Of a DNA stretch of 64,000 nt, positions 1 through 64,000 are shown piece after piece. The notes below the pieces were generated by a model, which worked only from the letters and a program-made list of their open reading frames with translations, was not told the origin of the DNA and made no database searches. The position numbers and the translations under genes were made by a program. This DNA comes from Desulfovibrionaceae bacterium (GTDB taxonomy: Bacteria; Desulfobacterota; Desulfovibrionia; Desulfovibrionales; Desulfovibrionaceae), in the NCBI GenBank assembly GCA_015709205.1, contig JACCQO010000008.1, positions 90,906-154,905 of the forward strand, written 5' to 3'. How positions within the stretch are numbered: the first letter of the stretch is position 1; each line of letters starts with the position of its first letter.

Positions 1-2074
1 GGAGCAGGGCCGCGGCCAGGTCCGTGCGCCCGGCGGCCACGCAGGCGCGCAGCATCAGGTACTTGCTGGAGAACCCGGCAAAGGGCGGCATGCCCATGAT
101 GGCCAGCACGCCGATGGTCATGGCCCCGGCGGTCCAGGGCATGACCCGGCCGAGCCCGGCGAGGTCGCACAGCCGCCTGCCGCCCGCGCGCAGCACCAGC
201 GCGCCCGCGCAGAAGAAGAGCAGGTCCTTCATCACCGCGTGGTTGAGCACGTGGGAAAGCGCGGCCACGGTGGAGAGCCAGGAGGACAGCCCGAGCACCA
301 GGACGATCTCGCCGATCTGGCCCATGGTCGAATAGGCCAGGAGGCGCTTGATGTCGGTCTGGAGCAGGGCCATGACCTCGCCCCAGGCCATGGTCAGCAG
401 GCCCAGAGTGGTCAGCGCGGCGCTGATCCAGGGCAGCCCGGCCGGGGTGCGGCCGGTTCCGGCCAGCACGGCCACGCCGCAGACCGCCAGGAACACGCGC
501 GCAAGGCCGTAGACGCCGGTCTTGGTCAGCAGGCCGGACAGAGGCGCGGAGATGGACGAGGGGGCCACGGGGTGGGCCAGGGGCAGCCAGCCGTGCAGCG
601 GCACCAGGCCCGCCTTGACCGCGAACCCGATGAGCGTGAGCAGCAGCGCGCCGGTGAGCATCGCGGGGCCGAGCCCGGCCGCGGCCCAGGCCACGGACGC
701 GAAGTCCAGGTCGCCGCCCGGCCCGGCGAGCAGGAGCAGCCCGGGCAGCAGCAGGGCCGCGCCGCCCGCGCACATGACGAAGTAGCGCGTTCCGGCGCGC
801 AGGGCGTCGCGGGTGCCCTCGTGGACGATGAGGAAGTAGGAGGACCAAGTCATCAGCTCCCAGAAGAAAAAGAAGGAGCCGAAGGAGCGCGTGGTGGCCA
901 ACCCCATGAGCGCGCCCTGCATGAGCAGAAGGAAGAAGTAGTAGCCGTGCTCGCGGCGCTGGGTCCGGCCCTGGGAAGAGGCCTGATCGTGCGAACCGGC
1001 GTGGCCGTGGGCCGAAGCGCGGACATAGGCCGTGGAATAGAGGGCCACGAGCAGGCCGATGGAGCCGGTGATGACGGCGAACAGGCGCGCCAGGGGATCC
1101 AGGGAGCCGTCGGCCGCGGCCCAGGCCAATGAAAGAGCCGCCAGGCCCACGACCGCCAGGTCGCGGCGCATCCGCGCGCGCCGCTCCGGGTCGGAGGCGG
1201 GCCTGGCGGCCCGGGCCAGGCGGTCTGGGATACGGCTGTCGGGGGCGACGCGGTGTTGCGTGGGGCTGTCCGGGGCCGGGCGCCCCACCGTCAGGCGACT
1301 CAGGAGCCAGACGGCGAAGGCCCCGGCGTACGGGATCAGGGCGGCGCCGTGCCAGCCGTCGGTCAGCTGCGGCAGGAGACTCGGCGCGAAATCGAGCAGT
1401 CCGGCCAGGGCCGCCTTGAGCGGGTGTTCGAAGATCCCGGCCAGGGCGAGCAGCCCGGCCAGCCCCCAGAGCAGGGGCACGGGCCGGTCCGGGCGGGGCC
1501 GGCCCGGGCTGGACCAGTTCGGGCGGGCCGCGTAGAGGTGGGCTTGCGGCGCGTCCCGCCCTGCGAAACACACGGTCTGGACCGCGCGGATCGTGAGCCA
1601 GGCCATGACCAGGGCCGCAGCCGCGGCGAGCAGCAGGGGGAGCACCGCGCCGTGCGCGTGCGCGGCCCAGAGCACCAGCAGGCGGCCGTCGGGTGTGAAA
1701 AAGGGCGAGAGGCCCATGCAGGCGAACAGGCCGAAACCGAAGAGCACGGCGGTGGCGGGCTGGTCCCGGCCGCTGCCGCGCAACGCCTCCAGGTCCAGGC
1801 TCCCGCCGTGGCCCGCGAGCTGCAGCAGGGCGCCGTAGGCCAGCAGCCTGGCCGGAACCTGGAAGGCGACCACCAGCAACGCGCCCAGGGATCCCGCCGG
1901 GCCGCCGCAGGCCAAGCCCAGGACGGCCACGCCGAGTTCCGCCACCCCACCCCAGGCGATCAACGCGCCCAGGTTGCGCCGCCGTCGCACGGCGACCACC
2001 GTGCCGAGCAGGATGAGCAGCGGCCCGAGCAGGGCGAAGACGACGTTTCCGGCCAACGGTTCAACGGACATCAT
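1..2074 (-). CDS. Proton-antiporter-like membrane subunit (HycC/HyfB/CooM/NuoL family), C-terminus cut by window edge
   Basis: Polytopic subunit of the antiporter superfamily that pumps ions in complex I and in membrane-bound hydrogenases or formate hydrogenlyases. The frame is open from 2074 to base 1 (at least 691 residues). The canonical antiporter half lies at about residues 400-691, with FWELMTWSSYFLI, HGWLPLAHPVAPSSISA, DIKRLLAYSTMGQIGEI and GMPPFAGFSSKY. About 330 extra, mostly hydrophobic residues precede it, including CMGLSPFFTPDGR near residue 120, which resembles the end of another antiporter unit. An ATGATG start follows GGAGG; the second ATG (2071) has the better spacing. A sigma-54 type promoter lies about 350 bases upstream. 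The family is sure; whether it belongs to a formate hydrogenlyase, a CooM-type hydrogenase or another complex cannot be told, because its partners lie outside the window. Confidence 0.85.
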   Translation of the reverse strand, partial: MMSVEPLAGNVVFALLGPLLILLGTVVAVRRRRNLGALIAWGGVAELGVAVLGLACGGPAGSLGALLVVAFQVPARLLAYGALLQLAGHGGSLDLEALRGSGRDQPATAVLFGFGLFACMGLSPFFTPDGRLLVLWAAHAHGAVLPLLLAAAAALVMAWLTIRAVQTVCFAGRDAPQAHLYAARPNWSSPGRPRPDRPVPLLWGLAGLLALAGIFEHPLKAALAGLLDFAPSLLPQLTDGWHGAALIPYAGAFAVWLLSRLTVGRPAPDSPTQHRVAPDSRIPDRLARAARPASDPERRARMRRDLAVVGLAALSLAWAAADGSLDPLARLFAVITGSIGLLVALYSTAYVRASAHGHAGSHDQASSQGRTQRREHGYYFFLLLMQGALMGLATTRSFGSFFFFWELMTWSSYFLIVHEGTRDALRAGTRYFVMCAGGAALLLPGLLLLAGPGGDLDFASVAWAAAGLGPAMLTGALLLTLIGFAVKAGLVPLHGWLPLAHPVAPSSISAPLSGLLTKTGVYGLARVFLAVCGVAVLAGTGRTPAGLPWISAALTTLGLLTMAWGEVMALLQTDIKRLLAYSTMGQIGEIVLVLGLSSWLSTVAALSHVLNHAVMKDLLFFCAGALVLRAGGRRLCDLAGLGRVMPWTAGAMTIGVLAIMGMPPFAGFSSKYLMLRACVAAGRTDLAAALL

Positions 2075-2431
2075 GACCTCCGGGCGCACGCCGGGTGCGG
2101 CTGGCAAGGGACGAACGAGAGGCTGCGGGACGCGCCTGCGCGCGGCCGGACCGGACCGGACAGGAGCGAACCGGGCAGGGGCGAACCGAACGAAAGGGAA
2201 TCGGTCAGCGGCGACACGGAGAGCAACGGCGCAGGCCCGGAAACAGCGCGAGGAAGCGGCCCCAAAAGGGGCGGCCGGGCTCCGAAACGGCGCGTGGTCC
2301 ACGTTCCATCGCCGCCCGGCCGGTATTCCCGCCGCCCCGGAATCGTTCGCAGTTCTCGGCTGTTGCTGCGCATCTTCTCCCCGTCGCCCGCGCCCGTTTT
2401 TTTTTGTCGGGGTCGCTCCCCGGCCTGCGGC

Positions 2432-2450
2432 TAGCGAGAATGATGCCAAA
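2432..2450 (-). promoter_or_regulatory. Candidate sigma-54 promoter of the antiporter gene
   Basis: Read on the minus strand, TTGGCATCATTCTCGCT has the GG-N10-GC core and resembles the -24/-12 consensus TGGCAC-N5-TTGCA. Transcription would start near 2421 and give a leader of about 350 bases. Formate hydrogenlyase operons are classically sigma-54 dependent, which fits the gene. No activator gene is visible here. Confidence 0.45.
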
Positions 2451-2456
2451 GTTGAT

Positions 2457-2470
2457 TGATTGATCAATCA
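2457..2470. promoter_or_regulatory. 14-bp perfect palindrome, possible operator
   Basis: TGATTGATCAATCA is a perfect inverted repeat that extends an upstream TGAT repeat. It sits just upstream of the candidate -24 element of the antiporter promoter, inside a 740-bp stretch (2075-2815) with no other gene I can support. Its half-sites resemble FNR/Crp-family TTGAT/ATCAA, but the spacing is not the FNR one. Confidence 0.35.
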
Positions 2471-2744
2471 GCTGGTATTCCTGGGTTTGCCCGTCCCCCG
2501 CTTCCGGCGGAAAGGGCTGCGGGTGTCAGCCCGCTTTACGGTCCGTCAAAGGCCAAGACAGGCGGCTGGCCGCAAGAGCGGCGGAGCACCCAGCCGCTGG
2601 TCCAAGATGGAACGGAGGGGCTGGAGCACGCAATTCGAGCCCATCACTCCGAAGTATTTATCAAAAACAAACCACTGCAGACCGGACGGCACCGGGACAA
2701 CCCCACGCGTGGCGACGCGCGCTCGCCCGGCCGTCCGCCGCCGC

Positions 2745-2776
2745 AAAAAAAGCGGACGCTCCCGGGAGCGCCCGCC
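2745..2776 (-). terminator. Rho-independent terminator of the kinase-regulator operon
   Basis: On the minus strand a GC-rich stem (GCGGGCGCTC pairing with GAGCGTCCGC, one mismatch, loop near CCGG) is followed by seven T. It lies 40 bases beyond the stop codon of the CpxA-like kinase. Confidence 0.75.
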
Positions 2777-2815
2777 TGGATGTCGTCTGCCGCCGAAGCG
2801 CGGCTTTGGCCGCGC

Positions 2816-4246
2816 CTATTCCGGCGGCTCCAGGGGCAGGACGATGGTCACGCACAGCCCGCCTTCGGGCCGGTTGGCGGCCTCGATGGAGCCGCCGTGC
2901 ACGGCGATGGCCCGCTTGGCGATGGCCAGCCCGAGCCCCACGCCCTGGCCCTTGGACTTGCGCAACCGGACAAAGGGTTCGAACATCTGCCGGAGGAATT
3001 CCGGGGGCACGCCCGGGCCGCTGTCCTCGACGCGGATGGTGCAACGATTTGCCGCGCCGTCCACGAAAACGCCCACCGCCACGCAGCTGCCCCGCGGGCT
3101 GTGGCGCGTGGCGTTGCGCAGGACGTTTTCCAGGGCCCGACGCACCAGCTCGGAATCCCCGCGCACCGTGAACATCTCGTCCGGGGCGCCTTCCGGGGCC
3201 ATGGCCAGCCCGATGTCCACGCCGTCCCCGGCGGCCTCGAAGCGGGTGTTGTTGACCACCACGCGCACCAGGCTCTGCAGGTCGAAATACTCCTCGAACC
3301 CGCCGCCCTCGGCCTCCACGCGGGACAGGGTCAGCAGCTCGCCCACGAGGTCGTCCATGCGCGAGGATTCCTGCTCGATGCGGTCGAGCAGGGAGGCGGT
3401 GCGCTGCGGGTTCTGGCGGGCCAGGCCGATGGCCGTATGCTGCCGGGCCAGGGGGGACCGCAGTTCGTGGGAGACGTCGTGGAGCAGTTGCTCGCGTGAC
3501 TCCACCAGGGCCTGCATGCGTTCGGCCATGCGGTCGAAATCCCTGGCCAGGTCCGCGATCTCGTCGCGCCGCCGGCCCATGAGCCCCCGGAGCCGCACGT
3601 CGAGCTCGCCCGAGGCCAGCCGCCCGAAGCCCTCGCGCAGCCGCCAGATGGGCGTGGAAAGGTGCCAGGCCAGCAGCGTGCTGAAGAGCAGGCCGCCCAG
3701 CGCGCCGAGGATCACCAGCTGGGGCGGCAGGCTGAAGGGCCCGGGCCGGTGCGGCATGGGCAGAAGCCCGGCGGTCTCGTAGGTCACGCGGCAGGACGAG
3801 CCGTCCGCCAGGGTCACCAGACGCGAATAGGCGGTGGGCGGCGCGTTGCCCGCTCCCGCGCCCGCGTCCGGGCCCGCCCCGACGTCTGCGGTCTGCCCGG
3901 GTCCTGCGGCCTGTGCGCCGGGTCCGGACGTCTCTCCGGACGCCTTTTCGGGCGCCCCGTCCTGCGCGGCGGCCGCGTCCCCGGGGAGCCGCTCCCACGT
4001 CAGCCGGGTCCGCGCCGCCTCGGGCCACGCCGCCAGCAACGCCCGCAGGCCCGCTTCTCCGTCGCGCCCGAGCTCCACGGCCGCCGCCGCGAGCCGGGTT
4101 TCGGCCAGCTCCCGCACGAACCGCTCCTCGTTGATCCTGTGCCTGGGGATGTTCGAGAGCGCGAAGACCAACCAGACCCCTTCGGAAATGCAGAGAAAGG
4201 TGATCCAGAACCCCAGGAGAATCTTCCAGAACAGACGGGAGCGCAT
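2816..4246 (-). CDS. CpxA-like sensor histidine kinase
   Basis: Membrane sensor kinase of 476 residues, partner of the adjacent response regulator. It has an N-terminal membrane helix (residues 8-30), a periplasmic region with an Ala/Gly/Pro-rich low-complexity insert (about 100-150), a second helix near 185-205, a HAMP domain, the H-box HDVSHELRSPLAR with His near 260, then N, G1 (DSGPGVPP) and G2 (GVGLGLAIAKR) boxes. The first ATG after the regulator overlaps its stop codon (TGATG), so the two are translationally coupled; a longer frame upstream is only overlap with the regulator. By analogy with CpxA it would sense envelope stress and control the divergent efflux genes, which the CpxR-like box between them supports. 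The sensed signal is unknown. Confidence 0.9.
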   Translation of the reverse strand: MRSRLFWKILLGFWITFLCISEGVWLVFALSNIPRHRINEERFVRELAETRLAAAAVELGRDGEAGLRALLAAWPEAARTRLTWERLPGDAAAAQDGAPEKASGETSGPGAQAAGPGQTADVGAGPDAGAGAGNAPPTAYSRLVTLADGSSCRVTYETAGLLPMPHRPGPFSLPPQLVILGALGGLLFSTLLAWHLSTPIWRLREGFGRLASGELDVRLRGLMGRRRDEIADLARDFDRMAERMQALVESREQLLHDVSHELRSPLARQHTAIGLARQNPQRTASLLDRIEQESSRMDDLVGELLTLSRVEAEGGGFEEYFDLQSLVRVVVNNTRFEAAGDGVDIGLAMAPEGAPDEMFTVRGDSELVRRALENVLRNATRHSPRGSCVAVGVFVDGAANRCTIRVEDSGPGVPPEFLRQMFEPFVRLRKSKGQGVGLGLAIAKRAIAVHGGSIEAANRPEGGLCVTIVLPLEPPE

Positions 4247-4935
4247 CAGCGTTGCACGCGGTAACCTATGCCGCGCACGGTTTCGATGGTCACGGCGTCG
4301 CCCGCGGCCTCGGCGAACTTGCGCCGCAAATGGCTCATGTGCACGTCCACGCTGCGGTCGTAGGGCTCGCGCGCGCGCCCGAGCCCCCGCTCGGAAAGCT
4401 CGTCCTTGCTGACCACCCGGTCGCCCGCCTGGAGCAGGATCTGCAGAAAATTGAATTCCGTGGTGGTCAGCTCCATGGGGCTCCCGTCCCAGTCCACCTT
4501 GCGCTGGGGCACCTGGACCCGCAGCCGGTCCAGGCGCAGGACGTCCTCCTCCTGCGGCGCGCCCTCGCCCGTGCGGCGCAGCACGGCCCGCAGCCGGGCC
4601 ACCAGTTCCCGGGGGTAGCACGGCTTGGGCACGTAGTCGTCCGCGCCGATCTCCAACCCGATGACGCGGTCCACGTGGTCCCCCTTGGCCGTGAGCATGA
4701 TCACGGGGACCTTGCTGGTCAGGCGGATACGCTGGAGCACCTCCACCCCGCCCCGGCCCGGGAGCATGATGTCCAGGATCACGGCGTCGTACGCCCCGGA
4801 AAGCGCGGCGTCCGTGCCTTCGATGCCGTTGTGCACCACGTCCGCGGCAAAGCCCTCGGCCTCCAGATATTCCTTCAGCAGGGCGCCGAGATCCACATCG
4901 TCGTCCACGATGAGAATGCGCAAGGTCTTTGTCAT
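4246..4935 (-). CDS. CpxR-like OmpR-family response regulator
   Basis: DNA-binding response regulator of 229 residues. The receiver domain has the acidic pocket (Asp11-13), phosphoacceptor Asp55 in VILDIMLP and Lys104 in PKP. The C-terminal winged helix contains LTTTEFNFLQILLQ and PYDRSVDVHMSHLRRK, which closely resemble CpxR rather than PhoB or OmpR. ATG 4935 begins MTKTLRILIVDDD, preceded by a weak AAGAAG; the longer frame to 4980 adds an unconserved N-terminus. It is first in a two-gene operon with the kinase and divergent from the macAB-like genes. A GTAAA-N6-GTAAA box in its own upstream region suggests it controls itself and the efflux operon. Confidence 0.92.
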   Translation of the reverse strand: MTKTLRILIVDDDVDLGALLKEYLEAEGFAADVVHNGIEGTDAALSGAYDAVILDIMLPGRGGVEVLQRIRLTSKVPVIMLTAKGDHVDRVIGLEIGADDYVPKPCYPRELVARLRAVLRRTGEGAPQEEDVLRLDRLRVQVPQRKVDWDGSPMELTTTEFNFLQILLQAGDRVVSKDELSERGLGRAREPYDRSVDVHMSHLRRKFAEAAGDAVTIETVRGIGYRVQR

Positions 4936-4986
4936 GTCTTCTTTACTACACGCCTTCGGCCCGAAGGCGAACCTTTGCACATCGGT

Positions 4987-5002
4987 TTTACGTTCTTTTT
5001 AC
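4987..5002 (-). promoter_or_regulatory. CpxR-like box GTAAA-N6-GTAAA
   Basis: The minus strand reads GTAAAAAGAACGTAAA, a direct repeat of GTAAA with a 6-base spacer. Known CpxR sites are GTAAA-N4-8-GTAAA. It lies 52 bases upstream of the response-regulator start and 170 bases upstream of the divergent efflux operon. Confidence 0.55.
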
Positions 5003-5173
5003 ATTTTTGAGGCTGCCGCTTAACCCCCTGCCGCCCCCGAATGTCGTATATTCCATTCAACGAATCGCCCTGCCGGACGCGCAACTCCTCCGCGCGGCAT
5101 CGGGCAACCCGCCGCCGGGCCGCTGTCCACGGGGGATCGGCGCGGAAATCCGCCAGGAAGACAAGGAGCATAT

Positions 5174-6358
5174 ATGAACAGGTTCTGGAAGCTGACGATC
5201 ATACTCGCCCTGGTCGCCCTGGGCATCGGGGCCAAGATGCGCTTCTTCCCGGCCCCCCAGGCGGTGAGCTACGTCACCGCCCCGGCCGTCACGGCCGACG
5301 TGCGCGAGTCCGTGCTGGCCACGGGCACCCTCAAGGCCTTCCAGCAGGTCAGCGTGGGCGCGCAGGTCTCCGGCCAGATCAAGTCCCTCAAGGTGGAGCT
5401 GGGCGATGCGGTCAGGAAGGGCGACCTCATCGCGGAGATCGACTCCCAGTCGCAGCGCAACGCCCTGCGCACGGCCGAGGCGCAGCTCAACAACGTCAAG
5501 GCCCAGCGCGCGGCCAAGATGGCCACCCTGAAGCAGGCCCAGTCGGAATTCGAGCGCCAGGAGGGCATGCTGCGCGCCAAGGCGACCTCCCGGCAGAACT
5601 ACGAGGACGCCCTGGCCACGCTGACCGAGACCCAGGCGGACATCGCCGCCCTGGACGCCCAGATCGTGTCCGCGTCCATCACCGTGGACACGGCCCGGAT
5701 CGACCTCGGCTACACCTCCATCGTCGCGCCCATGGACGGCGTGGTCGTGGCCGTGGTGGCCAAGGAGGGCCAGACCGTGAACGCCGCCCAGTCCACGCCG
5801 ACCATCGTCAAGCTGGCCCAACTCGACACCATGACCGTGAAGGCCGAGGTCTCCGAGGCCGACGTGGTCCACGTGCAACCCGGGCAGCGGGCCACCTTCA
5901 CCATCCTCGGCGAGCCGGACCACGAGTACGTGGCCACCCTGCGCTCCATCGAGCCCGCCCCCGACTCCATCACCGAGGACGACGACGCCACGACGAGTTC
6001 CTCCTCCGACGCCGTGGCCGTGTACTACAACGCCCTGCTGGACGTGCCCAACCCGGACCACAAGCTGCGCATCTCCATGACCGCCGAGGTGAGCATCGTC
6101 CTGGCCGAGGCCAAGGGCGCGCTGGCCATCCCGGCGACGGCCCTGGATGCCGCGGGCGCCGGGGGCAACGCCACCGTGCGCGTGCTCGGCGACGACGGCC
6201 GCCCCCAGGCGCGCACCGTGCGCACCGGCCTGAGCGACGGCGTGCACGTGCAGATCCTGGACGGGCTTGCGCCCGGCGAGCGCGTGATCCTGGGCGAGGC
6301 CGACGCCGACGCCGCCACGCAACAGGCCACCCGCCGCCGTCGGCCCATGGGGCTCTAG
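5174..6358 (+). CDS. macA: MacA-like periplasmic adaptor of a tripartite efflux pump
   Basis: Membrane fusion protein of 394 residues that links the inner-membrane ABC transporter to an outer-membrane channel. An N-terminal anchor helix (residues 5-20, no clear cleavage site) is followed by the lipoyl half-motif ([26 protein letters not shown]), an alpha-helical hairpin (about 95-175, rich in Gln, Ala and Glu), the second lipoyl half ([21 protein letters not shown]) and beta-barrel and membrane-proximal domains. ATG 5174 follows AAGGAG. The stop is two bases before the macB-like start. Order adaptor, MacB-type ATPase/permease, outer-membrane factor is a complete MacAB-TolC type set. Substrate (macrolide, peptide, lipid or siderophore-like molecule) cannot be inferred. 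Confidence 0.92.
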
Positions 6359-6360
6359 CC

Positions 6361-8340
6361 ATGACGCTCCTGACCGTCGAACATCTCTGGAAGGAGTACC
6401 CCTCGGGCGAGGCCACCGTGCCGGTGCTCAAGGACGTGAACCTGTCCATCGGGGCCGGGGAGATGGTCGCCATCGTCGGGACCTCCGGCTCGGGCAAGTC
6501 CACGCTCATGAACATCCTCGGCTGCCTGGACCGGCCCACGCGCGGCACCTACCGGATCTCGGGCCGCGACGTGAGCGAACTGGCGGCCGACGAACTGGCG
6601 CGGCTGCGGCGCGAACACTTCGGCTTCATCTTCCAGCGCTACCACCTGCTCGCCTCGCTCACGGCCCTGGGCAACGTGGAGATGCCCGCGGTCTACGCGG
6701 GCGTGGGCCAGGCGGCCCGGCGCGAGCGCGCCGAGCGCCTCCTGGAGCGGCTCGGCCTGGCCGACCGCGCGCACCACAGGCCCGGCCAGCTCTCCGGCGG
6801 CCAGCAGCAGCGCGTGAGCATCTCGCGCGCGCTGATGAACGGCGGCCGGGTCATCCTGGCCGACGAGCCCACCGGCGCGCTGGACAGCGCCAGCGGCCGC
6901 GAGACCATGGAACTGCTCTCCGAGCTGAACGCCGAGGGCCACACCGTGCTCGTGGTCACGCACGACATGCAGGTGGCGGCCTACGCCCGGCGGATCATCG
7001 AACTGCGCGACGGCGAGATCGTCGCCGACCGCGCCAACGCAGCCGCCGCGCACGGCGGACCGGGCGAAGACACCGCGCCCCGTCCCGCCGTGGGCGCGCC
7101 CGCCGGGCCCCGCGCACGGGCCGCGGGTCGCGGCCTGGCCTGGCTGGACAGCGCCCGCGAACTGCTGTCCATGGCGCTCACGGCCATGAACGCGCACAAG
7201 TTGCGGACCTTCCTGACCATGCTCGGGATCATCATCGGCATCGCCTCGGTGGTCTCGGTGGTGGCCCTGGGCCAGGGCTCGCAGCAGCGCGTGCTCAAGG
7301 ACATCAGCGCCATCGGCACCAACGTCATCGACGTATTCCCGGGCACGGGCTTCGGAGACCGGCGCTCGGGCCGGATCCACACCCTGGTCCCGGCCGACGC
7401 CCAGGCCCTGGCCCAACAGCCCTACGTGGACAGCGTGACCCCGAAGATCTCCACCACCGTGGACCTGCTCTACCGCAACGTGGACGTCTCGGCCTCGGTC
7501 AACGGCGTGGGCGACCGCTACTTCCGCGTCTACGGCTACGAGATCGAGCAGGGCCGCGCCTTCGACGCGGACATGGTCCGCAACATCGCGCAGACGGCGG
7601 TGATCGACCAGAACACCCGCAAGCGCCTCTTCGGCGCCGCGGGCGATCCCATCGGCAAGGTCGTCATCCTGGGCACCGTGCCCTGCCGCATCATCGGCGT
7701 GACCAAGGAGAAGCAGACCTTCTTCGGCAACAGCGACGCCCTGAACATCTGGGTGCCTTACACCACGGTCATGCACCGCATGCTCGGCCAGCCCTACCTG
7801 GCGGGCATCACCGTACGCGTGGCCGACGACGCCTCCATGCAGGCCGCCGAACAGGGCGTGAGCAAGCTCCTGGCCATGCGCCACAAGCGCACGGACTTCT
7901 TCATCATGAACACCGACACGATCCGCAAGACCGTGGAGAGCACCACCCAGACCATGACCCTGCTGATCTCGGCCATCGCGGTCATCTCCCTGCTGGTCGG
8001 CGGCATCGGCGTGATGAACATCATGCTCGTGTCGGTCTCGGAGCGCACCGCCGAGATCGGCGTGCGCATGGCCGTGGGCGCGCGGCGCAGCGACATCATG
8101 AGCCAGTTCCTCATCGAGGCCGTGCTCGTCTGCCTGCTGGGCGGCGCGCTGGGCATCGGCCTGGCCCTGGCCGTGGGCGTGGCCGTCTCCGAAAGCGGCA
8201 GCACCTTCACCATGGTCTATTCCACCACGTCCATGGTCCTGGCCTTCGCCTGCTCCACGCTCATCGGCGTGGTCTTCGGCTACCTGCCCGCGCGGGGCGC
8301 CGCGCGCCTGGACCCGGTCAACGCCCTTGTTCGCGAATAG
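6361..8340 (+). CDS. macB: MacB-like ABC efflux ATPase/permease
   Basis: Fused ABC ATPase and permease of 659 residues, close to E. coli MacB in length. The ATPase domain (1 to about 230) has Walker [10 protein letters not shown], signature LSGGQQQR, Walker [13 protein letters not shown] and the H-loop VVTHD. After an Ala/Pro/Gly-rich linker come one membrane helix (about 285-305, [20 protein letters not shown]), a large periplasmic domain and three C-terminal helices (FtsX-type). MacB proteins are mechanotransducers that drive periplasmic substrate out through the adaptor and a TolC-like channel. ATG 6361 is chosen because [11 protein letters not shown] is a typical MacB start; an open frame upstream from 5041 is only overlap with the adaptor gene. 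Confidence 0.95.
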
Positions 8341-8418
8341 GCGATCCGCGCGAAGAAAAACCGGCGCATGAACGACGCCCCAGAACAACCGATTCGAAAA
8401 CACGCAAGGAACGATTCC

Positions 8419-9867
8419 ATGCAGCGCATACTCCTGGCGGCCCTCGCCGCCCTGCTCCTCTCCGGCTGCTCCGGCCTGCTGCGCACGGACTACAAGCGGC
8501 CCGAACTGAACGTCCCGGCGCAGTGGTCCGTCACGGCCTCTAACGCCACGACCGCGAACGCCACGGCGGCCAACGCCGCGCGTGCGGGCGCGGGTCCGGC
8601 CGCGTGGCCCAAGGACTTCGGCGACCCCGAACTCGCCCGCCTCGTCGACCTGGCCCTGGAACGCAACAACGACCTGGCCGCCGCGGCCATCCGCGTGCGC
8701 CAGGCCCGCATCGCCGCAGGGCTGGCCCAGGACGACCTCCTGCCCGACCTTGCGGCCGGGCTGAGCACCAGCCACGAAAAGGACCTCAAGCACGGCGGCG
8801 ACTGGGACAACGCCCACACCGCAAGCGCGAAGCTGAGCTACGAGGCCGACCTCTGGGGCAAGCTTTCGCGCACCTACGACGCGGCCCAGTGGGAGGCGGC
8901 CGCCACCGAGGAGGACCGCCAGGCCGCGGCCCTGTCCCTGGTGGGCTCGACCATGAAGTTCTACTGGCAGATCGCCTACTACAACGTCCGCCTGGACTTG
9001 AGCGGCCGGAACATCGCGGCCTCGGAACAGACCCTGGACCTGGTGGCCGCGCAGGAGCGCTACGGCGCGGCCTCGGAACTGGAGGTCAACGAGGCGCGCC
9101 AGAACCTGATCAGCCTCAAGTCCGACCGCCAGGCCCTGCTCCAGAGCCGTCAGGAGGCCGTCAACGGCCTGACCGTGCTCTTCGACATGCCCCCGGGCAA
9201 GGTCATGGCGGACCCGCAGCAGCTGGCCGTGGCCACGCTGCCGACCATTCCCGCGGGGCTCCCCGCGGACCTGCTCGGCCGCCGCCCGGACCTGCGCGCC
9301 GCGGAAAAGCGCTTGCGCGAGCTGCTGGCCAACACCGACGCCGCGCGGGCCGGCTTCTTCCCGACCCTGGCCCTGACCGGAAGCCTGGGCAGTTCCAGCG
9401 CGGAGCTGGTGCACGTCCTGGAAAATCCCGTGGCCACCTTCACCTCCGCCGTGGCCCTGCCCTTCCTGAACTGGAACAACCTGCGCCTGAAGCAGAAGCA
9501 GGCCCAGGCCAAGTACGACGAGGCCGTGGTCAACTTCCGCCAGACCCTCTACGGGGCCATGCAGGAGGTCGCCAACGCGCTCTCCAACCGGCGGCTCCTG
9601 GCCGAGCAGGGCGGCCTGCTCGAAGAAAACCTGACGGCGGCCCGCGCCATCGAGGACACCTACGAGGTCCGCTACCGGACCGGGTACGGGACCATGAAGG
9701 ACTGGCTGGACGCCCAGAACACGCGGCGCACGGCCGAGCAGTCCCTGGCCACGAACCTCTACGACCGGCTGGTCAACTTCGTCACGCTCTACCAGGCCCT
9801 GGGCGGCGCGCCGCGCCTGCCGGAGACCGCCGGAGCCACCGAAGCGGGCGCGGCCGACGGCGCCTAG
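8419..9867 (+). CDS. Outer-membrane efflux lipoprotein (NodT/TolC family)
   Basis: TolC-type outer-membrane factor of 482 residues completing the MacAB-like pump. The N-terminus MQRILLAALAALLLSGC is a lipoprotein signal with the Cys at residue 17. Two OEP repeats follow, with the usual AxxxL-rich coiled helices (DLALERNNDLAAAAIRVRQARI near 75-95; LLGRRPDLRAAEKRL near 290-305). ATG 8419 has AAGGA nine bases upstream; the frame could start at 8368 but that would bury the signal peptide. It is separated from macB by 78 bases and is very probably in the same operon. The interval 9868-10038 behind it shows no gene. Confidence 0.92.
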   Translation: MQRILLAALAALLLSGCSGLLRTDYKRPELNVPAQWSVTASNATTANATAANAARAGAGPAAWPKDFGDPELARLVDLALERNNDLAAAAIRVRQARIAAGLAQDDLLPDLAAGLSTSHEKDLKHGGDWDNAHTASAKLSYEADLWGKLSRTYDAAQWEAAATEEDRQAAALSLVGSTMKFYWQIAYYNVRLDLSGRNIAASEQTLDLVAAQERYGAASELEVNEARQNLISLKSDRQALLQSRQEAVNGLTVLFDMPPGKVMADPQQLAVATLPTIPAGLPADLLGRRPDLRAAEKRLRELLANTDAARAGFFPTLALTGSLGSSSAELVHVLENPVATFTSAVALPFLNWNNLRLKQKQAQAKYDEAVVNFRQTLYGAMQEVANALSNRRLLAEQGGLLEENLTAARAIEDTYEVRYRTGYGTMKDWLDAQNTRRTAEQSLATNLYDRLVNFVTLYQALGGAPRLPETAGATEAGAADGA

Positions 9868-10038
9868 ACGGCGCGAAGACGGCGTCTGGGGCGACGCGGA
9901 GACGGATCGCGGGCGTGGTCCCCCGCCGCCTTCCCGATCCGCGCGACGGCCCGCCTTCCAGGCCGCCCGGCCGCAACCGCGCCCCGTCCGCGTCCCTGCG
10001 CCCTCTCCCCTGCTTTTCCCGCCCCGTTCCAAGCCCAC

Positions 10039-10072
10039 AAAAAAAGCACCGCCCGCCGAATGGCGGGCGGTG
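10039..10072 (-). terminator. Rho-independent terminator of the left TRAP/dehydratase operon
   Basis: Perfect 11-bp stem CACCGCCCGCC / GGCGGGCGGTG with a GAAT loop (10047-10072). On the minus strand it is followed by a T after G and then seven T in total (A-run 10039-10045 on the plus strand). It closes the minus-strand operon that ends with dctM; the plus-strand efflux operon converges on it. Confidence 0.85.
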
Positions 10073-10160
10073 GTGAGACGCCGTTCCCGTACGGGCGAAC
10101 GGCTACGGGGAGCATTGTTCTCACGGTCCGGGGCGAAGCCGTCCCCCGCCCCGGGACCGG

Positions 10161-11474
10161 TCACTCCATGAGGCTCGGCAACCAGGTGACGAGCCAGGGG
10201 AAGATCAGCAGCAGGATCGGGCACAGCGTGGACATGATCGCGAACGGGATGCAGCCCCGGTACATGTCGCCGATGGTCACCTCGGGCGGGGTGATCGTCT
10301 TCAGATAGAAGACGGAGTAGGCGAAGGGCGGGGTCATGTTCGAGATCTGCAGCGTGGTGCAGAAGAGGATGCCGAAGTACAGCGGATCCACGCCGATGTT
10401 GGTCAGGATCGGGCCGAAGATGGGCGCCAGGATGAAGATCAGGGCGATCCAGTCCATGACCATGCCGAGCAGCAGGACGATGAGCAGCATCATCAGCAGG
10501 GTGCCCGTGGGGCCGAGCTGCATGGCGGTCATGACGCTGCGCAGGGCCACGTTGCCCTTGAGGCAGATGAACACGCCCGTGAAGAGCTGGCCGGCCAGAC
10601 AGATGAGCAGAATGGCGCTGGTGATCTTCAGGGTCGACTGCATGGCGCCGATGATGACTTCCCTCTTCAGCTTCCCGCGGATGACGATGAGCACGAAGGA
10701 GCCGAGCACGCCCATGGCGCCCGCCTCGGAGGGCGAGACGATGCCGAAGAACACCGAGCCGAGCACCGCCAGGATCAGGAAAATGGGCGGCAGCAGGGAG
10801 ACCAGGGCGAGCCGGTAGAGCTGCGGGCCCCGGATGCGCTCCTTCTCGGAGACCGGCGGACCTTCTTCCGGATGCAGCCGGGTGCGCACGTAGATGTAGA
10901 TCATGTACAGCAGCCCGAGCAGGATGCCGGGGACGATGGCGCCCATGAAGAGCTTGGAGATGGAGACGCCCGCGGCGCAGCCGTAGAGGATGAGCATGAT
11001 GCTCGGGGGGATGGTCACGCCGAGGCCGCCGCCGACCATGATGCTGCCCGTGGCCAACCCCTTTTCGTAGCCGCGGGCGAGCATGGAGGGCAGGGCCAGC
11101 AGGCCGATGGTGATCACGCCCGCGCCCACGATGCCGGTGCAGGCGCCGAAGATGGTGGCCATGGCCACCGTGGCCAGGGCCAGGCCGCCCTTGACCCCGC
11201 CGAGCAGGTGGTAGAAGGCCTCGTACAACGTGTCCGCGATGCCCGACCGTTCCATGAGCGCGCCCATGAAGATGAACAGCGGCGCGGCCACGAAGGAGTA
11301 GGAGGTCATCATCCCGAAGCCCTGCAGCGAGAACATGGGCAGCACGCTGGCGCCCTTGAAGGCCAGGCCGAACAGCAGGGGGATGGACGCCAGGGCGAAG
11401 GCCACCGGGATGCCGACGACGATGGATATGACGATCAGCACCAGCATGATGACGGAAAGGATTTCAGGACTCAT
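10161..11474 (-). CDS. dctM: TRAP transporter large permease DctM
   Basis: Twelve-helix large membrane subunit (437 residues) of a tripartite ATP-independent periplasmic transporter, which uses an ion gradient to import a carboxylate delivered by the binding protein. Family signatures are visible: FVAAPLFIFMGALMERSG, GACTGIVGAGVITIGLLALPSML, IPPSIMLILYG, TPPFAYSVFYLK. ATG 11474 overlaps the dctQ stop codon (ATGA). It is the last gene of a minus-strand operon that starts with a GntR regulator and encodes two dehydratases, so its cargo is probably the substrate of those enzymes. Confidence 0.95.
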   Translation of the reverse strand: MSPEILSVIMLVLIVISIVVGIPVAFALASIPLLFGLAFKGASVLPMFSLQGFGMMTSYSFVAAPLFIFMGALMERSGIADTLYEAFYHLLGGVKGGLALATVAMATIFGACTGIVGAGVITIGLLALPSMLARGYEKGLATGSIMVGGGLGVTIPPSIMLILYGCAAGVSISKLFMGAIVPGILLGLLYMIYIYVRTRLHPEEGPPVSEKERIRGPQLYRLALVSLLPPIFLILAVLGSVFFGIVSPSEAGAMGVLGSFVLIVIRGKLKREVIIGAMQSTLKITSAILLICLAGQLFTGVFICLKGNVALRSVMTAMQLGPTGTLLMMLLIVLLLGMVMDWIALIFILAPIFGPILTNIGVDPLYFGILFCTTLQISNMTPPFAYSVFYLKTITPPEVTIGDMYRGCIPFAIMSTLCPILLLIFPWLVTWLPSLME

Positions 11475-11995
11475 TTCTCTGCCTCCCCGATGGTTTTCCG
11501 CGCCGAGGGGACCAGGAGGCGGATGAATTCGGCCACGCCCTGAATCGCGAGCAGAAGGAAGGCCAGGGGGAGCAGCCCCTTCCACCAGAAGATCAGTTCG
11601 CCCCACTGGCTGGTGTTGCTGATTTCCTCCGCGACCCACGAAAGATACGCCGCCTTGGTGCCGTACCAGATCATCGTGAAGGCCAGCGGGAAAAAGAAGA
11701 CCACGTAGAAGAGGATGTCCAGGGCCTTGCGGACCTTGGCCGGAAAGAGGTTGTAGAGGACGTCCACCCGGATGTGCGCGTTTTCCTGGAGGATGTAGCC
11801 GCAGCCCAGCAGGAAGAAGGCCGAACACAGCATCATGGCCACGTCGAAGGCCCAGATCGTGGGGCTGTTGAACACATACCGGGAGATCACCTCGAAGATG
11901 ACGACGCCGCTGAGCAGCAGGGACAGCCAGGGGAGTACCTTGCCGCTCCATTTCCCGATCGCGTCGATATAAGAAAGCAGTTTTTGCATACGCAT
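11471..11995 (-). CDS. dctQ: TRAP transporter small permease DctQ
   Basis: Four-helix small membrane subunit of 174 residues. The typical DctQ features are present: VVIFEVISRYVFNSPTIWAFDVAMML and a GCGYILQENAHIRVDVLYNLFP stretch. ATG 11995 is preceded by AGGAAGG at good spacing. The stop overlaps the dctM start by four bases, and the dctP stop lies 64 bases upstream. It pairs with dctM to form the membrane part of the importer. Confidence 0.93.
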   Translation of the reverse strand: MRMQKLLSYIDAIGKWSGKVLPWLSLLLSGVVIFEVISRYVFNSPTIWAFDVAMMLCSAFFLLGCGYILQENAHIRVDVLYNLFPAKVRKALDILFYVVFFFPLAFTMIWYGTKAAYLSWVAEEISNTSQWGELIFWWKGLLPLAFLLLAIQGVAEFIRLLVPSARKTIGEAEK

Positions 11996-12059
11996 GATCC
12001 CTTCCTGGGGCCGGGCCGGGACTTATCCCGGCCCGGCCACGTACAACAGATTGCCGGGT

Positions 12060-13175
12060 CTACGAGTTGCCCTTCACCAGTCCAAGGTGGTCGCCGGTCA
12101 TGTCGAAGTAGTCGAGCCACTTGGCGTACGCACCGAAGTTCTTCTTGAACTCGGCCCAGGACGCCAGGATGCGGGCGAGGTCCTTGTCCGTCTTGGCCTT
12201 CTCGTAATAGTAGTCCGCGGAGGCCTCATCCACGGCCTTGGTCACCTCGGTGGGCAGCAGCAGCACTTCGCAGTGCTTCTCTTCCACGGCCTTCTTCAGG
12301 GTCAGGAAGTCCTGCTCGATGCCCCAGGTCAGGGAGCGCATGTAGGCGTCCCTGCTGGCGCGCTCGATGGCTTCCTGGATGTCCTTGGGCAGTTCGTTCC
12401 ACAGGTCCAGGTTCACGCCCCACAGGTTCATGGGCGAGGTGGACTTGGAGGGGTGCATGTACAGGTACTTGGTGACGTCGCAGAACCCCAGGGGGTAGGT
12501 GCAGTTGATGGACGAGTACTCCATGGCGTCGATCACGCCGCGCTCCATGGCCGGAACCATCTCGCTGCCGGGCAGCACGACCACGGAAGCGCCCATGCGG
12601 GTGAGCACCTCGCCGCGCACGCCGGCGGCGCGCATCTTCAGGCCGGTGAGGTCCTTGAGGGTGTTGATCTTCTTGTTGGAATAGAGCCAGATCTCCGTGG
12701 TGATGGCGATCATCGGCAGGGGATGGACGTGGTAGCGCTTCTCGAAGATCTCATCCATGAGCTGCTTGCCGCCGCCGTGGTAGTACCAGATGATCTGTTC
12801 GATGGGGCTCTGGGCGCCGGGGGCGTCACAGAACCACTGCGCGGCGTAGGCCTTGGGCTTGGCCACGCAGGGGCAGGCCTGCCCGAAGTCGATGATGCCC
12901 TGGCCCGCGGCGTCGATGACCTGCATGGCGGGCACGATCTCGCCGGCCGAGTGGAAGTCGATCTTCACGCGGCCGTTGGTGTACTTCTCGATCATGTAGC
13001 CGAAGTCCTCGCCGAGCTCGAAGAGCCGGTTGGCGCGGGCGCAGAAGGCCTGGCCGTTCCAGGTCCAGGTTTTCTCGCCGGCCGCCGCCTGCGGCACGGC
13101 AAACGTGGTCAATAGCCCCATCGCCATGGCGCACAAGGCACAACCCAGCACGATACCCTTCATTCTCCTCTTCAC
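12060..13175 (-). CDS. dctP: TRAP transporter periplasmic binding protein DctP
   Basis: Solute receptor of 371 residues with a cleavable signal peptide (about residues 1-32, ending in AVPQAAAG). The family hallmark Arg that salt-bridges a substrate carboxylate is in TGLKMRAAGVRG near residue 182, so the ligand is an organic acid. GTG 13175 is chosen because AGGAGGAG lies seven bases upstream; ATG 13163 is too close to any ribosome site. Several extra Trp and Cys residues (for example FGQACPCVA, INCTYPLGFCD) suggest a subfamily distinct from C4-dicarboxylate DctP. It follows the aconitase X genes in the same operon. Confidence 0.93.
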   Translation of the reverse strand: MKRRMKGIVLGCALCAMAMGLLTTFAVPQAAAGEKTWTWNGQAFCARANRLFELGEDFGYMIEKYTNGRVKIDFHSAGEIVPAMQVIDAAGQGIIDFGQACPCVAKPKAYAAQWFCDAPGAQSPIEQIIWYYHGGGKQLMDEIFEKRYHVHPLPMIAITTEIWLYSNKKINTLKDLTGLKMRAAGVRGEVLTRMGASVVVLPGSEMVPAMERGVIDAMEYSSINCTYPLGFCDVTKYLYMHPSKSTSPMNLWGVNLDLWNELPKDIQEAIERASRDAYMRSLTWGIEQDFLTLKKAVEEKHCEVLLLPTEVTKAVDEASADYYYEKAKTDKDLARILASWAEFKKNFGAYAKWLDYFDMTGDHLGLVKGNS

Positions 13176-13289
13176 TGCGGTTCTCCTCCTCGGGGCAACG
13201 CCTCCGCCCCGTTTTGCGGAGGCGGTTCCCCTTATTTTCGTTGTCGCGCGAAACCGCGCCTCACGTTCCTCTACCCGGTAGTGTTCTTG

Positions 13290-13691
13290 TTATGTGTCCT
13301 CTCCGACGGTGACCTCGTCGCCCACGATGCGCACGACCTGCCCGGTGGCGATGGACGCCACGGGGCTTTGGGCGAACCCGTCGAGCATGGGCACGTCCAT
13401 GACCAGCGCGCATTCGCACAGCAGCGGATCGGCCTTGTCGCAGAGGATGGCCGCGGGGCCCACGCCCCGGTGCGCCGCCGCATAGGCGATGAACGGCGCG
13501 ATGGTGCCGCCCTTGCCCGTGGGGCAGACGAGCACCTCGCCCGCGAGCACGTGGCCGTTGAGGGGATGGCCCTCCAGCACCAGCGCGCCCGTGTCGGGAT
13601 CCAGCTCGCCGATGAAGGAGAAGGGCTGGTCCAGGACCACCGCGACTCCGCAGGCCTTGCCGCCGTTGATCACACGGCCTTTCAGCTTCAT
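13290..13691 (-). CDS. Aconitase X swivel (small) subunit
   Basis: Small subunit (133 residues, DUF126/AcnX swivel domain) of a type I aconitase X. AcnX enzymes are Fe-S dehydratases; characterised members are cis-3-hydroxy-L-proline dehydratase and an archaeal mevalonate 5-phosphate dehydratase. Conserved elements include GRVINGGKACGVAVVLDQPFSF, GHPLNGHVLAGEVLVCPTGKGGT and the Ser/Gly-rich PTGKGGT loop. ATG 13691 overlaps the large-subunit stop (ATGA) and has AAGGAGGTG upstream, so translation is coupled. It is followed after 115 bases by dctP. Confidence 0.9.
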   Translation of the reverse strand: MKLKGRVINGGKACGVAVVLDQPFSFIGELDPDTGALVLEGHPLNGHVLAGEVLVCPTGKGGTIAPFIAYAAAHRGVGPAAILCDKADPLLCECALVMDVPMLDGFAQSPVASIATGQVVRIVGDEVTVGEDT

Positions 13692-14947
13692 GCCGCACCT
13701 CCTTGCCGCGCACCGCACACGGCGTCCACGCAGCGGTCCATGTCCTCCAGCAGCACCTTCACGCGCCCCTTGGTCAGCCGCACGATGTAGTGCGCGGCCT
13801 TGAAGGAGTTCGTGGCCACCACGCGCACGCCCTCAGGCAGGGGCGCATCCGGAATGGTGGCCATGCAGGAGCTGGCGAACACGCCGCCCGCCGCCTCGAT
13901 GGGCGCGGCGTAGCCCATGTCCGTGACCAGGGGATGGAACTGGCGGGGCATGCCGATCCACAGCCGCTTGCCCGAGGCCAGACGGCGGCCGGAAAGCAGC
14001 CCGGCCAGCGTCTTGACCTCGTGCACGGTGCAGTGCGGACAGCCGAAGATCGCCAGGTCCGCCTTGGCCGAGCCATCGCCGACAAAGGCGGCCAGGCTGC
14101 GGCGGATGTCCTCCGGGCGCACCACGACCGTCTCCTGGGGCTCCCGGCCGCCCAGGGCGGCTTCCAGGGTGGGCGCTTCCGGAGTCACGCCGACCACGTG
14201 GCACAGGCAGACGGCCCCGGACACCGGCAGCGGCGCAAGCAGGAGCTTGAGCCGGTCCAGATCGATGTCCGCGGGCACGCCTTCCATGACCACGTTGCGG
14301 CTGCCGGCGATGGCGCCCACGTGGTAGCCCACGGCTCCGAGCTGCGCGGGCGTCAGTTCGCCCACATCCACGCCCTCGAAGCGCACGAGCACCTCGCCGC
14401 GCCGGTTCTCGTCCAGGAACATCCCGTAGAGCGGGGCCCGGCCGGTGATCGCGGCGGCCAGAGTCATGACCGTTCCGTCGCGGTTGCAGCGCGCGCCCAC
14501 GATGGAGTTCACCAGCAATTGCGCACCGCTGCCGATCCACGAGACGCACTCGCCCTTGCGCGGCAGGTTGCCCACGAGCATGGGCAGGCAGGTGAAGGTC
14601 TGCAGGAAGCCGCAGCGCCTGTAGTCCTGCAAACGCTCCTGGTGGCGCTCGAGTTCGGCCTCGCCGAACTCGGCGGGCAGGCCCATGGCGCGCCAGTTCA
14701 CGGGGCTGAATGCGGCCATGCACGGGTGCAGCGTGGTGGGCGCGCCGAGATCGGCCACGCCCTCGGTGAGCTCGTGCAGCAGCTCGGGCGGCTCCTTGGG
14801 CATGGTGTGGGCGCTGGCCACGCGGACGAGCCGCTCGGCCCCCACGGCCTCGGCGAACTTCACGAGGATCTCCATGGCCCTGCGAACACCGGGGCCGCGT
14901 GCACCGTCGGCCATGGCCCGTTCTTCTTTCGTCAGTTGCAACGTCAT
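13688..14947 (-). CDS. Aconitase X catalytic (large) subunit
   Basis: Catalytic subunit (419 residues, DUF521/AcnX). Readable motifs include LTKEERAMADGARGPGVRRAMEIL, VASAHTMPKEPPELLHEL, GSGAQLLVNSIVGARCNRDG, IFGCPHCTVHEVKTLAGLL and a C-terminal VVATNSFKAAHYI. Cys residues that could hold a small Fe-S cluster occur in IVGARCN, FGCPHC and FASSCMAT. ATG 14947 follows AGGAG. Together with the overlapping small subunit it should form an active dehydratase. The substrate is unknown: no proline racemase or pyrroline reductase is nearby, so cis-3-hydroxyproline is not specially favoured, and co-transcription with a UxaA-type lyase is more in line with sugar or hydroxy acids. Confidence 0.92.
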   Translation of the reverse strand: MTLQLTKEERAMADGARGPGVRRAMEILVKFAEAVGAERLVRVASAHTMPKEPPELLHELTEGVADLGAPTTLHPCMAAFSPVNWRAMGLPAEFGEAELERHQERLQDYRRCGFLQTFTCLPMLVGNLPRKGECVSWIGSGAQLLVNSIVGARCNRDGTVMTLAAAITGRAPLYGMFLDENRRGEVLVRFEGVDVGELTPAQLGAVGYHVGAIAGSRNVVMEGVPADIDLDRLKLLLAPLPVSGAVCLCHVVGVTPEAPTLEAALGGREPQETVVVRPEDIRRSLAAFVGDGSAKADLAIFGCPHCTVHEVKTLAGLLSGRRLASGKRLWIGMPRQFHPLVTDMGYAAPIEAAGGVFASSCMATIPDAPLPEGVRVVATNSFKAAHYIVRLTKGRVKVLLEDMDRCVDAVCGARQGGAA

Positions 14948-14991
14948 TTCACGTCTCCTGTTCCGCCCGCGCCGGTCGCACCGGCGGGCGG

Positions 14992-15309
14992 TCAGCCTTC
15001 CTGCCCGGGCAGGGGCTTGCCGTCCTTGTCCAGGCACATGTAGTCGTCCAGCACGTTGTGCGTGTGCACCCAGTCACCCTTGTGGATGTCCGTGGTCGCG
15101 CTGCCGATTTCCTCGCCGTACTTGACCAGGCGTCCCCCCTTGGGGACCTCGACGATGGCGATCTTGTGCCCGAAGGGCACGTCCTGGTTGCAGGTGTAGG
15201 TCGTCTGGGCGCCGCCGAACTTGACGACCACCTCGTCGCCCGCCACGCAGTCGCTCACGGCCGTGACGACATTGTCCTTTGCGTTGATCTGCTTTGCGTA
15301 TTTCGTCAT
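14992..15309 (-). CDS. UxaA-family lyase, small SAF-domain subunit
   Basis: Small subunit (105 residues) of a split UxaA-family hydrolyase. The SAF fold signature DVPFGHKIAIVEVPKGG ... LVKYGEEIGSATTDIHKGDWVHTHNV is complete; in altronate/galactarate dehydratases and in sulfolactate sulfo-lyase this domain provides metal ligands through the HN motif. ATG 15309 has GGAGGTG upstream. It follows its large subunit by 17 bases. SuyA of sulfolactate sulfo-lyase and small altronate dehydratase subunits have the same size, so sequence alone does not choose between them. Confidence 0.9.
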   Translation of the reverse strand: MTKYAKQINAKDNVVTAVSDCVAGDEVVVKFGGAQTTYTCNQDVPFGHKIAIVEVPKGGRLVKYGEEIGSATTDIHKGDWVHTHNVLDDYMCLDKDGKPLPGQEG

Positions 15310-15326
15310 CTTGCACCTCCGCGTCG

Positions 15327-16487
15327 CTACATGACCGGACCCTTGATCAGGATCTCCATTCCCTCGAAGTTGAGGATTTCGCACTTGGTCAGCCTGCCGT
15401 TGGCCACGTCCACGGCGAAGCGGTAGAGCCGCTCGCCGGCCGCGCCCAGGGTCTCGGTCTCGTCGATGATCGAGGAGACGTCCACGTCGATGTGCTCGGA
15501 CATGGTCTTCATGGTCTTGGCGTTGCCGCAGAGCTTGACCGTGGGCATCAGCGGGTTGCCGTTGGGCGCGCCGCGGCCGGTGGTGAAGAGGTGCACGATG
15601 GCCCCGCCCGCGGCCGAGCCCGTGAGGTTCTCGAAGCCGTGGCCCGGGAAGTTCATGATGTAGCGTCCGGCCTTGGCGGGCACGGTCTCGGCGTAGTCCA
15701 GGGTCCCCTGGATGGGCACCTCGCCGCCCTTGGCGTTGGCGCCCAGGGCCTTTTCCACCAGGGTGGTCAGGCCGCCGGCCACGTTGCCCGCGGTCATCTG
15801 GCAGCCGCGCGTGTCCGCGCCCACGTAGTAGCCGCGCATGTACAGGTCGCGCACGTAGTCCACGATGCGCTCGCCCTGCTCCTGGTCCACGCTGAGTTTC
15901 TTGAGGGCGTATTCGCCGCCCATGATGTCGCAGATCTCGCCCTGGATGAACCGGCCGCCCTGTTCGGTCATGAGCCGGCAGACTTCGCCGACCACCAGGT
16001 TGGAAGACAGGCCGGAGGTGGTGTCCGAGGAGCCGCACTTGGTGCCGAAGATGAGCCTGTCCAGCCCGGCGCGCTCGCGCTGCACCGCGCTGACCTGGGA
16101 AACCAGGTCCACGAGGATGCGCGCGCCCTTGGCCAGGGTTTCGATCATGCCGCCGATCTCGTGGACCACGACCATGCCCACGGGCTTGCCCGTGGCCTTG
16201 ATGCCTTCGTAGACCTGTTCGGCCTTGGCCATTTCGCAGCCCAGCCCGACGACGAGCGCGCCGCCCACGTTGGCGTTGCGGCCCAGGTTGATGAGCGTGC
16301 GCACGACCTGGTCGGTGTCTGCCGGCGGATGCAGGCAGCCCTGGTCGTGGCGCACGGCCTTGGTGCCGCGAATCATGTGCTCCAGTTGGGCACAGAGGTT
16401 GTTGATGCAGCCCACAGAGGGGATGATGGCGACGTAGTTGCGTGCGCCGACGCCGCCATCAGGGCGTGGATAGCCGTAAAACTCCAT
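15327..16487 (-). CDS. UxaA-family lyase, large subunit (altronate/galactarate dehydratase or sulfolactate sulfo-lyase type)
   Basis: Large subunit (386 residues). It begins with the family signature YGYPRPDGGVGARNYVAIIPSV and carries VRHDQGCLH, VVGLGCE, GTKCGSSDTTSG and NAKTMKTMSEHIDVDVS. These enzymes remove water (or sulfite) from alpha-hydroxy acids using Fe2+. AAGGAGG precedes ATG 16487. It is the first enzyme gene after the GntR regulator. The split 386+105 architecture matches both two-part altronate dehydratases and SuyAB, the latter being relevant in sulfite-respiring bacteria; the co-operonic aconitase X is not part of known SuyAB loci. Function beyond the family is left open. Confidence 0.88.
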   Translation of the reverse strand: MEFYGYPRPDGGVGARNYVAIIPSVGCINNLCAQLEHMIRGTKAVRHDQGCLHPPADTDQVVRTLINLGRNANVGGALVVGLGCEMAKAEQVYEGIKATGKPVGMVVVHEIGGMIETLAKGARILVDLVSQVSAVQRERAGLDRLIFGTKCGSSDTTSGLSSNLVVGEVCRLMTEQGGRFIQGEICDIMGGEYALKKLSVDQEQGERIVDYVRDLYMRGYYVGADTRGCQMTAGNVAGGLTTLVEKALGANAKGGEVPIQGTLDYAETVPAKAGRYIMNFPGHGFENLTGSAAGGAIVHLFTTGRGAPNGNPLMPTVKLCGNAKTMKTMSEHIDVDVSSIIDETETLGAAGERLYRFAVDVANGRLTKCEILNFEGMEILIKGPVM

Positions 16488-16527
16488 TTCGTCCTCCTTG
16501 TCTGTTGACCGGCTCATCCGCCGGCAT

Positions 16528-17187
16528 TCATTTCGTCGTCATGGCGCACAGGGTCCGTTCCTTCGTGGACTCGACGTGCACGGTGAGACGCTCCTTGGCT
16601 TCGTCGTACTTTCCGGCGTTCAGCAGACTGCAGATCTTCGCATGGTCCGCGACGGACACGCCGATGGAGCCGGGAATATTGAGATAGAGGATCTGATAGC
16701 GCGCCATGACGGATTGCAACGTCCTGTAATGGTGCAGCATCCAGATGTTCTTAGAAATCTTGATGATCTCCGAATGGATGGCCGCGAGGATGAAGAAGCA
16801 CTCCTCGATGGAGTTCTGGATCATCCCGTTGTCGCAGTGCTCCATCAGCTCGAACTGCTCGTGCATGCAGTCGGACAGTTCCAGCGCCCTGTTGCCCTGC
16901 TCCTTGAGCAGATCCACGGCCGTGCATTCGAGCATCAGGCGCGCCCGGTAGACCTGCTCGCAATCCTCCACGGACGTCTCGGCCACGCAGACGCCCTTCC
17001 GGGGCGTGCTGACGATGAGCGCCTCGTTCTCCAGCCTGCGGAAGGCCTCGCGCAACGGGGGGCGGCTCACCCCGTAGCGTTCGGCCAGGTCGGCCTCGTT
17101 GAGCTTGGCCCCGGCGGCCAGCTTGCCGGTGATGATCTCGCCCCGCAGTCGCCGGGTAATGCTCTCGGTCACGCCGTTTATTTTCAT
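16528..17187 (-). CDS. GntR-family (FadR/FCD) transcriptional regulator 1
   Basis: Repressor-type regulator of 219 residues: winged helix (residues 8-75, KLNEADLAERYGVSRPPLREAFRRLENEALI) and an FCD ligand-binding domain whose metal-binding His residues are plausible in the C-terminal half (AIHSEI, VADHAKI). FCD regulators bind carboxylic acids. It is first in the minus-strand operon, 40 bases from the lyase gene. A strong TTGACA promoter and a palindromic TTTTGT-N2-ACAAAA at the start site suggest autoregulation. It is paralogous to the regulator at 20667-21314 (both have RPPLREAFR and MARYQ.LYL..PG). ATG 17187 lacks a good ribosome site, so the start is somewhat uncertain. Confidence 0.93.
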   Translation of the reverse strand: MKINGVTESITRRLRGEIITGKLAAGAKLNEADLAERYGVSRPPLREAFRRLENEALIVSTPRKGVCVAETSVEDCEQVYRARLMLECTAVDLLKEQGNRALELSDCMHEQFELMEHCDNGMIQNSIEECFFILAAIHSEIIKISKNIWMLHHYRTLQSVMARYQILYLNIPGSIGVSVADHAKICSLLNAGKYDEAKERLTVHVESTKERTLCAMTTK

Positions 17188-17214
17188 TTTCGTAGGGGTT
17201 ATCAGTGTTTTGTT

Positions 17215-17228
17215 TTTTGTAGACAAAA
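17215..17228. promoter_or_regulatory. Candidate GntR/FadR-type operator
   Basis: TTTTGTAGACAAAA has perfect 6-bp arms around a 2-base centre and fits the GntR-family tTGT-N-ACAa pattern. It abuts the -10 box of the regulator's own promoter, at about the transcription start, where a repressor would block RNA polymerase. Confidence 0.5.
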
Positions 17229-17256
17229 GACTAAAGACACGGAAAGCCTGTGTCAA
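17228..17256 (-). promoter_or_regulatory. Sigma-70 type promoter of the left catabolic operon
   Basis: On the minus strand TTGACA (17251-17256) is followed after 17 bases by TAGTCT (17228-17233). It lies 41 bases upstream of the GntR start codon in AT-rich DNA and overlaps the palindromic operator candidate. Confidence 0.5.
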
Positions 17257-18383
17257 GGTATTTTTACGAGGCCGCAAAAAATTGGAATTACTTTTGACTA
17301 CAGGATGTTGTGCTACGGAATGGCCCCCGCGGCAGGGCGCTGAACAGTCACGGAAACCAGCGCGACCCCGGGCGAGGATGCGCCCGGGGCGGGAACGCCA
17401 AGCCGGAGGCCGCCGCGGCCGACGGCGCGCCCCTCTCCTTATGGAGGGGGTTACGGCGGCCAGCGCCGCGACGGCCGGTCCGGGAGGAAGACGGCCGCCG
17501 TGTGGGGCGACAGCACCGTCTCGTCGAAGACAAGACGCCCTCTGCCGGAGCACTCGGCACACCATGCACGGCGACGCGGCGCTCTCGCGCCCCGCGAGGA
17601 CGGGAGCGCGCCGAATCCGCGAGCACGCAGGAAGAGCCGGGAATGGAATGGCCGCGTCGGGCCACCGTTGCGCGCCCACCTGGAATCCGGCCGCCCGCCG
17701 TCACCAGCCGGACGATCGGTTCGACATGGGCAACTCGCAGCCGAACGAAGAGGTCCGCTCGAACCAACGCACCAGGGGGAGAAAAATACGGCCCGCAATG
17801 CCGCCGAGGGCGTTGCGGAATTCCAGAACAATCCCTGCATGGCGACACATGGATATAGCGGTATTCACGCTTCAGCCACACTACTCCCATGCTTTTGTCA
17901 AATAAACAGCTCACGGCACAAGAAAGCGTTCCGTATAGAACGGATCGTTTCATGACTTGAAAAAAAGACAAGTCCCTCCATACGTTTCAGATGCAGTTGA
18001 GAAAGCCGCATGGGCTTCGGACAAATGGCCAGTTGCGTTGTTCCTTAGTGCCGCTCCAAAGGGGTCACGCCTTCTCTTGCAACCGGGTTTCGACGTGGGA
18101 AGCAGTACGCCGCCACTGCCGTATCGTCGAACTTATCGATACAATCGGCTTCGTGAACCCAGTATCGGAATGCACAGCAACCTCAACTTGCAATTAAAAA
18201 ATAATTCATCCGCACTGCAAAATGATGCATCATGCAGTTCGATGGGCGAAAACTGCGGCGCTGGTTCCAGGCCGCTCTCGCGAACAGGGATAGCGTGCCC
18301 CATCAGCCAAGCCGCCCGTATCCGCGTCCGGAAAACGAGGGACGGCAGGCGCCGACTCCAACGTCTTGAAAAGGAATTCCTCC
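17257..18383. other. 1.1-kb intergenic region without a supported gene
   Basis: Lies between the minus-strand regulator 1 and the plus-strand chemoreceptor. The left part (to about 17830) is GC-rich and its open frames look like random Arg/Pro/Ser-rich shadows. The right part is AT-rich and probably holds the chemoreceptor promoter. It contains a 12-bp perfect palindrome ATGATGCATCAT (18222-18233), a possible operator. A stem near 17431-17452 (CTCC-TTAT-GGAG, extended by CCCC/GGGG) has no T-run. Confidence 0.5.
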
Positions 18384-20489
18384 ATGGGCATCAGGGGCAA
18401 ACTCATAGCGGCAATCGTCATTCCCGTTATCGTCGGGGTCGCCATCGTCTCTCTGGCCGTTTCGCTGCAGATGAGGGAGACCGTGAATGAACTGAGCCTC
18501 GAATCGGCCAACCAGCAACTCGTGTTGGTGCAGAATTACGTGAACAAGATACTCGATGCGGCCAAAAACACGTCCGTCATGGTCGCCAACCTGGATGAAG
18601 CCAAGAACGCCGTGGGGAAATGGACGAAGTATTTCGAGTTGTCGGAGGCGACCCTGCCGGGGGCAGCCGCCGTCGACCCGTCCGAGATCACGCTCAACCG
18701 GCTGGCCAACGAATTCATGAAGGCCAATCCGGACTTCGCCTACGTCTACATGGGCTTTGAGGATGGGGGCTACACCCAGGACGGCAAGGAGATGATCAAC
18801 AACGATTACGACCCGCGAAAGCGTCCCTGGTACCAGCAGTGCATGGCCTCGTCCGCGGATTCGACCCTCCTCTCCGCGTACATCACCACCATGGGCGTGC
18901 CCAATATCGGATACACCACCAAGATCCGCAATGCCCAGGGCAAGGCGATAGGGGTCTCGGCCGTCGACATCAGCCTCGGCGGCCTGACCAAGATCATCGA
19001 GAGCATCCGCGTCGGCAAGACCGGATATGTCCTGCTCATCCAGAAAGATGGGAAGATCCTTTCCGACCCCCGCAACAAGGAAAACAACTTCAAGACGCTC
19101 GGCGAGCTTGGCGGCTCGGCCTACGGCCGCATTGCCAAAACCGGCGACGGCACCATGGACGACCTGGTGATCAACGGCGTCAGCTACGTCGCCGACGTGC
19201 TTGTCTCCAAGGAAACCGGGTGGAAGCTGGTCGCCCTGATCGACAAGAGTGAAATCTCCGAGGCCTCGAACAAGGCCCTGACCAGGGTGCTGCTCATCGG
19301 CGGCATCGCCATCCTCCTTTTCGGCGCCCTTGGGGGGGCGTACGTCACCATCGGAATCTACAAGCCCATCGGAACGCTCGTCGGCTTGACGCAGAAGATC
19401 GCGGCGGGAGATTTCAAGGCCCTGCCGGACAAGGTGACCTTCAAGTCCGAGCTGCTGACCCTTTTCGAGAATATGAAGATCATGGTGCAGGAACTGGTCC
19501 GCAACATCACCGCGGCCCAGGAGCACACCCGCATGGCCGAATTGGAGTCCGAGAAGGCCAGAAAGGCCACGGCCGAGGCCGAGGAGGCCAGGATGCAGGC
19601 CATGTCCGCCAAGCAGGAAGGGTTGTTGCAGGCCGCCGAGCGGGTGGAGACCGTCCTGGAACGCGTGGTCGACGCGGCGCAGGAGATGTCCGTCCAGTCC
19701 GACGAGTTCCTGAACGACGCCAGCAGGCAAAGCGAGCGTATCGCCTCCACGGCCACCGCAATGGAGGAGATGAACATGACCGTCCTCGAGATCGCCAGAA
19801 ACGCAAGCGACGCCGCAACCGCCGGCAAGCGGTCCCAGGAAAACGCCCGCAACGGGGCTCAGGTTGTCGAACAGTCGAGACTCGCCTTGGAGCAGACCGT
19901 GCAGGAGGTGGGCAACCTCAAGGCGCGCATGGGCGAACTGGACAACCAGGCCCAGAGCATCGGGGCCATCATCGGCGTGATCAACGACATCGCCGACCAG
20001 ACCAATCTTCTGGCGCTGAACGCCGCCATCGAGGCGGCCCGGGCCGGGGAGGCCGGGCGAGGCTTCGCCGTGGTGGCCGACGAGGTGCGCAAGCTCGCCG
20101 AGAAGACCATGAACGCGACCAAGGAAGTCTCTGCCTCCATCGGCGCCATTCAGAAGACGGCCGGGAACAACATCGTCACCATGGAATCCTTGTTCCATAA
20201 GATGGACGAGGCCGAAAAGAATTCCACGCAGTCCGGAGTGATGTTGCGGGAAATCGTGACGGGAGCGGAATCGAGCGCGTTGCAGATCCAGAGCATCGCC
20301 ACCGCTGCCGAAGAGCAGTCCGCGACCTCCGAGGAAATCAACCACTCCATCGAGGAGATCAACGGCATCACCATGGAAACCGCCAACAGGGCCCAGGAAT
20401 TCGCCTCGTCACTGCAGGCTCTTTCCCAGCAGGTGGCCGATCTCAAGGACATCGTCGAGGATCTCAAGACCGAAGGGGGGAGACGGTAG
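18384..20489 (+). CDS. Methyl-accepting chemotaxis protein with dCache_1 sensor
   Basis: Chemoreceptor of 701 residues: membrane helix (10-30), periplasmic double-Cache domain (about 35-300), second helix (about 305-330), HAMP, coiled coil, and the cytoplasmic signalling hairpin with its conserved tip ([27 protein letters not shown]). The sensor has YDPRKRPWY, followed 60 residues later by AVDISL; the Y/R/W/Y...D pattern resembles the ligand-carboxylate/amine pocket of amino-acid-binding dCache_1 domains. ATG 18384 follows AAGGA; an upstream TTG is ignored. It stands alone between two carboxylate catabolic operons, so its attractant may be their substrate, which is inference only. Confidence 0.94.
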
Positions 20490-20548
20490 GGGTGGCGGCC
20501 GCCTGATCGCCCCGGCCGCAGCGGCTGCCCCGGGAGGACGAACGGGAT

Positions 20549-20569
20549 CCGGCTCCGGGCCGGAGCCGG
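20549..20569. terminator. Hairpin between convergent genes
   Basis: A perfect 10-bp inverted repeat CCGGCTCCGG-G-CCGGAGCCGG lies 60 bases after the chemoreceptor stop and 98 bases from the convergent regulator 2 stop. It lacks a T-run, so intrinsic termination is uncertain; it may act with Rho or only protect 3' ends. Confidence 0.35.
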
Positions 20570-20666
20570 GATTCGCCCCCAGCCAGCAGCCGAGGCCGTG
20601 CGGGCTTGCGCCCTTCCCGTCCGGGCGGCGCATGCCCTTCCGGGCCGGAGGGTCAAGACGGCATGG

Positions 20667-21314
20667 TCAGGAGGCGCGGATCAGGGCGTCGAGGGTGCCC
20701 TGGATGTGCGCGGCCAGACGGGCCTTGGCCGTCTGGTGTCGGCCGCCCTCCAGCAGGCCCAGGATGGCCTTGTGCTCCTCCACGGAGACCTTGCGGGTGC
20801 CGGGCAGGCGCAGGTACAGGACCTGGTAGCGCGCCATGGTCGAGCGCAGCTGGTTGTGGTAGTGGATGACCCACCTGTTGCCGCAGCAGCGCACCAGGCT
20901 GTTGTGGAAGCGGGACATCATGCTGAAATAGTCGAGCATGTCGACGGCGGTGGGATTTGCCGGAATCACGTAGTCCGCGTCCGCGGCCAGGGCCTCCTCC
21001 TCCTGGGAGAAGTCCGTGATGCCCTGCTCGCCGATGATGTCGATGGCCGCGCATTCGAGCATGATGCGCGCGCGGTAGATCTGCTCGCAGTCCTCGCGGG
21101 ACATGTCCGCCACGCGGCTGCCCCGGCGCGGGATGCTGAAGACCAGCTTTTCGCTCTCCAGCTTGCGGAAGGCCTCGCGCAGGGGCGGACGGCTGACCCC
21201 GAAACGCTCGGACAGCTCGATCTCGTTGAGCCGGCTGCCGGGCTCAAGGTTGCCCGTGATGATCTCTCGGCGCAGATGCTCCTGCACCATCTCCGAAACG
21301 CCTCGTATCTCCAT
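20667..21314 (-). CDS. GntR-family (FadR/FCD) transcriptional regulator 2
   Basis: Regulator of 215 residues with an N-terminal winged helix (RLNEIELSERFGVSRPPLREAFRKLESEKLV) and an all-helical FCD domain (His in RFHNSLV, VEEHKAI). It is a paralogue of regulator 1 with shared RPPLREAFR, RGSRVADMSREDCEQIYRAR versus KGVCVAETSVEDCEQVYRAR, and MARYQVLYLRLPG. ATG 21314 (MEIRGVSEMV) has GGGGAAGG upstream; the frame's first 39 residues to 21431 look non-coding. It is divergent from the PrpR-like activator gene, so it may control that gene and hence the sigma-54 operon beyond it. Confidence 0.92.
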   Translation of the reverse strand: MEIRGVSEMVQEHLRREIITGNLEPGSRLNEIELSERFGVSRPPLREAFRKLESEKLVFSIPRRGSRVADMSREDCEQIYRARIMLECAAIDIIGEQGITDFSQEEEALAADADYVIPANPTAVDMLDYFSMMSRFHNSLVRCCGNRWVIHYHNQLRSTMARYQVLYLRLPGTRKVSVEEHKAILGLLEGGRHQTAKARLAAHIQGTLDALIRAS

Positions 21315-21833
21315 ACCTTCCCCTTCGAAATCAGCGGCGGGCGATGTGGGCCGCCCCCCTCCCCGGACGTCCGGTTCGGCGCCCCGGGGCCGCCTCGCGG
21401 AAAATGCCGCGATCCGCCCCATGCTCCGCATCGGCCTTACTACACAAATTGCATGGTGTTGATCAAGTCAAGCGCAAAGAGGCCTGGTTGCCCGCCCGGC
21501 GCATTCCGTTTTCGTTTTTGACGAGAAGAAAGCGATGGGTGTACGGTGGCCGCAACCGCATCTGGGGGGCTTCCCCTCCCGGTCCGAGACGCGCCGCCGA
21601 CCTTGCGGACCGTCGCCACAGCGGCCCGCCCGCAGTCCGCCGCCGCGCCGAACCGTTCCGATCCTTTTCCCCCGGCCCGGACGCTCCGGAACGCGCGGCC
21701 GCATCAAGGAGTCGAACGTGCCGCATCGCCCCGCTCCCCGCCGCCTGGGACGCAACCTCTTCAAACGCCGCGCCGCGGACCGCCGCCCGTCGCGCACCGC
21801 GCCCTCTCCGGCCGGCCCCCGGGAGGCGACGCC
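21315..21833. other. Divergent intergenic region between regulator 2 and the PrpR-like activator
   Basis: No gene is supported here although frames are open by GC bias. An AT-richer patch at 21438-21470 holds TTGATCAA (21459-21466), a short palindrome that could be part of an operator or of a minus-strand promoter. The remaining GC-rich DNA up to the GTG start at 21834 would be leader. Confidence 0.35.
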
Positions 21834-23717
21834 GTGATCCGCATCGTCGTCATGAGCGTGCCCATGCTCTCCTCCCTGATCCGCAACCTGCAGTACACGC
21901 CCCCGCCCGACGTCTCCATCCGCCTGGTGGAGGCCTTTCTGGACGACGCCGTGAACCAGGCCCGGCGCATCGAGGAGGCCGGCGAGGTGGACGTCTTCGT
22001 CTCCGCGGGCAGCAACGCCCGGCTCCTAAGCGAGGTCGTGACCAAGCCCCTGGTGGAGGTCAGCGTCACGGGTTTCGACCTGCTGCACGCCTTCACCGCG
22101 GCCAAGAAATTCTCCGACACCGTGGCCGTGTTCACCTACCCGGACCAGATCGAGCACCTTTCCGGAACCCTGGACGTCCTGTCCCTGAGCGTGCGCACCG
22201 TGGAATACGACTTCGAGGACCTGACGCACATGGACCAAGCCCTGGACGCGTTGCAGGACCAGGGCATCCACACGATCATCGGCTCCAGCCTCATGGTCCA
22301 GATGGCCAAGCGCCGCGGCATGACGCCCGTGTTCATCTATTCCGGCGACAGCATGAAACGCGCCCTGGACCAGGCCATCCAGCTGGCCAAGTCCAACCAG
22401 CAGGAGGCCGACCGCTCCAAGCGGTTCGAGACCATCCTCGACTTCACCTACGGCGGGATCATCGGCACCGACGCCGAGGGCTGCATCACGGCCTTCAACC
22501 CCCCGGCCGAGCGCATCACCGGCATCGAGCGCGAAAAGGCCCTGGGCCGGTTCATCGGCGGCATCTTTCCGGGCCTCAGGCTCTCGCGGGTCGTGCACCT
22601 GCAGCAGCCCGAGCTCAACCAGATCGTCTCCGCGGGCAACAAGCAGATCCTGGCCAACTACATCCCGATCATCTCCGAGGGCGTGTTCACCGGCGCGGTG
22701 GTCACCTTCCAGGATTTCGGGGCCATCCAGGCGGCCGAGGAAAAGATCCGCAGCAAGATCTACAGCAAAGGCTTCCTGGTGCGCACCAGCCTGGAGAACA
22801 TCTACGGCCGCAGCCCGGCCCTGGAGCGCGCCAAGGAAAGCGCCCGGCTCTACGCCTCCAGCGGGGCGACCATCCTCATCCTCGGCGAGTCGGGCACGGG
22901 CAAGGAGCTCTTCGCCCGGGGCATCCACCGCGCCAGCGAGCGCAGCGACCAGCCCTTCGTGGCCATCAACTGCGGGGCCTTTCCCGAGCAGCTCCTGGAG
23001 AGCGAGCTCTTCGGCTACGACGAGGGCGCGTTCACCGGGGCGCGGCGCGGCGGCAAGAAGGGGCTCATCGAGATGGCCCACCACGGCACCCTGTTCCTGG
23101 ACGAGATCGCCGAAATGCCCACGGCCCTGCAGACGCGCATGCTCCGCGTGCTGGAGGAGCGCGAGGTCATGCACGTGGGCGGCGACCGGATCATCAACGT
23201 GGACATCCGCGTCATCGCGGCCACGAACAAGGACCTGGCCGCCCTGGTGCGCGCCGGGCAGTTCCGCGAGGACCTCTACTACCGCCTCAACGTCCTCAAC
23301 CTGCGCATCCCGCCCCTGCGCGAGCGGCCCGAGGACATCCCCCTGCTCGCGGCCCTGTTCCTGGCCGAGCTGCTGCCGGGCCTGCAGGCCGCGGCCATCC
23401 GCCGCCTGGCCGCCCACCCCTGCCTGCTGCGCTATTCCTGGCCCGGCAACATCCGCGAGTTCAAGAACTTCATGGAGCGCTTCGCCGTGCTCTCGCCCGC
23501 CTTTCCCGACGGCGAGGCCCTGCTGGCCTCGCTCTTCGACACCGCCGGGGAGGACGAATGCGCGGCCTCCGAGGTCATCGTGCGCGCCCTGCGCGAGGCC
23601 GGGGGCAATCGCGCCGAGGCCGCGCGCAAGCTGGGCATCAGCCGCACCACCCTGTGGCGCAAGATCAAGGGCCTGGGACACCTCGCCCCGCCCGCCGCGG
23701 ACACGCGCAACGGCTGA
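21834..23717 (+). CDS. PrpR-like sigma-54 dependent activator
   Basis: Enhancer-binding activator of 627 residues. Domains in order: PrpR_N-type sensory domain (about 1-175), PAS domain (about 195-310, FETILDFTYGGIIGTDAEGCITAFN), AAA+ domain (about 325-560) with Walker A GESGTGKE near 350, the sigma-54 contact loop GAFTGA near 397 and Walker B GTLFLDEIAEMP, then a Fis-type HTH (GGNRAEAARKLGISRTTLWRKIKGL). GTG 21834 is preceded by GGGAGG at seven bases; ATG 21852 is an alternative. The PrpR_N domain in PrpR binds methylcitrate and in relatives other propionate- or carboxylate-pathway intermediates. A near-perfect sigma-54 promoter lies 100 bases downstream, in front of the lyase/TRAP/LeuCD operon that it should activate. 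Confidence 0.93.
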   Translation: MIRIVVMSVPMLSSLIRNLQYTPPPDVSIRLVEAFLDDAVNQARRIEEAGEVDVFVSAGSNARLLSEVVTKPLVEVSVTGFDLLHAFTAAKKFSDTVAVFTYPDQIEHLSGTLDVLSLSVRTVEYDFEDLTHMDQALDALQDQGIHTIIGSSLMVQMAKRRGMTPVFIYSGDSMKRALDQAIQLAKSNQQEADRSKRFETILDFTYGGIIGTDAEGCITAFNPPAERITGIEREKALGRFIGGIFPGLRLSRVVHLQQPELNQIVSAGNKQILANYIPIISEGVFTGAVVTFQDFGAIQAAEEKIRSKIYSKGFLVRTSLENIYGRSPALERAKESARLYASSGATILILGESGTGKELFARGIHRASERSDQPFVAINCGAFPEQLLESELFGYDEGAFTGARRGGKKGLIEMAHHGTLFLDEIAEMPTALQTRMLRVLEEREVMHVGGDRIINVDIRVIAATNKDLAALVRAGQFREDLYYRLNVLNLRIPPLRERPEDIPLLAALFLAELLPGLQAAAIRRLAAHPCLLRYSWPGNIREFKNFMERFAVLSPAFPDGEALLASLFDTAGEDECAASEVIVRALREAGGNRAEAARKLGISRTTLWRKIKGLGHLAPPAADTRNG

Positions 23718-23749
23718 CACGCGAATGTAACACTTTTTGGAACACACCC

Positions 23750-23757
23750 GTTGCAAC
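23750..23757. promoter_or_regulatory. Possible upstream activator site
   Basis: GTTGCAAC is a small perfect palindrome 60-67 bases upstream of the sigma-54 -24 element, at a distance usual for enhancer-binding proteins. A related GTTGCC occurs at about 23774. It is the best activator-site candidate in this short gap, but weak. Confidence 0.25.
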
Positions 23758-23816
23758 AGGCCGTTCCGGGTCCGTTGCCGACAAAACAACTCCAATTATT
23801 TCATAGCCCTGCCATA

Positions 23817-23832
23817 TGGCACGGGACTTGCT
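23817..23832 (+). promoter_or_regulatory. Sigma-54 promoter of the right catabolic operon
   Basis: TGGCACGGGACTTGCT matches the sigma-54 consensus TGGCACG-N4-TTGCW at every fixed position, with GG (23818-23819) and GC (23830-23831) ten bases apart. Transcription should start near 23843, 55 bases before the lyase start codon. The adjacent upstream gene is a sigma-54 activator. Confidence 0.88.
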
Positions 23833-23897
23833 CAAACTCCTTCCAAACACTTCGAAAAGGTGCATGCACTCGTCACCACCACGAAGGAAGGAGCGCA

Positions 23898-24779
23898 ATG
23901 TCGTACGAGAAGAAAACAACCCGTCTCCGGAACCTGGTCACCAGCAAGGAGTTCCTGCTGCTGCCGGGATGCTTCAACCCCCTTTCCGCACGCCTGGTCG
24001 AACAGGCCGGTTTCGCGGGCGCCTACATCACGGGCGCGGGCGTGGCCAGCAACCTGCTCGGCTACCCCGACATCGGCCTGGCCAGCCACGGCGAGGTCCT
24101 TTCCGCGGCCCGCTGCATCGCCCAGGTCACGGACATCCCCATGCTCTGCGACACGGACACCGGCTTCGGGAACGCCGTGAACGTGATCCGCACGGTGCGG
24201 GAGTTCGAGGCCGCGGGCATCGCGGGCATCCAGCTCGAGGACCAGCTGCATCCCAAGAAGTGCGGCCACACCGAGGGCAAGCTGCTCGTCTCCAAGGAGG
24301 AGATGGTCCAGAAGGTCAAGGCCGCCGTGGACACCAGGAAGGACCAGGACTTCGTGCTCGTGATCCGCACCGACGCCATCGCGGTCAACGGCCTGGACGA
24401 CGCCCTGGACCGCGCCGCCGCCTACGTGGAGGCCGGGGCCGACGTGATCTTCGTGGAGGCCCCGCAGAACGTCGAGCAGATGCGCCGCATCACCTCGACC
24501 ATCAAGGCCCCGCTCCTGGCGAACATGGTCGAGGGCGGCGGCAAGACGCCGATCCTGCCCGCCAAGGAGCTGGCCGAGCTGGGCTACAGCCTGGCCATCT
24601 ACCCCACGGCCCTGTGGATGTCCTCCATCAAGGCCATGCAGGAGGTGCTCGGCGTGCTCAAGGCCACCGGCACCTCCCTGGACTACGCCGAGCACATGGT
24701 CTCCTTTCAGGAGATGTTCGAGATCGTCGGGCGCTCCGCCTACGCGGAGCTGGAAAAGAAGTACGCGACCAAGTGCTGA
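23898..24779 (+). CDS. Isocitrate lyase/PEP mutase family C-C lyase (methylisocitrate or dimethylmalate lyase type)
   Basis: TIM-barrel lyase of 293 residues. Family landmarks: LLPGCFNPLSARLVEQAGF, LGYPDIGLASHGE, metal-site LCDTDTGFGN, GIQLEDQLHPKKCGH with the catalytic Cys in KKCGH, and EAPQNVEQM. Members cleave 2-methylisocitrate (PrpB), 2,3-dimethylmalate or oxaloacetate, usually giving pyruvate or a related keto acid. The LGYPDIGL and KKCGH(x)xGKLLV forms fit dimethylmalate lyase or oxaloacetate decarboxylase-like members at least as well as PrpB. AAGGAG precedes ATG 23898. It is the first gene of the sigma-54 operon; no citrate synthase-like prpC is present, so a plain methylcitrate cycle is unlikely. 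Confidence 0.88.
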   Translation: MSYEKKTTRLRNLVTSKEFLLLPGCFNPLSARLVEQAGFAGAYITGAGVASNLLGYPDIGLASHGEVLSAARCIAQVTDIPMLCDTDTGFGNAVNVIRTVREFEAAGIAGIQLEDQLHPKKCGHTEGKLLVSKEEMVQKVKAAVDTRKDQDFVLVIRTDAIAVNGLDDALDRAAAYVEAGADVIFVEAPQNVEQMRRITSTIKAPLLANMVEGGGKTPILPAKELAELGYSLAIYPTALWMSSIKAMQEVLGVLKATGTSLDYAEHMVSFQEMFEIVGRSAYAELEKKYATKC

Positions 24780-24811
24780 ACCCGTAACCGCAACAGAGAG
24801 CAGGAGACATC

Positions 24812-25831
24812 ATGAAGGCTTCATTCACCAAGACGATGCTGGCGTTGGGGACCTGCCTATTCCTCGTCTGCGGCGTGCTGCCGCAGGCCGCTCCGGCCGC
24901 AGACGTGGTCAAGATCACCATTCCCTGCCACATTCCCTCCAGCTACAAGGACATGTTCCCGCCCGTGAAGCAGTTCGTGGACCGCATCAACGAACTGGGC
25001 AAGGGCAAGCTGGAAGCCCAGCTCTACCATTCCGGGAGCCTGTACAAGGTCAAGGACATCGTCCCGGCCCTGATGAACGGTTCCTGTGAGATCGTCTTCC
25101 ACACCAGTTCCCACACCACGGGCAGTTGGCCCGAACTCGGCGGCCTGACCCTGCCCTTCCTCTACAAAAGCAACGACGACATCCAGGCCCGCTGGCACCA
25201 GGACGGCGCCCTGTTCAAGCTCGTCAAGGACGAGCTCGTCTCCAAGTACGACGTCCGCCTCCTGGGCGCGGGCATCACGGGGTCGCTGTGGCTGTGGACC
25301 ATCGACGGCAAGCCCGTGCGCACCCCCGCCGACCTCAAGGGCCTGAAGATCCGCACCACCGGCACGGTGGACGCCGACTTCATCAAGGCCTGCGGCGGCA
25401 CGCCCATCTTCCTGTCCTCCTCCGAAACCTACGAGGCCCTGCAGCGCGGCACCATCGACGGCCTGACCACCTTCCCCGGCGGCCTGCTCGGCCGCAACCT
25501 GGACGAGGTCCTGCGCTACGGCACCGAGATCAAGTGCGGCTGGGCCTACCAGATCTACACCGTCGAAAGCCTCTTCAAGAGCTGGCCCAAGGACGTCCAG
25601 GACGCCATCACCACGGCGGCCAAGGAATACGACGCGGCCATCTTCAAGAGCATGATGGACTACGAGAAGTCCACGGTCTTCCCGCGCATCGCCAAGACCG
25701 TGCAGATCGTCACGCCGGACGCCGCCGGACAGGCCGAGTTCGAGAAGATCGCCAAGGCGGTCTACCCGGTCTGGTCGGCGACCGTGAGCCCCGCCTTTGC
25801 CGAGAAGTTCATCGCTCTGAGCCAGCAGTAA
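24812..25831 (+). CDS. dctP: TRAP transporter periplasmic binding protein DctP
   Basis: Solute receptor of 339 residues with a signal peptide ending near AAPAA (residue 29). The carboxylate-binding Arg is in LKGLKIRTTG near residue 181, and the conserved ETYEALQRGTIDGL helix follows. ATG 24812 has AGGAG upstream, 32 bases after the lyase stop. It differs clearly from the binding protein of the left cluster (no Cys-rich loops), so the two importers probably take different acids. A strong stem-loop follows the gene and may raise the level of this subunit over the permease. Confidence 0.94.
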   Translation: MKASFTKTMLALGTCLFLVCGVLPQAAPAADVVKITIPCHIPSSYKDMFPPVKQFVDRINELGKGKLEAQLYHSGSLYKVKDIVPALMNGSCEIVFHTSSHTTGSWPELGGLTLPFLYKSNDDIQARWHQDGALFKLVKDELVSKYDVRLLGAGITGSLWLWTIDGKPVRTPADLKGLKIRTTGTVDADFIKACGGTPIFLSSSETYEALQRGTIDGLTTFPGGLLGRNLDEVLRYGTEIKCGWAYQIYTVESLFKSWPKDVQDAITTAAKEYDAAIFKSMMDYEKSTVFPRIAKTVQIVTPDAAGQAEFEKIAKAVYPVWSATVSPAFAEKFIALSQQ

Positions 25832-25873
25832 CTTCGCTCGCAGCGGCCGCAGCTTCAGCCTGCGGTCCACACC

Positions 25874-25909
25874 GGGGCGGGGAGTCTCCTCCCCGTGGCT
25901 CCCCGCCCC
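25874..25909 (+). other. Stable stem-loop between dctP and dctQ
   Basis: Perfect 11-bp stem GGGGCGGGGAG / CTCCCCGCCCC with a 14-base loop and no T-run, in the 175-bp gap between the binding-protein and permease genes. Such intercistronic hairpins commonly protect the upstream receptor mRNA, which is needed in excess. No gene lies in this gap. Confidence 0.6.
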
Positions 25910-26006
25910 CTCCTTCCGACGCACGCCGCCGAGGGCTCCCCGCCATGCGGCGGCCGGTACGACACATCAACCCGCCACACCGAGGCGATTTTCGGAGGGC
26001 TCCCCT

Positions 26007-26489
26007 ATGTTGCAACGTCTGTTCACGGGCCTGCCACGGCAACTCGCCAATCTGGCGGCCATCGGCACGGGGCTCATGCTCCTGGTGGTCTTCTCCAACG
26101 TGGTCGCGCGCTTCGTCTTCAACAAGCCCTTCTACTGGGCCGAGGAGGTCACGGCCATCGCCATCGTCTTCGTGACCATGCTGCCCGCGGCCCTGCTCTG
26201 GAACGAAGACCGCCACATCAAGCTGGACATCTCCATCGGCCGTCCCGGCTCCCGTTTCGAGCAGTTCAAGCACCTCGTGGTCTGCGCGGCCTCGGTCATC
26301 TTCAACGGCGTGCTCTCCTGGCAGGCCTGGAAGGCCACGTCCATGATCTACAAGCGGGGGATGCACGAACCCTCCCTGCTGGGATCGCCCCTCTGGATCG
26401 TCTATTCCGCGCTGTTCGTCGGCTCGGCCGTGCTGCTGCTGGTCGGCCTGCGCTCCCTGTACCTCTCGACCCGTGACATCTGGAGATAG
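26007..26489 (+). CDS. dctQ: TRAP transporter small permease DctQ
   Basis: Four-helix subunit of 160 residues. Typical DctQ stretches are LLVVFSNVVARFVFNKPFYWAEEV and a charged WNEDRHIKLDI loop before the third helix. GGAGGG precedes ATG 26007. The stop is four bases before the dctM start. It acts with DctM and DctP of the same operon as a secondary importer of the organic acid degraded by the downstream enzymes. Confidence 0.92.
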   Translation: MLQRLFTGLPRQLANLAAIGTGLMLLVVFSNVVARFVFNKPFYWAEEVTAIAIVFVTMLPAALLWNEDRHIKLDISIGRPGSRFEQFKHLVVCAASVIFNGVLSWQAWKATSMIYKRGMHEPSLLGSPLWIVYSALFVGSAVLLLVGLRSLYLSTRDIWR

Positions 26490-26493
26490 TCTC

Positions 26494-27798
26494 ATGGACG
26501 CAGGCATCGCAACACTCACCGTTCTGGCAATGTTCTTCGCCCTGGTCTTCCTGGGCGCCCCCATCTTCATCGGCCTGGGCCTGTCCAGCGTGACGGGCAT
26601 GTACCTGATCCGCGGCGCCCAGGGGCTCTACCAGCTTCCGGCCGCCATCGTCGGCCAGCTGGAAAGCTTTCTGCTCGTGGCCCTGCCCCTGTACCTGCTC
26701 ATGGGCGAGGCCCTGAGCAAGAGCGGCGCGGGCTCGGACGTCTACAAGGCCCTGGAGCGCTGGCTGAACCGCTTCCCCGGCGGCCTGGCCATCGCCTCCA
26801 TCTACGCCTGCGCCCTGTTCGGGGCCATGTGCGGCGTGAGCGTGGCGGGCGTGGCGGCCATCGGCGTCATCGCCGTGCCCGAGATGCTCAAGCGCGGCTA
26901 CGACAAGTCCATGGCCGCGGGCGCGGTCACCGCGGCGGGCGCGCTGGCCGTGCTCATCCCGCCGTCCATCTCCTTCATCATCTACGGGGCCATCGCGGGC
27001 GTGTCCGTGGGCAAGCTGTTCATCGGCGGCATCGTGCCCGGCCTGGTCCTGGCCACGGCCATGGCCGCCTACGTCCTGGTGCGCGCCAAGGCCCAGCCGC
27101 ACCTCGTGGGCACCAGCGAGCGCACCGCCTACACCTGGAAGGACATGCTGGCTCCCCTGCCCAAGCTCTGGCCCGTGTTCCTGCTGATCTTCGCCGTGCT
27201 CGGCACCATCTACACCGGCGTGGCCACGCCCACCGAGGCCGGGGCCATCGGCGCCATGGGCTCCCTGGTGGTCACGGCCATCTACAAGCAGCTGAACCTG
27301 CGCAACCTGTGGAGCATCCTCACGGGCACCACGCGCGTCACGGCCACGATCATGATCATCATGGCCGCGGCCTTCGCCTTCAGCCAGTTCCTGAACCTGG
27401 TGCGCATTCCCGAGACCCTGAGCCAGTGGGTCGTCACCCTGCAGATGCCGCCCCTGGCCATCGTCCTGCTGATCATGTGCTTCTTCCTGCTGCTCGGCTG
27501 CTTCATCGACGGCGTCTCCCTGATCATCGTGACCACGCCCGTGGTCCTGCCGACCATCCTGGCCCTGGGCTTCGATCCCCTGTGGTACGGCGTGCTCCTG
27601 GTACTCAACCTGGAAATGGCCGTGATCACGCCGCCCGTGGGCCTGAACCTCTACTCCATGCAGAGCATCATGAAGGACACCCTCTCGATGAAGGACATCA
27701 TCAAGGGCTCCTTCCCCTACCTGCTCGTGGAGTTCGGGGTGCTGCTGCTCTTCGTGCTCGTGCCCGAACTGGCCCTGTGGCTGCCCGGGGGCATGTGA
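26494..27798 (+). CDS. dctM: TRAP transporter large permease DctM
   Basis: Twelve-helix subunit of 434 residues with SFLLVALPLYLLMGEALSKSG, GAMCGVSVAGVAAIGVI, IPPSISFIIYGAIAGVS, ATPTEAGAIGAMGSL and ITPPVGLNLYSMQ signatures. ATG 26494 follows GGAGAT; an in-frame upstream start at 26473 lies inside dctQ. The stop overlaps the next ATG (TGATG), coupling translation to the first LeuD-like subunit, which ties the importer directly to the dehydratases. Confidence 0.95.
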   Translation: MDAGIATLTVLAMFFALVFLGAPIFIGLGLSSVTGMYLIRGAQGLYQLPAAIVGQLESFLLVALPLYLLMGEALSKSGAGSDVYKALERWLNRFPGGLAIASIYACALFGAMCGVSVAGVAAIGVIAVPEMLKRGYDKSMAAGAVTAAGALAVLIPPSISFIIYGAIAGVSVGKLFIGGIVPGLVLATAMAAYVLVRAKAQPHLVGTSERTAYTWKDMLAPLPKLWPVFLLIFAVLGTIYTGVATPTEAGAIGAMGSLVVTAIYKQLNLRNLWSILTGTTRVTATIMIIMAAAFAFSQFLNLVRIPETLSQWVVTLQMPPLAIVLLIMCFFLLLGCFIDGVSLIIVTTPVVLPTILALGFDPLWYGVLLVLNLEMAVITPPVGLNLYSMQSIMKDTLSMKDIIKGSFPYLLVEFGVLLLFVLVPELALWLPGGM

Positions 27799-28346
27799 TG
27801 AGCGCCCTCGACGGCACCGGCGGCAAGGCCTTCAAGGTCGGCGACGACGTGAACACCGACTACATCATCTCGGCCCGGTACCTGGACGTCTACGAGCCCG
27901 AGGAGCTCCGGGCCCACCTCTTCGAGGGGCTGGGCCCGGAGCGCGCCGCCCGGGCCGCGTCCTGCACCGTGCTCGTGGCCGGGCGCAACCTGGGCTGCGG
28001 CTCGGCCCGGGAGCAGGCCCCCAACGCCCTCAAGGGCGCAGGCTACAAGGCGGTCATCGCGGCCTCGGCCGCGCGGATCTTCTTCCGCAACGCCATCAAC
28101 GTTGGGTTGCCCGTGATCTGTGCGCCGGACGCGGCCGAAGCCGTGAACGACGGCGAGACCGTGGCCGTGGACCTGGCCGCCGGAACCATCCGCACGGCCT
28201 CGGGCGCGACCTTCGCCTTCGCCCCCTTCCCGGCCCCGGTGCGCCGCATCCTGGAGGCGGGCGGCATGTATCCCCTGCTGGCCGAACTGGCCGCGACCGC
28301 GGGCCGGGACGCCACGGGCACCAGGGAGGGCGCGTCATGGGCATGA
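27798..28346 (+). CDS. LeuD-like aconitase-superfamily small subunit 1 (variant)
   Basis: Swivel subunit of 182 residues, partner of the overlapping large subunit 1. It retains DDVNTDYIISARYL and the substrate-binding loop, here LGCGSAREQAP rather than the usual FGCGSSREHAP: one Ser and the His are replaced while the Arg is kept. The specificity loop reads YLDVYEPEEL. Isopropylmalate, homoaconitate, citraconate and dimethylmaleate hydratases share this fold. The start overlaps the dctM stop, and its last ten bases overlap the next gene. The altered loop suggests an unusual substrate. The C-terminal 30 residues are Ala/Gly/Thr-rich and not conserved. Confidence 0.88.
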   Translation: MSALDGTGGKAFKVGDDVNTDYIISARYLDVYEPEELRAHLFEGLGPERAARAASCTVLVAGRNLGCGSAREQAPNALKGAGYKAVIAASAARIFFRNAINVGLPVICAPDAAEAVNDGETVAVDLAAGTIRTASGATFAFAPFPAPVRRILEAGGMYPLLAELAATAGRDATGTREGASWA

Positions 28347-29593
28347 CCTTCGCCGAAAAGATCTTCGCCAAAAAGACCGGCCGCGCCGCGGCGCGCGCCG
28401 GGGAGATCGTCTCCGTGCGGCCCGACGTGGTCATGACCCTGGACGCCGACGCCGAGATCATCATCCGCTTCGAGGAGCTCGGCCTGCCCCGGGTCTGGGA
28501 CCCCGCGCGCATCGTCTGCGCCCTGGACCACTACGGCCCGGCCTCCACGCGCCGCTCGGCGGACCTGCACCGGCGCATGCGCCTGTTCGCCGAGGCCCAG
28601 GGCATCGAGCGCTTCTTCGAGGTCGGCGAGGGACTCACGCACCAGATCATGCTCGAACGGGGCTACGCCCTGCCCGGGATGTTCATCGTGGGCACGGACT
28701 CGCACACCCCGTCCTACGGCTGCGTGGGCGCGCTGAGCTGCGGCGTGGGCGCGTCGGACATGCTCTCCATCTGGGCCACGGGCGAACTGTGGTTCCAGGT
28801 GCCCCGGAGCGCGCGCATCGTGCTCGACGGCGCCCTGCCCCCCGGGGTCTTCGCCAAGGACGTGATCCTCGAGGTCATCCGCTCCTTCACGGCCTCGGGC
28901 TGCACCTACATGAGCGCGGAGTTCACGGGCTCGGCCCTGGCGGACATGCCCATGGCCGAACGGTTCGTGCTCTGCAACCTCTCCACGGAGATGGGCGTCA
29001 AGTCCACCTGGGTGGAGGTGGACGAGACCACGCGCGCCTTTGCGGACCGGCACGGCGGGGCCTACGGGATCGTGGCTCCGGACCCGGACGCGGACTACGC
29101 GGCCCTGAAACGGTTCGACGTGTCCGCGCTCGCGCCCATGCTGGCCTGCCCACACCGCGTGGACAACGTGCACCCGGTGGCCGCCATGGCGGGTGCGCCG
29201 GTGCACCAGGCCTTCCTGGGCACCTGCGCCAGCGGCCGCTTCGAAGACCTGGCCGTGGCCGCGAAAATCCTGGGCGGCAGGCACGCGGCCCCGGGCGTGC
29301 GCCTGCTCATCGCTCCGGCCTCGCGCGCGGTGCTGCGCCGGGCCATGGAGGCGGGGCACGCCCAGGCCCTGATCGATGCCGGGGGCGTGTTCCTGCCCCC
29401 GGGCTGCGGGCCCTGCGCGGGCATCCACGAAGGGTTGCTGGGCCAGGGGGAGCGCTGCGTCTCCACGGCCAACCGCAACTTCCGCGGCCGCATGGGCAAC
29501 CCGGATTCGGAAATCTACCTGGGCAGCGCCGCAACGGTCGCCGCCTCGGCCCTCACGGGCGTCATCACCGACCCGCGCCCCTATCTGGCGTGA
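28337..29593 (+). CDS. LeuC-like aconitase-superfamily large subunit 1
   Basis: Catalytic subunit of 418 residues, the length of prokaryotic two-subunit isopropylmalate/homoaconitate-type hydratases. The three [4Fe-4S] Cys are present: one in LGTCASGR and two in PPGCGPCAG. Other landmarks are VGTDSHTPSYG, LDHYGPASTRRSADLH and the C-terminal STANRNFRGRMGNPDSEIYL. GGAGGG precedes ATG 28337, which overlaps the LeuD-like gene by ten bases. It diverges strongly from large subunit 2 at 29620, so the pair is not a recent duplication. It should hydrate or dehydrate a C4-C7 unsaturated or hydroxy diacid; the exact acid is unknown. Confidence 0.92.
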   Translation: MGMTFAEKIFAKKTGRAAARAGEIVSVRPDVVMTLDADAEIIIRFEELGLPRVWDPARIVCALDHYGPASTRRSADLHRRMRLFAEAQGIERFFEVGEGLTHQIMLERGYALPGMFIVGTDSHTPSYGCVGALSCGVGASDMLSIWATGELWFQVPRSARIVLDGALPPGVFAKDVILEVIRSFTASGCTYMSAEFTGSALADMPMAERFVLCNLSTEMGVKSTWVEVDETTRAFADRHGGAYGIVAPDPDADYAALKRFDVSALAPMLACPHRVDNVHPVAAMAGAPVHQAFLGTCASGRFEDLAVAAKILGGRHAAPGVRLLIAPASRAVLRRAMEAGHAQALIDAGGVFLPPGCGPCAGIHEGLLGQGERCVSTANRNFRGRMGNPDSEIYLGSAATVAASALTGVITDPRPYLA

Positions 29594-29619
29594 GCATTCC
29601 CTCAGGAGAAAACGCCATC

Positions 29620-30879
29620 ATGCCCATGACCATCACCGAAAAGATCCTGGCCGCGCACGCGGGACTCGACCGCGTCGAGCCCGGCCAGATCATCATGGCC
29701 GACGTGGACGTGGCGCTGGGCAACGACATCACCACGCCCATCGCCATCGACGAGTTCGAGCGCAGCGGCGCCGGCCGGCTGCACGACCCGGAGCGGCTCT
29801 TCCTCGTCATGGACCACTTCGTGCCCACCAAGGACATCCAGTCGGCCATGCAGGTCAAGAAGGTCCGGGACTTCGCCCGGAAACACGACCTGCCCCACTA
29901 CTACGAGCCCGGCACGGCGGGCATCGAGCACGTCTTCCTGCCCGAGCAGGGGTTCGTGGGCCCGGGCGACCTGGTCATCGGCGCGGACAGCCACACCGTG
30001 ACCTACGGCGCGCTGGGGGCCTTCTCCTCGGGCGTGGGCAGCACGGACCTGGCCGGGATCATGATCACCGGCCGGATCTGGCTCAAGGTGCCGGAGACCA
30101 TGCGCTTCGTGTTCCACGGCACGCCGCGCCCCTGGGTCGGCGGCAAGGACCTGGTCCTGCGCGCCATCGGCGACGTGGGCGTGGACGGCGCGCGCTACCG
30201 GGCCATGGAATTCGCGGGCGGGGCCGTGGACTCCCTGTCCATGGACGACCGCTTCACCATGGCCAACATGGCCATCGAGGCGGGCGGCAAGTGCGGCGTG
30301 TTCCACGTGGACGAGAAGACCAGGGCATACGTGAACGGACGCTGCAAGCGGCCCTGGCGGGTCTTTGCCAGCGACCCGGACGCCCATTACTGCGCGGTGC
30401 GCGAATACGACTGCGCGGCCATCGAGCCGCAGGTGGCCTTCCCGCACCTGCCGGGCAACACCCGGCCCGTGAGCCTGGCCGGACACGTGCGCATCGACCA
30501 GGCCGTGATCGGCTCCTGCACCAACGGACGCATCGGCGACCTGCGCGCCGCCGCGGCCGTGCTCGAGGGCCGCAGGGTCGCGCCCTACGTGCGCCTGATC
30601 GTCATCCCCGGCAGCCAGCAGGTCTACCTGCAGGCCCTGGCGGAGGGACTCCTGGAGACCTTCGTGCGCGCGGGCGGCGTGGTCAGCCCGCCCACCTGCG
30701 GGCCCTGTCCCGGCGGGTTCATGGGCATCATGGCCGACGGCGAAAAGACCATCTCCACAACCAACCGCAACTTCATCGGCCGCATGGGCCACACGGGCAG
30801 CGAGATCTACCTGGCCAACCCGGCCGTGGCCGCGGCCTCGGCCGTGGCCGGGCGCATCGTCGGCCCGGACGCGCTCTAG
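29620..30879 (+). CDS. LeuC-like aconitase-superfamily large subunit 2
   Basis: Catalytic subunit of 419 residues with all cluster ligands (IGSCTNGR, PPTCGPCPG), MDHFVPTKDIQSA, IGADSHTVTYGALGAFSSGVGSTDLAG and STTNRNFIGRMGHTGSEIYL. These read like the HacA/LeuC2/dimethylmaleate hydratase branch of about 420 residues. AGGAG lies 11 bases before ATG 29620. Gene order in this operon is small1-large1-large2-small2, so this subunit pairs with the following LeuD-like gene. With the first pair and the lyase it could carry out sequential dehydration and rehydration before cleavage. Confidence 0.93.
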   Translation: MPMTITEKILAAHAGLDRVEPGQIIMADVDVALGNDITTPIAIDEFERSGAGRLHDPERLFLVMDHFVPTKDIQSAMQVKKVRDFARKHDLPHYYEPGTAGIEHVFLPEQGFVGPGDLVIGADSHTVTYGALGAFSSGVGSTDLAGIMITGRIWLKVPETMRFVFHGTPRPWVGGKDLVLRAIGDVGVDGARYRAMEFAGGAVDSLSMDDRFTMANMAIEAGGKCGVFHVDEKTRAYVNGRCKRPWRVFASDPDAHYCAVREYDCAAIEPQVAFPHLPGNTRPVSLAGHVRIDQAVIGSCTNGRIGDLRAAAAVLEGRRVAPYVRLIVIPGSQQVYLQALAEGLLETFVRAGGVVSPPTCGPCPGGFMGIMADGEKTISTTNRNFIGRMGHTGSEIYLANPAVAAASAVAGRIVGPDAL

Positions 30880-30888
30880 GAGGACGCC

Positions 30889-31398
30889 ATGACGGGACAA
30901 GTCTGGAAATTCGGCGACAACATCGACACGGACGTGATCATCCCGGCGCGCCGCCTGACGACCAGCGACCCCGCGCAGCTCGCCAGGTACTGCATGGAGG
31001 ACGCCGACGAGGCCTTCGCCGGGCTGGTCAACAGGGGCGACATCCTCCTGGCCGGGGAGAACTTCGGCTGCGGCTCCTCGCGCGAGCACGCGCCCATCGC
31101 CATCCGCGCCGCGGGCATCTCCTGCGTCATCGCCAAGAGCTTCGCGCGCATCTTCTACCGCAACGCCTTCAACATCGGCCTGCCGACCATCGAGTGCGCC
31201 GATGTGGACAAGATCGCCTCCGGCGACCACATCAAGGTGGACTTCGCCAACGGCGAGCTCCTGCACATCGAGACCGGCGCAATCTACAAGGCTTCCCGGA
31301 TTCCGCCCTTCATGCAGGAACTGATCGACGACGGAGGCCTCATCGCGCACATCGCCAAGGGGCTGCGCAAGGAGGCCGGGGGGCCGACCCGACCGTGA
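30889..31398 (+). CDS. LeuD-like aconitase-superfamily small subunit 2
   Basis: Swivel subunit of 169 residues with canonical motifs: DNIDTDVIIPARRL, ENFGCGSSREHAPIAI and the FYRNAFNIGLP segment. The specificity-loop region is RRLTTSDPAQL, different from YLDVYEPEEL in small subunit 1, so the two enzymes should prefer different substrates or different steps. AGGAGG precedes ATG 30889, nine bases after the large subunit. It is the last gene of the operon; a strong terminator follows 80 bases on. Confidence 0.93.
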   Translation: MTGQVWKFGDNIDTDVIIPARRLTTSDPAQLARYCMEDADEAFAGLVNRGDILLAGENFGCGSSREHAPIAIRAAGISCVIAKSFARIFYRNAFNIGLPTIECADVDKIASGDHIKVDFANGELLHIETGAIYKASRIPPFMQELIDDGGLIAHIAKGLRKEAGGPTRP

Positions 31399-31479
31399 CG
31401 GCCGGTTGGGAAGCCGCGGCGCGCGCCGCCTGATGGGAGAGCGCGCCGCAGGGTCGGAACCCCGCATCCGCGCCACGCG

Positions 31480-31511
31480 AAAGGGGCCGGGCGAATGCCC
31501 GGCCCCTTTTT
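31480..31511 (+). terminator. Rho-independent terminator of the right catabolic operon
   Basis: A perfect 13-bp stem AAAGGGGCCGGGC / GCCCGGCCCCTTT with a GAAT loop, ending in five T. It closes the eight-gene sigma-54 operon. Confidence 0.92.
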
Positions 31512-32285
31512 CGTGCCCGGCCCCCCTTCGCACGCGTGGCCCGTTCGCCCGGGCCCGCCCAGGGCCACCCAAACCGCCTTTCCCCGCCCGCCCCGCCGCC
31601 CGACTCGGTATCCACTCCCTCCCGCGGCCACCAGAGCCGCCCCGGCCGTTCCTCTCCCGCTCGCCTATCCCCGTCCGCGCCGCTTCCCCGCCCCCCCTGC
31701 GCGGGGAACCCGCGCCACTCTCCGCTGATCATTGACAATATCCGCCATTCAGGAGTTGACAAAATCTGGAATTACCGCCCTCCCGGATCCATTTTAATTG
31801 CCAATTATGGTAAAAATATCCTCCGCCCGGCTTTGTCACGCCGCCCCACCCCACTCCCGCCGTTGCGACGCAGCTCCCTCGCGCCACCCAGTGGAAATAA
31901 AAAGTTTAATATATCAAATTATTATATATGAACGCCGAGAAACCGACAATAAAAACACCACTTCGCAACAAATTGGCATAAATGATGCTCGAGCCCCGCA
32001 GCGCGTGCGAAGAGCACCCCCGTATCCGCCGCACAACGACAAGGAGTTTTACCTTGAAAAGCACGCTTCGCTCTTCAAAAGACAGCACAAACATCATCTA
32101 GGCACATCTCACTACATTCTCAAGCCATTATGTTATGGGGCTTGTCGCTTCCGCAAAAGAATCTTCTTTTGCATACGCTGTTCTTTTATCTTCTGAAAAT
32201 CCCGCTGCATGCGCCACAGGAATGCGGCGCAAGCGGCAAAGAAGCAATGACCTTTCCATGAACAACTCAAAAGGAGTACGCTGTG
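31512..32285. other. 0.8-kb leader/intergenic region, AT-rich in its right half
   Basis: No gene is supported. The first 200 bases are very GC-rich; from 31730 on the DNA is AT-rich with two TTGACA elements (31735 and about 31758) and long A/T runs near 31900-31930, unlike neighbouring DNA. It carries a sigma-54 type promoter at 31973-31989. If that is used, the amidohydrolase mRNA has a leader of nearly 290 bases. Confidence 0.45.
31973..31989 (+). promoter_or_regulatory. Candidate sigma-54 promoter of the exported amidohydrolase
   Basis: TTGGCATAAATGATGCT has GG (31975-31976) and GC (31987-31988) ten bases apart and resembles TGGCAC-N5-TTGCW with two mismatches. It is on the coding strand, about 285 bases before the start codon. 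Confidence 0.4.
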
Positions 32286-33413
32286 ATGTCGTCGTTCTTT
32301 AGGAAGATGCTGATTGTCTTCGCTATCGCCCTCTTCATGGTTTCGTCGGTCGTCGCCGCCGACGCCACGGAGACCGCCAAGGCCGCCGCCCCCAAGGACG
32401 AGATGAAGGTCGCCCTGGTGAACTTCCAGGCCGTCTGGGGCGACAAGGCGAAAAATCTCGGGATGATGCTGGCGGACATCAAGGAAGCCGCCGCGCGCGG
32501 CGCGAACATGATCCTTTTCCCGGAGATGTGCCTGACGGGATACGCCATGGAAAAGGGCGACGGCATCAAGCGCGCGGACCGCATGCAGGTCAAGCTGGCC
32601 GAGCCGTTCGACGGGCCGAGCGCCCAGGCCGTCGCCAAGCTGGCCAAGGAGAAAGGGGTCTACGTGGTCTACGGCTACCCCGAGCGCATCGGCGGCGATC
32701 CCCTCAACGTCTACAACTCGGCGCTGGCCGTCGGTCCCGAGGGGATCATCGGCTCCTACCAGAAGGTCCACCCCTTCGGCAGCGAGGTCATCTGGTGCAA
32801 GACCGGCACGAAGCCCTTCACCTTCGACACCCCCTGGGGCCCGGTCGGCATCAGCATCTGCTACGACACCTACAACTATCCCGAACTGGGCCGCTACTAC
32901 GCCGCCAGGGGCTGCCGGCTGATCCTCAACCCCACGGCCACCTCCCGGGCCTACTCCGCCGCCTCCGCACTGGTGGACGGCAAGCCCGTGAACGACGGCA
33001 AGCCGATCAACGGCAGCAACGCCCGCTGGGTCAACCGGTTCAAGAGCCGGGTGGAGGCCGTGGTCATCCAGAGCGACGTCTTCGTGGCCAGCGCCAACCT
33101 GGTCGGCGCGGAGACCGCCGCGGACGGCACGTTCATGGGCACCTGCTTCCCGGGCGGCAGCTCCATGGTCGGCCCGATGGACGACAAGGAAGGCACGCCG
33201 AGCTACATCGGCTACTACGGCACCGATCCGGCGCTGGCCACGGACGCCGGCGTGATCTACAGCACCGTGGACCTGACCAAGGCCACGCGCAAGTCCGTCG
33301 AGAACTACATCAAGACGGACCTGCAGGAAGAATACCTGTACATGCCCAAGCTCTACGCCGAATGGTTCGACGAACTGGCCAAGGGCAAATACGGCCACAA
33401 GAAGGCCGACTAG
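32286..33413 (+). CDS. Exported nitrilase-superfamily carbon-nitrogen hydrolase
   Basis: Amidohydrolase of 375 residues. The Glu-Lys-Cys catalytic triad is visible: Glu80 in FPEMCLTGY, Lys160 in SYQKVHPFG and Cys192 in GISICYDTYNYPEL. Unusually for this mostly cytoplasmic family, it starts with a clear signal peptide (FFRKMLIVFAIALFMVSSVVAA, cleavage near residue 25), so it should act in the periplasm on an amide or nitrile. A long insert (about 215-260) precedes the last conserved segment SDVFVASANLVG. AAGGAG (32271-32276) serves either GTG 32283 or ATG 32286. It is monocistronic, with its own terminator, convergent to a dCache chemoreceptor. The substrate is unknown. Confidence 0.9.
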   Translation: MSSFFRKMLIVFAIALFMVSSVVAADATETAKAAAPKDEMKVALVNFQAVWGDKAKNLGMMLADIKEAAARGANMILFPEMCLTGYAMEKGDGIKRADRMQVKLAEPFDGPSAQAVAKLAKEKGVYVVYGYPERIGGDPLNVYNSALAVGPEGIIGSYQKVHPFGSEVIWCKTGTKPFTFDTPWGPVGISICYDTYNYPELGRYYAARGCRLILNPTATSRAYSAASALVDGKPVNDGKPINGSNARWVNRFKSRVEAVVIQSDVFVASANLVGAETAADGTFMGTCFPGGSSMVGPMDDKEGTPSYIGYYGTDPALATDAGVIYSTVDLTKATRKSVENYIKTDLQEEYLYMPKLYAEWFDELAKGKYGHKKAD

Positions 33414-33420
33414 AGGCGCA

Positions 33421-33464
33421 AAAAAAGGCCCCGTCCTTCCCGAGGAAGGACGGGGCCTTTTTTT
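33421..33464. terminator. Bidirectional Rho-independent terminator
   Basis: A very long stem: six A plus GGCCCCGTCCTTCC pairs with GGAAGGACGGGGCC plus seven T around a CGA loop. It serves both the plus-strand amidohydrolase (stop 33413) and the convergent minus-strand chemoreceptor (stop 33503). Confidence 0.93.
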
Positions 33465-33502
33465 GCGCGCGCGTTCGGGGCGGCGGGGCGGGCAGCCGGG
33501 CG

Positions 33503-35593
33503 TCATTCCTCGCGCATGCGCGTGATGACCCGGCGCAGGTCGTCGGCCATGCGCGCCAGGTCGCTCACCGCCGCGGCGGACTGGTTCATGGACGCCGCGG
33601 TCTCCGAGGCCACCACGTTGATGTTGCCCACGGCGTGGGCGATCTCCTCCGAGGCCGCGGACTGCTCCTCGCTGGCCGTGGCGATGGAGCGCACCTGGTC
33701 CGCCGAGTTGTCCACGGACACGAGGATCTTCTCCAGCGACCGGCCCGCCTCGTCGGCCAGTTCGGTGCTCCTGCCCACGGCCTCGGCCGCCTTCTGCATC
33801 ATCTCGATGTTCTGCCGCGCCCCCTGCTGGATGTTGCCCACCGCGGCCTCGACCTCCTTGGTGGCCGTGACGGTCTTTTCCGCCAGCTTGCGGACCTCGT
33901 CGGCGACCACGGCGAAGCCGCGCCCGGCCTCGCCCGCGCGCGCCGCCTCAATGGCCGCGTTGAGCGCCAGCAGGTTGGTCTGGTCCGCGATGTCGTTGAT
34001 CACCGTGATGATCTGGCCGATGGCCTCGGCCTGCGTGCCCAGGTCGCCCAGGGCCTGCTCCATGGCCTCGGTCTGCTGGTTGACCTGGGTGATGGCCCGC
34101 ACGGTCTGGTGGACCACGTCCGCGCCGCCCTCGGCCATCCGCTTGGCCTCCTCGGCGTGGCGCGCGGACTGCTCGGCGTTCTTGGCCACCTCCAGGACCG
34201 TGGCGTTCATCTCCTCGATGGCCGTGGCCGTCTCGGTGATCCGCTCGCGCTGCAGGTCCGTGCCCCGGCTGGCCTCCTCCACCTGGGACGAAAGCTCGTC
34301 CGTGGCCCCGGCCAACCGGTGCACGATGTCCCCGAGCGAATCCGCCACCTCGAGCATGCCCTCGCGCCGCGCGGACTCCGCCTGCGCACGCGCCTCCTCG
34401 GCCTCGGCCAGGGCGCGCTCCGCGGTGCGGGCCTTGTCCTCGGCGTCGTCGCGGGCCAGGTTGCAGGTGCCGACCATCCGCCCCAGGGCCTCGGAGGTCC
34501 GGTTCAGGGCCAGGAAGATGGTGCCCATCTCGTCGGAACGGCGCTCCCGGATGCGCCGCTCGTAGTCGCCCTCGCCGAGTGCGCCCAGAAAGGCGACGAC
34601 CTTGCGGACCGGCGCGACCACGATGCGCTGGGAGAGGACCCAGACCGCCGCGGCCACGAGCAGCAGACACGCCGCGAAGATCAGCCCGATCTCCAGCACC
34701 GAGTCCTCCACCGGGGCCATGATCTCCCGCTTGTCGATGAGCTCGATCAGCTTCCAGCCCAGCCGGGGGGAGGTGAAGACCGCGCCCAGGCTCTCCACGC
34801 CGTCCACGGTCACCTCGCGCACGCCGTCCGGGCCGGAGATGAGCCGGAAGAGGTGCTGCGACGTAAGGTCCTTGGCCTTCTTGAAGTTGGAGCCCTCGTG
34901 CCGCGGATCGGCCAGGACCACGCCGTCGTCCTGGACCAGGACCATGTACCCGGCCTTGCCGATCTTGATGCTCTTGACCAGGTCCGTAAGCTTCTTGAGC
35001 GAGATGTCCACGCCGACCACGCCCAGCGTCTGCCCGCCGCTCACGATGGGCCGGGTCACGCCGGCCACGGCCTCGCCGGTGGTGGACATGTAGGCCTTGG
35101 AGAGCGAGGGCCTGTCGCCGGCCTGCAGGGCCTCCACGTACCACGGCCGCTTGCGCGGGTCATAGCCCGCCGGCACGTAGCCGTCCTCCGCCGAGGTCAC
35201 GAAGGTGCCCGTCTGCGTTCCGAGATACACCTCCACGTAATTGGGGTGGGCGTCCTGAAGGAGCTTGAAGAACCGCACCGCCCGGTGCGCGACCGCATCG
35301 CTCTCCGGCACCACGGGGTGGACCTTTTCCTTGGTGGCCACATAGCTCAGCGTGATCTCCCCGCAACGGAGCGCCGTCTCGTGCTTGGCCAGCATGTCCG
35401 CGTTCATCATGCTTTCGTCGATGAACATGGTGATGGCCTTGTCCACCTGCGCCAGTTCGCCCTGCGCCGCGTGCTCGAAGGAGGCGAAGGACAGGGAGCG
35501 GATGTTTGCGCCGGTGATGAAGAAAATGAGAAACATGGGCACGGCGATGACGATGAAGATCGCCGCCATCAGTTTTGCCTTGATCGACTTCAT
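33503..35593 (-). CDS. Methyl-accepting chemotaxis protein with dCache_1 sensor
   Basis: Chemoreceptor of 696 residues: membrane helix (10-30), periplasmic double Cache (about 35-290), second helix (about 300-325), HAMP, then the signalling domain with the invariant tip [25 protein letters not shown]. The ligand pocket motif YDPRKRPWY and the later GVDISL are both present, as in the receptor at 18384, so the two may sense related small molecules with an amino or carboxylate group. GGAGGGG precedes ATG 35593. It is divergent from the adenylate cyclase gene, which carries the same type of sensor; an 8-8-8 inverted repeat lies between them. Confidence 0.95.
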
Positions 35594-35704
35594 GGCTTCC
35601 CCTCCATAACGGTTGGTCCAGGCTTGGACCGGCGCACGCTAGCAGGCCATCGGTTCTCCTGCGTAGAATTCGCATGAACGCCGCGTTACGATTGCAAGAA
35701 ATAT

Positions 35705-35728
35705 CGATATTGATCTTTACCAATATCG
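35705..35728. promoter_or_regulatory. Inverted repeat CGATATTG-N8-CAATATCG
   Basis: Perfect 8-bp arms separated by eight bases, in AT-rich DNA between the divergent chemoreceptor (start 35593) and adenylate cyclase (start 35930). The size and position fit an operator shared by both genes. The left arm is also part of a 12-bp palindrome AATATCGATATT (35700-35711). Confidence 0.5.
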
Positions 35729-35929
35729 TACAGGCAAGGGCCGCCAGCCGCCGCAACGCCCGGACCGCGCCGCATGGCGGGCACGGCCGGTCCGTCGGAA
35801 CCGAATCGCCAACTCCATGGAGAATAATAACTTCCTGGTCAGAAGTTCGGGATTGGGATAGATTGACCGTCTCGTGTGCACACCGTTGCGCACCCCTCGG
35901 ACACATCTGCGCAGAGGAGGCCGGACGCC

Positions 35930-38077
35930 GTGAAAAGGCCACGCCTGAGATCCCTGTTCATCCTGCTGTTCTTCAGCTCGGTGGCGATGCTGACCGGCGT
36001 CCTGGTCTGGTACAACTACACCTCCAGTTCGAAAGCCGCCCTGGAAATGGCCGGGGAGGTGATCCGCGGCGTGGGCGACAAGGTCGAACTCAAGGGCAGG
36101 CTCCTCTTCGGGCCCATCCGCGACATCGTCAGGACGCTCCCGCGCCAACCCGGCGCGACCCGGGTGCCCGAAGGGCTGGACCATCCGCTGCTGCCCTGCC
36201 TGCGCGGCAGCCTGCAGGACGAGCCGCAGATCTACTCCGTCTATTTCGGCTACCCCGACGGCGGCTTCTTCCAGCTAATCTCCCTGGCGAACCAGCCCGA
36301 CGTCGCAACGCGGCTGGGCGCGCCCGAGAAGGCGCCAATGGCCGCGCGCCACATCCTGGTCCGCGACGGGCGGCGGCTGGAAACCTGGTACTTCCTGGAC
36401 GCGCACGGCGGCGTCCTGGGCACGACCGCCCCCCTGCCCGCGACCTACGACCCGCGCACGCGGCCCTGGTACAGGGACGCCGCGGACGGCGAGAGCGCGT
36501 CCTGGACCTTGCCCTACGTGTTCAGCAGCACCGGCGAACTGGGACTGACCGCCTCGCGCCGGGTGCCCGGGGCCGAGGGCGTGGTCTTCGGGGTGGACCT
36601 GACCCTGGAATCCCTGTCCCGCTTCCTGCGCGCCGAGCGGCCAGGCCTCACGGGCGTTGCCGTGCTCTTCGAGGAAAACGGCAGGCTGATCGCCTACCAG
36701 GAGCCCGACGAGGTGGCCAAGGAGGAGATCGCGCCGGACGGCACCCGCCGCCTGACGCCCATGACCGTGCCCGAACTGCGCGCCCCGCTGGCGCGCGCCG
36801 CGTTCCGCCTGTTCCAGGACCACGGCCGCCACCCCGTGCCCATGACCCGGATCGACGTGGACGGCGAGGACGTGCTCTGCACCGTGCTGCCCCTGGTGCG
36901 CCTGGAGGGCGGGACCGGGTTCCTGGCCCTGGCCGCGCGCGCCGCGGACTTCACCGCGCCCATGGCCGAAACCCGCAACCGCAGCCTGCTCTTCTCCCTG
37001 GCCGTGCTCGTCGTCGGCGTGCTGCTGCTGTCCCTGATCGCCGGGCGCATGTCCAGCAAGCTGACCCGCCTGAGCATCGAGGCCGACCGCATCCGCAACC
37101 TGGAGTTCGATTCCACCGAGATCGTGCGCTCGCACATCGCGGAGGTGGACCGGCTGGGTCGCGCCGTGGCCGGCATGCGCGCGGCCCTGCAGTCCTTCAA
37201 TCGCTACCTGCCCAAGGCCCTGGTGCGCCAGTTCATCAACTCCGGCCGCGAGCCCGCCCTGGGCGGCGAAGAGCGCGAGATCACGCTGCTCTTCACCGAC
37301 GTGGAGAACTTCACCCCGTTTTCCGAAACCGTCACGCCCGAAGACCTCATGGCCGTGATGTCCGAATACTTCCAGGCTGTGAGCCAGGCCATCCTGGACC
37401 AGGGCGGGACCATCGACAAATACATCGGCGACGCGATCATGGCCTTCTGGAACGCGCCCTTCGCCTCCGAGAACCACGTGGAGCACGCCTGCGTGGCCGC
37501 CCTGCTCCTGTCGCGCGCCTCCGAGGAGCTCAACGAACGCCGCGCCGCCGCGGACCAGCCCGCCCTGCGCACGCGCGTGGGGCTGCACTGCGGCCCGGCC
37601 GTGGTCGGCAACGTGGGCGCGGCCGACCGCATGAACTACACGGCCCTGGGCGCGACCGTGAACCACGCCAGCCGCATGGAGGGCCTGAACAAGTTCTACG
37701 GCACGCACATCCTGGCCAGCCGCACCATTCGCGAACGGGCCCACAAGCACTTCCTGTTCCGCTCCGTGGACGTGGTCGTGGCCAAGGGCACGCGCGACCC
37801 CATGCTCGTGTTCGAACTGGTGGGGGCCATGCCCCAGAGCCCCTACCCGGAGGTGGCCGCGCCCATGGCCCGGCTCGGATTCTGCGCGCGCTGGGAGCGG
37901 GCCGTGACGCTCTACCGCACCCAGCAGTGGGACCGCGCCCTGGCGGAATTCACAGCGCTGCAGGAACTGGCGCCCGACGACCACCTGGCCGCCATGTACT
38001 GCCAGCGCACCCGGCGGCTGCTGGAGAACAAGCCCGGCCGGGACTGGAAGGCGGTGCGTCGCTTCATGGAAAAATGA
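35930..38077 (+). CDS. Membrane adenylate/guanylate cyclase with dCache_1 sensor
   Basis: Class III nucleotide cyclase of 715 residues: membrane helix (8-30), periplasmic dCache (about 35-345, with YDPRTRPWYRDA and FGVDLTL), second helix (about 355-375), HAMP, cyclase domain (about 430-630) with metal-binding Asp in LLFTDVENFTPFSE and YIGDAIMAFW, and ATALGATVNHASRMEGLNK-type base-recognition segment, then a short TPR-like tail. It should make cAMP in response to an extracellular ligand. GTG 35930 has AGGAGG eight bases upstream and starts MKRPRLRSLF; the frame from 35876 would add 18 unlikely residues. A hemerythrin gene follows 31 bases on. Confidence 0.92.
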   Translation: MKRPRLRSLFILLFFSSVAMLTGVLVWYNYTSSSKAALEMAGEVIRGVGDKVELKGRLLFGPIRDIVRTLPRQPGATRVPEGLDHPLLPCLRGSLQDEPQIYSVYFGYPDGGFFQLISLANQPDVATRLGAPEKAPMAARHILVRDGRRLETWYFLDAHGGVLGTTAPLPATYDPRTRPWYRDAADGESASWTLPYVFSSTGELGLTASRRVPGAEGVVFGVDLTLESLSRFLRAERPGLTGVAVLFEENGRLIAYQEPDEVAKEEIAPDGTRRLTPMTVPELRAPLARAAFRLFQDHGRHPVPMTRIDVDGEDVLCTVLPLVRLEGGTGFLALAARAADFTAPMAETRNRSLLFSLAVLVVGVLLLSLIAGRMSSKLTRLSIEADRIRNLEFDSTEIVRSHIAEVDRLGRAVAGMRAALQSFNRYLPKALVRQFINSGREPALGGEEREITLLFTDVENFTPFSETVTPEDLMAVMSEYFQAVSQAILDQGGTIDKYIGDAIMAFWNAPFASENHVEHACVAALLLSRASEELNERRAAADQPALRTRVGLHCGPAVVGNVGAADRMNYTALGATVNHASRMEGLNKFYGTHILASRTIRERAHKHFLFRSVDVVVAKGTRDPMLVFELVGAMPQSPYPEVAAPMARLGFCARWERAVTLYRTQQWDRALAEFTALQELAPDDHLAAMYCQRTRRLLENKPGRDWKAVRRFMEK

Positions 38078-38108
38078 CGCCCGGAACGGGCGCAAGGAGG
38101 GGGGACCG

Positions 38109-38504
38109 ATGCTGCAGTGGACCGAAGCCATGTCCGTGGGCAACGAGGAGGTCGATGCCCAGCACAAGCGGCTGCTGGCCCTGGTGGGCGAAACCGAGGA
38201 GATGGTCCGGGCCGGGGCGGGGCACGAGGCCATGCAGCGGGCGCTCAAGGAGCTCTGCGACTACGTGGTGGTCCATTTCGCCACCGAGGAGGCGCTCATG
38301 GACCCTGAAACCTATCCGGAGTACGTCCGCCACCTCGGCGAGCACATGGAGTGCACCACCCGGGCGCTGGACTTCCTGGAGAGCTTCAGCGAGGGCCGGG
38401 GCGCCGAGCCCGCGGAGTTCCTGAGCTTCGCCGGAGACTGGATCATGGAGCACGTCCTGGACACGGACCAGACCCTGCGCCGGTTCCTGGAACGCGCGCG
38501 CTGA
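38109..38504 (+). CDS. Bacteriohemerythrin
   Basis: Di-iron oxygen-binding protein of 131 residues. All seven ligands of the hemerythrin site are present: His19, His56, Glu60, His75, His79, His115 and Asp120. AAGGAGG precedes ATG 38109. Single-domain hemerythrins in anaerobes carry or scavenge O2 (or NO). It sits 31 bases after the cyclase and 210 bases before a hybrid kinase, probably in the same transcript as the cyclase. The gap 38505-38715 shows no gene and no clear terminator. Confidence 0.96.
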   Translation: MLQWTEAMSVGNEEVDAQHKRLLALVGETEEMVRAGAGHEAMQRALKELCDYVVVHFATEEALMDPETYPEYVRHLGEHMECTTRALDFLESFSEGRGAEPAEFLSFAGDWIMEHVLDTDQTLRRFLERAR

Positions 38505-38715
38505 GCCCGTTTCCACCCAGGCGCGCGACCGCCCGCCGCGACGTTCCGGGGGAGCGCCCGCCCGGTCGCGGCTTGAGGCCCGGCGCGGTTGCGTGTAGCA
38601 TCGGCAGCATCCGCCCCTGCGGCCTTCGGGGGCGGCGGGTCGGGCCGCGCGGCGGCGACCCGGCGCACCCTTTCCTGCAACGCCAGAGCGCAAGACCAGC
38701 GGGGGCAGGCGCGTC

Positions 38716-41700
38716 ATGAGCACGAGCTTTCTCTTCCAACTGATCAACAACGCCGCCCTGCTCCTTGCCCTGGGGCTGCTGTACGGCTTCGCCATCAACC
38801 TCCGGCGGGAGTCCCCGGCCGGGCGGCTGGCCCTGGGACTCGCCCTGGGCGTGATCGGCATCGCGGTCATGCTCAACCCGGTGGTCCTGGTTCCCGGGAT
38901 CGTCTACGACACGCGCTCGATCCTCATTTCCATCGCCGGCCTGTTCTTCGGCGCCCTGCCCACGGCCGTGGCCATGGCCATGACCGCCGCCCTGCGGCTG
39001 GCCCAGGGCGGCCTGGGCGCGTGGACCGGAGCCGGCGTCATCCTGGCCTCCGGCCTCACCGGGCTTGCCTGGCGCCACCTGCGCGGCCGCAGCCTCGAAC
39101 GCATGGGGCTCCTCGAACTCTACCTCTTCGGCGCCCTGGTGCACGTGGTCATGCTCCTGTGCATGCTCACCCTGCCCGGAAACATGGCCCTGAAGGTGAT
39201 TTCCGGGATCTACCTGCCCGTGTTGCTGATCTATCCCGCGGCCACCGCCCTGCTGGGCAAGACCCTGCTCCTCCAACTGGCCCGCAAGGTCATGGCCCGG
39301 CAACTGCGGGAACACGAAGCGCGCTACAGAAGCCTGTTCGAGAACAACCACGCCGTGATGCTGCTCGTGGACCCGCACGGCGGGTCCATCGTGGACGCCA
39401 ACCCCGCTGCGGAGAGCTATTACGGCTGGCCCAGGGAGCAGCTCACGCGCAAGAACATCTCCGAGATCAACGTCCTGCCGCGCGAGGAGATCGAGGCGGC
39501 CATGCGCCGGGCCGCCGAACGCGGCCAGAACCGCTTCTCCTTCCGGCACCGGCGCGCCGACGGCTCGGAGCGCGACGTGCAGGTCTACAGCGGCCGCATC
39601 CAGGTCGAGGCGCGCCCCCTGCTCTACTCGATCGTCTTCGACGTCACGGAACAGCGGGAGGCCGAACTGGCCCAGCGCAAGAGCGAGGAGCTGCAGCGCG
39701 CCATCGTCACCATCTCGCCCGCGGCCCTTTACGGCGTGGACCTGCGGGGCATGGTCACGGTCTGGAACCCGGCGGCCGAGCGCATCTTCGGCTGGAGTGC
39801 GGAGGAGGTCATGGGTGCGCCCCTGCCCATCGTGCCCGAGGAGCACGCGGACCAATTCCAGGAACTGCGCAACCGCACCCTGGGCGGCGAGCGATTCACC
39901 AACCTGGAGGTCCGGCGCCGCCGCAAGGACGGCACGCTGTTCGACTGCAGCCTCTCCACCGCGGCCCTGCTGAACGATGCCGGGGAAACCGTGGGCATCA
40001 TGGCCGTGATCGAGGACATCACCGAGCGCAAGCAGGCCGAGCGGGCCCTCAAGCACAGCGAGGAAAACTACCGCATCACCCTGCAGTCCATCGGCGACGC
40101 GGTCATCGCCACGGACACCCACGGCGACGTGCGGCACCTGAACGCGGTGGCCGCGGAGCTGACCGGCTGGCCCGAGGCCGAGGCCCTGGGCCGCCCCCTG
40201 GCCGAAATCTTCCCGATCATCAACGAGGACACGCGGCTGCCCGTGGAGAGCCCGCTGGTCAAGGTGCTCGCCGAGGGCGTGGTCGTGGGGTTGGCCAACC
40301 ACACGCTGCTCGTGTCCCGGGACGGCCGCGAGGTGCCCATCGCCGACAGCGGCGCGCCCATCTTCGACGACCGGGGCCGCATCGAGGGCGTGGTCCTCGT
40401 GTTCCGCGACCAGACCGCCGAACGCGCGGACAAGCGCCGCATCCGCGAGAGCGAACGCAAGTACCGCCAGCTCTACGGCTCCATCCGCGACGCCATCGTC
40501 GTGGCCGACATGGACAGGACGATCATCGACTGCAACCCCTCGTGCCTGGAGCTCTTCGGCTATGCCAAGAGCGAGATCGTGGGCAACAAGAGCCTGCTGC
40601 TCTACGCCGACGAACGGGAATTCGAACAGGTGGGCAGGACCCTGGGCGGCCAGATGCTCGGCACCGGCTTCTTCTACTCCGCGTGGTTCCGGAAAAAGAA
40701 CGGCGAGACGTTTCCCGGCGAGACCAGCGTCTACTTCCGGCGCGACGACGAGGGCCGGGTCACGGGCTTCGTGGGGCTGATCCGCGACGTCACGGACCGC
40801 AAACAGGCCGAGGAATCGCTCCTGGCCACCAACCGGGAGCTGGAGGAGGCCATCACCCGCGCCGAGGCCCTGGCCGAGGAGGCCCAGGCCGCCAACCGCG
40901 CCAAGAGCGAGTTCCTGGCCAACATGAGCCACGAACTGCGCACCCCGCTCAACGGCGCCATGGGCATGCTCCAGCTCCTGCAGGCCCAGTCCCTGAACGC
41001 CGAGGCCGCGGAATGCGTGGAGATGGCCCTGACCTCCTCCGAACACCTCCTGCATCTGCTCGAGGACATTCTGGACCTCTCCCGCGTGGAGGCCGGGCGC
41101 ATGGAGATCGCGGCCCGGGAATTCGAACTGGCCGAGGCCCTGCGCTTCGTGACCGGCCTCTACGGCCACCAGGCCCGCGACAGGGGCATCCGCCTGGCCA
41201 CCGACATCGCCGAGGACCTGCCCGAGGAACTCGTGGGCGACCCCATCCGGCTGCGCCAGATCCTGGTCAACCTCGTCGGCAACGCGGTCAAGTTCACGGA
41301 ACGCGGCGAGGTGGAGCTCTCGGTGCGCCGCCGCGGTCCGGCCCGCGCGGCGGAGGACGGCGACGGCAAAACCGTGGAACTGCTCTTCGGCGTGCGCGAC
41401 ACCGGGGTCGGCATCCCGAGGGACATGCTCGAACGGGTCTTCGAACCCTTCACCCAGGTGGACGGCACGCTGACCAGAAGCTACGGCGGCACCGGCCTGG
41501 GGCTGGCCGTGGTCGCGCGCCTGGTGGACCTGATGGACGGCGAGATAACCCTGGAGAGCGAGGTGGGCGTGGGCACCCGCGCGCTGGTGCGCCTGCCCTT
41601 CCGCCTGCCCGCCGAACCCGGCGGGCGCGAACGCCGCGCGGCCGACGCCCCGCCCGCGGCCGCGACCGCGCCGCTGCGCATCCTGGTGGCCGAGGACGAC

Positions 41701-42045
41701 GAGGTCAACTCCCTGTTCCTGCAACGCAGCCTGCAAAAGCTGGGGCACACGGCCACGGTGGTGCGCAACGGCAAGGGCGTGCTGGAACTGCTCGCCCGCC
41801 AGGACTTCGACTGCATCCTCATGGACATCCAGATGCCGACCATGGACGGGATGGAGGCCACCGCGGCCATCCGCCGCTCAACCGAACTGGGGGAAAAGGC
41901 GCGCATCCCCATCGTCGCGCTCACGGCCCACGCCATGAGCGGCGACCGCGAAAAATTCCTGGAGGCGGGCATGAACGACTACATCTCCAAACCCATCAGC
42001 ATCCGCGGCCTGCGCGAGGTGCTGGCGCGCGCCCTGGCCCGCTGA
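38716..42045 (+). CDS. Hybrid sensor kinase with LytS-type membrane domain and multiple PAS domains
   Basis: Hybrid histidine kinase of 1109 residues. The N-terminal 195 residues form a 5TM-5TMR_LYT sensor (GIVYDTRSILISIAGLFFGALPT). At least four PAS domains follow (starting near 200, 325, 450 and 585), then HisKA with NMSHELRTPLNG (His near 739), a GHKL ATPase domain ([16 protein letters not shown]) and a C-terminal receiver (phospho-Asp near 1037 in ILMDIQMPTMDG). No output domain is attached, so a separate phosphotransfer protein is needed. LytS domains sense cell-envelope or pyruvate-like signals in other bacteria; here the cue is unknown. It is followed by the unknown protein at 42171. 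Confidence 0.93.
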   Translation: MSTSFLFQLINNAALLLALGLLYGFAINLRRESPAGRLALGLALGVIGIAVMLNPVVLVPGIVYDTRSILISIAGLFFGALPTAVAMAMTAALRLAQGGLGAWTGAGVILASGLTGLAWRHLRGRSLERMGLLELYLFGALVHVVMLLCMLTLPGNMALKVISGIYLPVLLIYPAATALLGKTLLLQLARKVMARQLREHEARYRSLFENNHAVMLLVDPHGGSIVDANPAAESYYGWPREQLTRKNISEINVLPREEIEAAMRRAAERGQNRFSFRHRRADGSERDVQVYSGRIQVEARPLLYSIVFDVTEQREAELAQRKSEELQRAIVTISPAALYGVDLRGMVTVWNPAAERIFGWSAEEVMGAPLPIVPEEHADQFQELRNRTLGGERFTNLEVRRRRKDGTLFDCSLSTAALLNDAGETVGIMAVIEDITERKQAERALKHSEENYRITLQSIGDAVIATDTHGDVRHLNAVAAELTGWPEAEALGRPLAEIFPIINEDTRLPVESPLVKVLAEGVVVGLANHTLLVSRDGREVPIADSGAPIFDDRGRIEGVVLVFRDQTAERADKRRIRESERKYRQLYGSIRDAIVVADMDRTIIDCNPSCLELFGYAKSEIVGNKSLLLYADEREFEQVGRTLGGQMLGTGFFYSAWFRKKNGETFPGETSVYFRRDDEGRVTGFVGLIRDVTDRKQAEESLLATNRELEEAITRAEALAEEAQAANRAKSEFLANMSHELRTPLNGAMGMLQLLQAQSLNAEAAECVEMALTSSEHLLHLLEDILDLSRVEAGRMEIAAREFELAEALRFVTGLYGHQARDRGIRLATDIAEDLPEELVGDPIRLRQILVNLVGNAVKFTERGEVELSVRRRGPARAAEDGDGKTVELLFGVRDTGVGIPRDMLERVFEPFTQVDGTLTRSYGGTGLGLAVVARLVDLMDGEITLESEVGVGTRALVRLPFRLPAEPGGRERRAADAPPAAATAPLRILVAEDDEVNSLFLQRSLQKLGHTATVVRNGKGVLELLARQDFDCILMDIQMPTMDGMEATAAIRRSTELGEKARIPIVALTAHAMSGDREKFLEAGMNDYISKPISIRGLREVLARALAR

Positions 42046-42136
42046 GCGCGCGGCCGGCGACGCGGGTGGAGAGCCGGGAGGCGTTGGCCTGGACCGTGTC
42101 CGCCCGCCATTATGAGCAATCTTGTCATCGGTGGAT

Positions 42137-42163
42137 TAAGACGCCGTAACCCCATGCCGATAG
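42137..42163 (+). promoter_or_regulatory. Sigma-28-like promoter overlapping the ribosome site of the next gene
   Basis: TAAG (42137-42140), 15 bases, GCCGATAG (42156-42163) matches 10 of 12 bases of the flagellar consensus TAAA-N15-GCCGATAA. The start site would fall on or beside ATG 42171, giving a leaderless message, so the match may be chance or the true start codon lies further in. Confidence 0.35.
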
Positions 42164-42170
42164 GAGGGGT

Positions 42171-43874
42171 ATGGGATACGCCATCGACAGCACCTCCCTG
42201 CCGACCGCCACGCAGACCACCGGGACGGGCGGCAGCCGTTACGCGGGCCAGTACGGCCGCTCCGGCGCGGCCGCCTCGTCCGCGGACACGGTTTCCATCT
42301 CCTCCGCCGCCAAGGAAAAACTGGCCGCCCTGCGCGCCTCCTCCTCCGTGTCCGCCTCCTCGTCGTCCGCGTCTTCCGCCGCCTCGGCCGACGGAGACAC
42401 CGACGCCACCAAAAGCCTCTGGGAAAGCCGCCTGGGACTGACCAACGGCACCACCACCCTGGCCGACGGCACGCGCCGCGTCGTCAGCATCGAGGACGGG
42501 CACCTCGAGGTCCAGGAGTATTTGGGCTCCCGGCTCACGCGCACCATCACCGGCGACGTGGCCGGCTCGGGCTTCGTGCTCGACGCGGAAATCTACGACG
42601 AGGACGGCCGCGTGAGCCAGGTCGTGCACACCGAGGTCTCCCACCTGGAGGAAAAGACCGCGGTCATGAAGCGCAACATCCAGTGGATGGACGGCGACAC
42701 GCTCACGCGGGAAATGTACGAAAGCATGTCCCTTACCTCGGAAACCGATCCCGTGCCCGACCTGGGCGGCCTGCTCACCTCGGCCATGGGCGAGGCGGCC
42801 ACGGAGGACGGTCCCGGGCTCGCCGCCATTTCTCCGATGAGCCTGGACGAAAACATTCTCAGCTACTCGGCCTCCATCCAGGAATACGCGGGCGGCGTCC
42901 TGCGCATGGACACCAGCATCGAACGCAACTCCAAATACTCCAACGAGACCAACCACTCGGACCACGAGGTCGCGGGCCGTCCCGGGAAAAGCACCACCGA
43001 ACTGGCCCACTCCACCGGCCTGATCGTCAACACCCGCGAATACGACGCCTCCGGACAACTGATCCGGACCGTGAATTTCGAGGACGACCAAAAGGACAGC
43101 AACGCCCCCGAAGGCGGCGTGCTGCGCCAGTCGCTCAACGTGTCCTGGTACTCGCACGGTGAGCTCGTCAAGCAGAGCTCCGGCAGCCTGACCCTGAAGG
43201 AGACCAAGGAGAGCAAGCTCGACGAGCGCCCGAGCCTGCTGGACATGCTCGGGGTGGAACAGGACGACTACGCCGCCGCGACCCGCGGCGACGAACAGGG
43301 CATCATGGACGCCATGGGCCTGGACGGCGCCCTGGACGTGGGCCGCTTCAACCGCGCCGAACGCCGCGGCATCGCCAAGGGCAAGTACAACGCGGCGGAA
43401 AAGATCGCCGACTACGGCGCGCGCGACCAGCCCTACAGCATCACCTGGCGCAACGAGATCTTTGCGGACGGCGAAATGGTGGCCAGCCAGGAAGATTCGG
43501 AATCCGCCGTGCCCAACCCCTTCGCCCGAGGTCCGGGTTTCCGCGTGGGCGGCGGGCTGACCGAAGACCTGCAGCCCCCGACCCTGCGCCGCACGAGCCA
43601 CACGGACACCAGCTACGAGGACGGCAGGGTCCGCCGCCAGGGCACGGTCACCTCCCGCGAGTTCGTGGAAGAGGACGAGGACGGGCCGGACCGGCTCAAG
43701 ACCGTCACCACCGGCGAGCTGACGGGCGACACGGAACGCCGGTCCGCCACCCGCGTCCTGGACGGCGGCCTCGGAGCCCACGACGCCGAAGCCCACAAGG
43801 CCGCCCGATCCATGGGCCTGGAAATGGACCTCGCCCTCCACGACCTCTACGAGACCCTCGGCCCCACCGTGTAG
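42171..43874 (+). CDS. Unknown acidic, Ser/Asp/Glu-rich protein (567 residues)
   Basis: I do not recognise this protein. It is hydrophilic with no signal peptide or membrane helix. Residues 1-80 are low-complexity (Ser, Ala, Thr, Gly) and contain SADTVSISSAAKEKLAAL, similar to the short D-x-V-x-I-S-x-x-A motif near the N-termini of some flagellar-regulon proteins such as FlgM. The rest is a repetitive pattern of short beta-like segments with recurring ...TREYDASGQLIRTVNFED... or ...YDEDGRVSQVVHTEV... units, reminiscent of YD/RHS-like strands. AGGAGG precedes ATG 42171. Codon use matches the neighbours. No terminator is obvious before 44222. Confidence 0.75.
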   Translation: MGYAIDSTSLPTATQTTGTGGSRYAGQYGRSGAAASSADTVSISSAAKEKLAALRASSSVSASSSSASSAASADGDTDATKSLWESRLGLTNGTTTLADGTRRVVSIEDGHLEVQEYLGSRLTRTITGDVAGSGFVLDAEIYDEDGRVSQVVHTEVSHLEEKTAVMKRNIQWMDGDTLTREMYESMSLTSETDPVPDLGGLLTSAMGEAATEDGPGLAAISPMSLDENILSYSASIQEYAGGVLRMDTSIERNSKYSNETNHSDHEVAGRPGKSTTELAHSTGLIVNTREYDASGQLIRTVNFEDDQKDSNAPEGGVLRQSLNVSWYSHGELVKQSSGSLTLKETKESKLDERPSLLDMLGVEQDDYAAATRGDEQGIMDAMGLDGALDVGRFNRAERRGIAKGKYNAAEKIADYGARDQPYSITWRNEIFADGEMVASQEDSESAVPNPFARGPGFRVGGGLTEDLQPPTLRRTSHTDTSYEDGRVRRQGTVTSREFVEEDEDGPDRLKTVTTGELTGDTERRSATRVLDGGLGAHDAEAHKAARSMGLEMDLALHDLYETLGPTV

Positions 43875-44221
43875 GGCGACGAAGCGCCGGGGAAGGCGGG
43901 GCGGAGCAGGAGGGCGCGGCCCCGGCCGGACAGGGGGGTGGGATATCCGGAAAACGCGTCAGGCGGCCGCGCCGGGGGGCGCTCCTCACAAAGCCGGTGC
44001 AGCCCCCGGAAGAGCCGCTCCGCGTCCACGGGCAGGTGCCCATCGGGCCCACGCGCGGGGCGGCGGCCACTTTGTTGCAGGGCAGCGGGCGGCGGTTGCG
44101 CAGCACCCGGCCCACAGCCCCGTGAACATCTTGATGGCCCTCCAGCAGATCCGGGCGCCAATGGGCATGGCTTGTTCGGGCCGGGCGCTGCGTCGCCCCG
44201 GGCCCCCGGATGCGCAACGGC

Positions 44222-44254
44222 AAAAAAAGGGGCCGGAAACCAGGTTTCCGGCCC
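44222..44254 (-). terminator. Rho-independent terminator of bacterioferritin
   Basis: On the minus strand a 12-bp inverted repeat (GGGCCGGAAACC / GGTTTCCGGCCC) is followed by CTTTTTTT. It lies 43 bases after the bacterioferritin stop. Confidence 0.88.
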
Positions 44255-44296
44255 TTCGGAAGCGCATGCATCGGCGGCCGTGCCGCCCCGCCGGGG

Positions 44297-44842
44297 CTAT
44301 TCCCCGGTGCCGAGCACGAAGCCCTTGGTGGACGCGCCCGTGGACGCGGACGTGCCCGCGATCTTGGAGAGGTAGGTGTCGCCCAGGGAGGCGATGTGCC
44401 CTGCCACGTTGCCGAAGTGGTTGTAGTGGGCCTGCTCCTCGTCGATGATGGTTTCGAAGAGCTTGACGGACACGGTGTCGCCGTTGTCGCGACAGACCTG
44501 CAGGAACTGGTTGTAGGCGTCGATGGTGTCGTCTTCGAGATTTTCGTCGAAGGGATAGATGGTGCGCACGTCCTGGCCCCTCTTCACGGTGTCGGCCAGG
44601 TCGGTTGTCGGCTCGCCGCCCAGTTCCTTGATGCGCTCGGCGAACTGCTCGGCGTGGCGCATCTCGTCGATGGCGATGAGCTTCATGTCCCGGGCCAGTT
44701 CGCCGTAGTCCATGTCGTCCAGGCCGTAGTGCTGGTTCATGTACTGGGTGATGGCGTAGAGCTCCATGGCCCGCGCCTTGTTGAGCACCTCGATGACCTT
44801 GGCGCGGCGCGCCTCCTTGGGCGATTTCTTCGCAACTGCCAT
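44297..44842 (-). CDS. bfr: Bacterioferritin
   Basis: Iron-storage and detoxification protein of 181 residues, strongly like Desulfovibrio bacterioferritin (KVIEVLNKARAMEL, QYMNQHYGLDDMDYGELA, LIAIDEMRHAE, LGDTYLSKIAGT). Ferroxidase ligands Glu27, Glu60, His63, Glu103, Glu136 and His139 are all present. Met61 is the axial haem ligand at the two-fold axis; in D. desulfuricans the haem there is iron-coproporphyrin III. The C-terminal tail TSASTGASTKGFVLG is also a Desulfovibrio feature. It is monocistronic here, without the rubredoxin partner known from D. desulfuricans. It likely protects this anaerobe from O2-driven Fenton chemistry, alongside the nearby hemerythrin. Confidence 0.96.
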   Translation of the reverse strand: MAVAKKSPKEARRAKVIEVLNKARAMELYAITQYMNQHYGLDDMDYGELARDMKLIAIDEMRHAEQFAERIKELGGEPTTDLADTVKRGQDVRTIYPFDENLEDDTIDAYNQFLQVCRDNGDTVSVKLFETIIDEEQAHYNHFGNVAGHIASLGDTYLSKIAGTSASTGASTKGFVLGTGE

Positions 44843-44976
44843 TGTCGTTCTCCTTGTTTGCGGTGGGTTCCGGCCATTGGCCGCACAACTAGTGGGGTTT
44901 TCATATCCTGACCACTCCCGCCCGGCAGGTCAAGACGGGATGCGGACCGGGCCCTTCCCGACGCCCCATGCCCCTT

Positions 44977-47900
44977 TCAATGCCTCCCGTCGAGCGGCAG
45001 ACGAATGGTGAAGCTGGTGCCCTTGCCCGGCTCCGAGGCCACGTCGATGGAGCCGCCGTGCTTCTCCACCACGATGTCGTGCACGATGGCCAGCCCCTGG
45101 CCCGTGCCCTTGCCCACCTCCTTGGTGGTGAAAAACGGATCGAAGATCTTGGAAAGGTGTTCCGGCGGAATGCCACAGCCCGTGTCCGCGATCACGATCT
45201 GAACGAACTCCTCGTCGTGGGACGTGCTCACGGTGATGGTTCCCTTGCCGCCGCCCGCCGCGGCCACGGCCGACCCGATGGCGTGGGCCGCGTTGACGAT
45301 GACGTTGAGCAGGGTCTGGTTCAGGCCGCCGGGCAGGCAGGTGACCAGAGGCAGGTCGGGATCCAGGTGCGTGACCAGTTCGGCCGCGTACTTCCACTCG
45401 TTCTTGCTGACGATGATCGTGTTCTCGATGGCCTGGTTGACGTCCACGGCCTTCATGACCTCCTCGCCGGGATGGGAAAAGTTCTTCATGGCCAGGACGA
45501 TGCTGGCCACGCGCTGCACCCCGTCCAGGGCCCGGTCGCAGGCCACGGGCACCTCGGCGGCGATGAACTCCACGTCCATGTCCGCGGCCATGGCGCGCAC
45601 GGCCGCCGCCTCGCGGGCCAGGCGGTCGACGTCGGCGCGGGCCGCGGCCTTTTCCGCCAGCGCGCCGTGGGCCTGGAGCAGCATGGCCACGTCCGCGAAC
45701 ACGTCCTTCACGAAGTGCACGCTGTCGCCGATGTACTGGGTGGGCGTGTTGATCTCGTGGGCGATGCCCGCGGCCAGCAGGCCGATGGACTCCAGCTTCT
45801 GGGCCATGCTCAGCTTGCGCTCCAGGTTGCGCCGCCCGGTGATGTCGAAGACCACCTGCACGAGGTGGGCCTTGCCACCGATGTGGATCTCGAAGAGGTG
45901 GCGCGCGATGGGCAGCACGCGGCCGTCGGGCAGTGTGAGCACGCCCTCCTCGTAGGACCCCTGGTCGCCCCAGTCCGGGCAGAGCAGGTCCTTCTGCACG
46001 TCGGTCTTGAAGGGATAGGGCGCGTGGCAGGCCCGGCCCACGACCCCGGCCTTGTCGATGCCGATGAGGTCCTCGGCCACGGCGTTGCAATCGACCATGA
46101 TCCCCTCCAGGGGGTCGAAGACGTAGATGGCCGCGCCGATGCCCTCGAAGATCGTGCTCAGGAACTCCTGGTGCTCCTCCTGCTGCTCCATGGTCCGCTT
46201 GCGCTCGGAGATGTCGCGCACCCCGGCCAGCACGCCGGTGCGCCCGCGCAGCTCCACGCGGTTGAGGATCAGCTCCACGGCGAAGGTCGCGCCGTCGTCG
46301 GGTTTGCGCGCCATCCATTCGAAGGACGCCTCCTCGCCCCCGAGCACCCGGCTCCAGGCCGCGTCCAACGCCTCCAGGGGGGTGTCCTCGTCCCAAAAAC
46401 CCTGGCGGAAAAAACGCCCGAGCACCTCGGAACGGCGCAGCTCGTAGAGCGCGAGCACGCGCTCGTTGACGTCGATGATGCGCCCGGCCTCGTCCAGCAG
46501 GAACAGGGCGTCGTGGGTCTTGTTGAAAACGATGCGCAGGTTGCGCTCGGCCTCCTTGCGCTCCAGGACCTCGCGGCTGAGCTCCTCGGTGCGCGCGGTC
46601 AGGTCCGCGGTGCGCGCGGCCACGCGTTGCTCCAGCTCCTCGTTGGCGCGCTTGAGGGCCTGCTCGGCCTGCTTGCGCAGGGTGAAGTCGCGGCTGATGC
46701 TGATCACGCCGTGCAGTTCGCTGTCGGGCGCGAAAAAGGGCGTGCGCAGGGTCTCGATGTAGGACATGGAGCCGTCGGCGTGGGTGATCCACTCCTCGGA
46801 GCGCACCTCGCCGCGCGTCTCGAGCACGCGGCGGTTGAGCCCCTGGAGCCGGTCGGCGCGGATGCCCGGAAAAAGCTCGGCGTCCGTGCGGCCGGGGATA
46901 TCCTCGGCCGCGGCGCCCGCAAAGGCGGCGAAGGCCTCGTTGCAGCCCAGGTAGCGGCCGGAGAGGTCCGTGTAGGAGATCAGGTCGGGCACGGAATTGA
47001 TCAGGCTGTGCAGCAAGGCGTAGGTCTGGGCCAGCTCGGCCTCCTTGGTCCGGCGCATCTCGACCTCGGTGCGCAGCTGCTCGTTCTTCGCCTGCACCTC
47101 GCGCTGGCCCTTGGCCGATTCCTCCACGCGGGCGTGCAGAACGAGGTTGTTGGCGTTGATGCGCAGCACGTGCGCCCCACCGCCCAGAAAGACCAGCCCC
47201 AGAACCATGGTGGAAACCAGGAACTGCCACGGGGCCACCGCGCCGAGCACTTCGCGCGCGTGCGCCGTGACGACCACGAAGAAGGGCGTGTCCTCGACCC
47301 GGGCGCACACCAGCAGGCAGTCCGCCGGGCCGTCCCCGAGGTCCAGGACGCGCGTGGCCACCTCGCCGGGAGGGGGGAGCATGCCCTTGCGCACTGCGTC
47401 CCGCAGGGATTCGGGCACCGCCTTGCGCCGGGCGAAGAGCGATGCGCCGTGGCCCAGCCAGGCCCCCCCGGCGCGCTGCCCGTCGGCCCCGGCCATGACC
47501 TCGTCCAGGACCTCGCCACTGCGCAGCCAGGCCACGATGTAGCCGACCGGCTCGTCGCGGTAGGCGTAGGCCCGGCAGAGCAGGATGCCGGGGCGGACGT
47601 CGTCGCCCTCCACCAGGACCGCCGCCGTGCGCCCGGCCGCGCCCAGGAAGCGGAACGCGGGGTCCTGGCGCAGCGGCCCGCCGCCGTAGGCCGCGGCCTC
47701 GTCCGCCAGGAGCATCCCGTCCCTGTCCAGAAAGGCGATGCGCTCGTAGATGGGCGTATCCGCCAGGGTCTTGAGCCGGACGAAACGGCGGCACAGCTCG
47801 GAGATGCCCACCAGGCTGGCCCACAGACCGTATTCCTGGGACATGCCCAGGGCCTTGTTGTCGAAGTAGGCGGAGAGCTCGCGGTTGGTGGCCAGGTTGG

Positions 47901-48111
47901 CCAGGTCGTTGCGGCGCTCGGAAAAGAAGTGGCCCACGGCCGCGGCCTGGGCCGTGGCCTGGGCGCGGAACCGGGCCAGGGACGCCTCGCGCACGCGCAC
48001 CTGCGAGGCGTAGTTCATCCAGACGATGACGGCCATGAACACGCCGAGCACCGCGACGGCGACCAGGGTCAGGGCGTTGCGGCCGAACCGGAGCGGAACG
48101 GGCTTGCGCAA
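44977..48111 (-). CDS. Multi-PAS sensor histidine kinase
   Basis: Membrane sensor kinase of 1044 residues: helix (14-35), periplasmic Cache-like domain (about 40-290), second helix (about 295-320), three PAS domains (starting near 370, 520 and 665), coiled coils, an H-box AAGIAHEINTPTQYI (His near 785) of the HPK4 type, and a GHKL domain (DTGCGIP, GKGTGQGLAIVHDIV). The start appears to be TTG 48111 with GGAAG six bases upstream, as no ATG fits before the first helix. A periplasmic binding protein gene lies 25 bases upstream in the same operon, so the kinase may receive its signal from that protein. No cognate response regulator is adjacent except the GGDEF regulator beyond. Confidence 0.9.
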   Translation of the reverse strand: MRKPVPLRFGRNALTLVAVAVLGVFMAVIVWMNYASQVRVREASLARFRAQATAQAAAVGHFFSERRNDLANLATNRELSAYFDNKALGMSQEYGLWASLVGISELCRRFVRLKTLADTPIYERIAFLDRDGMLLADEAAAYGGGPLRQDPAFRFLGAAGRTAAVLVEGDDVRPGILLCRAYAYRDEPVGYIVAWLRSGEVLDEVMAGADGQRAGGAWLGHGASLFARRKAVPESLRDAVRKGMLPPPGEVATRVLDLGDGPADCLLVCARVEDTPFFVVVTAHAREVLGAVAPWQFLVSTMVLGLVFLGGGAHVLRINANNLVLHARVEESAKGQREVQAKNEQLRTEVEMRRTKEAELAQTYALLHSLINSVPDLISYTDLSGRYLGCNEAFAAFAGAAAEDIPGRTDAELFPGIRADRLQGLNRRVLETRGEVRSEEWITHADGSMSYIETLRTPFFAPDSELHGVISISRDFTLRKQAEQALKRANEELEQRVAARTADLTARTEELSREVLERKEAERNLRIVFNKTHDALFLLDEAGRIIDVNERVLALYELRRSEVLGRFFRQGFWDEDTPLEALDAAWSRVLGGEEASFEWMARKPDDGATFAVELILNRVELRGRTGVLAGVRDISERKRTMEQQEEHQEFLSTIFEGIGAAIYVFDPLEGIMVDCNAVAEDLIGIDKAGVVGRACHAPYPFKTDVQKDLLCPDWGDQGSYEEGVLTLPDGRVLPIARHLFEIHIGGKAHLVQVVFDITGRRNLERKLSMAQKLESIGLLAAGIAHEINTPTQYIGDSVHFVKDVFADVAMLLQAHGALAEKAAARADVDRLAREAAAVRAMAADMDVEFIAAEVPVACDRALDGVQRVASIVLAMKNFSHPGEEVMKAVDVNQAIENTIIVSKNEWKYAAELVTHLDPDLPLVTCLPGGLNQTLLNVIVNAAHAIGSAVAAAGGGKGTITVSTSHDEEFVQIVIADTGCGIPPEHLSKIFDPFFTTKEVGKGTGQGLAIVHDIVVEKHGGSIDVASEPGKGTSFTIRLPLDGRH

Positions 48112-48136
48112 GGGCGTCTTCCGTCGCTGCCGGGCG

Positions 48137-49033
48137 CTAGCCGGGGTTGCCGAAGAATTCCGGGAAGTAGCGGAACACGGCCGGGTAGTAGCGCTCCACC
48201 ATGCGCCGGTATTCCCCGCTCCGCACCAATCCGGCGAAAAAGGCGTCGAAGGCCGCGCGCAGCTCGGGCGAAGTCTTGCGGAAGGCCGCGGCCATGCGCT
48301 GCTCCTCGGAGAGCGGGCCGAGGATCTTGATCATGCCCGGCCACTTCTCCAGGGCCACCAGGGAATCGGGCACATCGAGCAGGGCCACGTCGGCCTCGCC
48401 CTTGATCACGGCCGGGGCGATGTCGTTCACGCCCCCGGGAAAGCTGAAGACCCGGGCCACGTTCTCGTCGATGCCGTACAGCCCCGGGGCCAGGCAGGTG
48501 CCGTCCTTGCCCATGACCCTGCGCCCGGCCAGAACCAGCTTGACCGCGCGGATGTCGCGGTCGATGTCGCCGCTGGAGACCACGGGATGCGCCGGGAACT
48601 CGGCGCGCGCGATGCACCAGACCTGGGTGGGGAAGGTCGGCGTGGAATAGTCCACCACCTTCTGCCGCCAGGCCAGCACGGTCAGCCCGTTGGCGATCAT
48701 GTCGCCGCGCACGGGCGTCTTCTCCAGCAGCTCCACGTCGTCGCCCCTGGCCCGGACGCGGCGGCCCGTGAGGTCGCCGAAGATGTCGCTCCAGGTCGAA
48801 GGCACGTAGCGGTAGGCCACGCCGAGGTGCTCGGCGAAGCGGCGCACGATCTCCACGTCCAGGCCGTCGCCGTGCCCGGTGACGAAGTTGGCGTAGGGAA
48901 TGCCCAGATGGCGCAGCTCACCCGCCTTGCGGATGTCCTCCAGGTCGCCGCTCCTGGCCTGCGCCGCCAGGAGCAGCACCACGGCGGCGGCCGCCAGCGC
49001 CGCCCGCGTCCATTTCCGAATGGTTGCGTCCAT
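48137..49033 (-). CDS. Periplasmic substrate-binding protein, family 3 (amino-acid type)
   Basis: Secreted binding protein of 298 residues, with signal peptide (AALAAAAVVLLLAAQARSG, cleavage near residue 28) and an SBP_bac_3 fold (DIRKAGELRHLGIPYANFV, GDGLDVEIVRRFAEHLGV, DVALLDVPDSLVALEKW). GGGAGGG precedes ATG 49033. No ABC permease or ATPase is nearby; instead it is followed by the multi-PAS kinase, so it probably works as a sensor subunit rather than a transporter component. The ligand is unknown. Confidence 0.88.
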   Translation of the reverse strand: MDATIRKWTRAALAAAAVVLLLAAQARSGDLEDIRKAGELRHLGIPYANFVTGHGDGLDVEIVRRFAEHLGVAYRYVPSTWSDIFGDLTGRRVRARGDDVELLEKTPVRGDMIANGLTVLAWRQKVVDYSTPTFPTQVWCIARAEFPAHPVVSSGDIDRDIRAVKLVLAGRRVMGKDGTCLAPGLYGIDENVARVFSFPGGVNDIAPAVIKGEADVALLDVPDSLVALEKWPGMIKILGPLSEEQRMAAAFRKTSPELRAAFDAFFAGLVRSGEYRRMVERYYPAVFRYFPEFFGNPG

Positions 49034-49046
49034 GTTCCCGCCCTCC

Positions 49047-49066
49047 CCCGGGCCTCCCGGCCCGGG
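49047..49066 (-). other. Hairpin just upstream of the binding-protein ribosome site
   Basis: CCCGGGC / GCCCGGG arms around a 6-base loop. It differs by one base from the terminator stem at 53999-54018, but has no T-run. It may attenuate or insulate transcription between the GGDEF regulator gene and this operon. The rest of 49067-49243 shows no gene. Confidence 0.35.
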
Positions 49067-49243
49067 CCTTTCGATGGGTTTCCGCTACGTTTTAGCGCGG
49101 ATGCCCCCCCCCGGGCCATTATTTTTCACGGCCTCACGCAACGCACCGCGCGGGGTCGGGGACGGGATGGCGGATCGGCGGCAGGAAAGGAAGGAAGAAT
49201 CCACGGGCCCGGACAAAACGGCGCACGCCGGAGCGCCGACCGG

Positions 49244-50170
49244 CTAGGAAGCCGAAATCTCGACGGTCTGGATGCGGTTGCGGCCCTGGGCCTTGGCCGC
49301 GTACAGGGCCTTGTCCGCGGCGTCCAGGAGGTCCTTTTCCGCGGCCTCGACGCAGGGGCGCACCGTTGCCACGCCCATGCTCAGGGTCACGATGGGGGCC
49401 ACGTCCGAGCCCTCGTGCTCGATGGCCAGCGCGTCCACGCTGGCCTTGATCTGCCCGGCCACCTGCAGGGCCTCGGCCGCGCCCGTGTAGGGCAGCACGG
49501 CGGCGAATTCCTCGCCGCCCCAGCGGGCCACGAAATCGCCCGCGCGGCGCAGGGACTCCTGGATGGCCCGGGCCACGCGGCGCAGGCACTCGTCGCCCCG
49601 GCCGTGGCCGTAGGTGTCGTTGTAGCTCTTGAAGTGGTCCACATCCATGTAGATCAGGGACAGCTCCTGGTTGGAGCGCAGGGCGCGGTGCCACTCCTTG
49701 TCCATGATCTCGTCGAAGCGGCGGCGGTTGGGAATCTCGGTCAGCGGGTCCAGGAAGGCGCTGGCCTCCAGCAGTTCCTGCTTGCGCTTGAGGTCCAGGT
49801 GCACCTTGACGCGCGCCTTGACCATGGGCGGGTGAAAGGGCTTGGTGATGTAGTCCACCGCCCCCTGGGCGAATCCCTTGGCCTCGTCCATGACCTCGGA
49901 GACCGCGGTCACGAAGACCACGGCGATGCCCCGCGTGGCCTCGTTCTCCTTGAGCCGGGCGCACAGCTCGTAGCCGGACATGTCCGGCATGAGGATGTCC
50001 AGAAGGATGAGGTCCGGCGGCGAATCGGACTGCGCGATCTTCAGGGCGCGCTCGCCGTTGATGGCCGCGGCGATCTTGTACTCGGACTGGAAGAGGTCCA
50101 TGAGGACCTCGATGTTCTGCCGGTTGTCGTCGACGATAAGGATTTTCTGGCGTCTCTGTTCAAGGTTCAC
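49244..50170 (-). CDS. Response regulator with diguanylate cyclase output (REC-GGDEF)
   Basis: PleD/WspR-like regulator of 308 residues. Receiver with phospho-Asp58 (LILLDILMP) and Lys in ITKPF, then a GGDEF domain (about 140-300) whose active site is GGEEF, the active variant. An RxxD inhibitory site (RAGD) lies five residues before GGEEF, so c-di-GMP feedback is expected. The start is GTG 50170, one base after the stop of the upstream hybrid kinase, so they form an operon and the kinase is its likely phosphodonor. It should make c-di-GMP when phosphorylated. Confidence 0.94.
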   Translation of the reverse strand: MNLEQRRQKILIVDDNRQNIEVLMDLFQSEYKIAAAINGERALKIAQSDSPPDLILLDILMPDMSGYELCARLKENEATRGIAVVFVTAVSEVMDEAKGFAQGAVDYITKPFHPPMVKARVKVHLDLKRKQELLEASAFLDPLTEIPNRRRFDEIMDKEWHRALRSNQELSLIYMDVDHFKSYNDTYGHGRGDECLRRVARAIQESLRRAGDFVARWGGEEFAAVLPYTGAAEALQVAGQIKASVDALAIEHEGSDVAPIVTLSMGVATVRPCVEAAEKDLLDAADKALYAAKAQGRNRIQTVEISAS

Positions 50171-50171
50171 G

Positions 50172-53963
<3,792 letters not shown>

Positions 53964-53990
53964 GGGCCGTCCGGTGCGGAAAGGGCATGG

Positions 53991-54018
53991 AAAAAAGACC
54001 CGGGCATCCCGGCCCGGG
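53991..54018 (-). terminator. Rho-independent terminator of the EamA transporter gene
   Basis: On the minus strand a 7-bp GC stem (CCCGGGC / GCCCGGG, 6-base loop) is followed by TCTTTTTT. It lies 136 bases after the transporter stop and separates it from the hybrid kinase. Confidence 0.7.
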
Positions 54019-54153
54019 CCGCTGCAGCGGCGCGGCGCGCGCTGCGCTCATTAATGACTGTACGCGGAGCCCGGCCCCTTGATCAAGCCCGGTTTCGCTC
54101 CGGAAACCGCGCCGGGGGCAAGGACGGAACCGGGCAGGCTGGCGGGGCCCTGG

Positions 54154-55023
54154 TCAGCGCGCGAAATACGTCAGGCAGGCCCCGACGATGATCAGGGCCA
54201 CTCCGGCCAGGCGCGCGGCCGTGAGCCGCTCGCGCAGCACCAGCCAGCCCAGGGTCGCGCCGAAGGCCAGGCTGAGCTGGCGCAACGCGCCCACGTAGGT
54301 GACCTTGCTCATGGACAGGGCCACGAGCATGAGCACGTAGGAGAAGGTGTTGAGGAAGGAGACGGCCAGGATGCGCCAGCGGTTGGCGCGCCATTCGCGG
54401 CGCACGGCCGCGCGGTCCAGCCGGGCCAGGCGCGGGTGGAAGAACAGCGCCGTGGCCAGGGTGTAGCAGTACATGTAGAGGAACGGGTGCATGTGTTCCA
54501 CGGCCACCCGGCCCCAGAGGGTATAGAGGGCCACGGTGAAGGCCGCGCCAACGGCGTAGAACAGCCCCCAGCGCTCGGAGGCGGACGCGTGCGGAGAGAC
54601 CGCGCGCGCCAGGCGCGGGCGCAGTTGGACCACGCCCACGCCCAGCGAGACCAGGACCACCGAGCCCCAGCCCGCCGCGTCGATGACCTCGCCGAAGGCC
54701 AGGTAGGCCAGGAACGGCAGGAAGATGGTGCTCGACCGGGCCACGGGATAGGCCACGGCCAGGTCCAGCCGCTTGTAGGCCGCCACGAGCAGCTGGTAGT
54801 TGGCCACGGAGAGCAGCGCGCCCACGGCCACGTACTTCCACGCCTCCCGGTCCAGCCCCCAGATCCAGACCGCGACCACGAAGGGCGCGAGCCAGAGCAC
54901 GGGCTCGGCCAGCTTGGTCAGCCCCAGGAAGGCGTCCTTGTCGTCCGCCTGCTTGAAGAGAAAGTTCCAGTAGCCGTGGGCCAGGGCCGACAGCACGACC
55001 AAGAGAAAGGGGAGTTCCGCCAC
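54154..55023 (-). CDS. EamA/DMT-family membrane transporter
   Basis: Ten-helix drug/metabolite transporter of 289 residues made of two EamA repeats; typical pieces are YWNFLFKQADDKDAFLGL, YPVARSSTIFLPFLAYLAFGEV and LRQLSLAFGATLGWLVLRERL. Such proteins export or import small metabolites; the substrate is unknown. GTG 55023 is chosen because GAGG lies six bases upstream and the protein then starts at the first helix; an ATG at 55119 would add 32 hydrophilic residues and overlap the divergent promoter. Confidence 0.88.
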   Translation of the reverse strand: MAELPFLLVVLSALAHGYWNFLFKQADDKDAFLGLTKLAEPVLWLAPFVVAVWIWGLDREAWKYVAVGALLSVANYQLLVAAYKRLDLAVAYPVARSSTIFLPFLAYLAFGEVIDAAGWGSVVLVSLGVGVVQLRPRLARAVSPHASASERWGLFYAVGAAFTVALYTLWGRVAVEHMHPFLYMYCYTLATALFFHPRLARLDRAAVRREWRANRWRILAVSFLNTFSYVLMLVALSMSKVTYVGALRQLSLAFGATLGWLVLRERLTAARLAGVALIIVGACLTYFAR

Positions 55024-55120
55024 GCGGGGCCTCGAAAAAAACGTGTCGCCGGACCGCCGGACGCGCTTCGGCAATACTTTATTCCATTTATCCCGTAAAG
55101 TTCTCTCCCGGCCATCCACC

Positions 55121-55138
55121 TATTGCGATTTTGCAATA
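55121..55138. promoter_or_regulatory. Dyad TATTGC-N6-GCAATA
   Basis: Perfect 6-bp arms around six bases, covering the -35 box and part of the spacer of the amino-acid transporter promoter. The position suits a repressor or activator site; the binding protein is unknown. Confidence 0.4.
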
Positions 55139-55151
55139 ATTGTCTTAATTT
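55123..55151 (+). promoter_or_regulatory. Sigma-70 type promoter of the amino-acid ABC operon
   Basis: TTGCGA (55123-55128), 17 bases, TAATTT (55146-55151), in a sharply AT-rich island between divergent genes, 57 bases upstream of the binding-protein start. Confidence 0.5.
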
Positions 55152-55207
55152 CTTTCCTTTGTTGTCAATCTCGCGCACCACAACCCCTTTCACCCCTGGA
55201 GCATAGG

Positions 55208-56227
55208 ATGCAAAAGACCCTTGTTTGCCTGTTCGCGGCGCTGGCCATCTGTCTCGCCGCCTCGGCCGCGCAGGCCGACACGCTGGAAAAGGTCAAGGCC
55301 GCGGACGTGCTGACCCTGGGCGTCAGCGAAGGCGTGCCCGGCTTCTCCGCGCCGGACTCCGCCGGCAAGTGGACCGGCTTCGACGTGGACATGGGCCGCG
55401 CCGTGGCCGCCGCCGTGCTCGGCGACCCGGACAAGATCAAGTACGTGCCCCTGGCCTCCAAGCAGAAGGTCGTGGCCGTGTCCTCGGGCCAGGTGGACCT
55501 CACCTCCCGCACCACCACCTGGACCATGAAGCGCGACGCCAAGCAGGGCATCGACTTCACCGTGGTCGTGTTCTACGACGGCCAGGGCTTCGCCGTGAAG
55601 AAGGAGGCCGGGGTCACCTCGGCCAAGCAGCTCGACGGCGCGTCCGCCTGCGTGACCGCGGGCACCACCAGCGAGCTGAACGTGGCCGACTTCGCCCGGG
55701 CCAACAACATCAAGCTGGAAACCGTGGTCTTCGAGAGCAAGAAGGAGGCCTTCAGCGCCTTCCTGAGCGGCCGTTGCGACGCCTTCACCACGGACATGAG
55801 CCAGATCGCCAGCCTGCGCACCACCGCGCCGAACCCGGCGGACATCGTGATCCTGCCCGAGGTCTTTTCCAAGGAGCCCCTCTCCCCGCTGGTCAAGCAC
55901 GGCGACAACCAGTGGAAGGACCTGGTCACCTGGGTCATCTACGGGCTCATCGAGGCCGAGGAAAAGGGCATCACCCAGGCCAACGTGCTGGAGATGAAGG
56001 CCAAGAGCCAGGATCCGACCGTGCAGCGCATGCTCGGCGTGTCCGGCGACGTGGGCTCCTTCCTGAACCTGGACAACGACTGGCTGGTGCGCGCCATCCA
56101 GGCCGTGGGCAACTACGGCGAGGTATACAACCGCTACTTCGGCCCGGGCACGACCTTCGACCTGCCCCGCGGCCTCAACGACCTTTGGACCCGTGGCGGC
56201 CTGATGTACGCCATGCCCATCCGCTAG
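55208..56227 (+). CDS. aapJ: General L-amino-acid ABC transporter, periplasmic binding protein (AapJ type)
   Basis: Secreted receptor of 339 residues; the signal peptide LVCLFAALAICLAASAAQA is cleaved near residue 23. The AapJ/BztA branch of SBP_bac_3 is indicated by length and by LTLGVSEGVPGFSAPDSAGKWTG-like N-terminus, DVDMGRAVAAAVLGD, SGQVDLTSRTTTWTMKRD and the C-terminal NRYFGPGTTFDLPRGLN..WTRGGLMYA. GGAG precedes ATG 55208. First gene of a complete J-Q-M-P operon. It should bind a broad range of L-amino acids, supplying this bacterium with carbon or nitrogen. Confidence 0.94.
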   Translation: MQKTLVCLFAALAICLAASAAQADTLEKVKAADVLTLGVSEGVPGFSAPDSAGKWTGFDVDMGRAVAAAVLGDPDKIKYVPLASKQKVVAVSSGQVDLTSRTTTWTMKRDAKQGIDFTVVVFYDGQGFAVKKEAGVTSAKQLDGASACVTAGTTSELNVADFARANNIKLETVVFESKKEAFSAFLSGRCDAFTTDMSQIASLRTTAPNPADIVILPEVFSKEPLSPLVKHGDNQWKDLVTWVIYGLIEAEEKGITQANVLEMKAKSQDPTVQRMLGVSGDVGSFLNLDNDWLVRAIQAVGNYGEVYNRYFGPGTTFDLPRGLNDLWTRGGLMYAMPIR

Positions 56228-56285
56228 CACGCCGCAACCGTCCCGGGCCGCCCCGCGCGGCCCGGGACGCTCCGCACCATCCGCC

Positions 56286-57476
56286 ATGCCGCATACGAAT
56301 CCCGGCGCCGCCGCGGCCTGTTCCGCGCGCCGCCCGCCGAACACCGCCGCCCTGGTCGGCGTCCTGGTCCAGGCCGCCGTGGTCGGCCTGGCCGCCTACC
56401 TGGCCTGGACCCTGCTGCGCACCACGCAGGCCAACCTGGAGGCGCGCAACATCGCCTCGGGCTTCGGCTTCCTGTCCGTGGAGGGCGGCCTGCCGATCAA
56501 CGACACCCTGCTGCCCTACCATCCCTCGGACACCTACGGTTACGCCTTCCTGCTCGGCGTGCTGAACACGCTGTGGGTCTCGGGGTTGTCCATCGTGCTG
56601 GCCTCGCTGCTGGGCGTGGTCGTGGGCTGCGCGCGGGTCTCGTCCAACTGGCTGGTCTCCCGGCTGGCCGGGGTCTACGTGGAGACCCTGCGCAACGTGC
56701 CCCTGCTGCTGATCCTGTTCCTGACCTACAGCGTGGTCCTGGCCGGCCTGCCGCATCCGCGCCAGAGCCTGAACCCCCTGCCCGGGATCTTCCTGAACAA
56801 CCGGGGCATCTTCCTGCCCGAGCCCGTGCCCCTGGCCGGGTTCTGGATCGCGCTCGGGGTCCTGGGCGCGGCCGTGGCGGCCACCTGGCTGGTGCTGCGC
56901 ACCTCCCGCCGCCGCCGCGACCGCACGGGCGTCGGGCTGCCCACGGGCTGGATCGGGCTGGGGCTGATCGCCGGCCTGCCGGGGCTTGCGCTGCTGCTCG
57001 GGCCCCGGGCCATGGACTTCAACCTGGCCGCGCTCAAGGGATTCAATTTCCAGGGCGGCATGGTCCTCAGGCCGGAATTCTCCGCCCTGGTCGCCGGGCT
57101 GGTGCTCTACACCGCCGCGTTCATCGCCGAGAACGTGCGCAGCGGCATCCAGTCCGTGCGCAAGGGCCAGATCGACGCGGCCAAGGCCCTGGGCCTGAAG
57201 CCCGGGCTGACCATGCGCCGCATCGTGCTGCCGCAGGCCCTGCGCGTGTGCATCCCGGCCACGACCAACGACTTCTGCAGCCTGGTCAAGAACAGCTCCC
57301 TGGCCGTGGCCATCGGGTATCCGGACATGGTCTCGGTGGGCGGCACGATCATCGGCCAGAACGACCAGGCCATCGAGATCATCGGCCTGTGGATGGCCGT
57401 ATACCTGACCATCAACCTGCTGCTTTCCCTGCTGATGAACCGGGCCAACGCCAGGGCCCAGATCGTGGAGCGCTGA
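56286..57476 (+). CDS. aapQ: General L-amino-acid ABC transporter permease (AapQ type)
   Basis: Permease of 396 residues, longer than usual HisM/Q permeases as in AapQ/BztB. The first helix pair (about 20-45) is followed by NTLWVSGLSIVLASLLGVVVG and the ATPase-contact EAA loop [28 protein letters not shown]. It begins 58 bases after the binding-protein stop; no strong ribosome site is seen before ATG 56286, so the start is less certain. The stop is two bases before the aapM-like start. Confidence 0.93.
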   Translation: MPHTNPGAAAACSARRPPNTAALVGVLVQAAVVGLAAYLAWTLLRTTQANLEARNIASGFGFLSVEGGLPINDTLLPYHPSDTYGYAFLLGVLNTLWVSGLSIVLASLLGVVVGCARVSSNWLVSRLAGVYVETLRNVPLLLILFLTYSVVLAGLPHPRQSLNPLPGIFLNNRGIFLPEPVPLAGFWIALGVLGAAVAATWLVLRTSRRRRDRTGVGLPTGWIGLGLIAGLPGLALLLGPRAMDFNLAALKGFNFQGGMVLRPEFSALVAGLVLYTAAFIAENVRSGIQSVRKGQIDAAKALGLKPGLTMRRIVLPQALRVCIPATTNDFCSLVKNSSLAVAIGYPDMVSVGGTIIGQNDQAIEIIGLWMAVYLTINLLLSLLMNRANARAQIVER

Positions 57477-57478
57477 CC

Positions 57479-58642
57479 ATGCCGCACGTCCCCGACGCTC
57501 TCGCCCCCCTTGCCTGTCCGGCCGCTCCCTGTTCGGATACGCCCTGCGCCCGGCCCGCCGAGGCCTTCGTGCCGTCCCCGGCGCTGCCGCCGCCGCCCAG
57601 CGCGGTCGGCCCCCTGGGCTGGCTGCGCGCCAACCTGTTCGACGGCTGGTTCAATTCGCTGCTCACGCTGCTGTGCATGGCGTTCCTGGCCGCGGTGGTC
57701 CCGCCGCTGGTCTCCTGGGCGCTGCTCGACGCCTGCTTCACGGGCGACGCGAGCATGTGCGCCCAGTCTTCCGGGGCCTGCTGGACCTTCATCGTCCACA
57801 AGTTCCGCGTGCTCATGGTCGGCACATATCCGCCCGCCGAGGCCTGGCGCCCGGCGCTGGCGGGCGTGCTCCTGGCGACCATGGTCGGCTGCACGGCGTG
57901 GCGGCGGCTGCGCGCGGCGGCGCTGGCCGTGCTCTGGCTGCTGCTGCCCCTGGCGGCCCTGTGGCTGGTCGGCGGCGGCGCGGGCCTCGCGCCCGTGGAC
58001 CAGTCCCAGTGGGGCGGGCTGATGCTCAGCGTGGGACTGGCCCTGGTGGGCATCCTGGTCTCCATCCCCTGCGGCGTGCTCCTGGCGCTGGGCCGCCGCA
58101 GCCGGATCGCGGCCGTGCGCGCCCTGTGCGTGGGCATCATCGAGCCCGTGCGCGGCGTGCCGCTGATCACGATCCTGTTCATGGCCTCGGTGATGTTCCC
58201 GCTCTTCCTGCCGCCGGACATGCAGATCAACAACCTGTTGCGCGTGCAGATCGGCATGATCCTGTTCTCCTCGGCCTACATGGCCGAGGTGGTGCGCGGC
58301 GGGCTGGCGGCCGTGCCCAAGGGCCAGACCGACGCGGCCAAGGCCCTGGGGCTGGGCTATTGGAAGATGCAGGCCTTCGTGGTCCTGCCCCAGGCGCTGC
58401 GCCACGTGCTGCCGTCGCTGGTGGGCCGCTGCATCGCCCTGCTCAAGGACACCTCGCTGGTGATCATCGTCGGGCTGCTGGACTTCCTGGGCATGGCCAA
58501 GGCGGCATCGCAGGACCAGCAGTGGCTCGGCCACGACGCCGAGGCCTACATCTTCTGCGCGCTGGTCTACTGGCTGCTGTGCTTCGGCATGAGCCGCTGG
58601 GGCCGCTCCATCGAGCGGCGCACTGCGCACCGCGCGCGCTGA
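57479..58642 (+). CDS. aapM: General L-amino-acid ABC transporter permease (AapM type)
   Basis: Second permease, 387 residues. The N-terminal 45 residues are Ala/Pro/Cys-rich and cytoplasmic; the core has [45 protein letters not shown] and the EAA loop [30 protein letters not shown], ending with the [20 protein letters not shown] segment typical of AapM/BztC. It pairs with AapQ in the membrane. The start ATG 57479 is two bases after the aapQ stop. Confidence 0.93.
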
Positions 58643-58697
58643 ACGCGAACCGGGCCGCAACGCAACCGGAAAACCGCAACCGCATCGAGGAACGCCA

Positions 58698-59558
58698 ATG
58701 CCCACCGCCGCCTCCGACACCGCCCAGGCCGCCGCGTCCGCCCAGGCCGCCGCGTCCGCCCAGACCACTTCGTCCGCCCAGACCACTTCGTCCGGCCAGA
58801 CTACTCCGTCCGCCCAGGCCGGGGACATCGTCATCGACATCTGCGGGGTCAACAAGTGGTACGGCGCGTTCCACGTGCTCAAGGACGTCAATCTCCAGGT
58901 GTGCCGCGCGGAGCGCATCGTGATCTGCGGCCCCTCGGGCTCGGGCAAGTCCACGCTGATCCGCTGCATCAACCGGCTGGAGCGCCACCAGAGCGGCCGC
59001 ATCGTGGTGGACGGCGTGGAGCTGACGAGCAGCCTGAAGGGCATCGAGAAGGTGCGCCGCGAGGTGGGCATGGTCTTTCAGGACTTCAACCTCTTTCCGC
59101 ACATGACCGTGCTGCAGAACCTGACCCTGGCTCCGGTGTGGGTGCGCAAAATGCCCCGGCGGCAGGCCGAGGAGACGGCCCTGCACTTCCTGGAGCGCGT
59201 GCGCATCCGCGAGCAGGCGGACAAGTACCCGGGCCAGCTCTCGGGCGGGCAGCAGCAGCGCGTGGCCATCGCCCGCGCGCTGTGCATGAACCCGGCGATC
59301 CTGCTCTTCGACGAGCCCACCTCGGCGTTGGACCCGGAGATGATCAAGGAGGTGCTGGACGTGATGATCGAGCTGGCCGAGGAGAACATCACCATGGTCT
59401 GCGTGACGCACGAGATGGGTTTCGCGCGCACGGTGGCGGACCGGGTAATCTTCATGGACGGCGGCGAGATCGTGGAGCAGAACACGCCCGAGGCCTTTTT
59501 CTCCAACCCGCGCTTCGACCGCACGCGCCAGTTCCTGGGGCAGATCCTCAAGCACTGA
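58698..59558 (+). CDS. aapP: General L-amino-acid ABC transporter ATPase (AapP type)
   Basis: ATPase of 286 residues. Walker [10 protein letters not shown], signature LSGGQQQR, Walker [16 protein letters not shown] and the H-loop VTHEMGF are intact, followed by the short polar-amino-acid family C-terminus. Residues 9-40 are an unusual repeat ([12 protein letters not shown] units) absent from normal AapP, which starts near [16 protein letters not shown] 58698 has a GAGGAA site. Last gene of the operon. Confidence 0.95.
58722..58817. repeat. 18-bp tandem repeat at the 5' end of the AapP-type ATPase gene
   Basis: Five 18-base units (two identical GCCCAGGCCGCCGCGTCC, two identical GCCCAGACCACTTCGTCC, one diverged) plus a partial unit encode a six-residue repeat AQ(A/T)(A/T)xS before the ATPase fold. 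Unit length keeps the frame when copy number changes. Confidence 0.92.
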
Positions 59559-59686
59559 GCAAGGCCCAGCGCCTGCGCCATCCTCCCGACGCCGACACGC
59601 CCGGATCGCGTCCGGCCTGGCGACGTCCTTCCCCCTTTCGCGCCTCCGCGCTCCCAGCGCCCCCGTCCCCGCGCCCACGCGCACCA

Positions 59687-59790
59687 GCTCCGGGGCGGGG
59701 CGTTCTTTTCGCAGGCATTCGATGGAGCGGGTTTGGCGCAGCCGACCCGCTCCATCGACCAGCCAAGAAAAGAACGCCCCGCCCCGGAGC
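59687..59790. repeat. 104-bp three-tier palindrome
   Basis: Outer arms of 24 bases (59687-59710 and 59767-59790) and inner arms of 13 bases (59720-59732 and 59745-59757) are each perfectly complementary. They are separated by symmetric 9-base internal loops, with a further GGC/GCC pair in the 12-base apex. The outer arm ends in GTTCTTTTC, so part may act as a transcription terminator for the amino-acid operon, but the size and perfection resemble a MITE or REPIN-like element. The rest of 59559-59923 has no gene. Confidence 0.88.
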
Positions 59791-59923
59791 GGCGACCACG
59801 CCTCCTCCCTCCGCCCCCCCTCTTCGCACCGTCCGCCCGCAACCTCCGCCTTCATTGCCAAGGCCCTGCGAATCTGCCATTACCCGAAAGAGGCGCACAC
59901 CGCCGCAGAGAAAGGAGAACCGC

Positions 59924-61552
59924 ATGAACCGGGTCGGCCTGATCGAATGGCTCAAGCCCAAGACCATCCAGTCCTACCTCGTGAGCATGGTCCTCGGTCT
60001 GGTCTTCATCCAGGTCGTGGTCAGCTGGTTCATCATCTCCGGGCTGGCCTCGGACCTGACCCGCCACCAGATCGGCCAGACCGCCCTGAAAACGGCCCTG
60101 GCCGTCGCGGAAATTCCCCAGATCCGCCGCGCCCTGCTCTCCGACGACCCCTACCACGTCATCCAGCCCCTGGCCGAAACCATCCGCAAGAAGACCGGCG
60201 CGGCCTTCGTCGTGGTCGGCGACACCAAGGGCGTCCGCTACTCCCACCCCGTGCGCGAGCGCATCGGCCAGCACTTCGTGGGCGGCGACACCGGCCCGGC
60301 CATCTCCGAAGGCAAGTCCTACGTCTCCCAGGCGCGCGGCACCCTCGGCGTGTCCCTGCGCGGCATGACCCCGGTCTACGACTACAACTCCAGGATCATC
60401 GGCTTCGTCTCCGTGGGCTACCTGACGGAAAACATCCGCAAGACCATCCCGCGCTACCTGAACAAGCCCCTGCTCAGCATCCTGGGCATGTGCGCCGTGG
60501 GCGTGCTCAGCGCCGTGTTCATCGCCTGGCAGCTCAAGCGCATCACCCTGGGCCTGGAACCCGCGGAAATCACCAGCCTCTACCTCGAACGCGGCGCGGT
60601 GCTCGAATCCATCCGCGAAGGCGTGATCGCCCTCGACGACCAGGGGCAGGTCCGCCTGGCCAACAAGGCCGCCTTCCGCTACACGGGCATCGATCCGGAA
60701 ATCCTGGGAAAAAGCCGCGACGTGCGCGAGGTGCTGCCCGAGGCCGGGCTGATGCGCACCCTGCGCACCGGCGAGGCCGAACACGACCTGGAACGCGTGG
60801 TCAACGGCCGCGAACTCGTCTTCAACATCATCCCCGTGCTCCACGCCGACAAGGTCCACGGCGTGGTCGCCTCCTTCCGCCGCAAGGACGAGCTCGACCG
60901 CCTGGCCGACGAACTCTCCCGCGTGCAGGAATACACGGAGCTCCTGCGCGGGCAGACCCACGAATACTCCAACAAGCTGCACACCATCGCCGGACTCATC
61001 CAGATCGGAGCCCACCGCGAGGCCCTCGACCTCGTGACCACGGAATCCTCGGGCTACGAGGACATCATCCGCTTCCTCAACGAGGCCGTGCCCCACCCGG
61101 TCATCGCCGCCATCGTGCTCGGCAAGTTCAACCGCGCCAGGGAACTGAAGATCGACTTCCAGGTGGACCGCGAAGGCACCATGCTCGACGTGCCCGAATG
61201 GCTCCCCCAGGACAAGCTCGTGACCATCGTCGGCAACCTCATCGCCAACGCCTTCGACGCCGTGCTCCAACAGGACAAGGACAACCGCCGCGTGGACCTC
61301 TCCTTCACCGACCTGGGCAAGGAGATCATTTTCGAGGTCTCCGACTCCGGCCCCGGCATCCCGCAGGAACTCCTCGACCGCATCTTCGAAAAGGGCGTCT
61401 CCACCAAGGGGCCCGGCCGGCGCGGCCTCGGCCTGTTCCTCGCCCGGCAGCGCACCCGCGAACTCGGCGGCTGGATCACCGTGGCTCCCGGCGAACTCGG
61501 AGGCGCCCTCTTCACCGTGGCCATCCCCAAACACCAAAAGGGCAAGCCATGA
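59924..61552 (+). CDS. CitA/DcuS-family sensor histidine kinase
   Basis: Membrane sensor of 542 residues: helix (20-42), periplasmic single Cache/PASp domain (about 43-180; RYSHPVRERIGQHFVGGD and SLRGMTPVYD are typical), helix (about 182-205), cytoplasmic PAS (about 225-320), SPOB-type H-box RGQTHEYSNKLHTIAGL (His near 345) and GHKL domain (DSGPGIP, RRGLGLFLARQ). Family members sense extracellular citrate, C4-dicarboxylates or malate. AGGAG precedes ATG 59924, and the stop overlaps the regulator start (ATGA). The transporter it controls is not adjacent; the TRAP systems in the window are possible distant targets. Confidence 0.95.
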   Translation: MNRVGLIEWLKPKTIQSYLVSMVLGLVFIQVVVSWFIISGLASDLTRHQIGQTALKTALAVAEIPQIRRALLSDDPYHVIQPLAETIRKKTGAAFVVVGDTKGVRYSHPVRERIGQHFVGGDTGPAISEGKSYVSQARGTLGVSLRGMTPVYDYNSRIIGFVSVGYLTENIRKTIPRYLNKPLLSILGMCAVGVLSAVFIAWQLKRITLGLEPAEITSLYLERGAVLESIREGVIALDDQGQVRLANKAAFRYTGIDPEILGKSRDVREVLPEAGLMRTLRTGEAEHDLERVVNGRELVFNIIPVLHADKVHGVVASFRRKDELDRLADELSRVQEYTELLRGQTHEYSNKLHTIAGLIQIGAHREALDLVTTESSGYEDIIRFLNEAVPHPVIAAIVLGKFNRARELKIDFQVDREGTMLDVPEWLPQDKLVTIVGNLIANAFDAVLQQDKDNRRVDLSFTDLGKEIIFEVSDSGPGIPQELLDRIFEKGVSTKGPGRRGLGLFLARQRTRELGGWITVAPGELGGALFTVAIPKHQKGKP

Positions 61553-62250
61553 CCACCATCCGCGTGCTCATCGTCGAAGACGACCCCCGCATCGCAGACC
61601 TGCACCGCCGCTTTGCCGAACGCGTCGAGGGCTGCGAGGTCGTCGGCATCTCCCACTCCCTGGCCGACGCACGCGACATGGCCGAAATCCTCGAACCCGA
61701 CCTCGTGCTCCTGGACCTCTACTTCCCCGAAGGCTCGGGCACGGACCTGCTGCGCGAAATCCGCGCCAAGGGCCTGGAAACCGACGTCATCCTCATCACC
61801 GCCGCCCGCGAGGTCGGGCCCCTCAAGCAGGCCCTGCGCGGCGGCGTCTTCGACTACCTCATCAAGCCCGTCATCGCCGACCGCTTCCGCGACTGCCTCG
61901 TCAAATTCCGCGAATACCGCAAACGCATCGCCAACGGCGGCACCATCGAACAGACCGACGTGGACGGCCTGCTGCGCCCCGCCGGAACCGCCAGCGCCTG
62001 CAGGAACTCCCTGCCCAAGGGCATCGACCCGCTCACCCTCGGCAAGGTCCGCGCCGTGTTCGACGACATCGCCCACGACCAGGGCATCTCCGCCGAAGAA
62101 GCAGCCGGACGCATCGGCGCAAGCCGCTCCACCGCGCGGCGCTACCTCGAATACCTCGTCTCCATCGGCTCCATCTACGCCGACGTGGTCTACGGCGTCG
62201 TCGGACGCCCCGAACGCAAATACTTCCTCTGCACCCAACCCGGCGCATAG
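61549..62250 (+). CDS. CitB/DcuR-family response regulator
   Basis: Regulator of 233 residues, cognate to the overlapping CitA/DcuS-like kinase. Receiver with phospho-Asp55 in VLLDLYFPEGSG and Lys in LIKPV, linker, then a C-terminal winged-type HTH (GISAEEAAGRIGASRSTARRYLEYLVSIGSI). Regulators of this class activate dicarboxylate or citrate uptake and fermentation genes. No operator is evident nearby. A GC-rich repeat directly follows the stop. Confidence 0.95.
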   Translation: MTTIRVLIVEDDPRIADLHRRFAERVEGCEVVGISHSLADARDMAEILEPDLVLLDLYFPEGSGTDLLREIRAKGLETDVILITAAREVGPLKQALRGGVFDYLIKPVIADRFRDCLVKFREYRKRIANGGTIEQTDVDGLLRPAGTASACRNSLPKGIDPLTLGKVRAVFDDIAHDQGISAEEAAGRIGASRSTARRYLEYLVSIGSIYADVVYGVVGRPERKYFLCTQPGA

Positions 62251-62345
62251 CGGGGCTCCACCCCGAACCCCGGCCGGGGCTCCGCCCCAGACCCCGCCGG
62301 GACGCTGTCCCGGACCCTGCCGGGGGGATCATCCCCCCCGGGCCC
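62251..62345. repeat. GC-rich extragenic repeat block
   Basis: Directly after the regulator stop come three imperfect copies of a GGGGCTCCGCCCC-AGACCCCGCCGGG-like module, each able to form a small hairpin, ending in a palindromic GGGGGGATCATCCCCCC. Similar modules occur scattered in many high-GC proteobacterial genomes. It may also serve as a terminator of the two-component operon. 62346-62514 shows nothing further. Confidence 0.6.
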
Positions 62346-62514
62346 CACGGTCGGGCGGGCGCGGTGGCGGGTGCGTCGGTCCGGGTTTACTGCGACGCAC
62401 GAACAGTTCCGGGTCGGCGCCGAATGGATCGATCGGACGGCAACGCTCCGCCAACCGCCAACGATATGGGCGGCGCAATCCGCGCTGTCCCCGAACCCAC
62501 CTTGAACATTGAAC

Positions 62515-62544
62515 TTGTAACGCTGGAACAGGACTTGCTATACT
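62515..62544 (+). promoter_or_regulatory. Sigma-70 type promoter of the secreted protein gene
   Basis: TTGTAA (62515-62520), 18 bases, TATACT (62539-62544), 41 bases before the start codon. The same stretch is recognisable, but degraded, upstream of the second copy (GGAACAGCTCTTGCCCTACC near 63229-63248), where the -10 box has become CCCTAC. Confidence 0.65.
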
Positions 62545-62585
62545 CCGACCGAAAAAAGGACATCAACTCTTACAAGGATAACCTG

Positions 62586-63059
62586 ATGAACACCAGACGG
62601 ATGACAACATTGACGATCGGTTGCGCCCTCTTCCTGCTTCTCGCGGCCTCCGCGGCCCGGGCGGACAAATCCTACTCCGTGACGCTCTACAACGGACTCG
62701 TCGAAGCCACGGGCAACGGGGGCTGCACCTGCCAACCGGTTTCGGCCACCTGCTGGACCCAGGACGGCAGCGGCGCCAAGCTGCAGACCCGCAACCCGCT
62801 CAACGGCTACACGCCGCAGACCCTGACCTTCAAGCTCACCGACAAGCAGGGGACCTGCACCTCCATCGACGTCACGGCCACCTGCCACTACTTCCAGACC
62901 ACGTGGACGAACAAGGGCCGCGCATCGCAGACCAGCCACAGCTCCTGGGCCGACGAGACAACGACCGCCTCCCTGGGCTGCCAGGCGGTGCAGATCATCA
63001 TCACCGAGGGCACATCGGGGAACACCACCTACCAGCGCCTGGCCACCGTCTGCCGCTAG
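62586..63059 (+). CDS. Small secreted cysteine-rich protein of unknown function
   Basis: Protein of 157 residues with a clear signal peptide (TLTIGCALFLLLAASAARA, cleavage near residue 26). The mature part has seven Cys (GCTCQPVSATC, GTCTSIDVTATC, SLGCQ, TVCR), is rich in Thr and Ser, and looks beta-rich. No family is recognised. AAGGA lies about eight bases before ATG 62586. It has its own promoter and terminator. A second, damaged copy follows at 63291, sharing PV(S/T)A(T/A)C, C(T/A)SIDV, HSSW.D.T..ASL.C and the C-terminal LA..C. Disulfide-stabilised periplasmic or extracellular role is inferred. Confidence 0.85.
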   Translation: MNTRRMTTLTIGCALFLLLAASAARADKSYSVTLYNGLVEATGNGGCTCQPVSATCWTQDGSGAKLQTRNPLNGYTPQTLTFKLTDKQGTCTSIDVTATCHYFQTTWTNKGRASQTSHSSWADETTTASLGCQAVQIIITEGTSGNTTYQRLATVCR

Positions 63060-63087
63060 GCGGGCGCGGCCCGTCATTGCTCAATCT

Positions 63088-63130
63088 CCGGGGCGCGTTC
63101 GCCGCCAAGCGGCGGACGCGCCCCGGTTTC
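63088..63130 (+). terminator. Rho-independent terminator of the secreted protein gene
   Basis: Perfect outer stem CCGGGGCGCGT / ACGCGCCCCGG and inner stem CGCCGC / GCGGCG, with a T-G wobble between them and a CAA loop, followed by TTTCT. It lies 28 bases after the stop. Confidence 0.85.
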
Positions 63131-63290
63131 TCCCGGCCTTTGCCCGAGGCCCCGCCAGCCGCCCACCGCGCGGCCCTCCGGCACGGACCGCCAACGAACC
63201 TCTCGTGGACATTGATACGCCAGCAATGGAACAGCTCTTGCCCTACCGCCGCCGGGCACACCGCCAATCCCCCCACGACACGGAGGACCC

Positions 63291-63698
63291 AGGAACACCG
63301 CACGCACAGCAACCGTAACCGTCCTTTGTTCCCTCCTCCTGCTCCTCGCGGCCTCCGCGGACCAGGCCAAGGGCATCGTCTCGCTCCGCAGCAGCCTCGA
63401 CGGGGAGCCGGGCACCAGCGCCACATGTTCTCCGGTCACGGCCGCCTGCGGGGCGAACGACCGGGCGAGCAAGCAGGAACGGTCCGTCTCCCGCGATGCC
63501 ACGATGGAGTTCAGCCGCGCCTGCGCCTCCATCGACGTCATGGCCGCCCGCCATCTCTTCCTGAAGGTCAAGACCGGCTACGGCACCCACAGCTCCTGGG
63601 TGGATCGGACCGCCTCGGCGAGCCTCAACTGCGCCAATGCCAATATCGGCCTTGCAGGGAGCGACACGGACCCGCAACTGGCCGTGACCTGCAGCCAG
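63291..63698 (+). pseudogene. Decayed second copy of the secreted protein gene
   Basis: Translation in this frame gives RNTARTATVTVLCSLLLLLAASADQA and then SPVTAAC, ACASIDVMAARHLF, THSSWVDRTASASLNC and LAVTCS, colinear with the intact gene at 62586. The codon aligned with its ATG is AGG (63291-63293), although GGAGGA is still just upstream and AACACC follows as in the intact copy. The codon aligned with its TAG stop is CAG (63696-63698), and the frame then runs on to the window end. Two of the seven Cys are lost. A start elsewhere cannot be fully excluded, but no ATG, GTG or TTG before the signal peptide suits it. Confidence 0.78.
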
Positions 63699-63726
63699 GC
63701 AGGGCAGGCCCCGGAAGCCCCGCCGC

Positions 63727-63762
63727 AAAGGGAACGGCGGCAGCACTGCCGCCGTCCCTTTT
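63727..63762 (+). terminator. Rho-independent terminator after the decayed copy
   Basis: Stem AAAGGG-A-ACGGCGGCAG / CTGCCGCCGT-CCCTTTT with one bulged A and a two-base apex, ending in four T. It lies 29 bases beyond the lost stop codon, at the place expected for the original gene's terminator. Confidence 0.8.
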
Positions 63763-64000
63763 GCGCGCCCGTCCTCCGCATCGTCGCGTCCTCCCCCTCT
63801 TTCCCGAACGCCCCAGGGCGCATCCGCCGCAAAGCGGCGGCAGCCCGGCAAGCCCGCTCCGCTCTCCATCTTTCCCGAGCGCCCCGCGCCCGCCCCCGCC
63901 ACGTCCGGCATCCACGCGCACTCGACAGTCACCCCCGCCCTCATCCAACCAGCAGTTTTTGGGGGAGAGGTGGGGTGGAGGGGGGCCCGGGGGGAGGCGA
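63763..64000. other. Right end of the window, no gene supported
   Basis: GC-rich DNA with a small hairpin CCGCCGC-AAA-GCGGCGG (about 63823-63839), two near-identical TCTTTCCCGARCGCCCC segments and a G-rich tract at 63963-63995. Minus-strand frames here look like composition shadows. Confidence 0.4.

Follow-up and report, generated by a model that had tools for sequence, protein, structure and literature searches.

The window (the whole 64,000-nucleotide stretch of Desulfovibrionaceae bacterium DNA that was analysed) contains an eight-gene operon whose open reading frames, according to the window sequence and its ORF list, are all intact and co-directional and lie where a first-pass annotation had put them. 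Their Pfam order is PEP_mutase/ICL, DctP, DctQ, DctM, Aconitase_C, Aconitase, Aconitase and Aconitase_C; promoter, lyase, DctP-Q-M, LeuD1-LeuC1, LeuC2-LeuD2 and terminator follow one another as that annotation had them. The features of the region are as follows.

about 21834..23717, + strand, PrpR-type sigma-54-dependent activator (PrpR_N + PAS + AAA + Fis HTH; Pfam, TIGR02329)
23707..23778, no strand assigned, possible activator-binding half-sites GCAACGG (23707-23713), CCGTTGC (23748-23754) and CCGTTGC (23772-23778), from a repeat search of 201 bases
23817..23832, + strand, sigma-54 promoter TGGCACGGGACTTGCT, an exact match to the consensus TGGCAC-N5-TTGCT
23898..24779, + strand, ICL/PEP-mutase superfamily C-C lyase with a KKCGH motif (PF13714, 169 bits)
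24812..25831, + strand, TRAP solute-binding protein DctP (PF03480, 140 bits; signal peptide by eye)
25874..25909, + strand, GC-rich 13-bp hairpin between DctP and DctQ (25832-25960 folds with z -2.6)
26007..26489, + strand, TRAP small permease DctQ (PF04290, 84 bits)
26473..27798, + strand, TRAP large permease DctM (PF06808, 331 bits)
27798..28346, + strand, LeuD1, small subunit of pair 1, loop RYLDVYEP, motif GSAREQ (PF00694, 52 bits)
28337..29593, + strand, LeuC1, large subunit of pair 1 (PF00330, 287 bits; Fe-S cysteines recognised in the sequence; placed in trees)
29620..30879, + strand, LeuC2, large subunit of pair 2 (PF00330, 337 bits; TIGR02083; tree)
30889..31398, + strand, LeuD2, small subunit of pair 2, loop RRLTTSDP, motif GSSREH (PF00694, 72 bits; loop alignment)
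31483..31511, + strand, intrinsic terminator, a hairpin (31483-31506) followed by T5 (fold of 31470-31525)

Control signals and gene spacing

Apart from the 175-nt DctP-DctQ gap, where 2 of 200 shuffles folded as well as the native stretch, the operon genes overlap or are separated by no more than about 35 nt. A purine-rich Shine-Dalgarno-like run is visible by eye at six of the eight starts, those of DctM and LeuD1 being less clear. DctP, DctQ and DctM are adjacent to one another and make up a TRAP transporter. The sigma-54 promoter claimed earlier is the sole exact match to the consensus within the window, where 0.07 would be expected (a match arose in 7 of 100 shuffles), and the strong terminator claimed at the other end of the operon folds at -38.3 kcal/mol (z -4.7).

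Directly upstream of the operon is the activator gene, which is preceded by a GntR/FCD gene; neither was mentioned in the first-pass annotation. The activator start at 21834 was picked by eye, and Pfam was run on the ORF read from 21546, giving 132.5 bits (against 29.1) for PF06506 (PrpR_N) and 232 bits for PF00158. Its score with the TIGR02329 PrpR profile, 478.8 bits, is just under the cut-off of 499.2. The GCAACGG/CCGTTGC repeats upstream of the promoter are possible half-sites for this activator, although repeats this short may arise by chance.

The lyase and the two LeuCD pairs

The first gene does encode an ICL-family C-C lyase, as had been proposed, to judge from PF13714 and from the KKCGH motif, the cysteine of which is the mark of such enzymes. 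Its best lyase profile is prpB (TIGR02317), with a score (323.0 bits) below the cut-off of 354.4 that is also missed by the lyases of L183 (314 bits) and of two other loci in the same genome, C7 (277) and C52:58k (289). Among reference proteins it scores 227.9 bits with 4iqd, 217.6 with E. coli PrpB (1mum), 215.6 with the petal death protein and 169.6 with 3fa3 (2,3-dimethylmalate lyase). When aligned with PrpB, CPEP and PDP, it has NMVEGG where PrpB has NITEFG, 4iqd NMTEFG and the petal death protein NMIEGG, and it retains the F and P of the methyl pocket. The closest lyase known to us from the loci, that of L197 (71% identity), is beside a Tct importer. In PMC11982470 KRCGH is called canonical for PrpB; the KKCGH of the window lyase is a weak argument against PrpB, because KRCGH is present in the lyases of L202, L203, L104 and L179, none of which is placed as PrpB.

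The claim of two distinct LeuCD pairs also stands. Both contain, by eye, the catalytic motifs of the aconitase superfamily, namely the three Fe-S cysteines, DSH, NRN..GR and a GSSRE-type small-subunit motif (with one Ser replaced in the GSAREQ of LeuD1), and both pairs are predicted to be catalytically competent. LeuC1 and LeuC2 are only 39% identical, and the small-subunit loops differ between the pairs. The Arg of the homoaconitase-type loop (YLRT in MJ1271), a mark of tricarboxylate hydro-lyases, is in neither LeuD loop: LeuD1 has YLDV, and LeuD2 has RLTT with an Arg at another position. This loop is treated as the recognition loop in PMC7308503.

Trees were built from 105 rows, two of them from M. 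jannaschii and the others LeuC ORFs of 370-520 amino acids that BLAST had picked out in the loci. In the first tree LeuC1 fell beside three very divergent rows, L160-L162; we judged this to be long-branch pull, and 30 of the 105 rows, long or near-duplicate, were then dropped. In the resulting 75-row tree LeuC1 grouped with L092/L097/L098 (bootstrap 99 but SH-aLRT 56), and the AU test did not reject a clade of LeuC1 with L111/L091/L094 (p-AU 0.234). The final tree, made from L202, L203 and 31 of the 105 rows, unites all of these (96/90), a group in which L111 is Tct-linked, L091 and L094 are lyase-linked and L092 and L097 belong to two-LeuCD clusters. There LeuC2 joins L203 (100/97) and L047 (93/85), which are LeuCs of lyase/TRAP modules. 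With test groups that were picked after the trees had been seen, constraining LeuC1 with LeuC2, L047 and L203 was rejected (p-AU 1.4e-6), as was constraining LeuC2 with the biosynthetic set and L044 (p-AU 0.0037). On the former value and the 39% identity we rejected the idea that one of the LeuCD pairs is a recent duplicate of the other.

Related loci

The order lyase-DctP-Q-M-LeuC-LeuD recurs identically at the C7 locus of the same genome (L047) and in L202; lyase, LeuC, LeuD and TRAP genes are also together in L203 and L183, and L091 is of the same kind with a Tct importer. The modules of L047, L202 and L203 have the same parts as the window operon but are without LeuD1-LeuC1. LeuC2 is nearest to the LeuC of L203 (60% identity). 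In place of LeuD1-LeuC1, L202 has an aconitase-like gene and one for a leuB-like dehydrogenase, and its LeuC falls among Tct/PrpR-linked LeuCs rather than beside LeuC2. Two LeuC-sized genes no more than 4 kb apart, as in the window, were present in 7 of the 101 fetched loci; the stretches fetched for such clusters in L092, L097, L112, L138, L159 and L177 differ from the window in containing no ICL-family lyase or TRAP/Tct importer. The small subunits of L092 and L097 share GSAREQ with LeuD1. In L104 two LeuCD pairs are separated by 10 kb and accompanied by lyases and an ABC importer. Tct, DctQ, HD and M24 assignments in these loci were made by eye and then put to Pfam.

The first-pass annotation had called the layout unfamiliar, and this holds in part. 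The lyase-importer-LeuCD module is a recurring one, and two neighbouring LeuC genes recur as well; the window is set apart by an extra, distant LeuD1-LeuC1 between the importer and pair 2. The searches made gave no second lyase-TRAP-D-C-C-D operon and no LeuC1 relative above 55% identity, the contig scan with LeuC1 being one that requires exact 8-residue words and so may miss orthologs. Matches in plasmid records were all below 60%. A limited literature search, which took in few subscription journals, yielded no paper that we recognised as describing such an operon.

A putative route for branched hydroxy-acids

Two known pathways resemble the operon. At the end of the Eubacterium barkeri nicotinate fermentation (Mii, DmdAB, dimethylmalate lyase) the LeuCD-type hydratase DmdAB feeds the ICL-family dimethylmalate lyase (Dml), a pairing like that seen here; that system works with a single LeuCD pair and is not known to include a TRAP importer, whereas the window operon has two pairs and no PrpF/Mii gene. 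The paralogous C52:58k locus, with a PrpF-family isomerase, LeuCD and a lyase, fits these last steps better than does the window operon. Mii is described in PMC4720413 as a PrpF-family protein that makes dimethylmaleate. The 2-methylcitrate cycle (PrpBCD/AcnB/PrpR) shares with the window a PrpR-type sigma-54 activator, a dehydratase, a hydratase and an ICL-family lyase, but LeuCD pairs here replace PrpD/AcnD/AcnB and the lyase is under the prpB cut-off.

The best reading, which we hold tentatively, is a sigma-54 catabolic operon, induced by its substrate, through which a branched hydroxy-diacid would be imported, dehydrated, rehydrated and cleaved to a keto acid and a carboxylate. The PrpR-type activator would sense the acid and fire the -24/-12 promoter, and the TRAP system would take up the branched hydroxy-dicarboxylate. 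One LeuCD pair may then dehydrate it to a maleate-type alkene, which the other would rehydrate so that the hydroxyl ends up on the other carbon or in the opposite configuration. The lyase would cleave the resulting 2-alkylmalate-type acid into a short carboxylate, such as propionate, and a keto acid, which would most likely be pyruvate. Lyase-DctPQM-LeuC2D2 may be the older core, with LeuD1C1 a later addition widening the range of hydroxy-acids that feed the lyase. The sequence itself shows the genes and their order, the regulatory signals, the intact catalytic motifs, how distinct the two pairs are and that the core recurs; we infer the metabolite flow, substrate class, products, stereochemistry and which pair came first, as well as, by logical argument only, the serial order of the pairs. 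At the other LeuCD-lyase loci one pair suffices. Pocket residues, read against few reference sequences and the ICL/PrpB pocket, weakly favour a 2-alkylmalate-type dicarboxylate. The PrpR_N domain, prpB as best profile and the Tct importers beside LeuC1 relatives and the L197 lyase point to a tricarboxylate instead, though Tct and TRAP systems each transport many acids; a 2-methylcitrate-type tricarboxylate is a possible substrate.

In one rival reading the operon would scavenge 2-methylcitrate or a tricarboxylate like it, with one pair taking the PrpD/AcnD step, the other the AcnB step and the lyase acting as PrpB to give succinate and pyruvate. This would account for those same features and for the retained F and P, and the two hydro-lyase steps that the known cycle needs match the two pairs. 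Such an acid would need import, because a single citrate synthase and no match to PrpD were found in the genome; on the same grounds we rejected a plain methylcitrate cycle that makes the acid with a synthase of its own. The citrate synthase is on another contig (C34), so the lyase is not beside a prpC locus, the arrangement that the first-pass annotation had set against its own reading. With the sub-threshold prpB score, NMVEGG in place of NITEFG, no homoaconitase-type Arg in either LeuD loop and, weakly, KKCGH in place of KRCGH, we think this scavenging unlikely. Much the same standing goes to parallel feeders, in which the pairs act on two different acids or stereoisomers converging on the lyase or its products: in L047 and L203 the core module includes a single pair, and the window pairs are distant and have different loops, but one importer and one promoter serve both.

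It is very improbable that either pair, or both, merely duplicates the leucine-biosynthesis enzyme and came to lie in the operon by chance. LeuC2 does pass TIGR02083 (3-isopropylmalate dehydratase large subunit; 647.6 against a cut-off of 610.65; LeuC1, at 376.4, does not), and the LeuC of a lyase locus, L044, falls among biosynthetic LeuCs in the final tree. The profile is not decisive, however, because the leuA/leuB-linked LeuC of this genome scores lower (626.9). Since that LeuC belongs to a separate leuA-leuC-leuD-leuB set (C67), neither pair looks like a leucine enzyme; LeuC1 is far from the leuA/leuB-linked clade in the tree, and on the strength of that set and of the placement of LeuC2 outside that clade we rejected a role in leucine biosynthesis. 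The catabolic reading of the first-pass annotation is thereby supported, leuA and leuB having their own leuCD.

LeuCD-like genes are easily named leucine enzymes, and here the profile ranks a likely catabolic paralog above this genome's own leuA/leuB-linked LeuC. The operon offers a testable route by which bacteria may use branched diacids, and recurring lyase-importer-LeuCD modules would aid in assigning TRAP or Tct importers and genes that carry a wrong name. We regard as possible, if doubtful, a more specific form of the catabolic reading, a pathway that did not come up in the literature search, in which the two pairs would be a dedicated relay: one would remove water and the other add it back with different regio- or stereochemistry, the two together acting as an isomerase that makes an uncleavable natural branched hydroxy-acid cleavable by the ICL-family lyase.

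Operon architecture and control

The host genome (G000) is a 4.25 Mb draft, 98.4% complete, and the window sits on its contig C52. The first-pass annotation described an eight-gene operon, and gene calls with Pfam searches give the same parts in the same order:

23898-24779, + strand, ICL-family lyase
24812-25831, + strand, DctP
26007-26489, + strand, DctQ
26473-27798, + strand, DctM
27798-28346, + strand, LeuD1
28337-29593, + strand, LeuC1
29620-30879, + strand, LeuC2
30889-31398, + strand, LeuD2

The sigma-54 promoter claimed there is borne out by an exact match to TGGCAC-N5-TTGCW at 23817-23832 (0.07 expected per window), and folding agrees with its claim that a strong terminator closes the operon. 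A PrpR_N/sigma-54 activator gene lies immediately upstream (profile search), and a repeat search gives candidate half-sites ahead of the promoter. By all the signs seen, which are indirect, the operon is real, intact, regulated and catabolic.

A strong GC hairpin without a T run (25874-25909) between dctP and dctQ perhaps protects the binding-protein mRNA. Genes flanking the operon encode two dCache chemoreceptors and one dCache adenylate/guanylate cyclase (Pfam; window 18366-20489, 33506-35593 and 35876-38077), possibly sensors of the same acids, and close downstream is a carbon-nitrogen hydrolase (Pfam; 32283-33413) with, by eye, an apparent export signal.

LeuC2 and the lyase-importer-LeuCD core

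Aconitase-family large subunits occupy six places in the host genome (11 pieces merged):

C67, leuA-leuC-leuD-leuB set
C80, aconitase-like gene of 639 aa
C7, one LeuC
C52:63k, one LeuC
window, LeuC1 and LeuC2 (two places)

On the isopropylmalate dehydratase model LeuC2 scores 647.6, which passes and exceeds the 626.9 of the host's own leuA/leuB-linked LeuC, so that name is uninformative for it. In a tree of 33 LeuCs it clusters with those of compared locus L203 (100/97) and of the host's C7 locus (93/85), both of which adjoin lyase and TRAP genes. A single clade of LeuC2 and the biosynthetic LeuCs, a group picked after the tree was seen, was rejected (p-AU 0.0037). Two placements show that the split is not clean: L044, the host's lyase locus at C52:58k, has a LeuC that falls among the biosynthetic ones, and that of the lyase-TRAP locus L202 groups with L049 and L108 and not with LeuC2. 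Neither LeuCD pair looks like the leucine enzyme.

Pathways in which a LeuCD-type hydratase feeds an ICL-family lyase are already known, and the recurring core is one of that kind. Four ICL-family lyases exceed the Pfam cut-off in the host. The C7 order is lyase-DctP-DctQ-DctM-LeuC-LeuD; on C45 a lyase precedes DctPQM, and LeuCD is absent from the 16 kb examined. Elsewhere the orders are lyase-DctP-Q-M-LeuC-LeuD-leuB-like-aconitase-like (L202) and lyase-LeuC-LeuD-DctM-P-Q (L203, whose LeuC is nearest to LeuC2 at 60%), and L183 holds PrpR, lyase, LeuC, LeuD, an NMT1-like binding protein and a DctM-type permease. After the lyase nearest to that of the window (71%, genome G315) come TctC and TctA genes, with no LeuCD in the 19.5 kb examined. 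Close to the window's lineage few genomes carry such a lyase: 8 of 120 (E 1e-45), and 9 of 395 in the phylum (1e-84), the host included each time. Among 101 loci picked by LeuC or lyase similarity, which biases the tally, and with small subunits sometimes missed, 18 have a lyase and 11 a lyase plus LeuC; five of these 11 also have a TRAP or Tct gene, one being L044, where that gene is upstream of the lyase and the importer is likely the symporter.

L044 (1977-10346; C52 about 58-66 kb) carries a lyase, then both AcnX subunits, a sodium:solute symporter, LeuC-LeuD and a PrpF-family isomerase scoring under both the PrpF and 4-oxalomesaconate tautomerase cut-offs; it could be a 3-methylitaconate/dimethylmaleate route, a reading that does not account for AcnX. 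Right after the lyase-TRAP-LeuCD genes of C7 (L047), repeated translated motifs (IIPAGAGNT, DHPRGRGEH; about 9664-12667) look by eye like a CRISPR array.

Residues bearing on the substrate

Lyases with the K(K/R)CGH cysteine cleave 2-hydroxy acids between C2 and C3; KKCGH versus KRCGH is a poor discriminator, since the lyases of L202, L203, L104 and L179 have KRCGH. With pocket-residue roles presumed from ICL/PrpB structures, the aligned window lyase retains the PrpB methyl-pocket residues F and P, and the Thr and Phe of PrpB NITEFG become Val and Gly (NMVEGGGKTP), much as the petal death protein has Ile and Gly at these positions. The 71% relative shares NMVEGGGKTP, and the lyase of L202 has NMVEGGKTP. 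The LeuD recognition loop determines substrate preference (PMC7308503). The loops of LeuD1 (YLDV) and LeuD2 (RLTT) both lack the Arg found in homoaconitase (YLRT), and both differ from the YLVY of the isomerase. Lyase pocket and LeuD loops together weakly favour a 2-alkylmalate-type dicarboxylate. The PrpR-type activator, prpB as the best lyase profile and the Tct-linked relatives speak against this and fit 2-methylcitrate.

The extra LeuD1-LeuC1 pair and doubled LeuCD loci

What is new relative to known LeuCD-hydratase-to-lyase pathways is the doubled LeuCD. One pair would dehydrate and the other rehydrate, a relay that would explain two pairs under one promoter; the pairs may instead be used in parallel.

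No close LeuC1 ortholog was found in the 120-genome, 395-genome, species-collection or plasmid sets searched: the best match is 48% in other genomes of the first and 51% in the second, the best segment 54-55% among 58 species-collection loci, and plasmid matches are below 60%. The 33-LeuC tree places LeuC1 (96/90) with LeuCs of Tct-linked, lyase-linked and two-LeuCD loci. LeuD1 has GSAREQ instead of GSSREH; among 90 aligned LeuD rows, 81 have GSS and only LeuD1, L092 and L097 the Ser-to-Ala change, and the latter two loci each have two LeuCD pairs.

At least two LeuC-like genes occur in 19 of the 101 loci. Two LeuC-sized genes lie at most 4 kb apart in seven (L092, L097, L112, L138, L159, L163, L177) and about 5-10 kb apart in six (L104, L117, L121, L122, L126, L128); in the other six (L125, L129, L144, L149, L150, L165) the second gene is an aconitase-like single-chain ORF, either longer or cut. 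Two LeuCs occur with lyases only in L104, which has an ABC importer. The combination of lyase, TRAP and D-C-C-D order was found in none of the 101, nor, by inspection, in eight further loci; on Skermanella plasmid pSM-2 the order is C-C-D-D, with the final D assigned by eye.

The Synergistaceae loci L138 (8153-15877, assigned by eye) and L159 (5267-12984, by Pfam) combine two LeuCD pairs with an HD-like gene, a leuB-like dehydrogenase and citrate-lyase-like CitE/CitF. In L112 (Pfam), and by eye in L127 and L163, LeuC likewise has an HD-domain gene ahead of it. The two-LeuCD clusters of L092 (1943-7170) and L097 (711-13622), with creatinase/M24-like genes, UbiD (in L092 by eye) and, in L097, an ornithine cyclodeaminase-like gene, encode a putative degradation pathway. 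Three divergent LeuCD-lyase loci, L160 (11269-12703), L161 and L162, keep the layout with altered active sites, GYGHPHYPP replacing GSSREH in LeuD of L160 and L161 and KRCPA replacing KRCGH in the lyase of L160 and L162.
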